Assembly (NCBI GenBank): GCA_036557285.1
Contig: DATBHW010000012.1
Coordinates: 62,001 to 126,000, forward strand
From: Ktedonobacterales bacterium
Lineage (GTDB): Bacteria > Chloroflexota > Ktedonobacteria > Ktedonobacterales > DATBGS01
Reading direction: 5' to 3'
DNA: 64,000 nucleotides
The position numbers and the translations under genes were made by a program. Position 1 is the stretch's first letter. Each line of letters begins with the position of its first letter. The notes under the pieces are model-generated. The model saw only the letters and a list, made by a program, of their open reading frames with translations. It did no database searches and was not told where the DNA came from. Below, piece after piece: positions 1 through 64,000 of this stretch.

Positions 1-330
1 GTTAAAGACCCGACGCGCGTACCCATCACTGAACAGGACAGCATAGACGTCAGCCGAGATGAGGAAAGCACCACTGGGCTGCTCAGTCTGACTGATTCGC
101 ACAGTCAGCCCTTCGGGGAGGAAGAAGTACGTATAGATATAGAGGAGTTCCTGGCACAGCTTGATCCTAAATCACGACAGATGTTCTACAGATACTTTTA
201 TGCTGGTTATACGCAGCAGGAAATTGCCAATCTGCTTCACATCACCGACAAAACGGTGCGTGAGCATCTCAAAAGAATCGTGGACGAACTGCGCACATAT
301 CTAGGGGGCGAGGAGGAGTCACGTGGCTAA
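1..330 (+). CDS. RNA polymerase sigma factor, sigma-70 family (3' part only)
   Basis: The reading frame is open from base 1 to a TAA at 328-330, so the start lies outside the window. The last 60 or so residues form a sigma region-4 helix-turn-helix (LDPKSRQMF, then AGYTQQEIANLL and TDKTVREHLKRIV), which in the family recognises the -35 element. The upstream part visible here is acidic and low in structure. The gene overlaps the next one by 8 bases (GTG start at 323), so the two are probably translationally coupled and co-transcribed with the XRE-like and IrrE-UvrD genes. Family is fairly sure; subfamily (ECF or other) cannot be told without regions 2 and 3. Confidence 0.75.
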   Translation, partial: VKDPTRVPITEQDSIDVSRDEESTTGLLSLTDSHSQPFGEEEVRIDIEEFLAQLDPKSRQMFYRYFYAGYTQQEIANLLHITDKTVREHLKRIVDELRTYLGGEEESRG

Positions 331-982
331 CTCACAACACGATCAGCCTACCGGCGCAGACTACCAGCGGCAATATGAACTGGATCATATTACTGCCCAA
401 TATGAGGACGAGTACTACGCAGGAAAATCCCCCAAAATCGCAGAGTATATACAGCGTTACCCACAGTTTGCCACAGAATTAATGGAGTTTGCCCTCTTCT
501 TCCATACCATAGGAGCAGCAGAAGAAGAACCTGATCCTGTGCCTTCCCCTGAATTCACTGCTGCCGAGCAAAAAGTACGCGCCCTCATCCAGGCGGAATC
601 CGCCTCCTTCCAACATGCTGCCATCGAAGGATTAGTACAGCAGGGCCTCTCAGTTGGCTATCTGCCACCAAAATTGGCTGAGGCACTGGGCATCAGCCGG
701 GATGTCCTGGCAAAGCTGGAGGCCCACGCTGTTGCAGCCAGTACCATTCCCCGTACCTTCATTCAGCGAGCGAGCAAAATCCTCCAGGTTGTTCCCGAAG
801 CGATCATCGGCTTTCTCCAGGGAGCTACCCCAGCACAAGCCGGGGGATTTTTCTATGCCGATCAGGCTCCTCAGCAAGAACAAGAAGCTTTTCTAGAAGC
901 CATCCAGACAAGCCCCCGGCTCACAACTGAACAAAAACAAGAATGGGCTGAGATCGTTGCGCGAGACCTATCAGACGCCTGA
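323..982 (+). CDS. XRE-like helix-turn-helix partner protein of the IrrE-UvrD fusion
   Basis: A 219-residue protein starting at GTG 323, with a good ribosome site (AGGAGGAG at 311-318) inside the end of the sigma gene. The first 75 residues are acidic and Tyr-rich. Residues ~115-165 read LPPKLAEALGISRDVLAKLE followed by IPRTFIQRASKILQV, which resembles the helix-turn-helix and dimer segment of XRE-type regulators paired with ImmA/IrrE proteases. The protease-bearing gene starts 16 bases downstream. By analogy with ImmR/ImmA and DdrO/IrrE pairs, it may be a repressor or antitoxin cleaved by the protease; that is inference. No membrane segment is seen. Confidence 0.6.
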   Translation: MANSQHDQPTGADYQRQYELDHITAQYEDEYYAGKSPKIAEYIQRYPQFATELMEFALFFHTIGAAEEEPDPVPSPEFTAAEQKVRALIQAESASFQHAAIEGLVQQGLSVGYLPPKLAEALGISRDVLAKLEAHAVAASTIPRTFIQRASKILQVVPEAIIGFLQGATPAQAGGFFYADQAPQQEQEAFLEAIQTSPRLTTEQKQEWAEIVARDLSDA

Positions 983-997
983 AGTGAGAAACCTTGT

Positions 998-3900
998 ATG
1001 GAACGCATTGAAGTCATCTGCCAGGCTGCCATTACTCTGCGCCAGCGAGTTGGCGCATTCGAGGGCAGCATAACCCAGGGAAGAGAAACAAAAGCGCCCC
1101 AGGCCAACGGGTTAGTCGAACAACTCTGCGATCTTTTAGGTCTCGAATTAAACGAGGGCATGTATTGCCGCAGAATGCTCGGTGGGGCCTACTCGCGGTT
1201 GCAATTATGGAGATGGAACAATCCAGAGATTGGCGGTGAAATCTGGCTGCATCCCGATCTCACACCTGAAAAGCGTGCCTTTGCCATTGCTCATGAACTG
1301 GCGCACTTCACGCTGCACCGAGGAGAACAAACCACCTTTCACCCCGCCTGCACTGAGGCCGAGGTAAACGAACAAGCTGACCCCAGCAATCTTCGCCACC
1401 TCGACCACCGGGTCGAGGAATATTCACCGCGCGTCTACCGGGAACTGGAGGCCAATGCCTTCGCTGCTGAGCTGCTTGCTCCACGAGCCGAGGTACGACG
1501 CCTCTTTGCGACACGCCCAACATGTGATGCTGCCTGGCTTGCCGCGCACTTTGGTATTTCACCCCTGCTTGCGCAGCAGCGCCTGATAGATGCTGTCTTA
1601 ACAGCCGGCCTCAGGTTGGAGACCGGGCGCGCTAGCCAGCTATTACCTGCTCTAGCTGAGAACCAGCCCGCAGCGAGCAGTACCACCGACATTATCGCCC
1701 AACTCGATGAGTTTCAGCGGGAAGCCGCTCAGGCTATCGGACCGGCCCTGGTGGTAGCCGGGCCAGGGACTGGCAAAACGGCTACACTGGTCGGGCGCGT
1801 CGCGTATCTCATCGAAAAACAGCGCATCCCTCCAGAGCGCGTGCTGGCCTTGACCTTCTCGAACCGCGCGGCGGGCGAGATGCGCGAACGGCTGGAGCGC
1901 GCGCATCTGCCGGGCGAGCGTATGCCGGTAATGACCATCCATGCGTTTGCCGCTGCCCTCTTACGTGGGTACGCTTCTCGCGTGCCCTGCGGCCCTGGCG
2001 AGCGCAAGCTGGAGCCAGATTTCCGCATCCTTGATAAAACGGATGCTTTCTTACTCATGGAAGATTTGCTGGGCGAACTCCCACTGCACTACTACCGCTC
2101 GTTGAGTGTCCCCACACGGCACCTGGGCGAACTGCTGGATAATTTCTCCCAGGCGCGCGATAGACTGATAACTCCTGACAAGTATCTCGATCTGGTGGAG
2201 CGAATGCCGCTTATGCCACCTCCACCAGTCGAACCAGCAGGCGAAGAAGAGCCGAACCAATCCAGAAAAAAGAAGAGCGGGAAAGCCAAACTCCAGCCGC
2301 CCCCAGGAACCTTCACGCCGGAACAAATTGCCAGGGCGAGCGAGCGGGCAAACGCTTATGCCGTTTGGGATCGAGCACTGCGGGAACGAGGATTGGTGGA
2401 CTTTGGCGGACTCATCCAGCGAGCGGTAGAATTGTTGGCTGCTAACCCGGATGTGCTATCCGAGATCCGCCAGCGTTACCCCGAAATCCTGGTGGATGAA
2501 TTTCAGGATACCAACTTCGCTCAGGCTGCGCTGCTGCTGCTCATCGCCGGAGAAAGTGGCCGGGGACTCTGGGTGGTGGGCGACCGTAACCAGTCTATCT
2601 ATCGTTGGCGGGGCGCGGCGCCCACCAACCTCACCCGGCTCAAAGCATTCTATCCTACCCTGGGTATCTATCCCCTGCGCCGCTGCTATCGCTCGGTTCC
2701 AGCGATTGTCCAGCTTGGCTCAGAAATGGCCGCGCGCATGGCTGCGTACTCGCCATCTCCCCAAAAGGATGGGGACGTTGGGGAGCCGCATGCTGATTAT
2801 CTTGGCGCTCTGGAAGCGCATCGGCAGGAAGGGAGCTATCCAGCCGTTTTCCGCTGCGACAGTTTTATCAACGAAGCGCACGAAGAGGCTGGCATTATTG
2901 AAACGATCCGACGCCACCGACAGCAAAACGTTGCCTTCAAAGACCAGGCCATTCTCTGTCGAACCCACAAACAAACGCACCGGATGGCGGCTGCGCTGGC
3001 GGCAGAGGGCATACCCGTCAGCCAGATGGGGCATTTCTTCGAGCGTTCCGAAGTGAAAGATGCGCTGGCGCTGCTCTCCCTGGCTACAGGATCAGATGTG
3101 CGCGGCCTCTTGCGCGCACGAGAACTCATTGCAGGACTGGGGTATCCAGCTCCCACCAACCAGGAGATCGCCGCCGTGATCCATGCGCTGGTTTCCAGGC
3201 ACCAGACATTGCCAGGCGCGCTGAGTGACACGGCTCTCCTGGCAGAAATTGTCCAACTCAGCCCAACGACGCGAACATCGCTGGCAGGGCTGGGCGAGTT
3301 GGCGCACAAGCTGCGCTACCAATCCAGCCTTGACGAATCGCATCTTGGCAGTAACCTGGCAAGTATACTTCTTCGACCTGGTGGCTATGTCTGGCAGCTT
3401 GTGCGTGTAGCCGATGGGCTGATCTCGTCCTCGTCTGAGGAATCAGTCCTGCCCGCAGCAGCAAGCCAGGAGCGCGCTCAGGCCGCGCTGGCCGTGCTGG
3501 GCGAATTGATACGCATAGTCACACGCTTTGATGCCCGCTGGAAACGCGAGCCAGATTTCCGCGCCCGCCTGAGCCGCGCAGTAACACGCGCGCAGAAACC
3601 CGCCGCATCAAGAACACTTGCCCCTGATCAGGCAAGTGAGACAACCACTGCGCCGTCTGCAAACGCTCCTGCTGCTGCCTGTTTTCTGTATTATCTCCGC
3701 GCGCTCCACCTGACCGACCTGCATCTCTCTATCCCTGTAGGCGAAGAGGATGCTGTCCGTATCTTAACGGTTCATGCCAGTAAGGGGCTGGAGTTTCCTA
3801 TTGTCTATCTGCCTATGCTGGCGCATGGACAATTCCCCTCCACCGCCTTTCCATCAGAGGCCAATCCCCCTGGCTTCCTTGAACAAGATGCCCTGGAAGC

Positions 3901-5026
3901 GGCGAAAGAAGAGGAACGCTGCCTCTTCTACGTGGGCCTGACACGCGCGCAAGATGTGGTGGTCCTGACGCGGGCTACCAGCTATCATGGCAGAGTGGCT
4001 CAACCCTCCGATCTGCTTGATCTGGTGGAGGGGGCATTGCCGGAAGGGCAGATACAGCCCCTCTATATGGTTGAAGAATTGGCTGCCCTGGCCGAAAAAG
4101 TTGCATTGGAGACTTCGGCGCAAGAGGACGCTGAGGAGGATGAGGATGGCGGACTGCGGATAACCATCCCCGCGATGGCAGCAGACCCTCCTGCTAAAAA
4201 GGCGTATCCCCTCTATGATTTGGAACTCTATCAAAAGTGTCCGCGCCAGTATAAATATGCGCGCCGCTATGGTTTGCTTGATCCTGCACAGGATGCTGCC
4301 GTGCGTTTCCACCGCTATCTTCGCCGGGGGCGAAGCGAACTCCGCGAAGTCCACACTGCGCAGCCACAAGCTGCCTGGGATGAGGTAGAACAGCGTTTGC
4401 GCCTCTGCTGGGAAGAGGAGGGCGCAGCAGGGCACGCCTATGACCAGTTCTACTGGCAGCACGCGCGCCATCTCCTTCGTGCTGAATGGAAGAAGCTTAC
4501 TGCTGCGTCGGCATCCCCTTCCTTATACCTCGTCAGTCTTGCCCAGGATTTGCCCGTGACGCTCAACCGCTGCATTGTGCAGGTAAAGGCTGATCGCGTG
4601 GCTGGCGACCCGACGACTACTAACTCTCAAATAGTGCCAACGGTACTGACGCGCGTTCATGCGCGCCGCTCCAGCACGGAGGATGAGAAGGATTTGCATC
4701 TGCCGCTGTATTATCTCTCCCATTGGCAGCAGAATCAGCAGGCGCCGGTACGCATTGAGGTTGCCTACCTTGGTGATGTTTTGGCGGACGTTGCGCCCAT
4801 GCCTGGAACCAATCCACAAAGCGATGTGCTTGATATGACCGAGAAGGCGCGCGAGGATGCGATGAAATACCTCGACTCTACCCGCAGGCGGCGCTCTCGG
4901 CTAGACAAGCTCGATGAAGCTGCCGCCGGTATCGAAGCGGGCGCCTTTCCCATCAACCCCGAAGAGCGACGCTGCCTCGCCTGCCCATTCTGTTATGTCT
5001 GCCCCGCCGATCCTGATGCTGACTGA
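998..5026 (+). CDS. Fusion: ImmA/IrrE metallopeptidase + UvrD/PcrA-like helicase + RecB/Cas4-like Fe-S C-terminus
   Basis: A 1342-residue three-part protein. Residues ~1-190 are an IrrE-type zinc peptidase: HELAH at 99-103 with a later glutamate in ELEANAFAAELLAP. Residues ~225-1010 are a superfamily 1 helicase: Walker A GPGTGKT at 255-261, DEFQDT at 500-505, RCYRSVPAI, and motif V/VI regions with HASKGLEF and YVGLTRAQD. The C-terminal ~270 residues resemble the AddB/Cas4 nuclease fold: C1081 and a CxxCxxCxxC cluster at 1326-1335 suit an Fe-S cluster. The usual acidic-lysine nuclease motif is not evident after KADRV, so nuclease activity is doubtful. The gene sits 16 bases after the XRE-like gene. 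Likely role: protease-gated DNA repair or defence helicase (inference). The ATG at 998 has a weak ribosome site. Confidence 0.85.
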   Translation: MERIEVICQAAITLRQRVGAFEGSITQGRETKAPQANGLVEQLCDLLGLELNEGMYCRRMLGGAYSRLQLWRWNNPEIGGEIWLHPDLTPEKRAFAIAHELAHFTLHRGEQTTFHPACTEAEVNEQADPSNLRHLDHRVEEYSPRVYRELEANAFAAELLAPRAEVRRLFATRPTCDAAWLAAHFGISPLLAQQRLIDAVLTAGLRLETGRASQLLPALAENQPAASSTTDIIAQLDEFQREAAQAIGPALVVAGPGTGKTATLVGRVAYLIEKQRIPPERVLALTFSNRAAGEMRERLERAHLPGERMPVMTIHAFAAALLRGYASRVPCGPGERKLEPDFRILDKTDAFLLMEDLLGELPLHYYRSLSVPTRHLGELLDNFSQARDRLITPDKYLDLVERMPLMPPPPVEPAGEEEPNQSRKKKSGKAKLQPPPGTFTPEQIARASERANAYAVWDRALRERGLVDFGGLIQRAVELLAANPDVLSEIRQRYPEILVDEFQDTNFAQAALLLLIAGESGRGLWVVGDRNQSIYRWRGAAPTNLTRLKAFYPTLGIYPLRRCYRSVPAIVQLGSEMAARMAAYSPSPQKDGDVGEPHADYLGALEAHRQEGSYPAVFRCDSFINEAHEEAGIIETIRRHRQQNVAFKDQAILCRTHKQTHRMAAALAAEGIPVSQMGHFFERSEVKDALALLSLATGSDVRGLLRARELIAGLGYPAPTNQEIAAVIHALVSRHQTLPGALSDTALLAEIVQLSPTTRTSLAGLGELAHKLRYQSSLDESHLGSNLASILLRPGGYVWQLVRVADGLISSSSEESVLPAAASQERAQAALAVLGELIRIVTRFDARWKREPDFRARLSRAVTRAQKPAASRTLAPDQASETTTAPSANAPAAACFLYYLRALHLTDLHLSIPVGEEDAVRILTVHASKGLEFPIVYLPMLAHGQFPSTAFPSEANPPGFLEQDALEAAKEEERCLFYVGLTRAQDVVVLTRATSYHGRVAQPSDLLDLVEGALPEGQIQPLYMVEELAALAEKVALETSAQEDAEEDEDGGLRITIPAMAADPPAKKAYPLYDLELYQKCPRQYKYARRYGLLDPAQDAAVRFHRYLRRGRSELREVHTAQPQAAWDEVEQRLRLCWEEEGAAGHAYDQFYWQHARHLLRAEWKKLTAASASPSLYLVSLAQDLPVTLNRCIVQVKADRVAGDPTTTNSQIVPTVLTRVHARRSSTEDEKDLHLPLYYLSHWQQNQQAPVRIEVAYLGDVLADVAPMPGTNPQSDVLDMTEKAREDAMKYLDSTRRRRSRLDKLDEAAAGIEAGAFPINPEERRCLACPFCYVCPADPDAD

Positions 5027-5217
5027 CTCTCCGCTGTCGGCATCAGACACCCTCCTCATGTGTGTGCTGGCTCGCCTTTCTTTTCCGTTTTTGCTCGCTC
5101 CTGCTGTATAGGTCAAATAAGGGCAGAGGGAACTGTCCAACTGGATCCAGTGCAGCACTTCTTATGAAGCAAAGAGCGGAATGGGGTTCTCATCCCCGTC
5201 TCCAAGGAGCACAACAG

Positions 5218-5724
5218 TTGAGCAAAAAATTTCTTGGCATCCTGGCTCTGATTCTGACAGCAGGGGTGATCCTGGCTTGCGGAGAAGCCGCCACCCCGGC
5301 AACCGTTGTCAATGGCACTGTGACCGCCGCGCCGACGCCCAAGCCATTCAAAGTGGGTGAACACGTCAAAGTCAGCTATTGGGTTGTCACCATCAACAGT
5401 GTGAAGACAAATAAAGGTGATGGCGAGTTCAATGTGCCCAAGGGCGTCTATCTCGTGATCGATGCCAGCTTCCAGAACACGGACAGCCAGAGCCACACCA
5501 TCTCATCCCTCCTCCAGTTTGCACTTTCTGATAGCACTGGTCAGAAGTACGATACCGAGATCGTGGTTCTCACTGGCATCCATGAGCCAGATGGTGATGT
5601 CCAGCCTGGCAAGACAACCAGAGGGCAGACAGTGTACGATGTGCCCAAGAACCTCAAAGCCTTCGAGTTCACCTTTGAGGAACCGTTCAGCAACGCAGCA
5701 GCCACCTGGGATCTGACCATCTAG
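5218..5724 (+). CDS. DUF4352-like secreted lipoprotein
   Basis: A 168-residue protein. The TTG at 5218 is chosen because AAGGAG lies 8 bases upstream (5204-5209) and it gives a clean lipoprotein signal: SKKF, a hydrophobic stretch, then lipobox VILAC with Cys21. The in-frame ATG at 5164 would add an unlikely soluble leader. After the lipobox comes a short Thr/Pro linker and a beta-rich domain with VSYWVVTINSV, YLVIDASFQNTDS and a DVPK segment, resembling the immunoglobulin-like DUF4352 fold. Probably anchored outside the cytoplasmic membrane. Substrate or partner unknown. A strong hairpin follows the stop codon. Confidence 0.7.
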   Translation: MSKKFLGILALILTAGVILACGEAATPATVVNGTVTAAPTPKPFKVGEHVKVSYWVVTINSVKTNKGDGEFNVPKGVYLVIDASFQNTDSQSHTISSLLQFALSDSTGQKYDTEIVVLTGIHEPDGDVQPGKTTRGQTVYDVPKNLKAFEFTFEEPFSNAAATWDLTI

Positions 5725-5736
5725 CAGAACAAAAAG

Positions 5737-5776
5737 ACAGCGCGCTGGTAGGTGATGAAACCCACCAGCGCGCTGT
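5737..5776 (+). terminator. Strong hairpin after the lipoprotein gene
   Basis: A 13-base perfect stem (5737-5749 with 5764-5776), with further pairing possible inside the 14-base loop, lies 12 bases after the stop codon of the lipoprotein gene. There is no long T-run on the + strand; a short A-run precedes the hairpin, so it could serve as terminator on either strand. Confidence 0.6.
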
Positions 5777-5800
5777 AGGGTTAGCTCAGGGAGATCATCT

Positions 5801-6124
5801 ATGCCACAGCAAACCTTAGAGCCGCCTGGCAAATATTCCCTGCATGCGGCCCGGCAGGCTGCCCGGCGCAATATCGCTCCAGAAGCTCTGGAATATGTGC
5901 TGACCTATGGTCGGCGTATTCAGCGCACCGGCGTGACTTTCTATTTTCTGGGCCGCCGCGATCTTCCCGCAGCAGATCGTCAGGCCAGTTGGGTTTCCAG
6001 GCTGGAAGGCACCGTCGCGCTGATGAGCAACGACGGCCAGCTTATCACGGTCTATCGGCAGCGCAAGGCATTACGCTCCATCCAGCGCAAGCTCAAGTAC
6101 CGTCTCTCACAGGAGAGCAGTTAA
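5801..6124 (+). CDS. DUF4258-like small protein
   Basis: A 107-residue basic protein. The core (SLHAARQAARRNIAPEALEY, GRRIQRTGVTFYFLGRRDL, then GQLITVYRQRKALRSIQRK) resembles the DUF4258 family: an N-terminal His-Ala-Arg helix, a beta-hairpin and a C-terminal strand giving ITVYR. These proteins often occur in toxin-antitoxin or mobile contexts but have no settled function. It stands alone between the lipoprotein terminator and the SNF2 helicase gene, with no obvious partner. Confidence 0.6.
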   Translation: MPQQTLEPPGKYSLHAARQAARRNIAPEALEYVLTYGRRIQRTGVTFYFLGRRDLPAADRQASWVSRLEGTVALMSNDGQLITVYRQRKALRSIQRKLKYRLSQESS

Positions 6125-6342
6125 TCGTATTGCGATAGACTATTGCGTTCCAGCGGGAGGACGATTATAATGGCCTTGCTCAGTTGTTACCTCACTATCA
6201 TGTGTGCCTCGTGGTGGCCCGGCATAGCAGGCCAGTGTTGCCTTCTTACGACCCCAGCGGCGCGGGATTGCCACCACTCTGCTGCTACACCCGGCAAGAC
6301 GCCGAGGCGCGAGCTTTTCCAGGTTGGTGAAGGAGGGGTTTC

Positions 6343-9300
6343 ATGGCGCTCGTAGAACAGTTGCACGAGGGAACACGCCTGTTTGATACGCTCCTGGGGC
6401 GCGAGTGGGTAGTCCATCAGTGGAGTCCGATGGGCAATACCCTCAAGCTCTGGTTCAAGGATCAGAAAACCGGCGCGATTGAGCAATCCATCTACGCACT
6501 CACAGACGCTGAGAAACGCTTCCAGGTCATTGAAAGCGGCTCCAGCGTCTTTCGCGCCGACCCCGAACTGGTGCGCATGGTGGCTGAGGGCTATCGCCTG
6601 CAACACGCCTATCTGTTTAACCCCATCTTTGCGACCGAAACCTCGCTGATTGATTTGCTGCCACATCAATTTCTAGCCGTCTATCGCCATTTGCTCAAAG
6701 AGAGTCGGCTGCGTTTCTTGCTGGCAGACGATGCTGGCGCGGGCAAGACGATCATGGCCGGGTTGTATATCCGCGAGATGCTGCTGCGACGACTGGTGCG
6801 CCGCGTGCTGATTGTGCCGCCCGCCGGACTGGTGGGCAACTGGCGACGCGAACTGACGAACCTCTTCCGCCTGCGCTTCCGCATCCTTTCTAGCGCCGAT
6901 GCCCGCGAGGAAAATCCCTTTCTGGACCCGCACAACAACCTGGCGATTGTCAGCGTGGATACCCTCTGGCGCGAGCCGATGCGCAGCCATCTGGAAGCCG
7001 CGCCGCCCTATGATCTGGTGGTTTTTGACGAGGCGCATAAGCTCTCGGCCTGGCGCGATGCCGACCTGACGATACATACATCCAGGCGCTATGACGTGGC
7101 CGAGTTGATCGCCGGGCAGGGCCGCCATCTGCTGCTGCTGTCGGCTACGCCGCATATGGGAAAGGATGAACCCTATTACTTCCTCTGGCGCTTGTTGGAG
7201 CCGGTGCTGCTGTCTTCGCGCGCCGCCTTTGACCGCATGCTGCCGGAGCAAAAGCGGCATCACCTGCTGCGGCGCATGAAAGAGGAGATGATCGATCAAC
7301 ATGGCGCGCCGCTCTACAAGCGCCGCAAGACAGAACCGGCGGCCTATCCGCTGACGCCACCAGAACAGGAACTCTACGATGCCGTCACCGCCTACTGCCA
7401 GACCTATTTCAATCTGGCAAGGAACACCAACCGCGCCGCCGCCGGGCTGGCAATGAGCATGTTGCAGCGCCGCCTGGCAAGCTCCAGCTACGCTATTCTG
7501 CGCTCGCTGGAGCGCCGCGCCGAAAAGCTGGGCCAGGAACTGCGCGAACTGCAAGCTGGCAGACTGACCGCTGCGGCATTTGCCAGGCAGCAAGAACAGC
7601 TTCAGGTTGAAAGCACGCTGGATACCAAGACGGGCGACGAAGAAGAGCCGGTGGACGGCCTGGAAGAGAACGAGCAAGCCGAACAGGAGGTGGCCGGGGC
7701 CACCGCCTCGCGCACGGTGGATGATCTGCGGCTGGAACTGGCCGAAGTCGAAAAGCTCTGCGCGATGGCGCGCGGTGTCTATACCGGCAGGCACGAAAGC
7801 AAGTTTGAGGAACTGCGCCGCGCCCTGGAGACGCATCCCAATACCAAGGTGCTGATCTTCACCGAACACCGCGACACGATGGACTTTCTGATCGAGCGGC
7901 TGCGCGGCATGGGCCACGAAGGCCACATCGCCAGCATTCACGGCGGGCTGAACTTCGAGGAGCGCGAGCAGCAGGTGGAGTTCTTCCGCGACCCGAACGG
8001 CGCGCGCTATCTGGTGGCAACCGATGCCGCTGGCGAAGGCATCAACCTGCAATTCTGCTGGCTGCTCATCAACTACGACATTCCCTGGAACCCGGCGCGG
8101 CTGGAGCAGCGCATGGGCCGCGTGCATCGCTACAAGCAGACCCATGATGTGCTGCTCATCAACGTCATTGCCAAAGACACCCGCGAGGGCCGCGTGCTGG
8201 AGGTGCTGCTGGATAAGCTGGAAAATATCCGCAGGGAACTGGGCAGCGATAAAGTCTTTGACCTGATTAGCAATCAGTTCTCCGGCCAGCCGCTGCAAAA
8301 GATCATCGAGCGCGCCGTCTTGCTGGGCGAAGTGGATGAGGCGGTGGCGCAGGTGGAATCGGCGCTGGATGCCAACCGCGTGCGCCAGGAACTGGAGGCC
8401 GAGCGCAACCGCGTGGAATGTTCGGAGGTGCGCGCCCTGCTGGATGGCATCCGCGCCGACCTGGAGGCCGCCGAGATCAAACGCATGATGCCCGCCTATG
8501 TGCGCGCCTTTTTCGAGGCGGCCTGCGCCCGGCTGGGCATGAACCTGGGCGGCGACCCCAACGGCATCTTCTGGCTGGAGCAGGCCCACGAAGGCGTGCT
8601 GCACGCGCTGGAGGCCAGCTATCCCGCCGACCTGCGCGACAGACTGACCTTCCGGCGCGAACTGGCGATGCCGCCCGCCGCCGCCAGACCGGAGGCCGCC
8701 TATCTGCATCCAGGCGAGGCCGTCTTTGACGCCGTGCTGGACCTGTGCATGTTCCGCTGCGCGGCAGAAGCGGAGCGGGGCGCGGTCTTCTTCGACCCCG
8801 ACGCCAGCGAACCCTATTTCTTCGCGCTGGCAAAAGTGCCCATCATCCAGACCCGCCCGGCTCCCGACACCAGCCCGACCAACGGCGCGGAGCATCAACC
8901 CCTGGCCGAGGTGCTGATTGGCATCCGTCGCTGGGCCGATGGACGCTGCGAAGAGGTGCCTGCCCATCAGTTGATGACGCTGTTGCCCGCCAATCCGCCG
9001 GAAGACGCGCATTCCGGCGAACTGCCGCAAGCCCTGCTGCGGGCCGCCGAAGACATGACGCCGGTGGAGGAATATCTGTATACCCAGAAGGCGCTGCCCC
9101 GGCTGGAGCAGTTGCGCGCCGAGGCGGCGGCCCGCGTGCCGGAGCGCAAACGCCAGCTTACCGCCGCCTATAATCTGCGCGAGGCCGAGCTTTCCACACA
9201 CTATTCCCGGCTGAAGGAGGCGGTGGCCCGCAACGAGCCAGCGGCGCGCACCAGGCTCCATCGCTGCGTTGACGAGATGAACCGGCTGGAACAGGAGAAG

Positions 9301-9792
9301 GACGCCGCGCTGCACGCCGCGCAGACCGAGCCGGACACCATTGAGATGGGTACGATGCAGGTCTACGCCCGCGCCCTGGTGCTGCCGATGGCCCCGGAGG
9401 AGGCCGAGCGCCGCCGCAGCGATGAGGTGGAGCGCATCGCCATGCAGACGGCGCAGCATTACGAGGAGCGACACGGCGGCGTGGTTGAGGATGTCCATGA
9501 CCCGACGCTCAAGCTGGGCTTTGATCTGCGCTCCACGCGCCCCGACGAGCCGCCGCGCTTGATCGAAGTGAAGGGCCGCGCCCGCGCTGGCGAGGTGGAA
9601 CTGACGCCCAACGAGTGGGCGCAGGCCCAGAATCACGGCGAGCGTTACTGGCTCTATGTCGTCTTTCACTGCGAAACGCCCGCGCCAGAACTGCGTGTCA
9701 TTCAGAACCCGGCAGCGCGGGGCATCGCCCAGGCCAAAGGCGGCGTGACCATCGCCGCCGCCGCCATCCTGGCCCAGCCCAAAGAAGCATAG
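6343..9792 (+). CDS. SNF2/RapA-like helicase with C-terminal DUF3883 domain, defence cassette component
   Basis: A 1149-residue superfamily 2 ATPase. Walker A is DDAGAGKT around 129-136, Walker B DEAH at 229-232, SAT at 267-269, and the second RecA domain has FTEHRDTMDFL, TDAAGEGINLQ and RLEQRMGRVHRYKQ. Residues ~350-480 are a charged insertion and ~960-1045 are probably coiled coil. The last ~80 residues are a DUF3883-like domain with LIEVKGR at 1073-1079, a PD-(D/E)xK-like signature. A strong ribosome site (GAAGGAGGGG) precedes the ATG. Codon use is very GC-rich. It heads a cassette with the methyltransferase and DUF499 ATPase downstream; such helicases occur in DISARM-like and related defence loci. 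Likely role: remodelling or translocation on incoming DNA (inference). Confidence 0.85.
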   Translation: MALVEQLHEGTRLFDTLLGREWVVHQWSPMGNTLKLWFKDQKTGAIEQSIYALTDAEKRFQVIESGSSVFRADPELVRMVAEGYRLQHAYLFNPIFATETSLIDLLPHQFLAVYRHLLKESRLRFLLADDAGAGKTIMAGLYIREMLLRRLVRRVLIVPPAGLVGNWRRELTNLFRLRFRILSSADAREENPFLDPHNNLAIVSVDTLWREPMRSHLEAAPPYDLVVFDEAHKLSAWRDADLTIHTSRRYDVAELIAGQGRHLLLLSATPHMGKDEPYYFLWRLLEPVLLSSRAAFDRMLPEQKRHHLLRRMKEEMIDQHGAPLYKRRKTEPAAYPLTPPEQELYDAVTAYCQTYFNLARNTNRAAAGLAMSMLQRRLASSSYAILRSLERRAEKLGQELRELQAGRLTAAAFARQQEQLQVESTLDTKTGDEEEPVDGLEENEQAEQEVAGATASRTVDDLRLELAEVEKLCAMARGVYTGRHESKFEELRRALETHPNTKVLIFTEHRDTMDFLIERLRGMGHEGHIASIHGGLNFEEREQQVEFFRDPNGARYLVATDAAGEGINLQFCWLLINYDIPWNPARLEQRMGRVHRYKQTHDVLLINVIAKDTREGRVLEVLLDKLENIRRELGSDKVFDLISNQFSGQPLQKIIERAVLLGEVDEAVAQVESALDANRVRQELEAERNRVECSEVRALLDGIRADLEAAEIKRMMPAYVRAFFEAACARLGMNLGGDPNGIFWLEQAHEGVLHALEASYPADLRDRLTFRRELAMPPAAARPEAAYLHPGEAVFDAVLDLCMFRCAAEAERGAVFFDPDASEPYFFALAKVPIIQTRPAPDTSPTNGAEHQPLAEVLIGIRRWADGRCEEVPAHQLMTLLPANPPEDAHSGELPQALLRAAEDMTPVEEYLYTQKALPRLEQLRAEAAARVPERKRQLTAAYNLREAELSTHYSRLKEAVARNEPAARTRLHRCVDEMNRLEQEKDAALHAAQTEPDTIEMGTMQVYARALVLPMAPEEAERRRSDEVERIAMQTAQHYEERHGGVVEDVHDPTLKLGFDLRSTRPDEPPRLIEVKGRARAGEVELTPNEWAQAQNHGERYWLYVVFHCETPAPELRVIQNPAARGIAQAKGGVTIAAAAILAQPKEA

Positions 9793-10118
9793 GAAGTCGG
9801 AATACGAAGAAAGAAGAAAGATGTCTCGGCAGCACGCCCGCCTATCGTTACCGTTGGCCGAAAGGAGCAATCCTACTAAGCAGAGCGCCGCCGGGCCGCC
9901 GGGACGGCGGCGCTCCGCTCGCGGCGGAATGCTATGAGGAGCAGCATTCGCGCGAGCGCAGCATTGAGTCGGCGGCCCGGCGGCGCTCCGCTCGCAGCGG
10001 AACGCTATGAGGAGCAGCATTCGCGCGTGCGCAGCATTGAGCCGCCGGGACGGCGGCGCTCCGCTCGCAGCGTCTCGGCCTTAAGCCAGCCTGAATGCCG
10101 ACCCAAAGGAGTAGACCT
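9793..10118. other. Gene-free stretch filled with REP-like repeats
   Basis: The stretch between the helicase and the REP-associated transposase has no convincing gene. Bases 9793-9885 hold a short spacer with a GAAAGGAG sequence like the ribosome sites in front of the next genes. From about 9885 onward it is palindrome-rich sequence built on a GCCGCCGGGACGGCGGCGC core, including the 73-base tandem repeats listed separately. Confidence 0.7.
9905..10073. repeat. 73-base tandem REP-like repeats (two full units and a partial third)
   Basis: Units begin at 9905, 9978 and 10051, each with CGGCGGCGCTCCGCTCGC, so the period is exactly 73 bases. The first two units run through AGGAGCAGCATTCGCGCG and GCGCAGCATTGAG before the next core; the third breaks off at about 10073. 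The core is a GC palindrome able to form a hairpin. The array sits directly upstream of the REP-associated transposase, as expected for REP sequences. Confidence 0.85.
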
Positions 10119-10757
10119 ATGAATGACACAGCGCCAGCCGACCCGCCCGACCCGGAGGCGATCAACAAACGAACACGCGGATATATCCCTCATTGGGAAC
10201 AGCGCGGGGCAGCTTACTTCATCACGTTCCGCCTGGCCGACTCCCTGCCACGAGAGGTCCGTGAAGCCTATGAAGCTGAACGCCAGACGCTGCTCGCCCG
10301 CATACAGGCACAGGGTCGGCAGGTTACGCCTGGAGAAAAACAGCGACTGGAAGCCTTCTGCCGGGCACGCATCCAGCGCTTTCTCGATACCGGCGCGGGC
10401 GCGTGTTCTTTACGCAATGCGGTGATTGCCGAGTACGTGGCTGGCGCATTACGCTTCTTCGATGGAACACGCTATCGTCTCCATGCGTGGTGTATCATGC
10501 CCAATCATGTACACATTCTGATGGAGCAACTGGGCGACGCGAGCCTGCCAGATATTCTGCACTCTTGGAAATCCTATACAGCACATAAAGCCCAGAAGCT
10601 GCTCGGCAGCAAAGGCGTCTTTTGGGAACGCGAATACTATGATCGTCTGATCCGCGATGAGCGAGACTTCTGGCAAGTTGTCACATATATCGTGCAAAAC
10701 CCGATGAAAGCCAACCTGGAGCATTGGCCCTGGGTGGAAGCGCCTGTTTTGCTATGA
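10119..10757 (+). CDS. REP-associated tyrosine transposase (RAYT, TnpA_REP / Y1_Tnp family)
   Basis: A 212-residue protein. The ATG at 10119 is chosen because AAAGGAG lies just upstream; an in-frame ATG at 10095 has no such site. Signatures: HWEQRGAAYFITFRLADSLP at the N-terminus, the HUH-type metal site in MPNHVHILME, and a C-terminal helix with EREYYDRLIRDE and YIVQNPMKANL, where the catalytic tyrosine of this family is expected. RAYTs process REP hairpins and are usually single copy and domesticated. Here it separates the helicase from the methyltransferase and is flanked on both sides by REP-like copies. It is less GC-rich than its neighbours. Confidence 0.9.
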   Translation: MNDTAPADPPDPEAINKRTRGYIPHWEQRGAAYFITFRLADSLPREVREAYEAERQTLLARIQAQGRQVTPGEKQRLEAFCRARIQRFLDTGAGACSLRNAVIAEYVAGALRFFDGTRYRLHAWCIMPNHVHILMEQLGDASLPDILHSWKSYTAHKAQKLLGSKGVFWEREYYDRLIRDERDFWQVVTYIVQNPMKANLEHWPWVEAPVLL

Positions 10758-10786
10758 CAGCAGCGTTCGCCCTAACCAGGCGTTTT

Positions 10787-10908
10787 GCCGCCGGGACTGC
10801 GGCGCTCCGCTCGCAGCGGCCCGACTGGAAACCGACTCAACGCCCGGCCAGCGTAACCATCAACACTAAGGAGCAACCCTATCGAGCGGAGCGCCGCCGT
10901 CCCGGCGT
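10787..10908. repeat. Two inverted REP-like copies downstream of the RAYT gene
   Basis: Bases 10787-10820 repeat the GCCGCCGGGACNGCGGCGCTCCGCTCGCAG-type core in the same orientation as the upstream array, and 10884-10908 carry it inverted (GAGCGGAGCGCCGCCGTCCC). The pair brackets the spacer in front of the methyltransferase gene, giving the bipartite layout seen around RAYT genes. Confidence 0.75.
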
Positions 10909-10955
10909 CTCAACGCCGCGCCAATAGAATCGCCAGCCCAAAGGAGCATACCGCC

Positions 10956-13900
10956 ATGAGCGAGGGAACCACGCCAACCCGCCGTCTGATTGAAGAAGCC
11001 TTCCCGCTGAAGAAGGTCTCCGAAGATTCCAAGCACGAGAAGAACGTGCGACACGGCCATATCTCCACGCTGCACATCTGGCCCGCGCGCCGCCCGCTGG
11101 CCGCCTCGCGGGCCAGCGTGATTGCCTCGCTGCTGCCCGACCCTGGCGACGACGCCAGCCGCGCCGAACTCTGCAAGCGCATCGAAAGCATCACCCGCTG
11201 GGGAACGGAGAACGGGCCGGAACTCCACAGGTTCCGCGAGGAGATTCGCCGGGCGTTTGGCGGGCGCGCCCCCAAAGTGCTGGATATGTTCGCTGGCGGC
11301 GGAGCCATCCCCTTTGAGGCCATGCGGCTGGGCTGCGACGTGACCGCCATTGACTATAACCCGGTGGCCTGGCTGCTCTTGCGCTGCACGCTGGAATATC
11401 CGCAGAAGCTGGCGGGCCAGACCTGGCCTATTCCGCCAGAGGTAGTGAAATATCTGGAGTCGGCCACTCGCCCGGCAAGCGCGAATCCCAGCACAAAGCG
11501 CGCCCGTACCGAGCGCAGCGCCACCGTCCCGCCAGCGTTACCGTTGACCGAAAGCAGCCGCCCTCCCGAGCGCAGCGCCGCCGTCCCGGCGGCCAACGCC
11601 GCCATCGAGCAGACCCTCTGGCAAGAGCAAGAGATGCAGCGCCTGGGCAACCTGGCCGACCACCTGCGCGCCTGGGGAGGCTGGGTGCTGGACCACGCCC
11701 GCCAGGAGCTTGCGCCATTCTATCCCGCCGTCAATGGCAAAAACCCGCTGACCTACCTCTGGGCGCGTACCGTTCCCTGCCCTGACCCCAACTGCGGGAC
11801 AGAGGTTCCGCTGCTCAAGACGCTCTGGTTAAGTAAAGCAGAGGGACATCGTGCCGCCTTACGCCTCATCCCTGATGGTAAATCAGGCCCAGTACGCTTC
11901 GAGATATGGGAACCTGATGAGAAGGAAGAGCCTGGACAACCTACAATGACCGTAGCAAAAGCTACTTGCCCGCGCTGCGGTACTCAACTTCCCACCGAGT
12001 ATCTACGTCAGCAAGGACAGCAACACCGCATGGGCGCACAGATGACAGCAGTTGTTATAGAAGGCAATCAAAGCAAAGAATATCGCCAACCTACCGAAGA
12101 TGATTTGGCTTCAGCACGAATGGCAACTGAACAATTACCATTAGCAGAATCGCGCATTCCGCTTGGTCGTCCAAGAGAATCAATTGGCTTAGCCTATCTT
12201 TCCTCACGGAATCAAGGAGTCATTATAGTTAGGTATGGTTTCAATCACTTCAATGATATATTCACAGATCGTGCCCTATTAATGCTGCTTACTTTGGTTT
12301 ATTGGACTGAGCAAGCCTCTTTGGCTATGGAAGAAACGGGATATAGCACTGGCTTGGTTGAGGCAATTAGGGCATATCTTGCGTTGGTAATTGATCGCAT
12401 TGCGGATCGTGGAAGCACTCTTACCCACTGGGATGTTGGTTATCAGAAGATCGCCAATACGTTATCTGGAGTTCGGTTAACCATTAGTTGGGATTTTGCC
12501 GAACTCAATCCAACAGCCAGAACTTCTGGCGGCTTTCCAGGCCAACTTGAGTGGGTTGCTAGATTTATTGAGCATGCCCTTGAGGCAGCAAACGATGGCA
12601 CCTCGGAGGTACGTCAAGGCTCAGCTACCGATCTAACTGACAGAGAAACATATGATGCTATCATTACTGACCCTCCTTATTATGATGCTGTTCCCTATGC
12701 TGATCTTTCTGATTTCTTCTATGTCTGGCTCAAGCGCAGCCTGAACGGCCAATTTGGTAGCGTCTTCGGCGCAGAGGTTGTACCCAAGCAAGGCGAATTG
12801 GTTCAGAACGCTGGCCTGTTTGAGAAAGATGAGCAGGCTGCTCGTCTCAACTATGAATCGGGCATGGCAAAGGCATTTGCCCGCGCCCAGCAAGCCCTGC
12901 GACCCGATGGCATCATGGTTGTCGTCTTCGCCCATAAGGATGTACAGGCGTGGGAAACGCTGGTCAGCGCCATGATTGCCGCTGGCTGGACAGTCACCGC
13001 TTCCTGGCCGATTGATACCGAAATGGGCAATCGCACCCGCGCCCTGAACTCGGCGGCGCTGGCGTCATCGATCTGGCTGGTGTGCCGCAAGAGGCCGGAA
13101 GAGGCGGGCGCCGGGCGCTACGGCGATGTCATGCGCCGCATGCAGGAGCGCATCACCGAGCGCCTGCGCTACTTCTGGGACCAGGGCATTTCCGGCCCCG
13201 ACTTCATCTGGGCGGCGGTGGGTCCGGCGCTGGAAAGCTACAGCAGCTACCGCGAGGTGCGCCGCCTGGACGGCAGCCACTTCACCGTCGGCGAGTTTCT
13301 GCGCGAGGTGCGGCGGCTCGTCACCGACTTTGCCCTGGGGCGCATCCTGCACGGGGCCAGTACCGGCACGCTCGACGAAACCACGCGCTATTACCTCATG
13401 CACCGGCACAGCTTCGGGCTGGGTCCGGCCCCGATGGGCGAGTGTATCCTGCTGGCTGGCGGCTATGGCCTCAACCTGGACGACCTGCGCGGCCAGCGCG
13501 GCATCCTCGCCAGAGGCGGCGCCAGGCGAGCCGGTTCCCCCGCCCCTGTCGGCGGGGACGCCAGCGCCGCGCCCCCCGGCGACGAAGAGGCGGGCGAGGA
13601 CGAGGGCGAGGCCCGCACTGCCAAAATGTCCGGCAATGACCTGCGCCTGCTCACCTTCGAGGAGCGCGCCGGGGTGGAGCGTAGCTCTGGCGTCCCCGTC
13701 GGCAGGGGCGGGGCTGGCCTGGGCGAACCGCTGCCCAACGGCGCGCTGCCTATGGTTGATATGCTCCACCGGCTGATGGCGCTCTGGTCGGCTGGTCAGA
13801 CCGACGCTCTCAACCAGTACATCACCACGCACGGCCTGGGGCCGGACAACGAAGCCTTCTGGGCGATGGCGCAGAGCATCCTGGAGATGAGCGACCCCAA

Positions 13901-14021
13901 GAGCCGCGAACGCACCCTGCTGGAGGCGCTGGTCAGTTGGGGCCGCCGCAAGGGTGCTGTCGTCATGGCCGCCGAAGCGATGCTTCAGCTTACTTTGCCA
14001 GAAACTGATCTGGCCGAATAG
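10956..14021 (+). CDS. DUF1156-type adenine-specific DNA methyltransferase with Zn-ribbon (COG1743-like)
   Basis: A 1021-residue protein with an AAAGGAG ribosome site. The N-terminus (RRLIEEAFPLKKVSEDSKHE, then HGHISTLHIWPARRPLAASR) matches DUF1156. The SAM-binding motif is DMFAGGGAIPFEA from 110, and motif IV is DPPYYD at 572-577. Zinc-ribbon Cys pairs occur in CPDPNCG and CPRCG. It probably methylates adenine in host DNA as self-marking for the cassette. Two oddities: the stretch ~11.8-12.7 kb is much less GC-rich than the rest (21 G+C of 60 at 12241-12300 against 48 of 60 at 13501-13560), and REP-like sequence lies in frame at ~11.51-11.60 kb. It lies 14 bases before the DUF499 ATPase gene. 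Confidence 0.85.
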   Translation: MSEGTTPTRRLIEEAFPLKKVSEDSKHEKNVRHGHISTLHIWPARRPLAASRASVIASLLPDPGDDASRAELCKRIESITRWGTENGPELHRFREEIRRAFGGRAPKVLDMFAGGGAIPFEAMRLGCDVTAIDYNPVAWLLLRCTLEYPQKLAGQTWPIPPEVVKYLESATRPASANPSTKRARTERSATVPPALPLTESSRPPERSAAVPAANAAIEQTLWQEQEMQRLGNLADHLRAWGGWVLDHARQELAPFYPAVNGKNPLTYLWARTVPCPDPNCGTEVPLLKTLWLSKAEGHRAALRLIPDGKSGPVRFEIWEPDEKEEPGQPTMTVAKATCPRCGTQLPTEYLRQQGQQHRMGAQMTAVVIEGNQSKEYRQPTEDDLASARMATEQLPLAESRIPLGRPRESIGLAYLSSRNQGVIIVRYGFNHFNDIFTDRALLMLLTLVYWTEQASLAMEETGYSTGLVEAIRAYLALVIDRIADRGSTLTHWDVGYQKIANTLSGVRLTISWDFAELNPTARTSGGFPGQLEWVARFIEHALEAANDGTSEVRQGSATDLTDRETYDAIITDPPYYDAVPYADLSDFFYVWLKRSLNGQFGSVFGAEVVPKQGELVQNAGLFEKDEQAARLNYESGMAKAFARAQQALRPDGIMVVVFAHKDVQAWETLVSAMIAAGWTVTASWPIDTEMGNRTRALNSAALASSIWLVCRKRPEEAGAGRYGDVMRRMQERITERLRYFWDQGISGPDFIWAAVGPALESYSSYREVRRLDGSHFTVGEFLREVRRLVTDFALGRILHGASTGTLDETTRYYLMHRHSFGLGPAPMGECILLAGGYGLNLDDLRGQRGILARGGARRAGSPAPVGGDASAAPPGDEEAGEDEGEARTAKMSGNDLRLLTFEERAGVERSSGVPVGRGGAGLGEPLPNGALPMVDMLHRLMALWSAGQTDALNQYITTHGLGPDNEAFWAMAQSILEMSDPKSRERTLLEALVSWGRRKGAVVMAAEAMLQLTLPETDLAE
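11510..11605. repeat. REP-like sequence embedded in frame in the methyltransferase gene
   Basis: GAGCGCAGCGCCACCGTCCC and GAGCGCAGCGCCGCCGTCCC, about 55 bases apart, are diverged inverted copies of the REP core found around the RAYT gene. They encode a low-complexity Arg/Ala/Pro/Ser stretch (about residues 170-215) between the methylase N-terminal domain and the next helix, without breaking the frame. Confidence 0.65.
13541..13710. repeat. Inverted pair of a second GC-rich repeat inside the methyltransferase gene
   Basis: CGCCCCTGTCGGCGGGGACG plus CCAG at 13541-13564 is matched, inverted and with two differences, at 13687-13710. Each copy is itself a palindrome (CCCC...GGGG). They frame an acidic linker of about 40 residues in the C-terminal third of the methyltransferase and keep the frame. 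Confidence 0.65.
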
Positions 14022-14035
14022 AAAGGAATCCTGCT

Positions 14036-17000
14036 ATGTCCATTCCTGCCTGGCATGAACGCTGTATTCTGCGCGAAGACGTGCGCAGCGGGCGGCTGGA
14101 ACTTTTCGAGTTTGCCGCCGACCTGAATCTGGTGCGCCAGGGCAGCGCGCCGCCCATCTACCAGCAGCCGCAGGATTTCTTTTCGCGCACCTATCCCTCC
14201 GGCCAGATGAAGCTGCTGGTGCGCCAGGTCACGCGGCGGCTGAGCGATCTGTCCGATGGCAAGCCGGTCATCCGCATGCAGGTCGCCTATGGCGGCGGCA
14301 AAACGCATACCCTCATCGCCCTGCTGCATCTGGCCGAACAGGGCGCGCGAGCCGCAGGCGAGAGTGCGGGCGCCCGGCGTCCGCACGCGCCTGCCGCCGA
14401 AGGCGCGAAACTGCACGACCACCCCACCGTCGCCACATTCCTCACCTTTGCCGACGTGTCGCAGTTGCCGCGCGCGCGGGTCGCGCTGCTGCCGTTCGAT
14501 AAGTTCAACTTTCAGGAAGGGCTGACGGTTTACGACGCGGAGGGCAACAGTCGCACCGCCTACACGCCCTGGGGCATCCTGGCCTTTCAGCTTGGCGGTG
14601 CGGCTGGCTATGCGATGGTCAACGACAACCCGCAGGAGTACAGCGCCCCTGGCGAGGAGCGGCTGGCTGAACTGCTGGCCCTGCCCCAGAAGCGCGACGG
14701 CAGCGGCACGCTGATCCTCATTGACGAAACCCTCATGTATTGCCGCGATGCGTATAACGCTCGCGCCAGCACGCTCGGCACGCTCAAGGACTTCTTTCAG
14801 CGGCTCACGCAGGCGGTAGGACGCACCTCGAAGTGCGCGTTGGTGGCATCGCTCGTTTCCTCCGAAACCGAACAGCACGACGCCACCGGCATCATTATCT
14901 TGCGCGAACTGGAAAATATCTTTGGCCGCGTTGAAGAGAATATCGAGCCGGTAGGGCGCGACGACCTGCCCGAAGTGCTGCGCCGCCGCTTTTTCGAGCA
15001 GATTCCCTCCGAGGAAGAGCGCCAGACCATTGCCAATTCCATTTCCGCCGCGCTCCAGAATATCCCTGTGCGCGACAGCCAGAAGGATCAGCAGGCCGAG
15101 CGCCGCTTCCGCGACTCGTATCCGTTTCATCCTGAACTGCTGGATGTCCTCATCCAGAAATGGACGCTGCTCTCCAAGTTTCAGCGCACGCGCGGCGCGC
15201 TGCGTCTGCTGGGGTTGGCCTTAAAGGAAGCCGCAGGCCACGACTCCAGCCCATTGATCGCTCCCGGCGCCTTTCTCAACTATCGCGGCGAACCGACCAC
15301 CCTTTCGCCCGCGCTCGCCGAACTGGTCAAAGCCACCGACGACGGCGAAAACTGGCGGCCTATTCTGGAAGGCGAGACCACGCGGGCGCGCACTGCGCAG
15401 GGGCAATATCCCGCGCTGCATGAGCGGCAGATCGAGCAGGCGGTCATTGCCACCTTTCTGCATTCCCAGCCACGCGGCAAGCGCGCCGAAACGCCTGATC
15501 TGCTGGGTCTGCTGGCCTATTCCGGCGTGGATCAGATCAGTCTGATCGAAGGACTCAAGGGCTGGCGCGGCCTCTCCTGGTTCCTGGTGGAAGGTGACGA
15601 TCACTTCTGGCAGCTTGACCTGACGCCCAACCTGAACCAGATGCACGCTGCCGCGATGGACCGGGTGAAAGGCAGCGACATCGAAGACGAGATTCACAAG
15701 CGGGTATCGAACGCCAAAACGCTCACCGAGCGCCCGAATGATATTCCGGCGCATGTCTTGCCGCGCTCTCCCCGCGACGTGGAGGACAGGCCCGATGTTC
15801 GCTATCTCGTCCTTGGCCCGGAATGCGCCGTCACCCCGGAGCAGCCCGTCTCGGCAGAGGTCAACGCTTTCTTTGGCACCACCAGCGGCCCCAACAACCC
15901 GCGCACCTACAAGAACGCGCTGGTGGCGCTGGCTCCCGAAAGCTCCAGCCTGAGCGGCCTGCGCAACCAGATCAAACGGGCGCTGGCCTGGCAACTGGTG
16001 CAAAAAAGCGATGATGCCGCGCGGCTCTCCGAGGCCCAGCAAAAGAAGCTGCAAAAAGAGCTACAAGATGCGGAGAGGCTCATTCCTGGCTCCGTCCAGG
16101 CTACCTGGTCGGTGCTGGTGGCCGCCGATGAGGGAGGCACGATCAGGGGCGAACTGCTCAAGATCATCCCGGACAAGCAAAACGCCGCGCCCTTTGAGCG
16201 CATCATCCATACGCTGCGCGAGAGCGAGCGGCTGGCCCCCGAAAAGATTGACCCGGACCTGCTCTTGCCCGACAGCTACTTTAATCTCTGGCGCGCCGGG
16301 CAAACGGAACTGAGGGTCATTGACCTGGCGCGCTCCTTTGGGCAGTTTACCCGCCTGCCCCGGCTGCTGCGACGCCGGGTACTGGATGAATCGCTGCGGC
16401 AAGGCGCGCAGAGCGGCGCGCTGGTCTTGCGGCTGGTCCGCTCGGATGGCAGCGTCCGCACCATCTGGCGCCAGACTCCCTCCGAGGAAGACCTGCACCG
16501 AGAAGAACTGGAGATTGTGCCGATCAAACATGCCACGCTCACCAGCCTGGACCCTGGCCTGCTCGTGCCCGGCGCGCTGGGCGACCTCTGGCCGACGCCG
16601 CCCAATGGAGGACTCACGCCAGAGCAGATCAACGCTTATTTTGCTGGCCGCCTTGCCCCCAGGCTCGACAGCACGCAGACGCTCGATCAGGCGCTGCGTA
16701 CCGCCGTGAAAGATGGTTTGCTCCTGCTCCAGATGAGCGGCGAGAGCTATTATCACGAATCACTGCCCCCTGACCTCGCGCTCGATGGCGTGAAAGTGCT
16801 TCCTGCCCCCCAGGCGCTGAAGGGTGGCGCGCTCGGCCCGGTAGCCCTGCCAGAAGCCTGGGCCGCTGGCAGCACTACGATTGGCCGCCTGCTCGAAGCC
16901 CTGACAGCGAAAGAGGGAACGCCAGTCCCCTGGCCTATCCTGCGCGACGCGCTGCTGGATGGAGAGCGCCAGAACACCTTCTCGCTTGACACTGCTCAGC

Positions 17001-17503
17001 TTGTCACTGCTGCGCCAGCCGAGCGCGCCGCCATCCTGGTGCGCCCGCGTGAGATCACGACGCTTGATACCGGCGCTTTCATCGACGCCTCGGTCACGAG
17101 CCTGCTGCAAGGCGGTCAGGCAAAACTGGCAGACATCAAAGCGGCGATTGAACGTGCGCGGGGCGTCACCATTCCAGACGCGGTGTTTATCCGCGCGGCA
17201 AAGCAGGCGGCATCTGAGGGCAAAATCCTGCTGCCGGAGGGCATTGAAAAACAGCCCGATACCGAGATTATCAAGCAGCACGTCCAGCCCAAGAAGACGC
17301 GCATCGCTGTCGAAGCCAGGCTCAATCTCAAAGCCCTCGCTGATCTCCCGCAGGCTGCGCAGGAGATCAGAAACAGCTTCCCAGACATGAACTTTGAGTT
17401 TCGGATCACCATCAGCGCCGAAGGCGAGGCGCTCACGCCTGAACAAGTAGAACAGCTCAATACCATCCTTGTCGGCATCAGCCCGCAGTTGCGCCTGAGC
17501 TAA
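14036..17503 (+). CDS. DUF499-type large P-loop ATPase (COG1483-like), defence cassette component
   Basis: An 1155-residue protein 14 bases after the methyltransferase stop, with an AAGGA ribosome site. Walker A is GGGKTHTL at 86-93; Walker B is LILIDETLMY near 226-235. The N-terminus (WHERCILREDVRSGRLELFE) and the segment after Walker A fit DUF499. The C-terminal half is charged and repetitive, with a final beta-rich domain resembling an ATP-cone-like or DUF-type end. Between Walker A and the next strand a Gly/Ala/Arg/His-rich loop may be another repeat-derived insertion. COG1743 and COG1483 genes are known neighbours in defence islands; the ATPase is presumably the motor or sensor. No separate restriction nuclease is visible downstream. 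Confidence 0.8.
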   Translation: MSIPAWHERCILREDVRSGRLELFEFAADLNLVRQGSAPPIYQQPQDFFSRTYPSGQMKLLVRQVTRRLSDLSDGKPVIRMQVAYGGGKTHTLIALLHLAEQGARAAGESAGARRPHAPAAEGAKLHDHPTVATFLTFADVSQLPRARVALLPFDKFNFQEGLTVYDAEGNSRTAYTPWGILAFQLGGAAGYAMVNDNPQEYSAPGEERLAELLALPQKRDGSGTLILIDETLMYCRDAYNARASTLGTLKDFFQRLTQAVGRTSKCALVASLVSSETEQHDATGIIILRELENIFGRVEENIEPVGRDDLPEVLRRRFFEQIPSEEERQTIANSISAALQNIPVRDSQKDQQAERRFRDSYPFHPELLDVLIQKWTLLSKFQRTRGALRLLGLALKEAAGHDSSPLIAPGAFLNYRGEPTTLSPALAELVKATDDGENWRPILEGETTRARTAQGQYPALHERQIEQAVIATFLHSQPRGKRAETPDLLGLLAYSGVDQISLIEGLKGWRGLSWFLVEGDDHFWQLDLTPNLNQMHAAAMDRVKGSDIEDEIHKRVSNAKTLTERPNDIPAHVLPRSPRDVEDRPDVRYLVLGPECAVTPEQPVSAEVNAFFGTTSGPNNPRTYKNALVALAPESSSLSGLRNQIKRALAWQLVQKSDDAARLSEAQQKKLQKELQDAERLIPGSVQATWSVLVAADEGGTIRGELLKIIPDKQNAAPFERIIHTLRESERLAPEKIDPDLLLPDSYFNLWRAGQTELRVIDLARSFGQFTRLPRLLRRRVLDESLRQGAQSGALVLRLVRSDGSVRTIWRQTPSEEDLHREELEIVPIKHATLTSLDPGLLVPGALGDLWPTPPNGGLTPEQINAYFAGRLAPRLDSTQTLDQALRTAVKDGLLLLQMSGESYYHESLPPDLALDGVKVLPAPQALKGGALGPVALPEAWAAGSTTIGRLLEALTAKEGTPVPWPILRDALLDGERQNTFSLDTAQLVTAAPAERAAILVRPREITTLDTGAFIDASVTSLLQGGQAKLADIKAAIERARGVTIPDAVFIRAAKQAASEGKILLPEGIEKQPDTEIIKQHVQPKKTRIAVEARLNLKALADLPQAAQEIRNSFPDMNFEFRITISAEGEALTPEQVEQLNTILVGISPQLRLS

Positions 17504-17777
17504 GATTGATAGCCCTTCCACCTTCCCCACTGCTCGCCATTAACAAGCTTCTTATAGACCTCAACTTCCAGAAGCATACGATCCTCTCATAATGGTTCTG
17601 ATGACAACGCAAAGCGGGCGCGTACATGTATTGTTGAGTACGTGCCTTTAGCATAGCATAAGAGGGCGCGTGGGAATATTGCGCGTGTGGCGCTCGCGCC
17701 GTGTTTCACCAGAGGGTGTTTGACTGGCTCAATGCCATCTTTTCGCCTGTGAGGGAAGCAGACGGCAGAAAAAACCT

Positions 17778-18560
17778 TCACCTTGCAAAAGGCAGGCGGC
17801 GGAATATGGGCTTGCGCCAGCGGAGTAGGGCAGCCACGCCAAGTCCGGTGAGAAGGGCCACGCCATGCAGGTCGCGCAGGACAACCAGCGCCAGCGCGGA
17901 GAGAAGGACCACTGCGAAGACGAAATAGGCGCTGGCAGAGGTGTCGGGCTTGCGCCTGAGCAGGCGCAGCAGGAGGTTGATGAGCAGCCCGCAGGCCAGC
18001 GCAGCGACGACGATACCGAACAACGCGTTGGCGATGAACACAGCGATGATGGCTTCCAGGGCCAGGACGGAGGCGAGGCCCAGCGCGTACAGGGAGGCGA
18101 GCAGGTAGAAGTCGCTGCGCTTGATTTGCCAGATTACTAAGCCGCCGATCAGCCCGCAAAGCGCGGTGGACGCGCCAGCGCCGTAGGGGTTCCAGGCATA
18201 ACCAGCGATATTACCGGCTAGCGCGGCGGCAAAGAAGAGGATGAGCCAGCGGCCTCGCCCCAGCAGCCGCTCGACCAGAGCGCCTACGAGGAAAAGGCCC
18301 AGGGCATCGTAGACGAAGTGCCAGAAGACCTCTCCATCAAGTACCAGCAGGGGCGATAGAATGCGCCACCCCTCGCCCGCTTCCAGCGCGGCAGGATCGC
18401 GCCGCAGGGCCAGGAACACTTCGGGAAAGAGGAGTTGGAGAACGGCTCCAATGGCGGTGATGAGCAAGAAGGAGAGTGTGAGCAGCGGCAGATAGCGCCG
18501 CTCCCCTCCTCTTGGAACAGGTGCTGCCTCTTTTTTTGAGAGGAAATCCTGAGGTTTCAT
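17778..18560 (-). CDS. Rhomboid-like membrane protein, probably without protease activity
   Basis: A 260-residue protein with about six or seven membrane segments. WHFVYDALGLFLVGALVERL matches the conserved His-Asn/Leu-Glu helix of rhomboids, and GAGASTALCGLIGG matches the GxSx motif with the catalytic serine. The histidine expected in a later membrane helix is missing: that helix reads AVFIANALFGIVVAALACGL. Known rhomboids cut membrane proteins with a Ser-His dyad, so this one is likely an inactive homologue that binds rather than cuts. Start at 18560 (ATG), with no clear ribosome site. Adjacent genes on the same strand are unrelated. Confidence 0.7.
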   Translation of the reverse strand: MKPQDFLSKKEAAPVPRGGERRYLPLLTLSFLLITAIGAVLQLLFPEVFLALRRDPAALEAGEGWRILSPLLVLDGEVFWHFVYDALGLFLVGALVERLLGRGRWLILFFAAALAGNIAGYAWNPYGAGASTALCGLIGGLVIWQIKRSDFYLLASLYALGLASVLALEAIIAVFIANALFGIVVAALACGLLINLLLRLLRRKPDTSASAYFVFAVVLLSALALVVLRDLHGVALLTGLGVAALLRWRKPIFRRLPFAR

Positions 18561-18717
18561 AAATCTGCTGGGAGGGAGAGGTGGTCATCGCTCTCCGGCT
18601 GATTTGACGACAAGACTCCCCCTGCTCATCGGCATAACTTGCCATGAACAGGGGGAACTATTTCTGGAGTAATTCTAGCACATCTGGCCTTAAGGGATTC
18701 CGGCGCTTGCCGACTCC

Positions 18718-19029
18718 TCAGGATATGGGAGCGCCGCCCATCTGCGGCTGCTGCCCCATCTGCGGCTGTTGTCCCATCTGGCCTGGCTGGCGCAGGCGGT
18801 GCTGCCCTGTCTGCACGATCCGCTCCAGTTCTTGCATCAAGTATTGCACCGCCTGTGAATCTCCCTGAGTCAGATATTGCCAGAGTTGGGCGCTCCCGCC
18901 GTCCTGCGCGTACTTGCGATATGCCTCCAGTCCTTGCATTTTGGTCTGGAGTACGGTGATGAGGTTATACACCTCGTTGCTAATGGGCGAGCCGATGTTC
19001 TGGCTTTGCGCTGGACTCGTTGCGCTCAT
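18718..19029 (-). CDS. Small helical protein of unknown function with Met/Gln/Pro repeat tail
   Basis: A 103-residue protein. The ATG at 19029 is chosen because GAAGGAG lies just upstream. The first ~75 residues are amphipathic helices (NEVYNLITVLQTKMQGLEAY, then QYLMQELERIVQTG); the tail repeats QMGQQPQ. The small helical-bundle look recalls proteins with ferritin-like or coat-F-like folds, but the metal ligands of those families are not seen. It ends downstream of an acyl-CoA dehydrogenase gene on the same strand, 138 bases after that gene's stop. Function not recognised. Confidence 0.6.
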   Translation of the reverse strand: MSATSPAQSQNIGSPISNEVYNLITVLQTKMQGLEAYRKYAQDGGSAQLWQYLTQGDSQAVQYLMQELERIVQTGQHRLRQPGQMGQQPQMGQQPQMGGAPIS

Positions 19030-19167
19030 AAGACATAACTCCTTCCCTGCGCGCACCCAAAAGGCGCGCTCGCATCTGTTCACAGTGGTGGGTTCTTGTC
19101 GGCCCACCGACGTTGAACTTTTTGGTCGCACGTCATGTGCCAGCAGATACCGCAAGCTCTGCAAGGG

Positions 19168-21081
19168 CTATGATTCACACAGGGCCAGAAGCTCTTCTGC
19201 GGCGCTGGCAGGGATAGGCGACCAGTCCATGATGGCGCGGAAGTAATCGAAGGCGGCGCGGTCCGTGTCGAAGCCGGGGCCATCAGGATGTGGATAGATG
19301 GCCCGGCGCAGGAAGCGCGCGGCCAGGAAAAGCTGGCGGTAGCTGTGGTCCTGGGCGGCCTGCGTCTCGGCCTCGTCCAGCAGGAGAGTGATACAAGCCA
19401 GTTGGCCCAGGCGGTCTACCAGACCGCGCAAGGGAAGCTGCCGGGCGTTGGCGTCCAGCGCGGCGGTTTTGGCAAACCTCGTTCCCAGGCGGTCCAGGGC
19501 GCGGCGGGTGAGCGCGGCGGCGCGGGCAACGGCTGGCTCGCGGAGCGCGGCCAGTTTCTCATCGAGCGCGGCAAAGAGGGTTACGCCTGAGCTACCCGCG
19601 CCTTCGCGGGTCATGGCGCGGGCAACGTCGAGGGCGACGATATTGCTGGAGCCTTCCCAAATGGCGTTGACATCGGCGTCGCGGACGATGCGGGCGTTGG
19701 GCCAATCCTCGATATAGCCGTTGCCGCCGCGCACCTCCATGCCTTCCTGCGCGACCCACTGCGAACGCTTGGAGATGTAGTATTTCACCAGCGGCGTCAG
19801 GATACGCAGCAGAGGCTGCGCTGATTGGTCGCCGTCATCAACGCGCTGAAGTGTCTGGACGGCGAAGAATTGCAGCGCCGCGCAGCTTTCTACTTCCAAT
19901 GTCAGGTCCAGCAGCATCTGCCGCATCAGCGGGAAGCTGTCCAGCGGCTGGCCCCAGGCCAGGCGGCCAGCGGCGTGCGTCTGCGATTCCAGCAGGGCGC
20001 GGCGCATCAAGGAGAGCGCGCCCAGGCCCGTCCAGACGCGGGTAAGGTTGAGCATCTCGGTCATCTGAATGAAGCCTTTGCCAGGGCCGCTGATGAGATG
20101 GGCAAAGGTGTCGTTGAAGGTGACTTCGCCGGAAGCCATCGAGCGCGTGCCTAGCTTGTCTTTTAGCCGGTTGATGGTGTAGCTGTTGCGTGTGCCATCG
20201 GGCAGGACGCGCGGGACCAGGAAAAGGCCCAGCCCTTTGGTTCCGGCGGGCGCGCCCTCTGGACGGGCCAGTGTCAGGATGACATCGGCGCAGGCGTTGC
20301 TGCAAAACCACTTATCGCCGCTCAGCCGCCAGCCATCAGGCGTTTCGCGGGCAATGGTGCGCGTGCCACCGCCGACATCGGAGCCGCCGTGTTTTTCGGT
20401 CAGGAACTCCGCGCCCGTGAAGAGGTCTTCGTAGCGGGTAGCGGTCAGGCGCGGCAGATAGCGCGCCTGTACGTCGGGAGGGGCATACATGAGCAGGACG
20501 CGCGAGAGGGTGTCGGTCATGGAGAGGGGGCAGAAGATACCACTTTCGGCCTGATTGCCGATGTAGGCGAGCGCGAACTTTACCAGATGCGGCCCGCGCT
20601 CCGGCCTTCGGCCCGGAGCGCTTGGCCTCTCCGGGTTCGGCCACTCTCGCTCCCGTTGGTCGCTCGCGCGCTCCGGCCAGCCCAGCACGCCATCGCGGTA
20701 GGACATGGCGGCGATGCCGAACTGCTCATAGAAGACGCGCCCCAGTTCGTGATAGGCCGGGTGAAAGACGATCTCGTCCACCCGCTGGCCGCGCTTGTCG
20801 AAGTTGATGAGTTGGGGCAAGTGCTTGTTGGCCTCGGCGGCGAGCGAGTCCAGGCGTTCGCCTGCCAGCTTGCCCAGGGCGCGCAGGTGTGGCTCTGCGC
20901 GGGCAAAGTCAGCGGGCGGCAGCATCCGGCGCAGCAAGAAGGCCAGATGTGGGTCGGCATCGTAATAGTTCACGCCGCGTGTATCGGGCATGGTCGGCTC
21001 ACCCGTTCCGGGTGTGGCGGCTGGAGCCGCCTGGGTAGACAACATAGTCTCTGGTCGGCTGGGGGCGCCGGATGCGGTCAT
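19168..21081 (-). CDS. AidB-like acyl-CoA dehydrogenase
   Basis: A 637-residue flavoprotein of the acyl-CoA dehydrogenase superfamily. The ATG at 21081 has a GAAAGAAGG site; longer in-frame starts lack one. Recognisable parts: PHLVKFALAYIGNQAESGIF followed by CPLSMTDT, LTEKHGGSDVGGGT, LSGDKWFCSNACAD, and the C-terminal helical domain with MEVRGGNGYIEDWPNARIVRD and NAIWEGSSNI. These are typical of AidB and its relatives. An Arg/Pro-rich segment (about 20594-20680) just before PHLVK looks inserted and contains a CGCTCCGG...CCGGAGCG hairpin. Likely an FAD-dependent dehydrogenase of branched or long acyl chains, or an AidB-like stress protein; the substrate cannot be told. Confidence 0.85.
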   Translation of the reverse strand: MTASGAPSRPETMLSTQAAPAATPGTGEPTMPDTRGVNYYDADPHLAFLLRRMLPPADFARAEPHLRALGKLAGERLDSLAAEANKHLPQLINFDKRGQRVDEIVFHPAYHELGRVFYEQFGIAAMSYRDGVLGWPERASDQREREWPNPERPSAPGRRPERGPHLVKFALAYIGNQAESGIFCPLSMTDTLSRVLLMYAPPDVQARYLPRLTATRYEDLFTGAEFLTEKHGGSDVGGGTRTIARETPDGWRLSGDKWFCSNACADVILTLARPEGAPAGTKGLGLFLVPRVLPDGTRNSYTINRLKDKLGTRSMASGEVTFNDTFAHLISGPGKGFIQMTEMLNLTRVWTGLGALSLMRRALLESQTHAAGRLAWGQPLDSFPLMRQMLLDLTLEVESCAALQFFAVQTLQRVDDGDQSAQPLLRILTPLVKYYISKRSQWVAQEGMEVRGGNGYIEDWPNARIVRDADVNAIWEGSSNIVALDVARAMTREGAGSSGVTLFAALDEKLAALREPAVARAAALTRRALDRLGTRFAKTAALDANARQLPLRGLVDRLGQLACITLLLDEAETQAAQDHSYRQLFLAARFLRRAIYPHPDGPGFDTDRAAFDYFRAIMDWSPIPASAAEELLALCES

Positions 21082-21316
21082 GGCAAGCCTTCTTTCCTGG
21101 CAGTTGAGCAAGTCTATCTTGCATCGCGCTGCTTGGCCGCTGCACTCAGGGGATACGTTCTTTCTTCGAGTATAGCATAGCGCGTGCGGCTTCCGGGTGT
21201 TGCTGGCTAACGCGGCTGGGCGCTCCTGGCGCAAAAGTTGCACGAGAAAGAGTCGTGTACAGATGCTCATGTTGAACCAGAGGTTGAACCATACAGAGAA
21301 GAGGAGCTTACATGAC

Positions 21317-22528
21317 ATGAAAGCCGTTGTCTTTCATGGAGTTGGGGATATTCGCCTGGATGATGTCCCTGAACCTACATTGAAGGAGCCAACCGACGCG
21401 ATTGTTCGCCTGACTGCGAGCGCCATCTGTGGGACTGATCTGCATATGGTGCGCGGGACAATGCCAGGGATGGTCCCTGGCACGATTCTAGGCCATGAAG
21501 GGGTAGGTGTGGTCGAGGATTTTGGGCCAGAAGTGCGTAACCTCAAGCGCGGCGAGCGGGTGGTTATTGCCGCGACAATTGCTTGCGGTGTTTGCTCGTA
21601 CTGTCGGGTGGGCTACTTTGCCATGTGCGACAAAGCCAACCCGAACGGACCCCAGGCGGGCGGAGCCTTCTTTGGCGGGCCGAAAGAATCGGGGGCGTTC
21701 AATGGCCTTCAGGCGGAACGGGCGCGCATTCCCTATGCGAACGTGGGGCTGGTCAAGCTGCCGGATGAGGTGAGCGACGAGGATGCGATTATCCTCTCGG
21801 ACATCTTTCCTACCGGCTACTTTGGGGCCAAATTGGCTGAGATTGCCCCTGGGAACAGCGTAGCGGTTTTTGGCTGCGGGCCTGTCGGCCAGTGCGCCAT
21901 TGCCAGTGCCAGGCTTTTAGGGGCTGGGCGTATCCTGGCAATTGACAACAACCCGTCTCGGCTCGATGTGGCGCGTCGGCAGGGGGCCGAGGCCATCAAT
22001 TTTGATGCGGAAAATCCGGTGCAGGTCATCCGTGATCTCACCGCTGGCATTGGCGTTGACCGCGCGATAGATGCCGTTGGCGTGGACGCGAGCCGCCCGC
22101 ACAGCGGCCCCGCTGCCGGACAGATGCAGCAGCGCGCGCAGGAGTTCCAGCAAGAGGTACAGGAGATTGCGCCTGTGGTTCACCCCAGCAACGGCAACTG
22201 GCGACCCGGCGACGCGCCCCCGCTGGCGCTGGAGTGGGCGGTGCAAGGGCTGGCGAAAGCAGGTACGCTTTCGATTATCGGCATCTATCCCCAGACGGAC
22301 CGCTTCTTCCCAATCGGTCTGGCGATGAACCGGAACCTGACGGTAAATATGGGGAATTGCCACCACCGCAAGTATCTCCCCAGGCTGGTTGATCTGGTGC
22401 GCAACGGCACCATCAAGCCGAGCCAGATCATCAGCCAGCAAAAGCCGCTGCATTCCGCCGTTGAAGCCTATAAGGCATTTGACGAGCATAAAGAGGGATG
22501 GGTCAAGGTGGAGCTTCAGCCCGCCTGA
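21317..22528 (+). CDS. Zinc-dependent alcohol dehydrogenase (FdhA-like medium-chain family)
   Basis: A 403-residue protein. The ATG at 21317 follows GAGGAG by 10 bases. It has catalytic zinc ligands (Cys38 in ICGTDLH, His in GHEGVGVVE), the structural zinc lobe CGVCSYCRVGYFAMC, and a Rossmann motif GCGPVGQCA. About 40 residues rich in Gln/Glu after DAVGVD form an insertion resembling the one in glutathione-independent formaldehyde dehydrogenases. Likely an NAD(P)-dependent alcohol or formaldehyde oxidation enzyme in the cytoplasm. It is monocistronic: a strong hairpin follows at 22574-22611. Confidence 0.9.
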   Translation: MKAVVFHGVGDIRLDDVPEPTLKEPTDAIVRLTASAICGTDLHMVRGTMPGMVPGTILGHEGVGVVEDFGPEVRNLKRGERVVIAATIACGVCSYCRVGYFAMCDKANPNGPQAGGAFFGGPKESGAFNGLQAERARIPYANVGLVKLPDEVSDEDAIILSDIFPTGYFGAKLAEIAPGNSVAVFGCGPVGQCAIASARLLGAGRILAIDNNPSRLDVARRQGAEAINFDAENPVQVIRDLTAGIGVDRAIDAVGVDASRPHSGPAAGQMQQRAQEFQQEVQEIAPVVHPSNGNWRPGDAPPLALEWAVQGLAKAGTLSIIGIYPQTDRFFPIGLAMNRNLTVNMGNCHHRKYLPRLVDLVRNGTIKPSQIISQQKPLHSAVEAYKAFDEHKEGWVKVELQPA

Positions 22529-22573
22529 TACCCTGTTGCAGCCAACCAGGGCGCTAGTTGAGTAGCTCTGATC

Positions 22574-22611
22574 AGGAGCCGCGTTTTAGCAGAGTGCGAA
22601 ACGCGGCTCCT
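22574..22611 (+). terminator. Rho-independent-like terminator after the alcohol dehydrogenase gene
   Basis: A 13-base perfect stem (22574-22586 with 22599-22611, AGGAGCCGCGTTT and its complement) and a 12-base loop, 45 bases after the stop codon. The downstream flank is only moderately T-rich. Confidence 0.7.
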
Positions 22612-22634
22612 GGTCTGTACTACCCTCTTTGGAA

Positions 22635-22640
22635 TATAAT
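22635..22640 (+). promoter_or_regulatory. Possible -10 element upstream of the 2-oxoglutarate dehydrogenase operon
   Basis: TATAAT lies between the upstream terminator and the E1 start, about 65 bases before the ATG. No good -35 hexamer is seen at the right distance, so this is a tentative call. Confidence 0.4.
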
Positions 22641-22705
22641 GAAGAGAGAGCATTCGAGACGAGACAGACAATAGAAACGTCTCGCGGAGGGGCATCACCT
22701 TTCCA

Positions 22706-25537
22706 ATGGTTAATGAATTAGCGTCGTTTTACGGGCCAAATGCGGGCTATGTGCTGGAACTCTACGAACGCTACCAGCGCGATCCAGCTTCGGTGGACCC
22801 GGAGACGCGAGCGGTTTTCGAGGGCTGGTCTGCCGAAGGCGCGGAAGCGCCAGCCGCGCCGCCGACTATTTTTGTCGCGGCTCCCTCGGAGCCGCCAGCA
22901 TTTACTATTCAACATGTGATCGGAGCAACGGCGCTGGCGCATGGCATCCGCGCGCGCGGCCACCTGGGCGCGCACCTGGACCCGCTGGGTACGCCGCCTC
23001 TGGGCGATCCGGCGCTCCTGTTGGAGACGTATGGGCTGACCGAAGCCAATCTGGCCGCGCTGCCGCCGGATGTGGTCGGCGGGCATGCCGCTGAGGGCGC
23101 GCGCAATGCGCTGGAAGCGATCAATCGGGTGCGCGCGATGTATTCTGGCACGATCAGTTACGAGTTCGATCAGGTCAAAAGCCCCGACGAGCGCGGTTGG
23201 CTGCGCGATGCGGTGGGGCTGGCGCTCTATCGCCAGGAGCTTGATCCGGCAGCGAAGCGCGAACTGCTGGAGCGGCTGGCAGAGGTCGAAGCCTTTGAGC
23301 GTTATCTGCACCAGACGTTTCCCGGCCAGAAGCGTTTTTCAATTGAAGGCGTGGACGCGCTTGTGCCGATGCTGGATGAGATCATCGGGCAGGCAATGGA
23401 CACGGGTACGCGCGAGGTTGCGATGGGTATGGCGCATCGGGGCCGCCTCAATGTGCTGGCGCATATCCTCGAAAAGCCCTACATGGCTATTCTCTCGGAG
23501 TTTATGCACCCCAGGTACGAGGAGCGCACGCCTGCTTCGGAGATGGCAGATGGAGGCTGGACGGGCGACGTGAAGTATCACCTGGGGGCCGAGCGGCTGC
23601 ACCGCGAGAGCGCCGCTGGCATTCAGCTTTTGCTGGCCTCTAACCCCAGCCATCTTGAGTTTGTGAATCCGGTGGTGGAGGGGATGGCCCGCGCCGCGCA
23701 GGAGGACCGCGATCAACCGGGCTTCCCGACGCAGCATGTGGACCGCGCGCTGCCCATCCTGATTCACGGTGATGCGGCTTTCCCCGGCGAGGGTATTGTG
23801 GCGGAAACGCTGAACCTCTGGCGGCTGCCCGGCTATTATACCGGCGGCACAATTCATATCATCACCAATAACCAGCTTGGGTTTACGACGGAAGCTGAAG
23901 AGGGGCGTTCCACGCACTTTGCCAGCGATCTTGCCAAGGGCTTTGAGGTTCCGATTGTGCATGTCAACGCGGATGATCCCGAAGCCTGCCTGACGGCGGC
24001 GCGGCTGGCGTATGGCTGGCGGAGCCGCTTCCATAAAGATATTCTGGTGGAGCTGGTGGGCTACCGGCGCTGGGGGCATAACGAAGGCGACGAACCGGCT
24101 TTTACGCAGCCGCAGATGTATGAGGTCATCCGCGCGCATCCGACGGTGCGTGCGCTTTATGCGCAGAAGCTGGAGCAGGAAGGCACCATTGACCACGAAG
24201 CCGCCGAAGAGATGATGAAGGCGGCCCTGGCCCGCATGGACAAAGCCAAACATGAAGCCGAGCAGGGGCATATCGAGGCGACTACTGTTGGGGCCGCCGA
24301 AACCAACGGGCGCTACGGCGGCTTCAAGATGCTGCCACCTGTGTCGGCAGAGCAAGTGACGCGCTGGACCGAAGAACTGCTGAAGCGCCCGGAAGGCTTC
24401 ACGCCGAACGCCAAGTTGGAGCGGCTGCTTCAGCGTTATCGCCACGCGCTGGAGGAGGGCGGCATTGATTGGGGGCAGGCCGAGGCGCTGGCCTTCGCGT
24501 CCATTCTGGCGGAGGGCATCCCCATTCGGCTGACGGGGCAGGATACCGAGCGTGGTACGTTCAGCCATCGGCATGCGGTGCTGCACGATGAGCAGACAGG
24601 CAAGACCTACATCCCGCTTCAGCATCTTTCTACAGATCGTGCCTCGTTTGCCATCTATAACAGCCCGCTTTCTGAGGCGGGCGTGCTGGGCTTTGAGTAT
24701 GGCTACAGCATTCACGCCCCCGAAGGCGCGCTGGTGCTGTGGGAAGCGCAGTTTGGCGATTTCGCCAACTCCGGCCAGGTGATGATCGATCAGTTTATCG
24801 CCTCGGCTCGCGCCAAGTGGCGGCAGGAGCCGTCGCTGACGCTGCTGCTGCCGCATGGCTACGAGGGGCAGGGGCCAGAGCATTCCAGCGCGCGGCTGGA
24901 GCGTTATCTTCAGCTTGCCGCTGAGGATAACCTGCGGGTCGCCAACTGCTCCACTTCGGCGCAGTATTATCATCTGCTGCGGCTGCACGCGGCGTATCTG
25001 AGCTATGATCCGCGCCCGCTGATCATTATGACGCCCAAGAGCCTGCTGCGCCATCCGCATTCGGCGTCGCGTCTGGAAGAGTTGACGGAAGGCGAGTTTC
25101 AGCCAGTGATTGATGACGAACTGGCGCGCGATCACGTGGAAAGCGTCACGCGCGTGGTAGCCTGCGCTGGCAAAGTCTCGATTGATCTGCTGACCAGCCA
25201 GGAGCGCGCCGAAGCGGAAGAGGTGGCAATCGTGCGCGTGGAATCGCTCTATCCGTTCCCGGAGGAAGAACTGGCGCAGGTTCTGGCCGGATACCCGCGC
25301 CTGCGCGAGTTGGTCTGGACGCAGGAAGAGCCAGAGAATATGGGCGCGTGGACGTTTGTCGCGCCGAAGCTGCAAGCTCTCGTCAATCGTGGCGTGAAGG
25401 TCAGCGTTATCAGCCGCCCGGAGCGCGCCAGCCCAGCCGAGGGTCTAATGGAACTGCACCAGGCTGAGCAGCAGCGTATTATCACGCAAGCATTGAAAGC
25501 GCCGGTCAGGCAGCGTGGAGGCCGCCATGTCAGTTGA
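22706..25537 (+). CDS. sucA: 2-oxoglutarate dehydrogenase E1 component
   Basis: A 943-residue thiamine-diphosphate enzyme of normal length for the family. The N-terminus [20 protein letters not shown] is the E2-binding region. Active-site segments include [27 protein letters not shown], the ThDP/metal motif [10 protein letters not shown]...NNQLGFTT, and the C-terminal HEGQ-like region [16 protein letters not shown]. It decarboxylates 2-oxoglutarate and passes succinyl groups to the lipoyl arm of E2 in the TCA cycle. The E2 gene overlaps its end by 11 bases, so the two are coupled. No E3 (lpd) or succinyl-CoA synthetase genes are nearby. GGAGGGG precedes the ATG at a rather long spacing. Confidence 0.95.
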
Positions 25538-26849
25538 GATTCGCGTGCCAGCCCTGGGAGAATCAATTGTTGAGGCCACCGTTGCGGCGTGGCGCAAGCA
25601 GGAAGGTGATCGCGTCTCCCAGGGAGATGTGCTGGTGGAACTGGAAACCGATAAGGTCAATCAAGAGATTTTCGCTGAGCAGAGCGGCGTCCTTCAACAA
25701 ATTGTGAAGCAGGAGGGCGAGACGGTGGGCATCGGCGATGTATTAGCGGTGATCGCCGAAGGCGCGGCTGACGGCGCTGCCGCTGCTCAGCCCGCTCCTT
25801 CGGCAGCGGCGGGCGAGCGTGTGTCGGCGCAGGCTGAGGCAGCGCCGGGCAAGCCGGAAACGCCGGTTGAGCCTGATCTAGCGCCATCTGAAGCGGGAAC
25901 GGCTACGCCTCTGGCGCGGCGCATCGCTGCCGAGCATAACATTGATCTGACGCGGGTCAGGCCAGAGCATGGGCGCGTGACCAAAGAGGATGTGCTGGGC
26001 TATCTGGAGCAGCACGCCGCCAGCCCTGCCCCGCAGGCGGTTGAAACCGCGCCTGGGGGCGTGCCGCCACCAGGTCCGCCTGCGCGGACTCCATCCGCCC
26101 CCTCTGCGCCTGCCCTCGCAGGGGCTGTGCCGACTCCAGCCGCGCCGCGTGGCCGCGAGGAGCGGGTGCGCATGTCGCGCCGCCGCCAGACGATTGCTCA
26201 GCGGCTGGTGCAAACGCAGAACAACGCCGCGATGCTAACGACCTTTAACGAGGTTGATATGAGCGCGATTATGGAGGTACGCAAGCGGCGCAAGGACAGT
26301 TTCAAGGAGCGGCATGGCGTCTCGCTGGGTTTTATGTCGTTCTTCACAAAAGCGGTGGTTGGCTCGCTCAAAGCCTTCCCGCGTCTGAACGCGGAGATTC
26401 AGGGCGATGAGATGCTGCTGAAATATTATTACGATATTGGCATTGCTGTCGGCGCTGAAGAGGGGCTGGTCGTGCCGGTGGTGCGCGATGCAGACTGCAA
26501 GAGCTTTGCGGAGATCGAGCGCGAGATCGCTGATCTTGCCAAACGCGCCCGCGAGAATACGCTGACGCTTTCCGATCTTCAGGGTGGAACGTTCACGATT
26601 ACGAACGGCGGAGTTTTTGGCTCGCTGATGTCCACGCCAATCCTCAACGGGCCGCAGGTGGGCATCCTGGGCATGCACAAGATCGAGGAACGGCCTATTG
26701 CCTTCAATGGGCAGGTGGTTATCAGGCCCATGATGTATCTGGCCGTCTCGTATGATCATCGCATCGTTGATGGGCGCGAGGCGGTGCAATTCCTGGTGCG
26801 CATCAAGGAACTGCTGGAAGACCCCGAAACGCTCTTGCTTGAGGGGTAA
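25527..26849 (+). CDS. sucB: Dihydrolipoamide succinyltransferase, E2 of 2-oxoglutarate dehydrogenase
   Basis: A 440-residue protein; ATG 25527 with GGAG upstream, inside the end of sucA. One N-terminal lipoyl domain with lipoylated Lys43 in ETDKV; a Pro/Ala-rich linker; an E1/E3-binding domain around 125-160 ([20 protein letters not shown]); another flexible linker; then the catalytic acyltransferase domain ending with [11 protein letters not shown], where His and Asp are catalytic. It transfers succinyl groups to CoA. The 3' end overlaps the convergent MFS gene by 47 bases. The family could also include branched-chain E2, but the sucA context decides the call. Confidence 0.95.
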
Positions 26850-28017
26850 GCCAGGCCAGCACTGCCCCTATAACTCCGATGAGCAGGAGAGTTCCCCAGC
26901 ACAAGAGCGGTGACAGATGCAGTAACTCGCCCCCCAGGATCGGGCCAACCACGTAGCCCAGGCTGCTGGCGGTCCACAGCCAGCCCATATATGCTCCCCG
27001 CTGCTCAAGCGGCGCCAGGTCGGCCCCAACGACGCCAAATGCTGGCGAAAAGAGCATTTCGCCCCCTGTGAAAGCCAGCACCGGCAGAACCAGCCATACA
27101 GGTACACTGATCAGGCCACACAGCGCGGCTGCGCCAGCGTAGGCCAGGCATCCTAGCGCCATGACGCGCGCGGCAGGAAGATGAGCAATCGCCGTCACCA
27201 GCGGAAACTCTACCAGGGTAATCAGTATCCCGTTCAGGGCCATCAGGCCGCCATAGAGGGGAGGGCTGCCGCCTCGATGAAGCAGATAGATCGCAAACGT
27301 GGTGGTGATCTGGCTGTAGACGACCACTCCCAAAAAGCCTGCCAGCCACAGCCGCCGGAACGCGCCGTCTCGAAAAGGCGTCAGCGCCTGCATGAAATAA
27401 GCGCGCGGGTGGTCTTCAGGCGCGGGCCGCTTTGACACAGGCAATCGGGCCAGCGTCAGCAGGGCAAAGATCACTGTCGTTGCGGCATCTGCGATGAACA
27501 GCGGGAGATACGCGATTGCCGCGATCAGCCCACCCAGCGCCGCGCTTACGGCTGTCCCAATGTTGATCGCAATGCGCAGAAGCGAAATCGCCTGCTTGCG
27601 CTGATCTGCCGGAACAACATCAGTCACCAGAGTGTTCGAGAGAGGGCGCTGCATCTCGCTGACAACGCTCCAGGCAAACACAATCGCAGCCAACCATAAA
27701 AGCGATGAGAGAAACGGCACGAAGAGCAGCAATGCCGCCGAGGCCAGCAGTGTCAGCGCCAGAAGCTGCTTGCGATCAACGCGATCAGCAAGCACGCTCA
27801 TCAGTACCGAAGCAATGACACCGCCCACCCCTGGCAGCGCCGCGAGCAGCCCCACGCGGTCTGCGGTGAGATGACGCGCTGAAGTGAGGTAAATGGTGAG
27901 AAAAGGCAAGACCAGCATCCCCATCCGGTTGATGAACGTCCCGCCCCACAATGCCCAGAACGTGGATGGCAGCGCACCCAATGTGCTGCGCATCCGCAAA
28001 ACGGACCGGCGCATCAT
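26803..28017 (-). CDS. MFS transporter (multidrug efflux-like)
   Basis: A 404-residue membrane protein with about 12 hydrophobic helices. The ATG at 28017 is chosen because AGGAGG lies 8 bases upstream. [20 protein letters not shown] and [20 protein letters not shown] with DRVDRKQLL form the first helices and the A-motif loop of the major facilitator superfamily. Probably an exporter; the substrate is unknown. Its end runs into sucB from the opposite direction (47 bases shared), which may let the two transcripts interfere. Confidence 0.85.
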
Positions 28018-28188
28018 GCGCAACCCCTCCTGAACTAGAGTGACGCAAGCTGATGGAACCACTCATAGAAGTATAGCTGATGAGTGGCTTGCTCGCGCAG
28101 GACAAAAGATCAGATTCTATCCTGTTCGTTGGGACAATTCCAGCCGGGATTACCTCGTCGCGCGATTATCTTGCCGAAACAGGCGCGC

Positions 28189-28950
28189 TCAGGGCTGTTT
28201 ATCGGAACGACTGAACGCGTAGCGCAGGAAAAGATGATCGCCCGCCTGTTTGAGAGTGAGGAGATGTCCCCAGGGCGCGGTTTCGGGCAGGAAGGCGTGC
28301 TGATCAATGAGCGAGGGACGCGAATGATCGGCGTCGCGCCCGGCAAGCTGCGGCGCGAGCGTCAGGAAAAGCTCATCAACGCAGTTGGCATTCTGAAAGC
28401 TGCTGAGGATGTTGGGGCCGCCCTCGTTGAGAACGATGCGCAGGCCAAACTCATTGCCCAGCAGGCGCAGGATAGCCTCTGGCGCGAGGCGAGCTTCACT
28501 TCCCAGGCTGTGAATAGAGGTGACGGCCTGGGCGTTGGGGTCGGCGCGCAGCCGCTCGGCCCCGGCGTCGGTGGTGACGATCCACGTTTCGACGCCGGGC
28601 GTATGAAAGTTGGCTTCGGTCAGGTTGACGTGGCCGCTGGCGCTGACAACGACGGTGAGCGGCTCCGGGCGGTTTTTGCCCAGGCGCTGGCGCAGTTCGG
28701 CATAAAGCTGGCGTGCGGGAGGATAGACAAAGCCGGGCGTGCGCACGTGTCCGGTGTCGGCGTTCATGGAGCCTGCGCCGCACAGCACCGCGTCGGCATG
28801 CGCCCGCAGTAGGCCCATCGTGAAGGCATCGGCTTCGTTGAAGCCACCGATCTCGCCGCCGCCCGAACGCCCCGGCAGAGTATAGGAGACGACCCCATCG
28901 AGTGTGCTGACGAAATTGACGATGAGCAAGGGGCGATCAGCGCGCGTCAA
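28189..28950 (-). CDS. RibD C-terminal-like (dihydrofolate reductase-fold) reductase
   Basis: A 253-residue protein. Signatures: PLLIVNFVSTLDGVVS at the N-terminus, GFNEADAFTMGLLRAHADAV and CGAGSM, and LRIVLNEGGPNILSSF near the C-terminus, all typical of the RibD C-terminal reductase family that uses NADPH on pyrimidine or pteridine substrates. The only start in this frame is TTG 28950, with a poor ribosome site. A 35-codon open frame starting at 29044 overlaps it and looks like the missing N-terminus (see next entry), so the real protein may need a frameshift. No riboflavin genes are near. Confidence 0.75.
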   Translation of the reverse strand: MTRADRPLLIVNFVSTLDGVVSYTLPGRSGGGEIGGFNEADAFTMGLLRAHADAVLCGAGSMNADTGHVRTPGFVYPPARQLYAELRQRLGKNRPEPLTVVVSASGHVNLTEANFHTPGVETWIVTTDAGAERLRADPNAQAVTSIHSLGSEARLAPEAILRLLGNEFGLRIVLNEGGPNILSSFQNANCVDELFLTLAPQLAGRDADHSRPSLIDQHAFLPETAPWGHLLTLKQAGDHLFLRYAFSRSDKQP

Positions 28951-29044
28951 ATGTCAGCCCGCCGTCATACATCGCGGCGAGCGCGGCAGGAAAAGCGGCT
29001 GCGGATTGTGGCATGCGCTCAAAGAGCGTTCGGATAGTATCCAT
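28937..29044 (-). CDS. Small overlapping frame, possibly the displaced N-terminus of the RibD-like reductase
   Basis: An ATG at 29044 opens a 35-codon frame with MDTIRTLFERMPQSAA and LAAMYDGGLTF, ending in TGA at 28937, inside the start of the reductase frame. Reductases of this family commonly begin with a similar helical leader ending in a Tyr-Asp/Gly-Gly-Leu turn before the first strand, so this looks like the leader of the same protein, one frame away. Alternatives are a genuine small coupled protein or a recent frameshift. Confidence 0.45.
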   Translation of the reverse strand: MDTIRTLFERMPQSAAAFPAALAAMYDGGLTFDAR

Positions 29045-29139
29045 AAGTGACTGACGCTTGACTCCTTACGCTTTGTGTGATACATTATCTGTCTTGTACG
29101 AATCAGCTTGTGTATTGCCTTGCTCACCGAAAGGATGGA

Positions 29140-29880
29140 ATGAGCATGCCCTACCCCCAGGCGTTCTTCGACATTCAGTTCACTTTTGCGCGCAACATGA
29201 CACAGCTTTCCAGACAGCCATATCACGAGTCGCTCCTGCGCCAGACGGCGCTGTATCGCATCATGGGCCTGGACTGGAGCCTCGACACCAGTAATCCGGT
29301 CTGGCAGCAATTTCTGGAAACCATCGAGGTTGACTCTGCCGAAACCGCTGCTGCCTATCGTTTCTATATGGAGCGTGCTGCTCAAGGACTGATTCCAGAG
29401 CATGAACCAGCCCCGCATTGGGGCTGTTTTTCCTATGAGTTCTACGCTGATCTGAAAGTCGCGCGAATGCACTTTAGCAACTGGGATGCCTCCGGCTATG
29501 GTCCACTCAGCCACCACCGCCAGCAGGCGCGTATGGGCGAGTTACAGGCTATGTTCCACCATATTCACCAGGAACTTCCCGACGCCGAGCGCGTCCAGGG
29601 GGGAACATGGCTCTATAATCGCAAAGAATATTGCCGTCTGTTCCCACCTGAATATGGCGCGTCGGCACAGGTTGACCATCCCCACCTGCTTGCTCGCAAG
29701 TTATGGGGCCAGTTCTTGCGTCATGGAAACCGTATGAATGAAGAGGTGACGGCGCGTTTTCTGGAAAAAGTTGAGCGCCTGCAAACGGCTGAGGCTTATG
29801 CAAGCTGTTTCCCTTATCAAAACTTAGTGACGGACGCGCCGATTACCCTCTTCTATACGTTTTACGGTCTTGCCACCTAA
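29140..29880 (+). CDS. Hypothetical protein (246 aa), no recognised family
   Basis: ATG 29140 follows GAAAGGA. The protein is rich in aromatic residues and His (FFDIQFTFARNMTQLSRQPY, HWGCFSYEFYADLKVARMHF, MFHHIHQELPDAE), without signal peptide or membrane segment. The C-terminal part is helical and ends with ITLFYTFYGLAT. It is convergent with the acyl-CoA dehydrogenase that follows, sharing 4 bases. It does not match a family I can name; a soluble alpha-helical enzyme or binding protein is plausible. Confidence 0.7.
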   Translation: MSMPYPQAFFDIQFTFARNMTQLSRQPYHESLLRQTALYRIMGLDWSLDTSNPVWQQFLETIEVDSAETAAAYRFYMERAAQGLIPEHEPAPHWGCFSYEFYADLKVARMHFSNWDASGYGPLSHHRQQARMGELQAMFHHIHQELPDAERVQGGTWLYNRKEYCRLFPPEYGASAQVDHPHLLARKLWGQFLRHGNRMNEEVTARFLEKVERLQTAEAYASCFPYQNLVTDAPITLFYTFYGLAT

Positions 29881-31058
29881 TCGCGTTTGGGGCCAGCATC
29901 GCCAAACATGCGGCGCGAGATAACCAGGCGCTGCACCTGCGCGGTCCCCTCGAAGATGTCGAAGACTTTGGCGTCGCGGAACCATTTTTCGACTAGCTGC
30001 TTGCACTCGCAATCCTCTGCCGGACCCATGATGCGCGCCGCTGCGCTGGTGACTTGCATGACCAGTTGCCCGGCGTAGGCTTTCGCCATCGAGGCTTCTT
30101 TGGAGTTTGGCAGGTTGTGATCGGCCATCCAGGCGGCACGCCAGCAGAGCAGCCGCGCCGCGTCAATGCGCGCGCCCAGATCTTCCAGTTCCTCGACAAC
30201 GGCGTCCTTGCGAGCGAAGGGGTAGCCCTGGGGCAGTTCGTCGCACACCCAGGCGGTGGCGACTTCGTGCGCGGCGCGGGCGATGCCCACCGCCAGCGAG
30301 CCGACCATCGGGCGGGTGGCGTCGAGCGTCCCCATTGCGGCCTTGAAGCCCGCCATTGACTCGAAAGCGCGCCCGGCCAGCAGATGATCACCGGGGATGC
30401 GACAGTCGGTAAAGAAAAGCTGGGCGGTCTGCGAAGCGCGCAGGCCCATCTTCTTTTCGATGCGTCCGACGGTGAAGCCCGGCGTGCCTTTGGGTACGAC
30501 GAAAGGGCGGATGCCCGCGCGGCCAAACTCCGGGTTGATGGTAGCGAAGACCACAACCAGATCGGCGCGCGCTCCGTTGGTGATGAAGTGTTTCGTGCCG
30601 TTCAGCACCCAGTCGTCGCCATCCTGCTTTGCCAGCGTGGCAATCGAAGAGACATCCGAGCCGACGCCTGGCTCGCTGAGGGCCAGCGCGCCCCAGCGCG
30701 GCTGCTCGTCTTCGTAGATGCTCAGGAAGCGTTTGCGCTGCTCGTCGGAGCCAAAGGCCAGAATTGGCGGCGCGGCCAGCCCTGGGCCTGGAATGCCGGT
30801 TGCCAGCCCGGCATCGCCCCAGGCCGTTTCTTCGCTGTTCAGCACGCCCAGCACTGCCCAGCGGCGGCTCTGCTGGCTTTCGCCTTGTGGCGTGGGCGTG
30901 CGCGTGGCAGCGCGGCGCTTCATTCGCCAGAAAAACTCATCGGGGATAGATTCGGTGCGATCACATTCGAGCGAGAAGGGGCGCAAGTCTTTTTCGGCGA
31001 TCTCGTGGGCTTCTTCGCGCGCAGCCTGCTCGGCTTTGCTGAGTTGAAAGTCAATCAT
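29877..31058 (-). CDS. Acyl-CoA dehydrogenase
   Basis: A 393-residue flavoprotein. ATG 31058 follows AGGAGG. Signatures: LSEPGVGSDVSSI and LNGTKHFITNG (FAD/substrate domain), ENDGARID-type helix as EDLGARIDAARLLCWRAAW, and FEGTAQVQRLVISR at the C-terminus. It oxidises an acyl-CoA to the 2-enoyl-CoA. The N-terminal segment after EFFWRM is unusual (Arg/Thr/Pro/Gln-rich) where a hydrophobic PEEYGG stretch is usual. It follows a second acyl-CoA dehydrogenase gene on the same strand, with a repeated element between them. Confidence 0.9.
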   Translation of the reverse strand: MIDFQLSKAEQAAREEAHEIAEKDLRPFSLECDRTESIPDEFFWRMKRRAATRTPTPQGESQQSRRWAVLGVLNSEETAWGDAGLATGIPGPGLAAPPILAFGSDEQRKRFLSIYEDEQPRWGALALSEPGVGSDVSSIATLAKQDGDDWVLNGTKHFITNGARADLVVVFATINPEFGRAGIRPFVVPKGTPGFTVGRIEKKMGLRASQTAQLFFTDCRIPGDHLLAGRAFESMAGFKAAMGTLDATRPMVGSLAVGIARAAHEVATAWVCDELPQGYPFARKDAVVEELEDLGARIDAARLLCWRAAWMADHNLPNSKEASMAKAYAGQLVMQVTSAAARIMGPAEDCECKQLVEKWFRDAKVFDIFEGTAQVQRLVISRRMFGDAGPKRD

Positions 31059-31087
31059 GGCGCAACCTCCTGTTAGTGCAGCATCTC

Positions 31088-31175
31088 TTGACTTTTGCGG
31101 CATGCGCTGGTACCATAACCCAGGGCTGGCGCGGCGAGAGATGTGCCTCATGACGACCCGCTGAGGGTATTGAAA
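31088..31175 (+). repeat. Repeated promoter-like element, copy 1
   Basis: TTGACT (31088-31093), 17 bases, then TACCAT (31111-31116) looks like a sigma-70 promoter on the + strand. It is followed by CCAGGGCTGGCGCGGCG and TCATGACGACCCGCTGAGGG, which includes a minimal frame ATG-ACG-ACC-CGC-TGA. A second copy of the same arrangement lies at 37279-37365. In both places the element abuts the 3' end of a minus-strand gene, so a transcript from it would run antisense into that gene. Confidence 0.55.
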
Positions 31176-31177
31176 TG

Positions 31178-32296
31178 CTAGCCCAGCGCAGCCAGCGCTT
31201 CGGCATCGCGCATCCAGAGTTCAACGGGATGATCTTGCAAAAAGCCCGCGCCGCCCAAAATCTGTACGGCGTCGGTAGTGACGCGCTGCGCGACCTTCAC
31301 GGCCTGCATCCGCGCTCGCTCGGCCAGCCGCAGCGCGCCCGCGTCTTCGCCAGTGTCCCAGGCCTGAGCGGCCCGCCAGACGAGCAGCCGCGCGGCGTCG
31401 GTATCCATTGCCATTTCCGCCGCCATGAAGGCAATAGCCTGGAAAGAGGAGATGGGCTTGCCGAACTGAACGCGCCCTTTGGCGTAGTCGGCGGCGTACT
31501 CCAGCGCGGCATGGGCTGTGCCTACCGCCAGCCCGCCGAGCAGGACGTTTGCCAGCGCGATAAACCGCTGCGCGCCTGCACCAGCCGCGCCTGTATCGAG
31601 GCCGCCCAGCACATCATGAGCTGTGAGCGCAACGTGATGCAGATGCAGCCTGGCGCGTGGCGCGGCGCGCAGGCCAAGCGGCTGAGACTCAGGTTTGGCG
31701 GCGACGCCTTCCGCGTTATCGGGCAGCACGACCAGGCGCAGCCCCGCGAGGCCGGGCGTCGCCATCTCTCGCGCTGTGACGACGCGCAGGCCATCGGTCT
31801 TGCCATGCACAACGCCGCGTTTCGTACCCGACACTTCGAGTGTGCCAGGGGAAGCACCCTGGCCCAGCAAGGTCGTTGTCTCGCGCACGACAAAGCCGCT
31901 GGCCGGTTCGCTCCAGCCCAGCGCACCAGGCGCGCCCGCGCCGCCATCGGCACAGCAGCGCGGCAGCAGCGCGTTGTGCTGCTCTGTGGTTCCGGCGATC
32001 AACACAGCTAGCCCGGCTAGCGTCGAGCCGATGACATACAGCGCCAGACCGCCATCACCATAGGCCAGTTCTTCGGCGATCAGCGCGTGCGTGACGGCGC
32101 TCTGGACGCCCGCGCCGCCGTACTCCTCTGGAAAGGGGATGAGGAGTCCGGTATCCGCCAGCAGGCGGCGCAGGTCGTCGGGCATCTCGCACGCTTCATC
32201 GGCGGCGCGCTCCAGGCGGCGGAACTGCTCCACCGCGATCTGATGCGCCAGATCACGAATGGCCGTTTGTTCTTCGGTGGGGGCAAAATCAATCAT
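31178..32296 (-). CDS. Acyl-CoA dehydrogenase (second, diverged)
   Basis: A 372-residue protein; ATG 32296 follows GAGGAG. N-terminal domain has FPEEYGGAGVQS and LIAEELAYGDGG; the middle FAD domain is shortened and diverged; the C-terminal helical domain reads YAKGRVQFGKPISSFQAIAF, DAARLLVWRAAQAWD and VQILGGAGFLQDHPVELWMR. The usual catalytic glutamate region is weakly conserved, and the mid-domain WxxT-type motif is replaced. It could be a partner subunit of the neighbouring dehydrogenase, as in heteromeric enzymes; that is inference from tandem placement. Confidence 0.85.
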   Translation of the reverse strand: MIDFAPTEEQTAIRDLAHQIAVEQFRRLERAADEACEMPDDLRRLLADTGLLIPFPEEYGGAGVQSAVTHALIAEELAYGDGGLALYVIGSTLAGLAVLIAGTTEQHNALLPRCCADGGAGAPGALGWSEPASGFVVRETTTLLGQGASPGTLEVSGTKRGVVHGKTDGLRVVTAREMATPGLAGLRLVVLPDNAEGVAAKPESQPLGLRAAPRARLHLHHVALTAHDVLGGLDTGAAGAGAQRFIALANVLLGGLAVGTAHAALEYAADYAKGRVQFGKPISSFQAIAFMAAEMAMDTDAARLLVWRAAQAWDTGEDAGALRLAERARMQAVKVAQRVTTDAVQILGGAGFLQDHPVELWMRDAEALAALG

Positions 32297-32347
32297 GCTG
32301 GCTCCTCTGCTGGCAGAATCTTGCTGAAGCGTTCTGCTCTTGCCCTC

Positions 32348-32353
32348 ATTATA
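32348..32353 (-). promoter_or_regulatory. Possible -10 element of the acyl-CoA dehydrogenase pair
   Basis: TATAAT on the minus strand, about 50 bases upstream of the ATG at 32296. The -35 position is not canonical. Confidence 0.4.
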
Positions 32354-32387
32354 CCAGCATGGTCCCGCTTTTGGTAGGCTCCCCCAC

Positions 32388-32828
32388 TTAGGAGCGGGCA
32401 GTTGCCAGGGCAGAGCGCAGCCGGTCACAGAAGGCTGTGACCTCTTCGACGCCCCCTTTGGGTGAGCCAGACCACTCATCCACGCGCTCCCGCCAGTATT
32501 CTTCGGGCGTCCCCGGATACCGCGCGAAGATGTGCAGGTGCAGGTGCGGGACGTGATCTCCGTAGAAGAAGACATACACGTGGTCTGCACCGGCGCAGTT
32601 TTTCAGGGCGCGGCTGAGGCGCGTGACGAGCAGGCCGATGGCCTGCGCTTCGGTCTGGGTTAATTCGGCGAAACTGGGGACATGTCGTTTGGTTTCTGCT
32701 CTGACATAGCCCAGGAACGTTTCCCCCTGGTCGTTGGTGACGTGATGGGCGAACAGCAGATCATCTTCATAGATTGGCCCGCCGATCACTGAATCCTGCT
32801 GTTTAGCGCAGATGGGACACGCTTCCAT
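32388..32828 (-). CDS. HIT family protein (nucleotide hydrolase/transferase)
   Basis: A 146-residue protein with AAAGGAG before ATG 32828. It has a Cys pair CPICAK at the N-terminus, a central helix, and the histidine triad HVPHLHLHIF near residue 115. HIT proteins hydrolyse or transfer nucleotidyl groups (Ap4A-type or adenylated substrates). The C-terminal tail carries an extra Trp/Arg-rich helix. It stands alone, upstream of the acyl-CoA dehydrogenase pair. Confidence 0.9.
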   Translation of the reverse strand: MEACPICAKQQDSVIGGPIYEDDLLFAHHVTNDQGETFLGYVRAETKRHVPSFAELTQTEAQAIGLLVTRLSRALKNCAGADHVYVFFYGDHVPHLHLHIFARYPGTPEEYWRERVDEWSGSPKGGVEEVTAFCDRLRSALATARS

Positions 32829-33086
32829 ATGCTGCTCCTTTGCTCTCTTGCTTTCTTCGCTTTCGCCAGGAACGTCCTGGCCTGTTGTTCCGCTCCCCTA
32901 TCACTTCATCTTCACCTTCCCTTGTGCATTTTTTCGTAGTGTTTTTTCGTGTTTTCGAGAAGCGCGTGCCAGAGCGCAGCGGTGGGCCGCCTTCCAGGAG
33001 GCGCTGCAAGCGCCAGCGCCCGATAAAAAAATGCGCAAGGAATGCGGCCCTTTTGGTGATAAGATACTGAAAAGGAGACGACAGCA

Positions 33087-34373
33087 ATGCTACAGAACAC
33101 CATCAGTGGAGAAATCGAGGAGTGGCTGAGGACGGCTCGCCCTCGCCTGCATCGCCTGGCACAACTGCGGGGTGTTGCTCCTGATGCCATCGAGGATGTC
33201 GTGCAAGAAACGCTGTTGGAAGCGTGGAAACATCTGGATCGCCTCCATACTCCTGAAGGTTTTCACGCCTGGCTTGACGAGATTTGCCGCAACATCTGCC
33301 GCCGCTACGCGCGCAAAGAATGGAGGGATCAGCAGCGCCGGTTTGCGCCGCTCGCACTGGATCAGAATGATGCTGGAGAGAGCGGGGAGACGGAGGCGGC
33401 TTTTTTAATGAATATTCCCGATACCCACGCCCCCGACCCGCTTGAGGCGCTCAGCCGCCAGGACATGGCGCTGCTGCTTGATCGGGCGCTGGGGTTGCTT
33501 TCGGGGAGCGCCCGCGAAGTGGTGGAACTGTGTTATCTGCTGGAACTGCCGCAGCGTGAAGTCGCCGGGCGGCTGGGGCTTTCAATCAGCGCCCTGGAGG
33601 CGCGCCTGCACCGGGCGCGCCAGCAGTTGCGTCAGGCGGTCAATGGCCCCTTGCGCCAGGATGCGGAAGCGTTGGGTCTGACTCTTGACGAGGAAAGCGC
33701 GGGCGGCTGGCGCGAAACGCGGTTATGGTGTACGCTGTGTGGTCGGCGTCGGCTCGCGGGGATGTTTCTGCCACAACCGGATGGGGGTACGAACTTGCAC
33801 ATGCGCTGCCCTGATTGTGAGCGGCTCAATGGCCTGTGTGATGTTGACAATAACAATGTGCATAGCAAGGGGTTGGTTCAACTGGAGGGGTTACACTCGT
33901 TTCGCCCGGCCTGGAAGCGCACGATGCAGACCATGACCCGACGGCTCACGCAGGCGCTGCTCTCAGGAAAGCGGCTCTGCCCGCATTGTGGGACACCAGC
34001 CTCGCTCCAGTTGTTGGATAAGAGCCAGGCGGCAGGGATTGCGGGAGGAGCGGCGCTGCCAGATGGGTTGTCCCGGCACCCCTATCAGTTCTGGGTCTGG
34101 TGGAAGTGTCCCCAGTGTTCTAGCGGTCCGAACGACGATATTGGCGTCTTCGCGGCCAGCGATCTGGTGTATTGGTCGGACGCGCGAACCCAGCAATTTA
34201 TGCTGGACCACCCCCACTGGGGGAGTGAACCGGAACTGCTGGTGGAATACGCGGGGCAGCCTGCGATTCGTTTTCAGATAGCTGACTTCACCAGCGCCGC
34301 GCGCCTGACGGTGCTGGCTCATCGCCAGACGCTGGCGGTTCTCGCGGTCTTCCAGGCTGAACGCTGCTTGTAG
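33087..34373 (+). CDS. ECF-type sigma factor with C-terminal zinc-ribbon extension
   Basis: A 428-residue protein with AAAAGGAG before the ATG. Region 2 is at ~25-80 (EDVVQETLLEAWKHLDRL, then FHAWLDEICRNICRRYARKE); region 4 at ~130-180 (REVVELCYLLELPQREVAGR, LGLSISALEARLHRARQQLR). The remaining ~230 residues are not part of the sigma core: they contain CTLCG...CPDC and CPHCG...CPQC pairs, suggesting two zinc ribbons, and a Trp/Tyr-rich domain. ECF factors with such extensions often sense a signal without a separate anti-sigma; no anti-sigma gene is next to it. Target promoters unknown. Confidence 0.85.
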   Translation: MLQNTISGEIEEWLRTARPRLHRLAQLRGVAPDAIEDVVQETLLEAWKHLDRLHTPEGFHAWLDEICRNICRRYARKEWRDQQRRFAPLALDQNDAGESGETEAAFLMNIPDTHAPDPLEALSRQDMALLLDRALGLLSGSAREVVELCYLLELPQREVAGRLGLSISALEARLHRARQQLRQAVNGPLRQDAEALGLTLDEESAGGWRETRLWCTLCGRRRLAGMFLPQPDGGTNLHMRCPDCERLNGLCDVDNNNVHSKGLVQLEGLHSFRPAWKRTMQTMTRRLTQALLSGKRLCPHCGTPASLQLLDKSQAAGIAGGAALPDGLSRHPYQFWVWWKCPQCSSGPNDDIGVFAASDLVYWSDARTQQFMLDHPHWGSEPELLVEYAGQPAIRFQIADFTSAARLTVLAHRQTLAVLAVFQAERCL

Positions 34374-34447
34374 CGCAGCCGTCCCTGGTGCTACATGTAC
34401 AATGCCCGCAGGGTATGGCTGCCTGTTAGAGCAGATTGCTGTGAGTG

Positions 34448-35044
34448 TTACGCGCTCTGAATAGCCGCGATAAAGTCGGCTTCGGTCATGGGGGCGCTGA
34501 ACTTCACCCCCTCATCGTTCACCGGCGTGACCATGTTATTGCGTATCTCGAATCGCCCGGTTGGCCCGCCCGCCACATAGTAATGGCCTGGGCTGTATTC
34601 ATGCAAGAAGAGAATGAGGTGTTCTCCCACCTGAAAGAGAGGATCATCTTCGACCTCATAAAGTGTATCCCCCATAACGCCACCCACCTGATGGATAGTG
34701 AGGCTCGAACCCTTTACGCGCTGCCCTGGATCGAGGATGACTTTGCTGATGCTAAACACAAAGTCTGTTGTCACATCCCCTCGCCCCGGCCCCTCCCTGG
34801 TGACATTTGCTACTTCAGAGATAGAGCCGACTGCTGCTATATCTGATCCTTGCTTCAGACTCTTCAAGTCATGATAAGTCACAGCCCAGCTTGCGCTTAT
34901 CTTCACCGTCTGTCCAGGTCGGGAGGATGAAGAGCATCCGCTTACTATAACTGCGCTCGCCGCTACAAGGCCGATCAGCAGTAGCCCTCCCAACCTTTTG
35001 AGGGCGGCCTTTTCGCGCACGCGCCAGAATCGTGTCTTACTCAT
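34448..35044 (-). CDS. Secreted lipoprotein of unknown function
   Basis: A 198-residue protein. ATG 35044 is preferred over a GTG three bases upstream because AAGGAGG then has normal spacing. Signal peptide with hydrophobic core LLLIGLVAASAVIV and lipobox VSGC, then a Ser-rich linker. The mature domain is beta-rich (DIAAVGSISEVANVTREGPG, VFSISKVILDPGQRVKG, LFQVGEHLILFLHEY), resembling domains that bind small ligands or polymers in exported proteins. It follows the matrixin-type protease gene by 14 bases and is probably in one operon with it. The pair is less GC-rich than the surroundings. Confidence 0.75.
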   Translation of the reverse strand: MSKTRFWRVREKAALKRLGGLLLIGLVAASAVIVSGCSSSSRPGQTVKISASWAVTYHDLKSLKQGSDIAAVGSISEVANVTREGPGRGDVTTDFVFSISKVILDPGQRVKGSSLTIHQVGGVMGDTLYEVEDDPLFQVGEHLILFLHEYSPGHYYVAGGPTGRFEIRNNMVTPVNDEGVKFSAPMTEADFIAAIQSA

Positions 35045-35058
35045 CACACCCTCCTTAT

Positions 35059-35646
35059 CTAATAGAGAGCATTGACCCCGTTTACATCATCCGTCCGAGG
35101 TAGGTTGATGCCGCATGACTCCCATCGGATACCTGTATCTGGATTCATGAGGACGCATCCACTTGAATGGGCTAAGCCAGCAAGATGACCTAGCTCATGA
35201 GCAGCAACAGACTGAATCTCTGGACCTGGATAGTCCTTTGTGAAGGCGTAGTTTAGGTACAGGTCTGCAAAGTTGTAGTTGCAGGAGTCGCAGGGAGAGA
35301 GTACCGTCCAGCCATTCATGTTCCTGCCGGGCTGGTTTGTATCATAAGCCACTATCGTGCAACAACTGCTCGTCTTGAAAAAGAAAATGTTAGCTGAAGC
35401 GGTATTATTCCAGGCAAATCTGCCATTGTCCCAACCAGTTCTGTCCGCAGAAGAGATAAAACTACCAGAGTATGTGATATAGATGTCGGCACAACATCCA
35501 GAATGAGGCTGATTAGGCCATCGCCCACCCAAAAGGTGATACGCAGAGGCAGGGTGTACTTGAAGCACGAGCATAACCAATCCGATTGCCAGCGCGATTG
35601 CCAGCCGCCCAAACACAGCAGCCCTGTGCGAAAAGGTTCTTTGCAT
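35059..35646 (-). CDS. Secreted matrixin-like (M10) zinc metalloprotease
   Basis: A 195-residue protein with GGAGGGG before ATG 35646. It has a signal peptide (LAIALAIGLVMLVLQV, cleavage near ASA-Y) and a catalytic domain with the extended zinc site HELGHLAGLAH and a Met-turn region (CVLMNP). Six Cys residues suggest disulfides outside the cell. There is no obvious propeptide with a cysteine switch, so it may be made active or be inhibited by the downstream lipoprotein (inference). Substrate unknown. Confidence 0.85.
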   Translation of the reverse strand: MQRTFSHRAAVFGRLAIALAIGLVMLVLQVHPASAYHLLGGRWPNQPHSGCCADIYITYSGSFISSADRTGWDNGRFAWNNTASANIFFFKTSSCCTIVAYDTNQPGRNMNGWTVLSPCDSCNYNFADLYLNYAFTKDYPGPEIQSVAAHELGHLAGLAHSSGCVLMNPDTGIRWESCGINLPRTDDVNGVNALY

Positions 35647-35732
35647 GATTTACCCCTCCGTGATCTTTACATGCTACCTCAGTGGTCAGGAAATTCGCTC
35701 TGAGAGCTTGTGAACCATATGCTAATAATATA

Positions 35733-35777
35733 GCAGAGATTGATCCAAAAGTTCTTGACTTTTGGATCAATCTCTGC
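35733..35777. terminator. Perfect 20-base-stem palindrome between the protease and beta-glucosidase genes
   Basis: Bases 35733-35752 pair perfectly with 35758-35777 around a 5-base loop. It lies after the GH1 gene (minus strand) and before the protease gene. A terminator for the GH1 gene or a bidirectional structure is likely, though no long T-run follows on either strand. The stem is AT-rich, unlike the local DNA. Confidence 0.6.
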
Positions 35778-35855
35778 ATTCTCGGAATCTTAATTCTATA
35801 CTTTCCTAAATATTCATCCTTGACTCCTGGGAGCTTTGCCCTGCTACCTGGACGC

Positions 35856-37190
35856 TCAGCCGCGAGGCACGCCGTTACGGGCGATCACATCGCGGTAGAA
35901 ATAGCCGCTCTTTTTGATGTGGCGCTGCTGCGTGGCGTAGTCGGTATAGACGATGCCGAAACGCTGCGAGTAGCCGAAGGTCCACTCGAAATTATCGAGC
36001 AAGGACCAGACGAAATAGCCGCGCAGAGGCACACCCGCTTGTATGGCCTGGTGGGCCGCGCCGAAATGCTGCTGAAGATAGCGCCGCCGCCGCTCATCCT
36101 CAACTGTGCCATCTTCGCGCAGCGTATCCTGGAAAGCCGCGCCGTTTTCAGTGATGTAGACCGCTTTGGGCGCGTAGTCATGCTGCACACGCTCCAACAG
36201 CACGCGCAGGCCATCGGGAAAGACTTCCCAGCCCATCGTAGTATGTTCGTCCTGTTCTTCTATATCGCCGGAGTTTGTCGAGCCTCTGGCGATAATGCGG
36301 GTATAGTAGTTCACGCCAAGAAAATCCGTCGGCTGGGAGATGCGTTCCATATCGCCTGCTTCGATAGTTGGTTGCGGCAGGCCATGCGCCTCCATCTCCT
36401 CAAGCGGATACGCGCCCTTGAAGAGCGGGTCCATAAACCACTTCAGCCAGATGATCTCTTCGCGGCGAGCGACGGCCAGGTCTGCCTCGCTGCTGCTGGC
36501 CGGATAGACGGGTTGCAGCACAAGCGTGATGCCCACCTGCGTCTGGCTGTCTCCGGCGGCGCGCAGGGCAGGCAGCGCCAGCCCATGCGAGAGCAGCAGA
36601 TGATGGGCCGCCTGAGTGGCTGCGGCGGGGTCGTGCCTGCCTGGCGGATGAAACCCCATCCAATGCCCAAAGTAGGCGACCACCAGCGGCTCGTTATGCG
36701 TAATCCAATGATGGACGCGATCACCTAGCCGCGCCGCCACGACCTGCGCGTAGTCGGCAAAGGCTTTGCTGGTGTCGCGGTTCAGCCAGCCGCCCTGCTC
36801 TTGCAGGGGCTGGGGCAAGTCCCAGTGATAGAGCGTCACATACGGATCAATGCCAGCGGCCAGCAGGCCATCCACCAGCCGATCATAGAAATCCAGTCCC
36901 GCGACATTGACCTGGCCTCGCCCACCGGGCAGGATGCGCGGCCAGGCGATAGAGAAGCGATAGGCTTGTAGCCCTAGCTCGCGCATCAGGGCAATATCCT
37001 GGGGCCAGCGATGGTAATGGTCGCAGGCGACATCGCCCGTGTCACCGTTCAGCGTGGCCCCTGGCGCATGGGCGAAGGTGTCCCAGATGGATGGCCCCCG
37101 GCCATCTTCGTGAACAGCGCCCTCGATCTGGTATGCGGCGGTAGCCGCGCCCCAGGCAAAGCCTGCGGGAAACTGAAGCAATTCGGTCAT
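35856..37190 (-). CDS. Family GH1 beta-glucosidase
   Basis: A 444-residue cytoplasmic glycosidase of normal GH1 length. N-terminus FPAGFAWGAATAAYQIEGA is the family signature; the acid/base glutamate is in ITHNEPLVV (near 165) and the nucleophile in YITENGAA (near 347); the C-terminus has GYFVWSLLDNFEW. It releases glucose or related sugars from beta-glucosides or disaccharides. ATG 37190 follows AGGATG-type sequence, a moderate ribosome site. No sugar transporter is nearby, so the substrate source is open. Confidence 0.95.
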   Translation of the reverse strand: MTELLQFPAGFAWGAATAAYQIEGAVHEDGRGPSIWDTFAHAPGATLNGDTGDVACDHYHRWPQDIALMRELGLQAYRFSIAWPRILPGGRGQVNVAGLDFYDRLVDGLLAAGIDPYVTLYHWDLPQPLQEQGGWLNRDTSKAFADYAQVVAARLGDRVHHWITHNEPLVVAYFGHWMGFHPPGRHDPAAATQAAHHLLLSHGLALPALRAAGDSQTQVGITLVLQPVYPASSSEADLAVARREEIIWLKWFMDPLFKGAYPLEEMEAHGLPQPTIEAGDMERISQPTDFLGVNYYTRIIARGSTNSGDIEEQDEHTTMGWEVFPDGLRVLLERVQHDYAPKAVYITENGAAFQDTLREDGTVEDERRRRYLQQHFGAAHQAIQAGVPLRGYFVWSLLDNFEWTFGYSQRFGIVYTDYATQQRHIKKSGYFYRDVIARNGVPRG

Positions 37191-37278
37191 GCGTTCATCC
37201 TGCCTGTCTTGAAAGAGTATGCTGCTTATCCAGCAGCGAGGCAACCCCATTCATCTTGTCCCCTTAGTGCAAAGTTCC

Positions 37279-37365
37279 TTGATCTCTTTGGCATTCGCTA
37301 GTATACTTCCCAGGGCTGGCGCGGCGCGAGCGACACTTCATGACGACCCGCTGAGGGTATTGAAA
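37279..37365 (+). repeat. Repeated promoter-like element, copy 2
   Basis: TTGATC (37279-37284), exactly 17 bases, then TATACT (37302-37307), followed by CCCAGGGCTGGCGCGGCGCG and TCATGACGACCCGCTGAGGG with the same minimal frame ATG-ACG-ACC-CGC-TGA. It matches copy 1 at 31088-31175 over the promoter-like and leader parts with scattered differences. It overlaps the 3' end of the PPOX-type gene and would be transcribed antisense to it. Confidence 0.55.
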
Positions 37366-37751
37366 AGCGTGATGTCCAGAAACGCCCATTTGCGCCGAAG
37401 CAGCCCATTAGAAAAGACCTCACTGAAGCGGAAGGCAACCGGGTACTTGCGCCGCAGCGCCCGCCGGGCAGTAATCTCCTCTTCTTTTGGCAGAACGCGC
37501 GCTTTTGCCTCCATCGTGGGGCCGGTGATTCGGCCAATGCCGGTACAGGCGGCAATCTGCACGTTCCCACTGTTGCGGATGCGCTTCACTTTTCCGGCTT
37601 TGGCGAGGCTGAAGACGTACAGGTGATCGCCTGTGCGGCCATACCAAACGGGCGTAGGTACTGCGTCGCCGCTCTTGCGGAAAGTGGTCAATAAGAGATG
37701 ATTGCCTTGCAGCGAGTCCAGCCCTTCGGCTTCGCTTGTTTCGGTTTCCAT
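37338..37751 (-). CDS. PPOX-class (pyridoxamine-phosphate-oxidase-fold) F420- or flavin-dependent protein
   Basis: A 137-residue protein with GAGGAG upstream of ATG 37751. The split-barrel signature is visible: HLLLTTFRKSGDAVPTPVWY, GDHLYVFSLAKAGKVKRIRN, VQIAACTGIGRITGPTMEAK. This matches small F420-dependent reductases and their relatives more than true PdxH. The last residues (LFNTLSGSS) are encoded by the repeated element, so the natural C-terminus may have been altered by it. Substrate unknown. Confidence 0.75.
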   Translation of the reverse strand: METETSEAEGLDSLQGNHLLLTTFRKSGDAVPTPVWYGRTGDHLYVFSLAKAGKVKRIRNSGNVQIAACTGIGRITGPTMEAKARVLPKEEEITARRALRRKYPVAFRFSEVFSNGLLRRKWAFLDITLFNTLSGSS

Positions 37752-37806
37752 CGGTGCTTCTCCTCTTCTCCAGGCATCTTCTTATCATTATGGCTTCTTT
37801 CTGGGA

Positions 37807-37812
37807 TATAAT
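37807..37812 (+). promoter_or_regulatory. Possible -10 element of the Nudix gene
   Basis: TATAAT about 60 bases before the chosen Nudix start. The -35 position is poor, so this is tentative. Confidence 0.4.
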
Positions 37813-37870
37813 GCCAGCCGTTTCTCTTGTTGAGCGTTGGACATGAGTGTATCAGATTTGGAGCGGCCCG

Positions 37871-38296
37871 ATGCGAACGAGACGGCGAGCCTATATCTAT
37901 GTGATCAGAGAGAAGGATGGCGTCAGACAACTGCTGGTGTTTCATGAGGATGATCCAGAGGCGGGGATACAGGTTCCGGGCGGCGGTATCGAACCAGATG
38001 AGACGCCGCTTGAGGGAATGAAGCGCGAAGTTCTTGAAGAGACGGGCCTCAAAGCGTGTGTGGTCGAACGCGAACTTGCCGTCGATCTGCGACAGTATGA
38101 GGATCACCTGCAAGAACGCCATTTCTTCTGGCTGTCGGTGGCCGATGCGCCCGACGAGTGGGACCATGTAGTGAGCGGCAAGGGCGAAGACAACGGCCTG
38201 ATCTTTCACTATTTCTGGGTGAGTTCACCAACCGAGGTCACACTGATCCTTGGGCATGGTGATTATCTGGCCGCCATCTTCAACTCCAGCCACTAA
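37871..38296 (+). CDS. Nudix hydrolase
   Basis: A 141-residue protein. ATG 37871 has GGAG 7 bases upstream; a GTG 24 bases earlier is possible. The Nudix box GGGIEPDETPLEGMKREVLE followed by ETGL is complete and holds the metal-binding glutamates. It hydrolyses a nucleoside diphosphate linked to another group, with the substrate unknown. It starts a short run of + strand genes with the DinB-like and ligase genes. Confidence 0.9.
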   Translation: MRTRRRAYIYVIREKDGVRQLLVFHEDDPEAGIQVPGGGIEPDETPLEGMKREVLEETGLKACVVERELAVDLRQYEDHLQERHFFWLSVADAPDEWDHVVSGKGEDNGLIFHYFWVSSPTEVTLILGHGDYLAAIFNSSH

Positions 38297-38321
38297 CCAG
38301 GCGCTACCAGAAGGTGAGCAG

Positions 38322-38438
38322 GTGAATGATACGCTTGCAGCACTCAAGCCGCATGGTTCCGCCTCGCTCTATGAGGATGCGGTACGTTCGCTGAGAGAAG
38401 AAGCGGAAGCGGCAGAGCGTAATGGAAAGAGCGAGTAA
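38322..38438 (+). CDS. Possible small protein (38 aa)
   Basis: A GTG at 38322, preceded by AAGGTGAG, opens a frame ending just before the ribosome site of the DinB-like gene. It reads NDTLAALKPHGSASLYEDAV then SLREEAEAAERNG: short, acidic and helical. The tight fit between the Nudix and DinB genes is the main support. It may be spurious. Confidence 0.35.
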   Translation: MNDTLAALKPHGSASLYEDAVRSLREEAEAAERNGKSE

Positions 38439-38449
38439 AGGGAGGATTC

Positions 38450-38950
38450 ATGGAAAAGCAGCATTCGTTGGAAGAAAGCCTGGCCCGCTATGCGCGTGGC
38501 GTAGATGAATTGGATGCCGCGCTGGCGGGAATCTCTGAGCAAGAACTGGACCTGAAGCAACCTGCCGGGGAATGGAGCATCCGGCAGATCGTGCATCATA
38601 TCGCCGATGGCGACGATCTCTGGGCGATGGCGCTGAAGGCAGCCCTGGCTAATTCTGGCTGCCTCTATCGGCATGACTGGTACACACCGGATAACGCCTG
38701 GGCCGCGTCGCTGGATTACGCGGGCCGGGCGATTGCGCCTGCCATCGCGCTTTTTCGGGCGAATCGGGCGCATGTTGTGCAACTGGTGCGGCACTTGCCC
38801 AACGCCTGGGAGCGTTCGATTCGCTTTGCCGCGCCCTATCAGCCAGAACCCGAGCAGATGACTGCTGGCGAGATCATCGAGAGCCAGGCCGATCACGCGC
38901 TCTGGCACTGCGAGGAGATTCGCCAGATTCGCCGCGCGCATGAGGGCTAA
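38450..38950 (+). CDS. DinB-like four-helix protein
   Basis: A 166-residue protein with AAAGGGAGG before the ATG. It has the DinB layout: GEWSIRQIVHHIADGD around 42-57 with a metal-binding His, a middle helix, and a C-terminal SQADHALWHCEEI with two further His. DinB-like proteins are metal-dependent enzymes, often thiol (bacillithiol or mycothiol) transferases. The partner thiol cannot be told. Confidence 0.85.
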   Translation: MEKQHSLEESLARYARGVDELDAALAGISEQELDLKQPAGEWSIRQIVHHIADGDDLWAMALKAALANSGCLYRHDWYTPDNAWAASLDYAGRAIAPAIALFRANRAHVVQLVRHLPNAWERSIRFAAPYQPEPEQMTAGEIIESQADHALWHCEEIRQIRRAHEG

Positions 38951-39020
38951 TCGCCTGCCATCCTCTGGACAGATGCGCTAGACTAAAAGGCACACTGGCA
39001 CACGAAGGAGGGCTATCCTG

Positions 39021-40352
39021 GTGGAGCGGCGATTCTGGGATGAGGCGATTGAGACAATGGAGCCAGCGGCGCTGCGGCGGCTGGAGAACGAACGCTTGCA
39101 GGCGCAGCTTGATGCGGTCTGGGCGCGTTCACCTTTCTATCAGGCGAAGTTTGCCGAGGCGGGCGTGGGGCGCGAAGCCATCCGCGATCTGGCCGATCTG
39201 CCGCTGGCTCCCTTTACTGAAAAGGACGAGTGCAGACGCAGCCAGAAAGAGCAGCCGCCGTTCGGCAGTTATCTGGCGGCTGCGTCGGATCAGGTGATTC
39301 GGGCGCACAAAACGTCGGGTACGACGGGCCGGGCGCTGTACGTGGCGCTGACGCGGCGTGACCGCGACGTGATGACCGAATGCGGCGCGCGGGCCTATTG
39401 GGCGTCGGGCTTGCGGCCTGGGCATCGGGTGGCGCACTGCCTGAACTATCGGCTGTGGGTCGGCGGCTATTCCGATCACGACAGCCTGGAGACGACGGGG
39501 GCCACCATTGTACCCTTTGGCGTGGGCGAAACAGCCCTGTTGATTCAGACAATCCGCGAACTGAGTATCAACGCGATCAGCGCCACGCCGTCCTATATGC
39601 TGCCGCTGGCCGAGGCGGCGCGGGCGCAGGGGCTGGAGCCGCGCGAGCTGGGTCTGCGCCTGGGCTTCTTTGGCGCGGAGCCGGGGATGAGCGAGCCGAG
39701 CGTGCGCGCCCGTATGGAAGAAGTCTGGGGCCTGCGGGCAATGGACGCCAATTTCGGGATGGCTGATGTCTTGAGCATCATGGGATCGGAATGCGAGGAG
39801 CGCCAGGGCTTGCATTTCCACGCGCAGGGCTATGTGGCGGTGGAGTTGATTGAGCCGGAGAGCGGCGCGCCCTTGCCCATCAGCGACGGGGCCGAGGGCG
39901 AACTGGTCTATACCCATCTCTATAAAGAGGCGCAGCCGCTGGTGCGTTACCGCGCCCGCGATGTGGTGCGTATCCTGGGGACGGGGCCATGCGCCTGTGG
40001 CCGGACAAGCTTTCGCTTTCGTATCCTGGGCCGCAGCGATGATATGCTGCATGTGCGCGGCGTCAATGTCTTCCCTACCGGCGTGGGCAACGTGCTGGCG
40101 CGTCTTTCGGACCAGCTTTCAGGCGAGTTCCTGATCATCGTTGATCACGCGCCCCCGCATCAATATCTGCGCGTGCAGGTGGAACTGGCAGAGGGTCTGA
40201 CCCCAGAGATGGCCGGAGATTTGCCACAGCGTATCGCGCAGGCGCTGCGCCAGCGTCTCAGCTTCCGCGCCGAGCCAGAACTGATCCCCTATGGCGTCCT
40301 GCCGCGCACAGAGGGCAAGGCGCGGCGGGTGCTAAAAACCTATCAAGCGTAA
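39021..40352 (+). CDS. Phenylacetate-CoA ligase-like enzyme
   Basis: A 443-residue adenylate-forming enzyme. The start is GTG 39021, with GAAGGAGGG 9 bases upstream. Signatures: the P-loop-like HKTSGTTGRAL near 93, EVWGLRAMDANFGMADV with an aromatic-acid-site region, and the C-terminal flexible domain with LGRSDDMLHVRGVNVFPTGV. PaaK-type ligases activate aromatic acids to CoA thioesters. No other paa genes are near, so the acid substrate is uncertain; an enoyl-CoA hydratase lies 3 kb downstream. Confidence 0.85.
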   Translation: MERRFWDEAIETMEPAALRRLENERLQAQLDAVWARSPFYQAKFAEAGVGREAIRDLADLPLAPFTEKDECRRSQKEQPPFGSYLAAASDQVIRAHKTSGTTGRALYVALTRRDRDVMTECGARAYWASGLRPGHRVAHCLNYRLWVGGYSDHDSLETTGATIVPFGVGETALLIQTIRELSINAISATPSYMLPLAEAARAQGLEPRELGLRLGFFGAEPGMSEPSVRARMEEVWGLRAMDANFGMADVLSIMGSECEERQGLHFHAQGYVAVELIEPESGAPLPISDGAEGELVYTHLYKEAQPLVRYRARDVVRILGTGPCACGRTSFRFRILGRSDDMLHVRGVNVFPTGVGNVLARLSDQLSGEFLIIVDHAPPHQYLRVQVELAEGLTPEMAGDLPQRIAQALRQRLSFRAEPELIPYGVLPRTEGKARRVLKTYQA

Positions 40353-40413
40353 GTGAAATATGCTATGATGGTTCCAGAAGAAAAAACGAGTAAAGATGGG
40401 AAGCGAGGCAGCG

Positions 40414-40686
40414 ATGATAGACGCATTGCAGCAGGTGGTGAGCCGACTTGAAGCCCTTCCTCCAGAGGAGCAAGCCCTTCTGGCTGAAGATTTGCAGCAT
40501 TGGCTGGCAAAACCGGCATGGGAACGGCGGTTGTATGCCGAATGGGCCAGAGAATTGGCCGAAGAGCCAGAAGACACAGGCAGCCGGAAAACCACCGGGG
40601 TGATTTACAGCGACGAAGAGTTCGACGCCCATCTTGAAGCCGTTGCACATTCGGCTGATGGGGGGCCAACTCGTGCCGACTCATGA
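40414..40686 (+). CDS. Putative antitoxin of tandem pair 1
   Basis: A 90-residue acidic protein. The start is placed at ATG 40414 by analogy with copies 2 and 3, where GGAGGCAGCG precedes the same codons; an in-frame ATG at 40396 is possible. N-terminus IDALQQVVSRLEALPPEEQA and an acidic C-terminus with YSDEEFDAHLEAV. The toxin-like gene overlaps its end by 14 bases, as in all three pairs. A type II antitoxin role is inferred from arrangement and composition. Confidence 0.65.
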   Translation: MIDALQQVVSRLEALPPEEQALLAEDLQHWLAKPAWERRLYAEWARELAEEPEDTGSRKTTGVIYSDEEFDAHLEAVAHSADGGPTRADS

Positions 40687-40957
40687 GGAGACTGAGCGGT
40701 TTACCAATGAATACAAGCGATTGAGAGCCGACAGGCAGGCTCTTTTCAATCGGGCGCGAAGAGATTGGGTGGCAGCCCTCAAGGCTCACCGGCCAGCGCC
40801 AGCCCGTTTGGGTATTCGTCGTTTTCTCTCTATCGAAGGAATGTACGAGTTCCATTTTGCTCCAGATGGCCGGGCGCTTTTTCGCTATGGGCCAGAGCGT
40901 AAGCCTGGCGAAGTCCATATCATCTGGGAGCGCATTGGTGGGCATGATATTTACTAG
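40673..40957 (+). CDS. RelE-like putative toxin, pair 1
   Basis: A 94-residue basic protein. GTG 40673 aligns with ATG starts of the paralogues (PTHEETERF). The C-terminus RALFRYGPERKPGEVHIIWE followed by RIGGHDIY resembles the ending of RelE/ParE-fold toxins in the HIIW-R-IG-HDIF style. It overlaps its antitoxin by 14 bases. If related, it would act on ribosome-bound mRNA; this is not shown by sequence alone. Confidence 0.65.
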   Translation: MPTHEETERFTNEYKRLRADRQALFNRARRDWVAALKAHRPAPARLGIRRFLSIEGMYEFHFAPDGRALFRYGPERKPGEVHIIWERIGGHDIY

Positions 40958-40966
40958 GAGGCAGCG

Positions 40967-41290
40967 ATGATAGACGCATTGCAGCAGGTGGTGAGCCAGC
41001 TTGAGACCCTTTCCCCGGTGGAGCAAGCCAAATTCGCGGAAGATGTTCAGGCACTCTTCCTCAAATATCGAAGCTATCAAGCGGAGCAGCAGCGCGTCTC
41101 TCGGATGTCCAGGGAGGAGTTTGACGCCTTCCTGGCCGAACGAAAAGTGAGCAAGCCGTATCTAGCGCCGGACTATCGCGGCATCTACTACAGCGATAAG
41201 GAGTTTGATGAGGCGCTGGAAAGTTGGTCCGGGCCAGAAGCTGTCGAACTCTATGAGCGCGAGAAGAACGCCTCCGATGCCGACATTTGA
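40967..41290 (+). CDS. Putative antitoxin of tandem pair 2
   Basis: A 107-residue paralogue of the first antitoxin (IDALQQVVSQLETLSPVEQA) with a longer middle part (KYRSYQAEQQRVSRMSREEF) and a C-terminus reading YYSDKEFDEALESWSGPEAV. GGAGGCAGCG precedes the ATG. Bases around the junction with pair 1 are almost identical to those between pairs 2 and 3, while the middle is diverged. Confidence 0.65.
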   Translation: MIDALQQVVSQLETLSPVEQAKFAEDVQALFLKYRSYQAEQQRVSRMSREEFDAFLAERKVSKPYLAPDYRGIYYSDKEFDEALESWSGPEAVELYEREKNASDADI

Positions 41291-41573
41291 GGTTGAGGAA
41301 CGCTTCAGACAAGCGTACCAGCGTCTGCACGTACAAAAGAAAGCAGCGTTTCTCAAAGCTCGTGACGATCTGGTCGCCTGGCTGGTTGCAAAAAAGAAGC
41401 AGCCTGACCTTGTTCCACCGGCGCCTCTGCGTTTACACTTCATCGAAAGCAAGGATGCCTGGTCTATCACCTTTGGAGGGGACCAGCGGGCGCTGTGGCG
41501 CTACGGTGAGGAAGTTCTGCCTGGCGAAGTCCATATCATCTGGGAGCGCATTGATGGGCATGATATTTATTAG
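41277..41573 (+). CDS. RelE-like putative toxin, pair 2
   Basis: A 98-residue basic protein, ATG 41277, overlapping the antitoxin by 14 bases. It aligns with toxin 1: PTFEVEERFRQAYQRLHVQK at the start and RALWRYGEEVLPGEVHIIWE, RIDGHDIY at the end. The middle is Lys-rich. Apparently intact. Confidence 0.65.
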   Translation: MPTFEVEERFRQAYQRLHVQKKAAFLKARDDLVAWLVAKKKQPDLVPPAPLRLHFIESKDAWSITFGGDQRALWRYGEEVLPGEVHIIWERIDGHDIY

Positions 41574-41582
41574 GAGGCAGCG

Positions 41583-41846
41583 ATGATAGATGCCTTGCAG
41601 CAGGTAATGAGCCAGCTTGAAGCCCTTCCTCCAGAGGAGCAAGCCGAACTGGCCGAAACCTTCCAGCGCCTGATTGATGAGAAGACGGGCTATACTACCA
41701 TCTATGGGCCGCATACCGATGAAGAGTTTGAGGCGCTCTTGGACGCCCTGGATGTTGCCACTTCTCACGAAGAATATGAAGCGATTTGGGAGAAGCAACC
41801 CAAACGCCGGGTAAAGCGAGAAGAAGTGATGAATGCCGACGCATGA
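41583..41846 (+). CDS. Putative antitoxin of tandem pair 3
   Basis: An 87-residue protein, again with AGGAGGCAGCG before the ATG and IDALQQVMSQLEALPPEEQA at the N-terminus. Its partner toxin carries a nonsense codon, so this antitoxin may now be an orphan that can still bind the other toxins or the promoter (inference). Confidence 0.6.
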   Translation: MIDALQQVMSQLEALPPEEQAELAETFQRLIDEKTGYTTIYGPHTDEEFEALLDALDVATSHEEYEAIWEKQPKRRVKREEVMNADA

Positions 41847-42126
41847 GGAAGAGGAGGCGTTCAAGACGGCTTACGAGCGTTTGAGCCAGGCAGATAAGGA
41901 TGCGTTCAGGAAGGCCAGGCGAGAGTTTGTCCGTGCCTGGAAAGAAAAGCGCGCTTTTCCTCGTGAATTCCCCGCGCATCTGGGCATTAAACGCAATCAA
42001 AGCAAGAAACTCTAGGAGTTTCGCTTTGGGCCTGATAAGCGGGCGCTCTTTGACCTGGGCAAAGAGCGTACCCCTGGTGAAGCGCATATCATCTGGGAGC
42101 GCATTGGTGGGCATGATATTTATTAG
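41833..42126 (+). pseudogene. RelE-like putative toxin of pair 3, broken by an in-frame amber codon
   Basis: ATG 41833 opens PTHEEEEAFKTAYERLSQAD like its paralogues, but TAG at 42013-42015 stops it after 60 codons. Reading on in the same frame gives EFRFGPDKRALFDLGKERTP then GEAHIIWERIGGHDIY up to TAG 42124-42126, the expected toxin C-terminus. The TAG replaces the Tyr codon that precedes Glu-Phe in toxin 1. One further codon is missing nearby. The HIIW motif end is lost if translation stops. Confidence 0.75.
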
Positions 42127-42136
42127 AAGTGTTCGT

Positions 42137-43297
42137 ATGTCTGTCGCTCGTTATAGCTGGCCGCTGCTGACGCTGATTGCGTTGGCCGCCTTTGTTGCCT
42201 GGCAGGGTATTCTGCCTTACCCAGACCCACATTCTGTGCTTAGGGACCATTATCGCTATGTCGCTATGGCCGTACAGCCCTTTGGCTCAGCCGATCCTCT
42301 GGCGCATCAGCCGCCGTTTTGCTGGCGCATCCTGACGCCGCTTCTCGTTCACTTTCTGCCGGTCCCAATTCTCACGGGCTTCTGGCTGCTGAGCGTGGTG
42401 GGCATCGCCGGGGCGACACTGGGGCTGATGTGGTTTTTGCGCGGCCTGGGCCTTCCGGCGGGGGCTGCGGTTGCAGGCGGCTTTGCTTTCGTCTGCCTGA
42501 CGCCTGCCGTCGGCTTTACACTCTACAATGATATGCTGGCGGACCCGCTCGCGTTTGCGCTGCTGGCGCTGGCGCTGGGATGCGTTGTGCATCGGCGCGG
42601 CTTCTGGCTGGTGCTTTCGCTCGTCGTGATGGCTTTCGATAAAGAGACAGCCATCTTTGGCGCGGCCTTTGCTATTATCTGGAGTTGGCAGCATCGTGAT
42701 CGCGCCCTGCTCCGCTGGTCACTCGCAAGCCTGGTTGGGGTGTTGAGCGTCGTCGTGGGGCTGCGCCTGCTTATCCCAGGCAATCAGCCACACAGTCTGC
42801 TGCAAATGCTGGTCTATTGGGCGGTTGTTTCTGTGCAGACGGGGACGCTGTTCTTCCGGCTAACGCAGGCCACTATCGGCGCGTGGGGCATTTTGCTGCC
42901 GCTGGCGGTCTACGCGCTCGGTTTCTGGCGCACGCATGCCCACTGGGCGCTGCTGGCGCTTGCCAGCGCGCAGGTGTTTGTTTCGGTGGATGTGGAGCGG
43001 GTCGTCATCTATGCCTTTCCGGTGGTGATCGCCGCCGCGTGTTTCGGTGTGGAAGCCCTGGCAGACCGCTGGCGTGTGTCGCGCTGGCTGCTGTGGCTGC
43101 CGGTATTGGCGCTGGAGTTGTCCTGGTACTATAGCTACGCGCCGAACTACTTTTTTACCATCGTTAGCTTGCATGATGCTTTTGTCTTTGCCTTTGCCCT
43201 GGTGCTGCTGGTTGAGGGAATACTGTTTGCTGCGCTGTGGCGCCGCCGGAAGCAGCGTGTAGGGTTACGAGCCGAAAGCCGCGCCGGGCCTGGATAA
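42137..43297 (+). CDS. Multi-spanning membrane protein, GT-C-like
   Basis: A 386-residue protein with about 9 to 10 membrane helices. The start is placed at ATG 42137; longer in-frame starts would run through the broken toxin gene. An extracytoplasmic loop after the first helix has DPHSVLRDHYRYVAMAVQPF and HQPPFCWRILTPLLVHF, recalling the acidic loop of GT-C glycosyltransferases; a later DKETAIFGAAFAI and a charged C-terminus follow. A polyprenyl-sugar-dependent transferase is possible but unproven. Confidence 0.65.
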   Translation: MSVARYSWPLLTLIALAAFVAWQGILPYPDPHSVLRDHYRYVAMAVQPFGSADPLAHQPPFCWRILTPLLVHFLPVPILTGFWLLSVVGIAGATLGLMWFLRGLGLPAGAAVAGGFAFVCLTPAVGFTLYNDMLADPLAFALLALALGCVVHRRGFWLVLSLVVMAFDKETAIFGAAFAIIWSWQHRDRALLRWSLASLVGVLSVVVGLRLLIPGNQPHSLLQMLVYWAVVSVQTGTLFFRLTQATIGAWGILLPLAVYALGFWRTHAHWALLALASAQVFVSVDVERVVIYAFPVVIAAACFGVEALADRWRVSRWLLWLPVLALELSWYYSYAPNYFFTIVSLHDAFVFAFALVLLVEGILFAALWRRRKQRVGLRAESRAGPG

Positions 43298-43372
43298 GCG
43301 CGCGGGCGAACACCAGGGGAACTAGCGACACGGGCCTGGGCGAGTAATTCAGATAAAGAGAGGGTTGGGCTT

Positions 43373-44176
43373 ATGAGCGAAGAGAACAGACCGGCAGGCG
43401 GAGAACCCGTTGTGCTGTATACGGTTGCCGATAAGATTGCGCGGGTGATGATGAACCGGCCCGCCGCGATGAACGCGATGAGCGTGGGGCTGGTGACGGG
43501 GCTGCGCCAGGCGCTAGAGCGCGCTCAGAACGACCCGGACGTGTCGGTGATTGTGCTGTCGGGGGCGGGCGGCAACTTCTGCGCGGGGGATGATCTGAAG
43601 GAGGCCGAACGCATTACCGCCGAAACGTTTCTGGCGGTGATTATGGACCTGCAACGGCTGACACGCCTGCTCTTCCTGGGCGATAAGCCGACGATTGCGG
43701 CGGTGGATGGCTACGCGCTGGGCGGCGGCTTCGAGCTGGCGCTGGCTTGCGATTTTCGGGTTGCTACGCCGCGCGCGCGCTTTGGCTGTGTGGAAGCCCG
43801 CGTGGGGATGGTGGTGACAGGCGGGACGACGGTGCTGCTGCCGCGCCTGGTAGGGTTGGGGATGGCGCGTGAGATTATTCTGATGGCGGATGTCTTCGAG
43901 GCGGCGCTGGCCCAGAGCATGGGGCTGACGCATCGCATGGCCGAGCCGGAAGAGTTGGATGCCGCTGTGCAGGCGCTGATAGATAAGATGCTGAGCCGCG
44001 CGCCGCTGGCCCTGCGCGAAAGCAAACGGCTGCTGAATCTGCCGCTCGTGCCGGACCTGGAGCGCGCCTTCCAGAATGAGATCGAGGGGATTCTGCGCTG
44101 CTTTGAGACGGACGATGCCCGTGAAGCAGCCCTTGCCTTCCGCGAGAAGCGCCCGCCCGTCTTCCAAGGCAGATGA
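43373..44176 (+). CDS. Enoyl-CoA hydratase/isomerase family protein
   Basis: A 267-residue crotonase. GAGAGGG-type sequence precedes the ATG. Core motifs: NRPAAMNAMSVGLVTGLRQA, GAGGNFCAGDDLKEAERI (oxyanion hole), DGYALGGGFELALACDFRVA, and LPRLVGLGMAREIILMADV. The position where classical hydratases keep the first catalytic Glu reads RVGMVVTGGTTVLLPR, so substrate and exact reaction (hydratase or isomerase) are open. Works in acyl-CoA breakdown together with the dehydrogenases upstream, though not in one operon with them. Confidence 0.9.
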   Translation: MSEENRPAGGEPVVLYTVADKIARVMMNRPAAMNAMSVGLVTGLRQALERAQNDPDVSVIVLSGAGGNFCAGDDLKEAERITAETFLAVIMDLQRLTRLLFLGDKPTIAAVDGYALGGGFELALACDFRVATPRARFGCVEARVGMVVTGGTTVLLPRLVGLGMAREIILMADVFEAALAQSMGLTHRMAEPEELDAAVQALIDKMLSRAPLALRESKRLLNLPLVPDLERAFQNEIEGILRCFETDDAREAALAFREKRPPVFQGR

Positions 44177-44187
44177 AGGAGAATGAA

Positions 44188-44454
44188 ATGGCGACCTTAG
44201 AAGAGATGCTAGAGGGCATCGTTTGCCCCCGCTGTGGGCGAGAAAATACCTATGTCGTGCGCCAGGTCGATCAGATCGTTCCGGTGGGTGGTGATGTGGT
44301 CACGGTGACGGTGATGGCTGGCGAATGCACGTATTGTGGCGAGCGGCTGCTCGATACGCGGGCTACGGAGAAGCTGGACGAGGCTGTTGAAAAGGTTCGC
44401 CAGCATCATGCAGCAGGGCTGACCCGCACAGGTGTGGTCTACCACGTCGCCTGA
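44188..44454 (+). CDS. YgiT-type zinc finger protein
   Basis: An 88-residue protein. The ATG at 44188 is chosen because AAGGAG lies 6 bases upstream; an ATG at 44173 lies inside the previous stop region. Two Cys pairs, CPRCG and CTYCG, separated by a beta-hairpin (VPVGGDVVTVTVMAGE) are typical of the YgiT/MqsA N-terminal zinc domain. The DNA-binding second domain of MqsA is absent. Such proteins are often antitoxin-like regulators, but no toxin gene is adjacent. Confidence 0.8.
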   Translation: MATLEEMLEGIVCPRCGRENTYVVRQVDQIVPVGGDVVTVTVMAGECTYCGERLLDTRATEKLDEAVEKVRQHHAAGLTRTGVVYHVA

Positions 44455-44508
44455 ACAAGACCGGCTCGATTGGCTGAAATGGCGTATGCCAGGAAAGGAC
44501 ATCTGGCG

Positions 44509-45315
44509 ATGCGATGCTGCTCTGGTTTCCGTCTCCAGCACGCGCTCTGCGCGCTGATCGGCATGCTCGCGCTGGCGGGCTGCGCGCCTGGCGCGCAGCC
44601 GATGCTCCTTGGGCATCATCCCCCGCCCTGGAGGTTTGTCTGGTCCGCGCCAACCGGCATCAGTCAATCGGTGGACCTGGCAAATGCTTACGCTCAGGCG
44701 GGGAGGGTGATACACAATGGAGGCGCTCCGCAGCTTCCGGCGGCCACGACCTGGCTGGCGAGTGGCCCGGCCTTCGGGATGGCCGTCGTGCAGCTTGACC
44801 CCGCCGGGACGTTCTTTGACCTGGTGACGGTGGAGGTTGACGCCGAGACACACACCTGGACGGGCGGCGGAGCCACGCTGCCTGGAGGCGATTGTGGCGA
44901 CCCTGGCTCAGCCTATGGGCCGCTGACGTTTCCCCTCAAGGTCTGCCAGTCAGGGAACGGCGGAAAATACGCCACCCCCAGCAGCCCGTCGCGCTATGCC
45001 TATACGTGGTGGTATTCCGGCGCGTCGGTCTTCATTCTGTATCGCTGGAACCCGATTGATCTGCGCCCGACGGCTGACGCCACGACGGTGGAGATCGGCG
45101 GGCATCCTGGCTGGCTCACGACTCACGGGGCGTATAGCTCTGTCGTGGTGCGCACAACAAGCCACGAAACAGTCCTGTTCTCCGGCACTGCCAGCCCGAC
45201 GATGATGGAGCAGTTGACGGCTGAGGCGTTGACGGACCTGGATACGCTGGTCCCGCTGCTTTCTGGCCCGCCGACTCCGCCTGGCGCTCCGCCAACGCCG
45301 ACGCCCACACCCTGA
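44509..45315 (+). CDS. Secreted lipoprotein with Thr-Pro tail
   Basis: A 268-residue protein; ATG 44509 follows AGGAAAGGA. Signal peptide with LCALIGMLALAGC lipobox. The body is rich in Gly, Trp and Tyr (WYSGASVFILYRWNPIDLRP, VEIGGHPGWLTTHGAYSS), compatible with a beta-rich surface domain. It ends with a PPTPTPTP tail. Function unknown; Gly-His-Pro-Gly-Trp suggests a carbohydrate- or polymer-contact surface, with no proof. It lies 20 bases before the deoxyribosyltransferase gene. Confidence 0.7.
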   Translation: MRCCSGFRLQHALCALIGMLALAGCAPGAQPMLLGHHPPPWRFVWSAPTGISQSVDLANAYAQAGRVIHNGGAPQLPAATTWLASGPAFGMAVVQLDPAGTFFDLVTVEVDAETHTWTGGGATLPGGDCGDPGSAYGPLTFPLKVCQSGNGGKYATPSSPSRYAYTWWYSGASVFILYRWNPIDLRPTADATTVEIGGHPGWLTTHGAYSSVVVRTTSHETVLFSGTASPTMMEQLTAEALTDLDTLVPLLSGPPTPPGAPPTPTPTP

Positions 45316-45335
45316 AGCTGATTGGAGATGAAGAG

Positions 45336-45806
45336 ATGCTGGTCTATTTTGCTGGCCCGCTGTTTTCGGTGGGGGAACGAGCGTTCAACGAGCAGTTGAC
45401 GCGGAAGATCGAGGCGCTGGGCTATGAGGTGTTTTTGCCGCAACGCGATGGCGCGGAACACGGCGCACCACCCTATGACCGGATGACGGGCGAGGAATGG
45501 AGCCAGGCGGTCTTTCAACTGGATGTGGAGCGGCTGCTGGCCGCCGATGTGCTGCTGTTTCTGCTGGATGGGCGCGTGCCGGATGAGGGCGCGTGCGTGG
45601 AGCTTGGTATCGCCTGGGGCCAGCAGGCGCTGCTGCTCGTGAAGAAGCTGCTGATTGGCTTGCATACGGACCGGCGCGGGGCGTTCCCTGGAACAAAGCT
45701 CAACGCGATGATCCAGGGGGCGCTGACCTACGTGGCCCGGGATGAGGCGGCGCTGCTGGCGGCGCTGAAGGGCTATTATGAAAGCGGCAGCCTGCCTGGG
45801 GGTTGA
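45336..45806 (+). CDS. Nucleoside 2-deoxyribosyltransferase-like protein
   Basis: A 156-residue protein with TTGGAG upstream. It has the family layout: VYFAGPLFSVGERAFNEQLT at the start, FLPQRDGAEHG, the DVERLLAADVLLFLLDGRVP segment and DEGACVELGIAWGQ with the catalytic Glu. It moves or hydrolyses the deoxyribosyl unit of nucleosides in nucleotide salvage. Size and motif order are normal. A strong terminator hairpin follows. Confidence 0.85.
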   Translation: MLVYFAGPLFSVGERAFNEQLTRKIEALGYEVFLPQRDGAEHGAPPYDRMTGEEWSQAVFQLDVERLLAADVLLFLLDGRVPDEGACVELGIAWGQQALLLVKKLLIGLHTDRRGAFPGTKLNAMIQGALTYVARDEAALLAALKGYYESGSLPGG

Positions 45807-45827
45807 TGCGCCGCAGCGCGAAAAATG

Positions 45828-45872
45828 AGCCGCCACCACAGTGACTACAGGATGGTTACTGTGGTGGCGGCT
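45828..45872. terminator. Bidirectional terminator-like hairpin
   Basis: AGCCGCCACCACAGTGAC (45828-45845) pairs with 45855-45872 (one G-T/G-G-type irregularity near the loop) around a 9-base loop. It separates the + strand deoxyribosyltransferase gene from a convergent broken lipoprotein gene on the - strand and could serve both. A-run before it and a weak T-run after it fit this. Confidence 0.75.
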
Positions 45873-45886
45873 TTGCCCATACCTAC

Positions 45887-46368
45887 TCAGACCAGAAAGT
45901 CTATTCTGTCTGTGACGGTCTGCCCGTCCAGGGTGGCAGTGACCTCGGCGGTTCCTTGCCAGAACCCACTATGCCCTGGAGGATTGTCGCAGGCGGCTTT
46001 GGGCGTCCAGTCCCATTCATGGTAGCCCATCTGGTCGGCGGTGAAGGTACCCTTGAGGGCGTCGCTCTCGTCTACATTGCCCCGACAAAAGGTGACGTGA
46101 ATCCTGAGCGATGCCCCCGCCAGCGTGCGCATGCAGATCCGCTCGCGGTTATCGGCGTTGGGCCGAACCCATCGGGACATGCGTTGGTGAGCGTCAGCTT
46201 CACTGAGGGCGTTGGGGTATGTGTCGGGATCGCTGTTGGCGATGGCATTGGCGTAGGGTTGTCAGCACTGGCGGTCTGCGCGACTCCGCAGGCCGCGAGC
46301 AGCAGGATAAGCGTGCCTCCGGCCAGAAACTGGAGGCAGGGGACGAACTTGCGCGATGGGATGTTCAT
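45887..46368 (-). pseudogene. Lipoprotein gene with a frameshift
   Basis: ATG 46368, with GAGGAGG upstream, begins a lipoprotein: signal ending in ILLLAAC, then a PTPMPSPTAIPTHTPTP linker and VKLTLTNA. Near 46170-46200 the frame is lost; the continuation in another frame reads SRWVRPNADNRERICMRTLA, DALKGTFTADQMGYHEWDWT and ends with TVTDRIDFLV at 45887. The two halves together look like one normal small lipoprotein. A real mutation or a sequencing indel would both explain it. Confidence 0.65.
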
Positions 46369-47378
46369 GAACATCCTCCTCATACTCATAAAGAAAATTG
46401 GATAAAGCAATAATACGGTGTATCTACAAAGCCAATGTTCGCGGCTGCGCAGCGCGTATCCATGAGCTTAGTTTCCCATGCGGGCGGCGATCTGTCTGTG
46501 AGGGAGCAGACAGAAAACGTGTGACGCGCTTCACTGTTCAGCCCACTGCGTGCGCCTATAGAGTCTACAGAGTCTACAGAGTCTATGGGTGAGCAGTACG
46601 ACATCCGCCTGAACGTCACTTGTAGCGCCGCCATCCTGGCGGCTCAACGTTGGCCTGCCGGTCCGTTGGCTTGCAGGGCGCACGCCACTTGTAGCGCCGC
46701 CGTCTCTGGCGGCTGGACGTTGGCCTGTCGGTACGTTGGCCTGAAGGGCGAACGCTCGCTTTGGCGCAGCGATAGCCGCCTGGAAGGCGGCGCTACAAGT
46801 GACGCTCAGGCGGCTGGACGCTGGCCTGCTGGTACGTTGGCCTGAAGGGCGCACGCTCGCGCTGGCGCAGCGATGGCCGCCTGGAAGGCGGCGCTACCAG
46901 TGGCCGGTTGCCCGGAAGGCGCGGGTACAGGTGGGGGGTTAGCTTGCGGTTTCCTTGCGGTTTCCTTTCCAACGCCATCAGCCGCCAGGTCGCTCTCTGC
47001 CTGGGCTGGCGGGGTTGGATTGCTTAGATTGCTTAGATTCCCTGGGTTGGCATCGGGGGCTTCTCCGAGGGATGCCTGGGGGGCTGCGCCATGCCTGATA
47101 CAGACGGTATCTGTTCTCTGAGTATCTGTGTGGTATAGAGGTGTTTCAATGCAGCAAACAAAGAGAGAGCCAGCATCCACCTCCATCCTCACAAGCCAGC
47201 CAAACCGACGAAGCGCCAGCCGCTGGGAAGCAAAGCAATCTAAGCAATCCCACCCCCGCAAGTGGCTCCCCGCCTGGCCTCACACGAATCCCCAACGGGA
47301 AGCTAACTGCAAGGAAACTACAATCTAACCTCTTCCAGCGCCACCCAGCGAGCCAGGAGATGCGGCTGGCGCTGCAAG
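46369..47378. other. 1-kb gene-free region with several repeat types
   Basis: No convincing gene. Contents: a hairpin TCTGTCT...AGACAGA at about 46489-46512; a 9-base tandem repeat AGAGTCTAC (three units, 46560-46586); palindromic repeat copies at 46617-46910; a second 9-base repeat GATTGCTTA (47018-47035) followed by an inverted, partly matching copy AAGCAATCTAAGCAATCC at 47233-47250, after which both continue with related GGAAACNGCAAGGAAAC-type sequence, suggesting a diverged inverted repeat of roughly 100 bases. Confidence 0.65.
46617..46910. repeat. Palindromic intergenic repeat family, array with bipartite arms
   Basis: CACTTGTAGCGCCGCC occurs at 46617 and 46686, and its exact complement GGCGGCGCTACAAGTG at 46786-46801, with GGCGGCTnnACGnTGGCCTG next to each arm and a further related half up to about 46910. 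Other copies lie at 48818-48833 and 55735-55849. The arms can pair to form long hairpins. Different core from the REP copies around the RAYT gene. Confidence 0.8.
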
Positions 47379-48074
47379 CTAGGCGCGTGGGAAGGTGAGC
47401 GCGTGGGTCCAGATGACGACGGTGAAGGCGAGGCCAGCGGCGATGACGAAGAGGTGAAAGAGTTCGTGATAGCCGAAGACGCGCGGGAAGGGATTGGGCC
47501 AGCGCCGGGCGTAGATGACGCCGCCGATGGTATAGAGGAGGCCACCCAGGACGAGCGCGCCCACTGCCTGCCATCCCAACAGGCTGAGGAAGGCGGGCAG
47601 GGCGAAGACGGCTACCCAGCCCATGCCGATGTAGAGGGCTGTGCTGACTTTGCGCGGCGCGCGGAGCCTGGAAAGCGTCAGCCCGACGCCCGCCGCAGCG
47701 AGCAGCCAGATGACGACGAGCAGGACGACACGCAGCCAGCCAGACAGGATGTTCAGGCAGAGGGGGGTATAGGTTCCCGCGATGAAGATGAAGATGTTGG
47801 CGTGGTCGAGCGCGCGGAGTCTGCGCCGCTGCGTCTTATCCCAGGAGCCGATATGATAGAGGGCGCTGACGGCGTATAATTGGCAGAGGGCTATGCCATA
47901 CACGGCCATAGAAAGCAGGCGCGGCGGGTCATGGCGACTCTGCCAGCAGAGGGCGATAGTCAGGCAGACAGCGCCGATTGTCGCCAGGGCGTGTGACCAG
48001 CCGCGCAGCAGCGGCCTGGGCGGCACAGGAGGATGTGTTTCTGCGCTGCGGCTGCTGGTCTGTTCTGTAATCAC
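47379..48074 (-). CDS. Hemolysin III / PAQR-family membrane protein
   Basis: A 231-residue protein with seven hydrophobic helices. Family motifs: LYAVSALYHIGSW, LDHANIFIFIAGTYTPLCLN and the terminal FGYHELFHLFVI, which hold the conserved Ser, Asp and His residues of the metal site. Start is GTG 48074 with a weak ribosome site. Members may act as hydrolases on membrane lipids or as receptors; bacterial roles are poorly known. Confidence 0.9.
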   Translation of the reverse strand: MITEQTSSRSAETHPPVPPRPLLRGWSHALATIGAVCLTIALCWQSRHDPPRLLSMAVYGIALCQLYAVSALYHIGSWDKTQRRRLRALDHANIFIFIAGTYTPLCLNILSGWLRVVLLVVIWLLAAAGVGLTLSRLRAPRKVSTALYIGMGWVAVFALPAFLSLLGWQAVGALVLGGLLYTIGGVIYARRWPNPFPRVFGYHELFHLFVIAAGLAFTVVIWTHALTFPRA

Positions 48075-48295
48075 TTCTATGCTCGCTTTCTATAGAGGGT
48101 ATGAGCAGGTCTATCGGATAGAGACGCTGTGCGCTGCTTCCTATAGTCTATGCAGAATGCGCAGCTTGTCTTGCCTGGGCATTTTCTTGTATGCTGCCAT
48201 GCAAGATAGGAGATGAAAAAGCGCCACAGTGTTACAGCGGGAGCGAATGGCACTGAAAGAGCCAGATGCACGACTCATTCCAGCCAGGAGATGAA

Positions 48296-48724
48296 ATGGA
48301 GGAAGGGATGACCACCGAGGAACCGATTCGGGTCATAATTGTCGGGGCCGGACACCTGGGAGCCTGGCTCGCCACGCTCCTGGACAAGCAGGGCTATCAC
48401 GTGACCGTTATCGCCCCCAACCCTCTGGATTTCGAGCGATTGGGTAATGATTTCAGCGGGATGACGATCCTGGGCGACGGTACGCAGGCCGAGATTTTGG
48501 AGCGGGCGGAGATCAAGACGGCCAGGGTTCTGATAGCCGTGACGAATCACGATACTGAGAATCTGCTGATCAGTCAGACGGCGCGGGTGATGTATCAGAC
48601 GCCGCTGGTCCTCTGCGGCCTGGAAGACCCGCTGCTCAAAGAGACGTTTCAAGGTCACGGGTTCACGATCATTACGCGGATCGAAATTGAGATTCCGCAC
48701 TTTCTAAAGGTGCTGCCGCAGTGA
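48296..48724 (+). CDS. TrkA-N (Rossmann NAD-binding) domain protein
   Basis: About 142 residues. Starts at ATG 48266, 48296 or 48308 are possible; 48296 has AGGAG just upstream and 48308 has GGAGG. The fold signature RVIIVGAGHLGAWLATLLDK, VTVIAPNPLDFERL and TILGDGTQAEIL is a TrkA-N domain that binds NAD(H), as in Ktr/Trk potassium channel regulators. The TrkA-C domain is absent and no channel gene is adjacent, so it may act with a distant transporter. Confidence 0.85.
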   Translation: MEEGMTTEEPIRVIIVGAGHLGAWLATLLDKQGYHVTVIAPNPLDFERLGNDFSGMTILGDGTQAEILERAEIKTARVLIAVTNHDTENLLISQTARVMYQTPLVLCGLEDPLLKETFQGHGFTIITRIEIEIPHFLKVLPQ

Positions 48725-49399
48725 TTGAGGGCTGCGGGTCGGCGGCTGAAGGCCGCTTCGCCCCACCCTGGCGGCTCAACGCTGGCCTGCTGGTGTATTG
48801 GCCCGCAGGGCAAACGCCACTTGTAGCGCCGCCATCTTGGCGGCTCAACGTTGGCCTGTCGGTACGTTGGCCCTGCGGGCCAACACCTCAGATTTGGTAG
48901 AACCCTGGCATGGCTGGCTTGCCAAACCTCTTCCAGTATGGTATGCTTGAGGCAAGGTAGCAGGCACGAGATGCTCTGTAACTTTTCAACCCCTCTTTTC
49001 TGCCGTCGGGATGGCGCAATTTGATACACCATATTGGGGCCAGCCATGCCAGGGGTACAGATTGCACAAGCAGGATATTGCCGCTTCTTTTCGGGCGCTG
49101 GGACGCGCTGCGGGCCAACGCGGGGATTCTGCGGCCCTGATACCTTCTGCCCTTCCCTTCTTATCTCCCCCCCTCTTGCGCGCGCACTCCTGCTTGCCGA
49201 GAAAACGGCAGGCGGGTGGTTTTACTCCTCTTGCGTAAGCGATCATCATGCTCGTGCGCCACCGCGAAGGGATACGGTGAATCATTTCACAAGCATCTGG
49301 TTGGGATAGATGGTCGTGAGGACGGTATGGCGCTGCATAGTGCGTGCCTAATAGCCCTATGGTACGAACAATTTCCACAAGCATGGGAGGGATGCAGTC
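48725..49399. other. Gene-free leader region of the cstA gene with repeat copies
   Basis: Bases 48725-48900 are palindromic repeat sequence (copy of the CACTTGTAGCGCCGCC family at 48818-48833, followed by GCCAACACCTCA and TAGAACC, shared with the copy near 55.87 kb). From about 48950 to 49400 no gene is apparent; the stretch carries short open frames with no coding feel and must include the promoter of cstA, but I see no clear -35/-10 pair. Confidence 0.6.
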
Positions 49400-51166
49400 A
49401 TGTCGTCACCTTTCTGGTTTGTCCTTTTGGCGCTGATAGGGTACTTTATCGCCTATCAGTTTTATGGCAAGTGGTATGACCGCAAGGTCTGGAAGCCTGA
49501 TAGCAAGCGCACCACGCCCGCGCATATGTACACGGATGGCGTGGAGTTCTTCCCCGTCAGCAAGTATGTCCTGTGGGGGTATCAATTCAAGAGCGTTGCT
49601 GCGCTCGGCCCCGTCCTTGGCCCCTTCATTGCGCTTCAGTTTGGTTGGCTCCCCGCATTAATCTGGATTGTGGTTGGCAATTTCTTCATCGGCTGGTTGC
49701 AGGACTATGGCGCGATCATGGTCTCCATTCGCAATCAGGGGCGCTCGTTCGGGCCGATCAGCTACGAGTTCACCGGGGCTGGTGGCCGCAAAACTCTGCT
49801 TGGTTTTATCCTGGTGTACCTGCTGATCGTTTCGGCTACGTTTATCTTCCTGATCGCGCTGTTCTGGAAGATATTCCCCGGCACACCTGTTGCTACGCTG
49901 GGCGTTCTCATCACGGGGGTGATAGCCGGGCAACTGCTCTACCGGGCGAAGATGAACATTGGCGTAGTGACCGTGATCTCGCTGATCTTGCTTATACTCA
50001 GCCTGGTCGCTGGCAACTACCTTCAGATTCCCGCCAGCTTCACCACGTCGCTTGGAGACTGGTCCATTCCGTTCTGGGCGGTGGTCTGCTGCATCGTCCT
50101 GTACCTGGGTTCGATCCTGCCGCTGCCCAGGTTCATTCAGCCGATCAACTATGTCTCCTTCTTCCCCACGTTTATCGCGGTGATCCTGATTCTGATCGGC
50201 GCGCTGGTGTCGCCGCTGACAAACATCACGATTCATCAGAGCGCCTGGGTAGGCGCGTATGCCACCGGGCTTGGCCCCATCTGGCCGATTCTGTTTGTTG
50301 CCATCGCGTGTGGCGCGATCTCCGGCTGGCATAGTCTGGTGAGCAGTTCCAGCACGTCGAAGCAGCTTGACATCGAGACCGACGCGCACCCCATCGGCGC
50401 GGGGGCGATGCTCTCCGAAGGGCTGCTGGCGCTGGCCTCTCTGGCGGCGTATGTGGTGGTTGCCAATGCTGGCAGCCTGGGCAGTGTGGGATCGTGGGTA
50501 GTTGGCGCGGTGAGCCTGACCCAGCCGTTCCTGGGTGGGGCGTCGGCTGCCGGTTTCCTGCAAGTCTACTTTGGCGTGGCGCTGATTCTGTTTGCGATCA
50601 CGGTACAATCGCTGGTGACACGCTTCTGGCGGCTGGTCTCGGCAGAGGTAACCGGTGAAGGCGGGTTCCGCGTCTTCGGCCAGAAGCACATCGCTACCAG
50701 CGTCGGTCTGGTGATTCCCCTGGCCTTTGCGATCACGGGAAGCTGGTGGAATCTCTGGCTCTACTTCGGCGGCGCGAACCAGTTGATGGCTGCTCTGGCG
50801 CTCTGGCTTATCAGCATTCATCTGGTGCGCACGCGCGCGCCCAGCCTGTACACACTGATTCCGGCGGTGTTTATGACGGTTACAACGCTGGCGGCGATTG
50901 GCTTCGAGGCGTACTACTTCCTGTACGCGGTGATTCAGGGCAAGCCGCTGGTTTCCACCACCGCAGGCACCCCACTCAGCGGCAAGGTACTCAGCCAGAC
51001 CGCAACCAATGTGGCGCTGGTGTTCAACGGCGTCTTCTTCGTGGTGGGTATTGTCTTGTTTGCGCTGGGTCTGCGGATGGCCTGGCTAGTGTATCAATCC
51101 TACATGCGGTCCCGCCCGGCGTCGCAGGCTCCGGCGGCGGCCCCAGGCATTGCCACTGGCGACTGA
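49400..51166 (+). CDS. cstA: Carbon starvation protein A (peptide or pyruvate transporter family)
   Basis: A 588-residue inner-membrane protein with about 16 hydrophobic helices; GGGAGGGATG precedes the ATG. The N-terminus ends in AYQFYGKWYDRKVWKPDSKR, then YVLWGYQFKSVAALGPVLGP and WLQDYGAIMVSIRNQGRSFG, and later SGWHSLVSSSSTSKQLDIET, all typical of CstA. Relatives import peptides or pyruvate under carbon limitation. The usual small partner YbdD/YjiX is not seen; an unrelated small hydrophobic protein follows after a hairpin. Confidence 0.95.
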   Translation: MSSPFWFVLLALIGYFIAYQFYGKWYDRKVWKPDSKRTTPAHMYTDGVEFFPVSKYVLWGYQFKSVAALGPVLGPFIALQFGWLPALIWIVVGNFFIGWLQDYGAIMVSIRNQGRSFGPISYEFTGAGGRKTLLGFILVYLLIVSATFIFLIALFWKIFPGTPVATLGVLITGVIAGQLLYRAKMNIGVVTVISLILLILSLVAGNYLQIPASFTTSLGDWSIPFWAVVCCIVLYLGSILPLPRFIQPINYVSFFPTFIAVILILIGALVSPLTNITIHQSAWVGAYATGLGPIWPILFVAIACGAISGWHSLVSSSSTSKQLDIETDAHPIGAGAMLSEGLLALASLAAYVVVANAGSLGSVGSWVVGAVSLTQPFLGGASAAGFLQVYFGVALILFAITVQSLVTRFWRLVSAEVTGEGGFRVFGQKHIATSVGLVIPLAFAITGSWWNLWLYFGGANQLMAALALWLISIHLVRTRAPSLYTLIPAVFMTVTTLAAIGFEAYYFLYAVIQGKPLVSTTAGTPLSGKVLSQTATNVALVFNGVFFVVGIVLFALGLRMAWLVYQSYMRSRPASQAPAAAPGIATGD

Positions 51167-51202
51167 AAGTGGCGCATTCCCCGTATCAGACAGTGGCTGT
51201 TC

Positions 51203-51231
51203 AGGTGGCTGGCAATAGCCGCCAGCCACCT
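51203..51231 (+). terminator. Terminator or attenuator after cstA
   Basis: An 11-base perfect stem (51203-51213 with 51221-51231, AGGTGGCTGGC) with a 7-base loop, followed by CTTCTTCTA. It lies 36 bases after the cstA stop and 24 bases before the next gene, so some read-through into the small-protein and ArsA-like genes is possible. Confidence 0.7.
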
Positions 51232-51254
51232 CTTCTTCTAAGGAGCGTCTTGCT

Positions 51255-51581
51255 ATGCCAGAAGATGAGGAAGGTCGTATTCACGAAGGTCTGGGGGAAC
51301 CGGGGGTTCCAGAGGCCAGCGCGCCCCAAAAAGGGGGATGGCGCAGCGTCTTCAAGGGGGTGCTGTATGGCATGGCGTCACACGGGCAGGTGACGGCTAC
51401 CCTGCGCACGCGCATGTACATGGAACATCTCTTTATGTTCATCACGCTGGGCGATATGCTGGGTATCCCGGTGCTGCCCCCCTATTATTCGCTGCAACTG
51501 CTCCCTTACGCTGTCCCCAATGTCGAAAGTTGGAAGCAGCGGGTGTTCCGTGAGCGAGACTTCACGGACGCCATTTATTAA
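51255..51581 (+). CDS. Small protein with hydrophobic segment, paralogue of the one at 55235-55585
   Basis: A 108-residue protein with AAGGAG upstream. The first half is charged and soluble; the second half has MEHLFMFITLGDMLGIPVLP then SLQLLPYAVPNVESWKQR, a hydrophobic segment with a conserved Leu-Gly-Asp/Glu and Leu-Leu-Pro-Tyr. The same pattern occurs in the minus-strand gene at 55235. It may be a membrane anchor or a client of the ArsA-like ATPases next door (33 bases downstream). I do not recognise the family. Confidence 0.75.
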   Translation: MPEDEEGRIHEGLGEPGVPEASAPQKGGWRSVFKGVLYGMASHGQVTATLRTRMYMEHLFMFITLGDMLGIPVLPPYYSLQLLPYAVPNVESWKQRVFRERDFTDAIY

Positions 51582-51614
51582 AGACTGATCACCATTGCTA
51601 GTCAGGAGGCTCTC

Positions 51615-52634
51615 ATGGCCGAGTTGATTGGGGCTGGAGGGCTGAGCAAGTTTTTCCGGCAGCATGGGACGCCGGAGATCGTGATTTTTGCTGGCAAAGG
51701 CGGGCTGGGCAAGACGACATCGAGCGCCAGCCTGGCCTATCATATGGCGCAGAGCGAGGGGAAACGGACCCTCTGCTTCAGCACTGATCCGCAGGCTTCG
51801 CTCTCCGATATTTTCGAGCATGACTTTTATGGCAAGGGGGTGATTGAACTCCTGCCCAGGCTGCATGTGGTGGAGATTGATGCTGACCGGCGGGTTGCCG
51901 ATTACCAGGCCCAGGTCAGGCGGAAGATCATGGATATGTATGGCCTGGACGCGGTACCCAAAGAGATTGACGAGTACATTGATTCAACGTCTGCCGAGCC
52001 AGCCATGTACGAATCGGCAACGTATGATGCGATGGCGGAACTGGTGGCTCAGCGCGATTGCGATCTCTATGTCTTTGATATGCCCCCCTTTGGGCATGGC
52101 GTGCGCATGGTGGCGATGGCCGACATTCTCTCGCGCTGGGTGGATAAGATCACGGAGGCGCGCACCAAAGTTGCCGAATATGACGCGGTGGCGGCTTCGC
52201 TCAAGGGGGCCAAAGCCACCGAAGATATGGTGCTGAAAGAGCTTACGACGATCCGCTCCAAAATCAAGACGTTCACCGATATGATTACGGATCGCCAGCG
52301 AACGGCCTTTTTCATGGTGCTGATTCCTGAGCGGATGGCGATTCTGGATACTGAGCGGGCGCTCCAGATGTTCAGAGACCTGGGCATTACGCTTTCCGGC
52401 CTGGTCGTCAATCAGGTCTATCCGGTGGAGATGCTTGACACTGCCGGGCTGAGTGACTTCACGCGCAAGCGTATCCTGATGCAGCAGCAGTATGTCCAGC
52501 AGATTCAGCGGGTATTCGGCGATACGGTGGTGGCGACGATGCCGATGTTCCCACGAGAACCCAAGGGATTGACGATGCTTGAGGAAGTGGCGGGGTATCT
52601 CATGGGCAAGCAGACGCCAGGGGGAACGGTCTGA
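51615..52634 (+). CDS. ArsA/GET3-like ATPase, first of a tandem pair
   Basis: A 339-residue SIMIBI-class P-loop protein with AGGAGG before the ATG. The deviant Walker A GKGGLGKT is at 27-34, the switch region reads FSTDPQASLSDIF, and the second switch DMPPFGHGVRMV replaces the DTAPTGHT of ArsA/GET3. Helical sections between 100 and 250 fit the client-binding part. Lacks the metal-binding Cys triad of arsenite ArsA. It overlaps the second ATPase gene by one base (TGATG), so a heterodimer is likely, as in the two halves of ArsA. Client unknown. Confidence 0.9.
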   Translation: MAELIGAGGLSKFFRQHGTPEIVIFAGKGGLGKTTSSASLAYHMAQSEGKRTLCFSTDPQASLSDIFEHDFYGKGVIELLPRLHVVEIDADRRVADYQAQVRRKIMDMYGLDAVPKEIDEYIDSTSAEPAMYESATYDAMAELVAQRDCDLYVFDMPPFGHGVRMVAMADILSRWVDKITEARTKVAEYDAVAASLKGAKATEDMVLKELTTIRSKIKTFTDMITDRQRTAFFMVLIPERMAILDTERALQMFRDLGITLSGLVVNQVYPVEMLDTAGLSDFTRKRILMQQQYVQQIQRVFGDTVVATMPMFPREPKGLTMLEEVAGYLMGKQTPGGTV

Positions 52635-53659
52635 TGCAACACACACTCACACAGTTGCTCGACGAGAAACCAGGGCTGCGGTTTATCTTCACTGGCGGCA
52701 AGGGTGGGGTGGGTAAGACGGTGAGCGCCGCCGCGATTGCTATCAGATTTGCCGAACAAGGCAAGCGCGCGCTGCTGGCGTCGCTCAATCCGGTGCATTC
52801 GCTCAGCAGCGTCTTTGGGCAGCCCCTTTCCGGTGGCTCGGTGGCTCCGGTGAAGGGCGTTTCTGGCCTCTTCGCGGTTGAGGTGGAGACGCATGAAGTG
52901 GTGGGTCGCTATCGGGAGAATATTGGGCGTCGGGTGCGGGAGTTCTTGAAGTGGGCCGATATTCCCATAGACGCGAAGCCGTTTGTGGATATTGCTGTGA
53001 CGAATCCGGCGTTCGAGGAGAGCGCGATGTTTGATAAGATGATGGACATCATGTTGGGCGAGCGCGGCAATTATGATGTCATCGTCTTTGATACCGCCGC
53101 CGTCGCCAACGCGGTCCGGCTGATTGGCCTCAGCAAGATTTATGGCCTCTGGCTGGGACGGATGATCGAGAGCCGCAAGCAAGCTCTTTCGCTGCGGGTG
53201 CAGCTTTCGTTCCGCAAGGAGCGTGTGATGGATGAGGTTAAGAAAGACCCGCTGATGGCTGACCTGATCAATATGAACGAGCGCTTCTTGCAGGTGAAGG
53301 ATTTGCTGATTGACCCGGAGCAGACGGCCTTCTTCTTTGTGACGCTGCCGCTGGCGCTGCCTATCGCGGTGGTCAAGCGTTTTATCGGCATGGTGCGCGA
53401 GTATAACATTCCAGTGGGTGGTGTGCTGGTCAACGAGGTGCTTCCGACGGATGTGGTGAGCAGGCATCCAGATGAGACGTACTTGCAGAATAAGTATCAA
53501 GAGCAGCTTGGATATATGCGCGCCATCAAGAACGATCTTGGCGAACTGGTGTGCGGGTTTATCCCGTTGTATGACGGCGAAGTGGTCGGCCTGGAGATCG
53601 TGCGGGTTGTCGCTGGCGATCTGCTGAAGTCCGAGCCGACGTATTGGAGCAGCCTATGA
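52634..53659 (+). CDS. ArsA/GET3-like ATPase, second of the pair with altered switch regions
   Basis: A 341-residue homologue of the gene before it. Walker A GGKGGVGKT is at 21-29, but switch I reads ASLNPVHSLSSVFG (Asp changed to Asn) and switch II reads DTAAVANAVRLIG, without the usual Gly-His. ATP hydrolysis may be impaired, leaving a regulatory half. The C-terminal part (LNEVLPTDVVSRHPDETY-type region) resembles the ArsA/GET3 end. Start ATG 52634 overlaps the previous stop, and its own stop overlaps the next ATG (ATGA at 53656). Confidence 0.9.
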   Translation: MQHTLTQLLDEKPGLRFIFTGGKGGVGKTVSAAAIAIRFAEQGKRALLASLNPVHSLSSVFGQPLSGGSVAPVKGVSGLFAVEVETHEVVGRYRENIGRRVREFLKWADIPIDAKPFVDIAVTNPAFEESAMFDKMMDIMLGERGNYDVIVFDTAAVANAVRLIGLSKIYGLWLGRMIESRKQALSLRVQLSFRKERVMDEVKKDPLMADLINMNERFLQVKDLLIDPEQTAFFFVTLPLALPIAVVKRFIGMVREYNIPVGGVLVNEVLPTDVVSRHPDETYLQNKYQEQLGYMRAIKNDLGELVCGFIPLYDGEVVGLEIVRVVAGDLLKSEPTYWSSL

Positions 53660-54141
53660 ACCAGCATCTTGTGGCGGCAGGGAACTATGTGCTGGGTACG
53701 AGCAATTTTTTGATTTTGAACTTGCCGCAGGGTTGGCGGCTCTTTACCGGCTTGCATCCCGCCGAGGTGGATAACAGTACCCAGGTGCTGGATACGCGCT
53801 GGGTGACGAATGGCCGCGCGAGCTATTTGTTACACAGCGGAGCGCCAGGCGGAAAGGTCGAGCTGGCCGTTCGCGTGGGCCAGGGTGAAGTGAGTCGCTG
53901 GCTGAACCCGCTGCGCCAGGATGGCGCTGCCAGCCAGATGCTGGTGGGTCGGCACCAGGCGTTTTATCGTCTGCGCCAACGCGGGCAACCCTGGCTGAGC
54001 CGCAGCCGGGGGGATACGCTGGAGATGGCGCTCTACTGCGATACGACCAGAAGGACGCTGGCGTTGGAGTTCAGCGGGCCAGAGCGCGAAGAGGACCGTC
54101 ACGCGCTGCTGGAGGCGCTCGGCGATTCACGCTGCCATTGA
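53656..54141 (+). CDS. Unknown protein coupled to the ArsA-like pair
   Basis: A 161-residue protein whose ATG (53656) overlaps the stop of the second ATPase gene by four bases, so it is translated with it. Beta-rich with GNYVLGTSNFLILNLPQGWR, ASYLLHSGAPGGKVELAVRV and GDTLEMALYCDTTRRTLALE; no signal peptide, membrane helix or conserved Cys set. It may be a co-chaperone or an adaptor of the ATPases. Not recognised. Confidence 0.75.
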   Translation: MNQHLVAAGNYVLGTSNFLILNLPQGWRLFTGLHPAEVDNSTQVLDTRWVTNGRASYLLHSGAPGGKVELAVRVGQGEVSRWLNPLRQDGAASQMLVGRHQAFYRLRQRGQPWLSRSRGDTLEMALYCDTTRRTLALEFSGPEREEDRHALLEALGDSRCH

Positions 54142-54154
54142 GGGCGCTGGCGCG

Positions 54155-54808
54155 CTATGAGCGTTTTGTGATGGCCTCGGCGAGTTTGCGCACAGCGGCA
54201 AAGGTGTTTTCTGCGGCCAGAACGGCAGGCGCGGGCGAGAGACTCAGCAGGAGATGCGGCGAAGAGGCGCTGATGGAGAGGCGGATCATCTGCGATTGCC
54301 ATTCATGCAGCAGAGGCGTCAGGGTGGCTACCAGGCGGGCGGCTCCAGCCTGATAGTGGAGCGTATAGCCGTTGATGGTGGTTTGTTCCCAGCCAGGTTC
54401 GGTAATGCGAGGCCGGACATCGCGCTCTGGCTTCGATTGCGAACGATGGGCCTCCAATTCCACGCCCGCTTTGGGCGCTGAGCGCAGTTCCAGACGGATG
54501 ACGAGCAGGTCGCGCCGACCACGCAGCAGGTTGACAAGCCAGATGAGCGCCAGTTCGCGCGACTCCAGCACAATCACGGCGGCAAGTTTCCCGATGGGGG
54601 CAGCCGCGCGTTGGCCGACAAATTGAAAGATGGAGGCGTTCACCCAGCGGCCAGAGAGGTCTTCTGCCTCCATTGCCAGCAACCGTTCGCGCAGCGTGCG
54701 CGCCAGGCGTATCCCGCGCGCGCGGTTCAACCAGACGCCCACAAAATACCAGGCGCCGAGGAAGACGCAGAGTGCAATCAGCACCGGAAGAACGTAGTCT
54801 GGTGGCAT
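54155..54808 (-). CDS. Membrane-anchored protein of unknown function
   Basis: A 217-residue protein. ATG 54808 (PPDYVLPVLIALCVFLGAWY) is chosen because GGAG lies nine bases upstream; starts at 54823 or 54829 have none. A single N-terminal membrane helix is followed by Arg-rich and beta-rich soluble parts (WVNASIFQFVGQRAAAPIGK, VIVLESRELALIWLVNLLRG, HYQAGAARLVATLTPLLHEW). It faces the opposite way to the neighbouring ArsD-like gene, with only 13 bases between the two starts. Not recognised. Confidence 0.75.
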   Translation of the reverse strand: MPPDYVLPVLIALCVFLGAWYFVGVWLNRARGIRLARTLRERLLAMEAEDLSGRWVNASIFQFVGQRAAAPIGKLAAVIVLESRELALIWLVNLLRGRRDLLVIRLELRSAPKAGVELEAHRSQSKPERDVRPRITEPGWEQTTINGYTLHYQAGAARLVATLTPLLHEWQSQMIRLSISASSPHLLLSLSPAPAVLAAENTFAAVRKLAEAITKRS

Positions 54809-54821
54809 AAGGAGATGCTCC
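54809..54821. promoter_or_regulatory. Shared palindromic ribosome-binding site for two divergent genes
   Basis: The 13 bases between the divergent starts read AAGGAGATGCTCC. On the + strand AAGGAG serves ATG 54822; on the - strand GGAG serves ATG 54808. GGAGATGCTCC is nearly palindromic, so one short sequence gives both genes a ribosome site. Promoters must then lie inside the opposite coding regions, giving overlapping 5' transcripts. Confidence 0.6.
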
Positions 54822-55208
54822 ATGAACACAAAAGAACTTCAACGGCCAATCAAGGTTGAGATGGTGGGCCTGCTGCCCACCCTGTTTAGCATGTGCGCAA
54901 GCTGTTGTACAACGGATACGATGGGCGCCTGTGGGATCGATCTTGCTGCTCAGCAAATGCGCGATTACCCGCCAGAAGTGGTTGAGACCAACCAGCGAGC
55001 CGCCGAACTTTACACCAGGCTGCTCAGGGATTATCAGGGTCTGGTGGTTCCGCTGGCAGTCAGCACGACTTCACCGCGCGGCCTCTGGCTTTCTCTGCGC
55101 CATCGGCTCTCATCCGATCTTGCGATTGTGGTCAACAACCGCCGGGTGGTAGCCAATCATGGCGATTACGCCGAACTGCAAGCCGTTATCGAGCAAGAGA
55201 TGGGATGA
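54822..55208 (+). CDS. Cys-rich small protein, ArsD- or thioredoxin-like
   Basis: A 128-residue protein with AAGGAG before the ATG. Cysteines cluster as MCASCCTTDTMGACG (Cys25, 28, 29, 37), recalling the arsenite-chaperone ArsD and thioredoxin-fold metal carriers; the rest (ELYTRLLRDYQGLVVPLAVS, LAIVVNNRRVVANHG) fits an alpha/beta thioredoxin fold. Next to ArsA-like ATPases, a role in handing a metal or a thiol client to them is an attractive inference. No ars operon genes (arsR, arsB, arsC) are present. Confidence 0.7.
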   Translation: MNTKELQRPIKVEMVGLLPTLFSMCASCCTTDTMGACGIDLAAQQMRDYPPEVVETNQRAAELYTRLLRDYQGLVVPLAVSTTSPRGLWLSLRHRLSSDLAIVVNNRRVVANHGDYAELQAVIEQEMG

Positions 55209-55234
55209 ATAGCGGCGCTGCGAGCGATGCGTCG

Positions 55235-55585
55235 CTAATGAATTTCAGGTACCTCTTCAATAATATCTACTTCAGTGAGCTGGCGGTGTTTCCATTGATC
55301 CAGTTCTGGCAAGAGATAGGGCAGTAAGCGCAGCGTGATGACAGAAGTCATCAGAGGAAGGCCCAGGAGTTCGCCGACAATGACCAGATTCACGGCGTCG
55401 CTGTAGCGGGCTTTCTCTTTTTGGAGTTCGTGGAACATCTCAAAGTAGAAGAAACCCCAGAGGAATTGGCGCGCTCCTTGCCCGGCCCGCCGGAGTTGGC
55501 TGCCCAGCGATCTGGTCCAATGTGTTTCGCGCGCTGGTTGGCTGGCTTCACTTGTATCTGGGGGACGTGAGGATGTATCCTCCAT
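55235..55585 (-). CDS. Small protein with hydrophobic segment, paralogue of the one at 51255-51581
   Basis: A 116-residue protein; ATG 55585 with AAAGGAGG some 13 bases upstream. Charged N-terminus, then a hydrophobic segment AVNLVIVGELLGLPLMTSVI followed by TLRLLPYLLPELDQWKHRQL, matching the 51255 gene in the Leu-Gly-Glu/Asp, Leu-Leu-Pro-Tyr and Trp-Lys positions. It is convergent with the Cys-rich gene. The two paralogues frame the ArsA-like cluster. Confidence 0.75.
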   Translation of the reverse strand: MEDTSSRPPDTSEASQPARETHWTRSLGSQLRRAGQGARQFLWGFFYFEMFHELQKEKARYSDAVNLVIVGELLGLPLMTSVITLRLLPYLLPELDQWKHRQLTEVDIIEEVPEIH

Positions 55586-55903
55586 AGGCTATCTCATGCC
55601 TCCTTTCCTTCCAGACATAAAAAGGCGAGCGCCCGTGTGACTTGAGAGAGGATGCAGCTATAGTATAGCAGCGCCGTTTGCTGTTTGCAAGAGGCGGCTG
55701 GCGGCGTCAAGTTCCACCACCTATCGGGGGTTGCCACTTGTAGCGCCGCCATCTTGGCGGCTCAACGCTGGCCTGTTGGCGCCGTGGCCCGCAGGGCGAG
55801 CGTTCGCCCTGGCGCAGCGTTGGCCGCCTGGAAGGCGGCGCTACAAGTACCTTGCCTCGCTTGCCAACACCTCATTTTTGCTAGAACCGCGGCGTCACAG
55901 CCT
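55586..55903. repeat. Gene-free stretch with a palindromic repeat copy (arms at 55735 and 55834)
   Basis: CACTTGTAGCGCCGCC at 55735-55750 pairs with the complementary arm at 55834-55849. After it, GCCAACACCTCA and TAGAACC recur as at 48.89 kb. The rest of the stretch is the leader of the minus-strand small-protein gene and the end of the WD40 gene; nothing else is seen. Confidence 0.75.
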
Positions 55904-57082
55904 TTACTCTGGCCGCCAGATTTGTACGGTGTTATCGCCACCGCCGGAGGCGATGTGTGTGCCATCAGGGGACCAGGCGACGGCAAACACTAAAGCGTGA
56001 TGGTTGCTATAGCGTAATAGCTGGCGGGCGCTGCGCGCGTCCCACACCTGTGCGGTTTTATCGCCAGCAGAGACGATGCGCTGGCCGTCAGGGGACCAGG
56101 AAAGCGACCAGACCGCATCGGTATGCCCATGATAGATTAACTGCTGCCTGCCGGTGATGGGATCCCATACGTGTACGGTTTTATCGAAGGCACCTGAAGC
56201 AACCCGCTGCCCATCAGGGGACCAGGCGACGGAGTGGACTTCGTTGGAATGGCCCTGGTAGATGAGGAGGGTTTTTGCTGTGGCGGCGTCCCACACCTGC
56301 ACCGTCGTATCCTCGCTTCCAGAGGCGATATGAGCGCCGCCTGGCGCCCATGCCAGGGTGTCTATGCCGCTGGTATGCCCCGCGTAGATGGCAAGCACCT
56401 TGCCGGTAGCGGCTTCCCACACCACGACTTGCTGGCTTGCTCCGCCAGAAGCAATACGGTAGGATTGCTGTATACCCTGCTTGATTACCGCCGGCGACCA
56501 GCCAACTGCGCCGAGCCAGCCTGTTGAGTCACGATAGAACGCCAGCGTCTTGCCGCTGGCGGCCTCCCAGACTCGTACTGTCTGATCGTTGCTGACTGAA
56601 GCGATCTGTGTGCCATCGGGCGACCAGGCAATCGCGTCCACTGCTGCTGTGTGGCCGCGATACGTCGCCAACGTCTTGCCGCTGGCGGCCTCCCAGACCT
56701 GGATAATCGTGCTTCCGGCTGAAGCCAGGCGCTGGTTGTCGGGGGACCACGCGACGTTCGTTACAATCGAAGAATGGCCCCGATAAATGAGGAGGGGAGT
56801 AGTTGTCGGTACCGCTGATGTTGCCTGGCCGTTCGCGGTGGGCTGATGTGGGCGCTGAGCGGTTAGTTTCAGCGCCAGCCAGACGCTGGCTCCGCCCACA
56901 GCCAGCCCGACCAGGCCCATCCCGGCGAGCAGTTTGCGCCGCGAGATGCCTGGCGGGGAAGGCGCGCCAGGGTGGTCAGAAGCCTCCTGGTGGGCAGTTT
57001 CAGCCTGCCAGCCACAGCGGACACAGGCGGGCGCTGAATCTGGCAGCGGCTCGCCGCAGGTGGGGCATACGCCTGATTGCAT
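55904..57082 (-). CDS. WD40 beta-propeller protein with N-terminal zinc ribbon and Tat-like anchor
   Basis: A 392-residue protein. It begins with a zinc ribbon (Cys6, 9, 20, 23), then a linker, SRRKLLAGMGLVGLAVGGAS (twin Arg followed by a membrane helix, Tat-signal-like), a Thr/Pro-rich spacer, and seven WD40 blades with GHSSIVTNVAWSPDNQRLAS-type units and GH...W ends. The third and seventh blades lack the usual GH. A scaffold on the outside of the membrane is likely if the twin-Arg segment exports it, but the ribbon ahead of it argues for an anchored cytoplasmic head. Partner unknown. Confidence 0.8.
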   Translation of the reverse strand: MQSGVCPTCGEPLPDSAPACVRCGWQAETAHQEASDHPGAPSPPGISRRKLLAGMGLVGLAVGGASVWLALKLTAQRPHQPTANGQATSAVPTTTPLLIYRGHSSIVTNVAWSPDNQRLASAGSTIIQVWEAASGKTLATYRGHTAAVDAIAWSPDGTQIASVSNDQTVRVWEAASGKTLAFYRDSTGWLGAVGWSPAVIKQGIQQSYRIASGGASQQVVVWEAATGKVLAIYAGHTSGIDTLAWAPGGAHIASGSEDTTVQVWDAATAKTLLIYQGHSNEVHSVAWSPDGQRVASGAFDKTVHVWDPITGRQQLIYHGHTDAVWSLSWSPDGQRIVSAGDKTAQVWDARSARQLLRYSNHHALVFAVAWSPDGTHIASGGGDNTVQIWRPE

Positions 57083-57181
57083 GAGGCTTCCTCGCTTTTT
57101 TGTCCATCATGTGGTATATTATAGGTGTTCGTGCAAGACCAGCGCGGACACCATCTTTTTCTCCACGTCTGGAGGATCCCT

Positions 57182-57550
57182 GGGGATGCTGGGTTTCGAC
57201 AGGTAGGTGTGGGGGAAGATTGCAGGCCGAGGTGCCGGTACGCACTCTCGTTAAACAACCGGCGAACGAATAGCTGCCAAAAAGCAGCCTTCCCTCGCTC
57301 TCGCTGCCTAATCCACAGTGAGGCGACGTCGTCCCGACCTCACCCCGGCGGGTCGGTTCAGCGGCGTCATACAGTCGGGGTGCGATGACGCGGACCGCCT
57401 TCTAAGCGTTATCTAAGACCAGAAGGCAAGCGCATAGGAACCCGGTCGGTGGGGGTCCAAAGCGCCAACTCAAAACGCCGACTATGCCTGTAGTACATCT
57501 TCTTTTTCGCTTACGTGGACGGGGAGTTCGACTCTCCCCCATCTCCACCA
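57182..57550 (+). ncRNA. ssrA: Transfer-messenger RNA (tmRNA)
   Basis: The 5' end GGGGATGCTGGGTTTCGACA and the 3' end GGGGAGTTCGACTCTCCCCC followed by CATCTCCACCA form the tRNA-like part: GGGGATG at 57182-57188 pairs with CATCTCC (57540-57546), and CCA is encoded. The tag frame ends in GCT-CTC-GCT-GCC-TAA (Ala-Leu-Ala-Ala), preceded by a frame reading KKQPSLALAA; the resume codon is not certain. It rescues stalled ribosomes and tags their products for proteolysis. Length 369 is normal. Confidence 0.93.
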
Positions 57551-57552
57551 GC

Positions 57553-57584
57553 GAGGCCAGTCCTGGACTGGCCTCAGCTTTTTC
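57553..57584 (+). terminator. Intrinsic terminator of ssrA
   Basis: GAGGCCAGT and ACTGGCCTC form a 9-base stem with a 5-base loop (57553-57575), then AGCTTTTTCT. A typical rho-independent terminator two bases after the encoded CCA. Confidence 0.85.
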
Positions 57585-57741
57585 TCATCTGGCTCTCTGA
57601 CCCCCGTTTTGACCCTCTTTTCCGCGAGCACATCCTTGTCTAGTACGCGTGTTCTAAGATGGCGAGGCAGACTACGTCTGGGCTCTTTGCTCCTATAAGG
57701 AAGGATGATCGCGTGCTCTGTTTGATGCAGGTCGGGGTTCC

Positions 57742-57893
57742 CTCCCCCATCAGCGGCCTGATGCCGCCCTGGAATATGTGACGGACACGAGGCGTCTGCG
57801 CCTCTGGGTGGGATGGGACCAGGCACAGATGACGGGCGCGGCGCTGGCGGTGAAGCTGCGGGCCTACGTCCGTTATACCCGCTCGTGTACTAC
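57742..57893 (+). pseudogene. Remnant resembling a replication-relaxation family protein
   Basis: A 50-codon stretch with no start reads HQRPDAALEYVTDTRRLRLW, then DQAQMTGAALAVKLRAYVRY, like the Pro-Asp-Ala ... Lys-Leu-Arg-x-Tyr segment of replication-relaxation proteins of plasmids and integrative elements. Neither end is present and the frame closes soon after. It lies about 190 bases downstream of the tmRNA 3' end, a common integration site, so it probably marks an old integrated element. Recognition rests on one short segment. Confidence 0.5.
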
Positions 57894-58338
57894 ATCAAGT
57901 TGGCAAATTTGTAGTTGGTGCTTGATTCTCTTTCCGGGTCACCGTTGGATGAACAGAAAAATTTATTCTTATTGCATAGTCCTATTGCACTGCTTCCCAA
58001 TCAGTGCTACTATAGCGGCGACTAAAAGTGCCCTCAGTAACTGATGCCAATCATCCGAGTCTGATATTCATACCTGATTCGCTTATCACCATTTCTTTTA
58101 CCCAGTGTCTGATCGAGTAATATTGGAAGAGATCGTGCTTCTATTCACATTTTTGTTCGACTCATCGCCTGAATCTTGAAGAGTTTATCCTGATCTGCCT
58201 ACCCGGCGTCCTGTGGCTGGGTTTTTCGCGCCGGTTGGCATTCGTGCTGTAGTGGGTGGAGCAGTCTGTTCGACATTCTGCCTCCATGGTTTCCGAAAGG
58301 GCGGAAGGCAACTTCATCTCAGCGATAAGAGGGCGAAT
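57894..58338. other. AT-richer gene-free stretch upstream of the CHAT gene
   Basis: No gene recognised. The stretch is clearly less GC-rich than most of the window. An in-frame ATG at 58213 would lengthen the CHAT protein by 42 residues, but those look non-conserved. The promoter of the CHAT gene must lie here; no clear hexamer pair is seen. Confidence 0.5.
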
Positions 58339-60639
58339 ATGAAGTATCTCGATTTCGATGTGGAGATTGAGCAACGTGAATCAGGGTATGAGGTGAAAGC
58401 CCGTTCAGAAGCTGGCGATAGCTCCACAATTATGCGGCCCTTTGATGAGAGGGTCTTGGAAAATTACCTCCTGAAGTTGCAGAACACGCTCTTGCGCTCA
58501 GTGAGTCTGCGACGCCAGATGCTTTCGCGTGAGTCGGAAGTGGTACAGGAGTTTGGACAGGTCTTATTTGAGTCTCTCCTCTCAGGCAGCGTGCGCGGCC
58601 TCTATGAGGTAAGCCGGACGCAAGCGTCCCAGAAGGGCCTGGGATTGCGCATACGCTTGAACATCCAAGAACCCAAACTTGCTGCAATCCCTTGGGAATA
58701 TCTCTATGACGCGCCCAGACGGAGCTATGTTTGTCTCTCCACACAAACACCTCTTGTCCGCTATATGAGGATGCCCCAACCGCTGCAATCGCTTCATGTG
58801 GAACCACCGCTGCGTATCTTAGGCATGATTGCCAATCCAAGCGACCAGGAAACATTGGATGTCGAGCGTGAACAAGAGCGTATGCAGAAAGCGCTGGCCG
58901 AGCTAGAGACACAGGGTCTGGTGCGCCTGACCTGGCTGCAAGGGCAAACCTGGCGGGATTTACAGCATGCCCTCCAAGAAAAAGACGCCACCTGGCACAT
59001 CTTTCATTTTATTGGACATGGAGGATTTGACCCTCGTGCTGATGAAGGGGTTATAGCCTTAGCAAACGATCTCAACAAGACGGCGCTCTTGAGTGCTACA
59101 CAGCTTGTAACTTTTCTGGCCGACCACCCCTCGTTACGGCTGGTATTTCTCAATGCCTGCGAAGGAGCCAAAGGCGGGGAGCGCGATGTGTTCTCCAGTA
59201 CAGCATCTATCCTCGCTGGAAGAGGGCTGCCAGCAGTCCTGGCGATGCAGTATGAGATCACCGACCACGCGGCTATTGAGTTTACGCGCGCCTTTTATGA
59301 AACACTTGCCCTGAGCCTACCAGTGGATACAGCGGTTGCCGCCGCACGCCAGGCCGTAAGCATCGCTATCTCCAATACCCTTGAGTGGGGAACGCCCGTT
59401 CTCTATCTTCGTTCATCGGATAGTCAGCTTTTTGAGTTAGGGGATAAGCCGACCGGGCTAAAACCCAGCGGCGCTGCCCTCCCGGCCTCTCGTTCTGCTG
59501 AACAGCGTCTTATAAGCGTTGAACAGGTACACAAGAGAGAGCAGTTGCTTGAAAAAATAGCGCATTACCCCTCCATCATTGCCGCAACGTATGCCAAAAA
59601 AGTGGTGCCGCTGGTGGATGCCGAGTTGGAGCAGGCATACCAGTTCCATCAGAACTTACGAGAACTGGCCGAGTCCATCATCAAATATCTCGTGATGGTG
59701 CTGTGTTCGCGCTACCGCAGAGATACAAGAATACCCGAAAAACAAGATGCAGATGTTGAGCAAGCCTTACAGAGATTAGCACAGCCCTCCTTGGGCGGGT
59801 GGATTGAAGCGTTGAATAAGGCAAGCCGTCTCTATGTAGACGCCTCAGAACAACCCCTAGAGAAACTGACCGCCTTTTATACCGAGAAAGGGCAAGCCGG
59901 TGTCCTGGTGGGGAAGGCCATTGAGAAGATGCAGGATTGGCTCAGGATTGAGGTAAGGAAGCGAAGTAAGCCGCCATTTTGTTATCGGGATTTCTTCGAG
60001 TTGATACGAGAGTATTGTGAGCAACCTGAGGCTTGGGGAGCGCAGTACGCTGCTTTGTCAGAGAAAGAGTACAAAGAACGTGCCGACATCCTCTGCCTGG
60101 CACTGGAACAGACGTTGTTTGATCTGGAATGGTTGGCAGCGTACCCGCTGATTTCACTTCGAGACAGGCAAAAGCAGGTTGATGGCTCCTGGGCATATTT
60201 GCTCGATCTGGGTATCGGGCAGCATGTGACAAGAAATGCTGAACCACTCATCGTTCAGCAACCGCTTCAGACTGGGCACTTGTATCTGTGCCACAGAGTG
60301 AATACAAAAGGCTTTGAGCCACTTTTAGATTTGTATCCGCTTACCGTTTGCGAGGATTGCCCGGTATGCAAGGACCCTGTAATGTTTACTGTGTACCAGG
60401 GAGACCAGGAGCGGCTGGAGTATCACAGCTATAGTTGTGGTCATAGTCTCACCTTGTCTTCCCCTCATGCCAGTCATTTCAGCGCCTATTTGGATGCAGC
60501 CAGTTGGCAGGCAATCTGGAAAACAGACACGGTGCCACCCTCTCCGCCAGAAAATCCTCTGGAACCCTACATCAAAGCCCTGGAGAAGGCCCTAGAGCGT
60601 GTTATGCACTTTTACGAAGGCAGTTCACGTCCGGGCTAA
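58339..60639 (+). CDS. CHAT-domain caspase-like protease (N-terminal part of a split gene)
   Basis: A 766-residue frame; ATG 58339 follows GAGGG. The CHAT protease domain holds the catalytic His227 (FHFIGHGGF) and Cys274 (FLNACEGA), with APRRSYVCLSTQTPLVRYMR before and GLPAVLAMQYEITDHAAIEF and SNTLEWGTPVLYLRS after. The next ~300 residues are helical; a zinc-binding CPVCKDP...SCGHS lies near 675-705. CHAT proteases act as executioners in defence and cell-death systems (for example beside gasdermins or TPR sensors). The frame ends early because of the MITE-like insert; without it, the sequence runs on into the beta-propeller gene at 60775. The last natural residues are around LEKALE. Confidence 0.85.
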   Translation: MKYLDFDVEIEQRESGYEVKARSEAGDSSTIMRPFDERVLENYLLKLQNTLLRSVSLRRQMLSRESEVVQEFGQVLFESLLSGSVRGLYEVSRTQASQKGLGLRIRLNIQEPKLAAIPWEYLYDAPRRSYVCLSTQTPLVRYMRMPQPLQSLHVEPPLRILGMIANPSDQETLDVEREQERMQKALAELETQGLVRLTWLQGQTWRDLQHALQEKDATWHIFHFIGHGGFDPRADEGVIALANDLNKTALLSATQLVTFLADHPSLRLVFLNACEGAKGGERDVFSSTASILAGRGLPAVLAMQYEITDHAAIEFTRAFYETLALSLPVDTAVAAARQAVSIAISNTLEWGTPVLYLRSSDSQLFELGDKPTGLKPSGAALPASRSAEQRLISVEQVHKREQLLEKIAHYPSIIAATYAKKVVPLVDAELEQAYQFHQNLRELAESIIKYLVMVLCSRYRRDTRIPEKQDADVEQALQRLAQPSLGGWIEALNKASRLYVDASEQPLEKLTAFYTEKGQAGVLVGKAIEKMQDWLRIEVRKRSKPPFCYRDFFELIREYCEQPEAWGAQYAALSEKEYKERADILCLALEQTLFDLEWLAAYPLISLRDRQKQVDGSWAYLLDLGIGQHVTRNAEPLIVQQPLQTGHLYLCHRVNTKGFEPLLDLYPLTVCEDCPVCKDPVMFTVYQGDQERLEYHSYSCGHSLTLSSPHASHFSAYLDAASWQAIWKTDTVPPSPPENPLEPYIKALEKALERVMHFYEGSSRPG

Positions 60640-60717
60640 CAGCAATGGATCGCAGTTTGACATGGTTGCTGCAAAGCTTGGTGAAAAGCGAGTCCGCGCA
60701 AAAGTGCATAACAGACT
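60597..60717. mobile_element. MITE-like insertion with 13-base perfect inverted ends and CTAGA flanks
   Basis: GTTATGCACTTTT (60601-60613) is complementary to AAAAGTGCATAAC (60700-60712); adding a T outside and CG/GC inside extends the similarity. CTAGA occurs on both sides (60592-60596 and 60718-60722). The distance between the two CTAGA copies is 126 bases (42 codons), and the frame before and after is the same, so removing one copy plus the insert rejoins the genes as KALEDGNIDEEE. It carries no gene. The bringing transposase is not in the window. The exact duplicated target length is open, since 3-4 unmatched bases lie between CTAGA and the inverted ends. Confidence 0.7.
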
Positions 60718-60774
60718 CTAGAAGATGGCAACATTGATGAGGAAGAGCGCGGTGAAATTGAGACCTGGGCGAAG

Positions 60775-62247
60775 GTGCTGGGCATTTCTGCGGAGCAGGC
60801 TGCTGAGTTAGAAAAACACGTGCGGGACCAACTAAAAGAGCAGCCTGCTCCACCCATCGGTGACACCCAAAACGCATCAATGGCTCCTCCCGCTGGTGAG
60901 CAGCCGCAAGCACCTTCTGAGGTAGACCTCTATCCACCTCCCATTCCTGAAACGCAAGAAAAACTGATAGCCTGCTGGAACCAACCTGTAGAGTCACCAA
61001 TTCAGGTAGCCCTCTTTGGCTCACCAGTACATGCCCTGGCCGTTACCGAAGCGGGGAGTGTATCTGTCTGGAGTGAAGATGGACGCTTCCTCTACCGAGA
61101 GGACGTCCAAGGGCGGCCCTTTCGAGTGGCAGCGCTCGCTCAAAAGGTATTCGTTGGCACCTGGCGAGGGCAGCTCTCCTGCTTTGGGCAGCATGGGCTG
61201 ATCTGGCAAATAGGGCTGGGGAGTCCTATTTCTGCGCTTGCTGTGAGCGCTGGGGAGCCTGAGCTTGTTGCTGGAACCTGGGATGGGCAAATTGTCGCTA
61301 TGCGCTCTGATGGCGCCATACTTTGGAGAACAGCCGTAGATGATGGTATCTCTGCCTTATCGGTTACCCCAGCGGGTCGCGCAGTGGCTGTCGGGACTTA
61401 TGCTGGCTCCCTGGCTACTTTCGATACGCAAGGCAATCCAGGGTGGTTACGTGATATGCAAGCTCCGGTGGCTGGGGTGGCCTTTGCTGAACATGGCAGC
61501 GCAATCGTCGTTGCCACGCAAGACCGCCTGGTCACGCGAATCCATCTCCACACGCAAGAAAATGTATGGAGGTACAGCGTTCCAGGCTCACCACGAAGCC
61601 TATTGCTTTCGAACAGTGGTCACCGCCTGATTATGGCGTGTGGAGAGGGATCAATCCTGATCTATGCAATTGATCCAGAGATGGAAGTGCTGAAAAAGTA
61701 CACCATCGCAGATATGACTCAGTTGCTGCTCTCCCCGCTCTCTCCGGAGGGTCACTTTATCCTGGCGGTTTCGTCTCGCAGCGGCCTCACCTTTCTTGAT
61801 AGTCGCAAGAATATTTCCACCAGCGAAGATCAGAATCCTGTCACCTGCGCCGCGCTCTCGCCCGATGGACAGTATACCCTGCTCGGCCATGCTACAGATG
61901 TTTCCCTGCACCGCCTGGCCCGGCCACAATTGCGTGTGGAGTTCCAGCCCGTGGGCGAACTTCAACAGGGGCGTTCCACCCGATTGAAGATCATCCTGCA
62001 CAACACTGGCGAGCGGGCGGCAAGAAACATTGCTTTGCAGCTAGGCGAGGTGATTGGCTGCACAGAAATCAGCTTACCCGATGAGCTACATGCGGGAAAG
62101 ACCGTTGCATCCGAGAAGCAATCGGTTACGCCTAAGGCCAGTGGAGCGTTGCCAGTTACCAGCCGGATTACCTACATGGATGATTTAGGCGTTGACTACG
62201 CTCAAACGGATTTGCACATTATGGATGTCCTTCCAGGGAGCCAATGA
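60775..62247 (+). CDS. Beta-propeller protein with acidic helical N-terminus (C-terminal part of the split CHAT gene)
   Basis: The listed start is GTG 60775; no ribosome site is seen. The same frame is open from 60712 and encodes LEDGNIDEEERGEIETWAKV then LGISAEQAAELEKHV, a TerB/EF-hand-like helical module, before the GTG. Then come a Pro-rich linker, about seven propeller blades of the quinoprotein/WD40 type (ALAVTEAGSVSVWSEDGRFL, LVAGTWDGQIVAMRSDGAIL), and a CARDB-like beta-sandwich (STRLKIILHNTGERAARNIA). It may no longer be translated or may be made as a separate protein. Once joined to the CHAT part, it would have been a sensor for the protease. Confidence 0.75.
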   Translation: MLGISAEQAAELEKHVRDQLKEQPAPPIGDTQNASMAPPAGEQPQAPSEVDLYPPPIPETQEKLIACWNQPVESPIQVALFGSPVHALAVTEAGSVSVWSEDGRFLYREDVQGRPFRVAALAQKVFVGTWRGQLSCFGQHGLIWQIGLGSPISALAVSAGEPELVAGTWDGQIVAMRSDGAILWRTAVDDGISALSVTPAGRAVAVGTYAGSLATFDTQGNPGWLRDMQAPVAGVAFAEHGSAIVVATQDRLVTRIHLHTQENVWRYSVPGSPRSLLLSNSGHRLIMACGEGSILIYAIDPEMEVLKKYTIADMTQLLLSPLSPEGHFILAVSSRSGLTFLDSRKNISTSEDQNPVTCAALSPDGQYTLLGHATDVSLHRLARPQLRVEFQPVGELQQGRSTRLKIILHNTGERAARNIALQLGEVIGCTEISLPDELHAGKTVASEKQSVTPKASGALPVTSRITYMDDLGVDYAQTDLHIMDVLPGSQ

Positions 62248-62265
62248 ATGTAAGGAGTACACCTT

Positions 62266-63420
62266 ATGAACAAAAGGCAACCACCAGATGATGAACACAG
62301 CCTCGATCTGTCAGACATGCGGGAAATGGATATTCAGGATTTCAACTTCCCAGATATGGGGTCCATTCCCGATCCGAACTTCCCTGATGTGGGATCACCC
62401 CTGTCAGCGCTCCCCTCTTTGCATATCCCCCTGCCAGAGCAGAAGTTTACCGAGGTACCACAATTGGGGCAGTTTCATCTCCAGAACCTGAAGCTAGATT
62501 TCACTGCTGGAGGCACTGCGCGAGGCCGACCATATAAAGCTCTCCTGGCTATTGGTGGAACGGGCCAGGCTGCTAGAACGCTGGGTACCGCGTTTGGGGT
62601 GGCGCTCTTGCCAGATGGTGCCATCTATGTCGCTGATTTTATGGATGATGGCGGGCAGGCGAGAATCCAGGTGTTCGATAGCAGCGGCAATCTGGTCCGG
62701 CTGCTCCGTCAATTCGAGGTTGGAGATGCACAGGAGGCTTTTGATACCCCTGCCGCGCTGGTGGCTGCCCAAGAGGGTTCACTCTACCTCGCTGATATGG
62801 GCCTTGGGTGTATTAAGCAGATTGCATCAGATGGGCAGGTGCTGGGAGTGCTGGGAGAAGAGGGCATTGCATCGAACCAGCTCAAGGCTCCCCAGGGAAT
62901 TGCTCTGGACGCAGCCGGGAATCTCTGCATCGCCGATAGTGGCAACAGCCGCGTGCTTATATGGGATCAGCAAGGGAGATGCCTGCTCATTCTTGGGATT
63001 AACCAACCAGATGAGGACGGAGACTATTTGCAGGCTGGTGAGCGCCCCGGAGAGTTTGATGAGCCGCGCGGGGTAGCCGTTGATGCCGCCGGGAATATTC
63101 TGGTAGCTGATACCAACAACCATCGCATACAGAAGTTTGGTCCTGCCGGAAACCTGCTGCAAGCATTTGGCGAGGAGGGAAAAGAGGTTGGTCAACTCTG
63201 GTATCCAGAGCGCATCCAGGTTGATACGATGGGAGCAATCTATGTTTCTGATCTGAATGGAGGGCGACTCCAGAAGTTCGATGCGAGTACTCGCTTTGTG
63301 TATGAACTCCTTCTCCCAAAGGATGCAGGAACAGTAGCCGATTTTCGGGTAGTTACTGAAGGGCATATTTTTGTCGCGCTGCGTCAACCTGGCCTGGTTC
63401 TGAAACTTGAGGTTGCTTGA
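62266..63420 (+). CDS. NHL-repeat beta-propeller protein
   Basis: A 384-residue protein 18 bases after the propeller gene. The first ~80 residues are acidic and Pro-rich with repeats of NFPDMGS/NFPDVGS. NHL blades follow: GVALLPDGAIYVADF, GIALDAAGNLCIADSGNSRV, GVAVDAAGNILVADTNNHRI, RIQVDTMGAIYVSDLNGGRL, with the usual FG..G.G..QL.-.P spacing. No signal peptide or membrane helix. NHL propellers bind proteins or RNA; here probably a partner in the CHAT module. Confidence 0.85.
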   Translation: MNKRQPPDDEHSLDLSDMREMDIQDFNFPDMGSIPDPNFPDVGSPLSALPSLHIPLPEQKFTEVPQLGQFHLQNLKLDFTAGGTARGRPYKALLAIGGTGQAARTLGTAFGVALLPDGAIYVADFMDDGGQARIQVFDSSGNLVRLLRQFEVGDAQEAFDTPAALVAAQEGSLYLADMGLGCIKQIASDGQVLGVLGEEGIASNQLKAPQGIALDAAGNLCIADSGNSRVLIWDQQGRCLLILGINQPDEDGDYLQAGERPGEFDEPRGVAVDAAGNILVADTNNHRIQKFGPAGNLLQAFGEEGKEVGQLWYPERIQVDTMGAIYVSDLNGGRLQKFDASTRFVYELLLPKDAGTVADFRVVTEGHIFVALRQPGLVLKLEVA

Positions 63421-63464
63421 TGAGGCAAATTTCCGCCTCTTGAGTGCATTTCGCGGGGGGACAG

Positions 63465-64000
63465 ATGAAAAGAGCAGGAACCCAGCAGACCAAATCACCC
63501 CAACAACAGTATAAGCACCTCATGGGAGAGGCCAAAGAAGCAATTCACTCCCCTCAACAGCAACTGCACCTTGCACAAAAGATGTTTGCGCTCGCCCAAG
63601 AGAACGCTCTGGAGCCTCAGTTCCAGGTGAATCTTCTGGAGCAAGCGATACGCTTGGACCCTTTCAAGCGGCTGTATCGCCTGGCCCTAGGGCGGGCCAA
63701 GCACGACTGGGGTCTCTTCGAGGAAGCCATTGATGAATTCGATTGGGCGCTCAACTTCTGGCCCGAATCAAGAGAGATTCACCTCTTCTTAGGCGAGGCG
63801 CAGTTAGAGGCAGAACAGTATGAGGAAGCCAGGAAGTCCTTCAAGCAGGTGCTTGGAACGTTGGAGGGCGCCGCTCCAGGGGATGAGCTGGCAGTACGGG
63901 CTACCTATGATCTGGTCGAGTGTGACATACGCCAGGCAACGGATGAAGGTGGCTGGGAACGGGTGCTAGACTCGCTGAACCAGTTGACGCCAGCCAACTG
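63465..64000 (+). CDS. TPR protein, 3' end cut by the window
   Basis: ATG 63465 opens a frame that stays open to the end of the window (at least 178 residues). It has helix pairs of TPR type: NALEPQFQVNLLEQAIRLDP, LGRAKHDWGLFEEAIDEFDW and LFLGEAQLEAEQYEEARKSF. TPR proteins are common partners or regulators of CHAT proteases. The basic N-terminus is rich in Lys/Gln. Follows the NHL gene by 44 bases, so it belongs to the same run. Confidence 0.8.
   Translation, partial: MKRAGTQQTKSPQQQYKHLMGEAKEAIHSPQQQLHLAQKMFALAQENALEPQFQVNLLEQAIRLDPFKRLYRLALGRAKHDWGLFEEAIDEFDWALNFWPESREIHLFLGEAQLEAEQYEEARKSFKQVLGTLEGAAPGDELAVRATYDLVECDIRQATDEGGWERVLDSLNQLTPAN

Follow-up and report, generated by a model that had tools for sequence, protein, structure and literature searches.

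The genes for a CstA-family transporter (CstA), a small cory-CC-star-like protein (Cory) and an ArsA/Get3-type ATPase form a conserved module, recognised by sequence in many bacterial phyla. What is shown is that these genes are linked and co-occur, that their trees agree, that ATPase motifs have changed and that Cory and the ATPase are duplicated together; the linkage itself is firm and can be stated with high confidence. The module is apparently undescribed so far, and no description of it was found in open-licence papers. CstA is among the best-known starvation-induced transporters, and the module is most likely a nutrient-uptake unit built on a transporter of the pyruvate-importing CstA family. 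There is about an even chance that an ATPase dimer, docked via Cory, energises or gates the LeuT-fold CstA. The fuller form of this proposal is more tentative and falls somewhat short of even: a LeuT-fold secondary carrier would be made ATP-driven or ATP-gated by an ArsA/Get3-type ATPase and a small adaptor in at least five phyla, and in Chloroflexota by a hydrolytically asymmetric heterodimer with a fixed Asp-to-Asn change in its catalytic switch. If this is true, the ArsA-ArsB principle would have a second example, unrelated to the first, in an ATP-driven or ATP-gated CstA.

Gene content of the module in the window

The window is the whole stretch of DNA analysed, 64,000 nucleotides long. 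Its unit begins at cstA (49400..51166, + strand, 588 aa) rather than at 51255. The first-pass annotation rightly saw that the cluster adjoins cstA but placed that gene outside the unit, and it missed the link that is the key to cluster function. The window CstA scores 350 bits on PF02554 (E 2.4e-104; gathering score 27) and 161 bits on NF011590, the E. coli CstA equivalog model, which needs 1188. Its AlphaFold model (pTM 0.81) has LeuT, AdiC and the NSS family as best Foldseek matches, pointing to a LeuT/APC-type fold.

Two Cory paralogues lie in the cluster. The first, cory-a (51255..51581, + strand, 108 aa), sits directly upstream of the first ATPase gene, a position conserved in Chloroflexota, and the second and more diverged, cory-b (55235..55585, - strand, 116 aa), has orthologues in loci L065, L076 and L109. 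Both match NF041419 (cory-CC-star), a family without assigned function in NCBIfam, with E-values of 7e-9 and 2e-8, which bears out their earlier description as paralogous border proteins. Their scores of 35.5 and 33.9 bits lie below the 80-bit cut-off, which the Cytobacillus Cory passes with 125 bits. These low scores and the missing Cys-Cys end mark the window proteins as a diverged branch of the NF041419 family. A C-terminal Cys-Cys is present in 80/80 single-type Cory proteins and in none of the 84 from Chloroflexota, the window included. With 19-residue Kyte-Doolittle maxima of 1.4 and 2.0, the hydrophobic end once ascribed to the border proteins does not clearly amount to a membrane anchor. 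The predicted Cory structure is poor (pLDDT 58). Homology of Cory to YbdD/YjiX (PF04328) was considered and rejected, as there is no Pfam match, hhalign gives 0.7% probability, and only the RCC end is alike.

The ATPase genes A1 (51615..52634, + strand) and A2 (52634..53659, + strand) overlap by one base (TGATG), and orf161 (53656..54141, + strand) overlaps A2 by four (ATGA), as first described. No function is assigned to orf161, which lacks Pfam and NCBIfam matches; its phmmer matches are confined to L065, L076 and L109, the window's subclade (G179, G226, G254). The protein tm224 (54155..54829, - strand) has one N-terminal membrane helix (KD19 maximum 2.33) and a cytosolic domain, and its 25 homologues in cluster loci indicate that it is kept in most Chloroflexota clusters. 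A thioredoxin-like Cys protein (txl; 54822..55208, + strand) carries the sequence MCASCCTTDTMGAC, and its profile matches thioredoxins at E 0.002. The CxxCC of the window protein is CxHCE in most orthologues, and the 25 homologues are mostly encoded directly upstream of cstA in Chloroflexota loci. This protein had been likened to ArsD; the absence of an ars operon holds, and membership of the ArsD family does not, as no ArsD Pfam match occurs in 15 family members and hhalign against one ArsD gives 0.2%. In Chloroflexota, txl probably supplies the redox or metal Cys function of the Cory Cys-Cys found in other phyla.

Distribution and co-inheritance of CstA, Cory and the ATPase

Among 400 Chloroflexota genomes, Cory occurs in 39 and CstA in 39, with both in 35 (Fisher p about 3e-41; 2.6e-41). 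Of the genomes with CstA and no Cory, G140 breaks off at a contig end, in G222 the Cory is truncated, and G126 and G197 carry a different CstA subtype. Chance probably accounts for the Cory matches of G305 and G392 (E about 8e-4). Where the genes are unlinked (G198, G216, G230, G289), CstA is still co-present. Cory is duplicated in 29 of 32 Chloroflexota loci, and its duplication goes with that of the ATPase.

Outside Chloroflexota, 80 loci were compared, taken from Bacillota, Proteobacteria, Gemmatimonadota and Acidobacteriota. The order cstA-cory-arsA is present in 79 of them, with arsA inverted in one, and the 80th is cut by a contig end. The same order occurs on plasmids of Cytobacillus, Paracoccus and Pseudochrobactrum. 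One scan with a CC-star Cory alignment as query confirmed 331 module loci; a scan of genome contigs with the single A1 protein and a tblastn search of plasmids with a Chloroflexota Cory returned no match. This neighbourhood survey upholds the earlier view that the genes are an ArsA/GET3-like cluster not recognised before and are kept together, and does so across phyla. At four haloarchaeal plasmid matches to ArsA, inspection found no link to CstA. One of these plasmids carries halo-CC-star proteins, and the matches on the other three have unrelated neighbours.

Evolutionary distances for CstA, ArsA and Cory correlate at r 0.89-0.95, a value that partly reflects shared species history. Halorhodospira falls with Bacillota for all three proteins, which together with the correlated distances indicates that the module moves as a unit. 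YbdD/YjiX, the classical partner of CstA, is absent from all 400 Chloroflexota genomes and from all 17 module genomes sampled. The module constitutes a second set of CstA partners, replacing YbdD wherever this was looked for, in hundreds of genomes. It provides a testable function for the many genes whose annotation stops at 'ArsA family ATPase' or 'cory-CC-star protein'.

Active and altered ATPase halves

A1 and A2 match PF02374 (ArsA_ATPase; E 3.6e-65 and 1e-52). On TIGR00345, a broad ArsA/Get3 model with a cut-off of 135, A1 scores 217.9, A2 187.5 and the Cytobacillus ATPase 287.4 bits. The ArsA models TIGR04291 (cut-off 650) and NF041417 (800) give 89.5 and 127 bits for A1 and 87.4 and 114 bits for A2, values read against two-domain models whose cut-offs single halves are unable to reach in full. 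In the tree, the ATPases linked to CstA are united in a single group with support 85, with A1 plus A2 at 98 and the single ATPases at 99, and A2 is the sister clade of A1. The ars halves L113 and L021 fall outside, which speaks against the standard arsenite type that the first-pass annotation had named as an outcome fatal to its reading. No alignment column has Cys in at least 40% of A1, A2 or single rows, and CxxC occurs in 0/35 A1, 1/33 A2 and 0/79 single ATPases. The separate clade and the lack of conserved cysteines indicate that these ATPases belong neither with the arsenite pumps nor with the Get3 proteins that carry a zinc CxxC.

A1 retains switch I Asp58 and the switch II Gly-His, whereas A2 has Asn52 for the Asp (codon 52787-52789) and Ala-Asn for Gly-His. 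Excluding L106_192 and L107_629, which are weak matches outside clusters, Asp and Gly-His are present in 34/34 Chloroflexota A1 and 79/79 single ATPases. The altered combination (NAN) is present in 32/32 A2 and in 0/113 A1 or single ATPases, and hence is not peculiar to the window gene. Both the altered switches of A2 and the suggestion that one half is regulatory, made from the window, find support in these counts. In Get3, the corresponding switch I Asp activates the attacking water (PMC10248533). Judged by motifs and tree, a single ancestral ATPase in Chloroflexota gave rise to A1 and A2, apparently one active and one inactive half, A1 being the catalytic and A2 the presumed hydrolysis-dead one.

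Proposed mechanism and its alternatives

From this pattern we infer a physical complex acting on CstA, energising rather than assembling it. CstA would be a carrier of LeuT fold that takes pyruvate or a comparable small molecule, with Cory as its obligatory cytosolic partner in place of the YbdD/YjiX of E. coli CstA/BtsT. Cory would serve as the docking link between the ATPase dimer and CstA, and the ATP cycle of the dimer would energise or gate the carrier, analogous to the action of ArsA on ArsB. From an ancestral homodimer, an A1-A2 heterodimer would have evolved in Chloroflexota in which A1 hydrolyses ATP and A2 binds it without being able to position the attacking water. Accordingly, it is proposed that one site would fire per cycle, with A2 as an ATP-sensing clamp; the two Cory paralogues may serve the two faces. 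A1-A2 offers a natural one-site-dead ATPase for studying cooperation of dimer sites, and the module a clean system in which to ask whether soluble SIMIBI NTPases power or gate LeuT-fold carriers.

The closest parallels are CstA-YbdD and BtsT-YjiX(-YjiA) of E. coli and Salmonella, in which a CstA-family carrier is likewise followed by a small protein. YbdD, YjiX and most Cory proteins outside Chloroflexota share a C-terminal Arg-Cys-Cys, whereas Chloroflexota Cory lacks Cys-Cys, is duplicated and has no detectable homology to YbdD. Pyruvate uptake by E. coli CstA needs YbdD (PMC5847655). In E. coli, CstA and BtsT are driven by the proton gradient and have no ATPase of this kind (PMC7730263). 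Transport as such therefore does not require ATP, which counts against energising. As in the module, a SIMIBI-class NTPase gene accompanies btsT, but it encodes a COG0523 GTPase rather than an ArsA/Get3-type ATPase. This protein, YjiA, is of a metallochaperone family, a further point against energising and in favour of a maturation role.

Less probable, though the strongest competitor, is a Get3-like cycle with one polytopic client, in which ATPase and Cory fold, insert or stabilise CstA and then leave. A single dedicated client would account for the strict pairing with CstA; the insert after switch II has Get3 length, unlike the short ArsA type, and the best PDB matches of the ATPases include archaeal Get3-like proteins. 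The P-loop and switch motifs are also common to the module ATPases and Get3/TRC40. However, the insert is hydrophilic, and A1 and the single ATPases lack the Met/Phe/Trp-rich groove of archaeal Get3, with a mean of 1.9 such residues (4.3 in A2) against 6 and 8 in 3zq6 and 3ug6. The zinc CxxC is also missing, E. coli CstA does without such a factor, and a permanent one-to-one operon of Cory with the genes of a polytopic carrier and its ATPase suggests a standing complex. The related idea that the small proteins are themselves GET3-type membrane clients is not supported: they look soluble and are inherited along with CstA, and a Met-rich hydrophobic insert of the archaeal Get3 kind is missing from the ATPases.

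It is improbable that the ATPase, the Cory Cys-Cys and txl act as a relay that delivers a metal ion or a thiol/disulfide state to CstA or Cory, as YjiA might in btsT-yjiX-yjiA. The universal Cys-Cys end of single-type Cory, like that of YbdD and YjiX, fits such a role, as does its loss in Chloroflexota, where clusters carry the Cys thioredoxin-like protein, mostly beside cstA. A CCGGVC protein encoded between cstA and cory in Halobacillus points the same way, as does the E. coli btsT-yjiX-yjiA neighbourhood, which is co-regulated (PMC3875573). Against it, the ATPases have no conserved Cys, and homology of Cory and YbdD is undetectable beyond the RCC end. Moreover, we know of no metal requirement of CstA.

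An arsenite-efflux ATPase of the ArsA/ArsD kind, or a general tail-anchored targeting pair with cstA as a chance neighbour, is very improbable and was already disfavoured: the ArsA/GET3 family matches and the ArsD-like cysteine grouping of the window txl are outweighed by the separation from ars-operon ArsA, the lack of metal cysteines, scores far under the ArsA, BagA/B and NosAFP cut-offs, the absence of ArsB and ArsR beside the ATPases and the constant presence of CstA. The ArsA-ArsB-ArsD pump nevertheless resembles the module in ATPase superfamily, in having two halves (two genes here), a carrier and a Cys accessory protein of thioredoxin-like fold, and differs from it in the carrier, which is CstA rather than ArsB. 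To our knowledge, mycobacterial BagA/BagB (Rv3679-Rv3680) have no link to CstA or Cory. They are likewise paired ArsA-fold ATPases, solved together in PDB 6bs3, and are only distantly similar to those of the module, which score 34-45 bits on NF053622 (cut-off 400) and NF053621 (521), namely 37-45 for BagA and 34-36 for BagB.

Gene content and conservation of the locus

The locus at 49400-55585 contains eight genes: cstA, cory-a (51255-51581), the tandem ArsA_ATPase-domain genes A1 (51615-52634) and A2 (52634-53659), orf161, tm224 (a one-helix membrane protein), a Cys-bearing thioredoxin-like gene, and cory-b (55235-55585), with tm224 and cory-b on the minus strand. A1 overlaps A2 by one base, and A2 overlaps orf161 by four. 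The proteins at the two borders each hit NCBIfam NF041419 (cory-CC-star), a named family without an assigned function. The first-pass annotation of an ArsA/GET3-like cluster at 51255-55585 described the sequence correctly but drew the cluster too short, as cstA is the true start of the unit. Further upstream, 48266-48724 encodes a lone TrkA-N domain protein of 152 aa.

Among 400 Chloroflexota genomes, NF041419 and CstA are each found in 39 and co-occur in 35 (Fisher p 2.6e-41). The exceptions are mostly assembly ends: a truncated cory adjoins cstA in G222, and the contig stops just past cstA in G140. The genuine CstA-only genomes, G126 and G197, both carry a different CstA subtype. Across 46 loci from Cory/CstA-bearing Chloroflexota genomes, the commonest arrangement starts with the thioredoxin-like gene, followed by cstA, two cory, A1 and A2, with tm224 on the opposite strand; a member of another family (G179, L076) matches the window's gene order precisely. 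This is a conserved cluster to which CstA belongs. Four genomes (G198, G216, G230, G289) keep cstA, cory, A1 and A2 though cstA sits elsewhere in the genome, so the link is functional and not merely positional; the thioredoxin-like gene still adjoins the unlinked cstA in three of them. L070 and L101 (G230, G289) encode a third Cory paralogue beside tm224, apart from both cstA and the ATPases.

The module in other phyla and its small partners

Plasmids of Cytobacillus, Paracoccus and Pseudochrobactrum carry cstA, cory-CC-star and one ArsA ATPase, and the Paracoccus module genes overlap. Scanning species genomes with a CC-star Cory alignment confirmed 331 loci, and 80 were kept for analysis (Bacillota, Gammaproteobacteria, Gemmatimonadota, Acidobacteriota). 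In 79/80, cory and an ArsA ATPase gene lie downstream of cstA (the ATPase on the opposite strand in L154); the remaining locus ends at a contig edge. A Natronospirillum MAG has a second cstA immediately 3' of cstA-cory-arsA (L192:3285-8076).

E. coli contains cstA-ybdD and btsT-yjiX-yjiA loci, and its CstA requires YbdD for pyruvate uptake (PMC5847655). In Salmonella, cstA1 (btsT) shares its regulation with a small ORF and yjiA (PMC3875573). YbdD/YjiX (PF04328) was found in 0/400 Chloroflexota genomes and 0/17 other module genomes searched, all 17 of which contain CstA. YbdD, YjiX and nearly all Cory proteins of single-ATPase loci end in Arg-Cys-Cys (Cys-Cys in 80/80 of the latter), yet Cory has no detectable homology to YbdD/YjiX on comparison. 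Cory takes the place of YbdD. CstA-family carriers are therefore paired with two or more kinds of small CC-ended protein that appear interchangeable, and for each kind some or all members also have a SIMIBI-class NTPase gene. In a haloarchaeal locus (L113:4620-7407), arsD-arsA precedes two differing CC-ended small proteins (halo-CC-star HcsL and HcsS); thus, such partners accompany true ArsA too.

The Cys-Cys end is absent from all 84 Chloroflexota Cory proteins. In the thioredoxin-like Cys protein family, which matches thioredoxins weakly, CxxC is invariant across 15 aligned members and mostly takes the form HCxHCE. Since Chloroflexota Cory lost Cys-Cys while this family keeps CxxC, it may have taken over Cory's cysteine function. 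In 14 Bacillota/Gemmatimonadota loci, a shorter relative (hhalign 88.5%) is encoded between cstA and cory, in some cases with a CCGGVC motif.

The ATPases and their proposed role

The A1 (support 100) and A2 (99) clades are sisters (98), and together they group at support 85 with the single CstA-linked ATPases (99); the ArsA halves of ars operons and other Chloroflexota ArsA-type proteins fall outside this group. The ATPases fit the definition of neither an arsenite pump nor a tail-anchor carrier, because conserved cysteines were found in none of A1, A2 or the singles and the insert is hydrophilic. Switch I Asp and switch II Gly-His are present in 79/79 singles and 34/34 genuine A1; in 32/32 genuine A2 they are replaced by Asn and Ala-Asn. 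The equivalent switch I Asp of Get3 positions the attacking water (PMC10248533), and its replacement by Asn predicts that A2 should bind ATP without hydrolysing it, the pair forming a heterodimer with one active site. Two or three cory copies accompany A1 and A2 in 29/32 loci, and single-ATPase genomes have one per locus; such parallel duplication is what a fixed ATPase-Cory complex would predict.

At the level of sequence, these patterns establish a partnership of CstA, Cory and the ATPase. The predicted CstA model adopts a LeuT-type fold; transport by the E. coli protein is driven by protons (PMC7730263). The best-supported reading is that the ATPase, acting via Cory, would energise or gate CstA in a standing complex. 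A role in CstA assembly is the main rival, followed by metal or thiol maturation, and the partnership is compatible with all three. Among the open-licence papers searched, none mentions cory-CC-star by name or links a carbon starvation protein to an ArsA family ATPase. Each component belongs to a known family; neither the module nor its asymmetric Chloroflexota form appears to have been described.

Probable transfer of the module; neighbouring genes

CstA and Cory, both present in the window genome, have no match in the other same-order genomes listed, and the closest relatives of every module part are in G179, G226 and G254, which suggests horizontal acquisition. Pairwise distances of CstA, ArsA and Cory correlate (r 0.89-0.95). 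The gammaproteobacterium Halorhodospira clusters with Bacillota for all three proteins, which indicates that the module was transferred whole.

Beyond the locus, 55904-63420 may be a CHAT effector cluster: a minus-strand WD40 protein (55904-57082), which resembles a zinc ribbon in its N-terminal stretch, adjoins a CHAT-domain protein (58213-60639) and, after that, two beta-propeller/NHL-repeat proteins. At 998-5026, a UvrD-type helicase begins with an IrrE-like M78 peptidase domain and ends with a PD-(D/E)XK nuclease domain.
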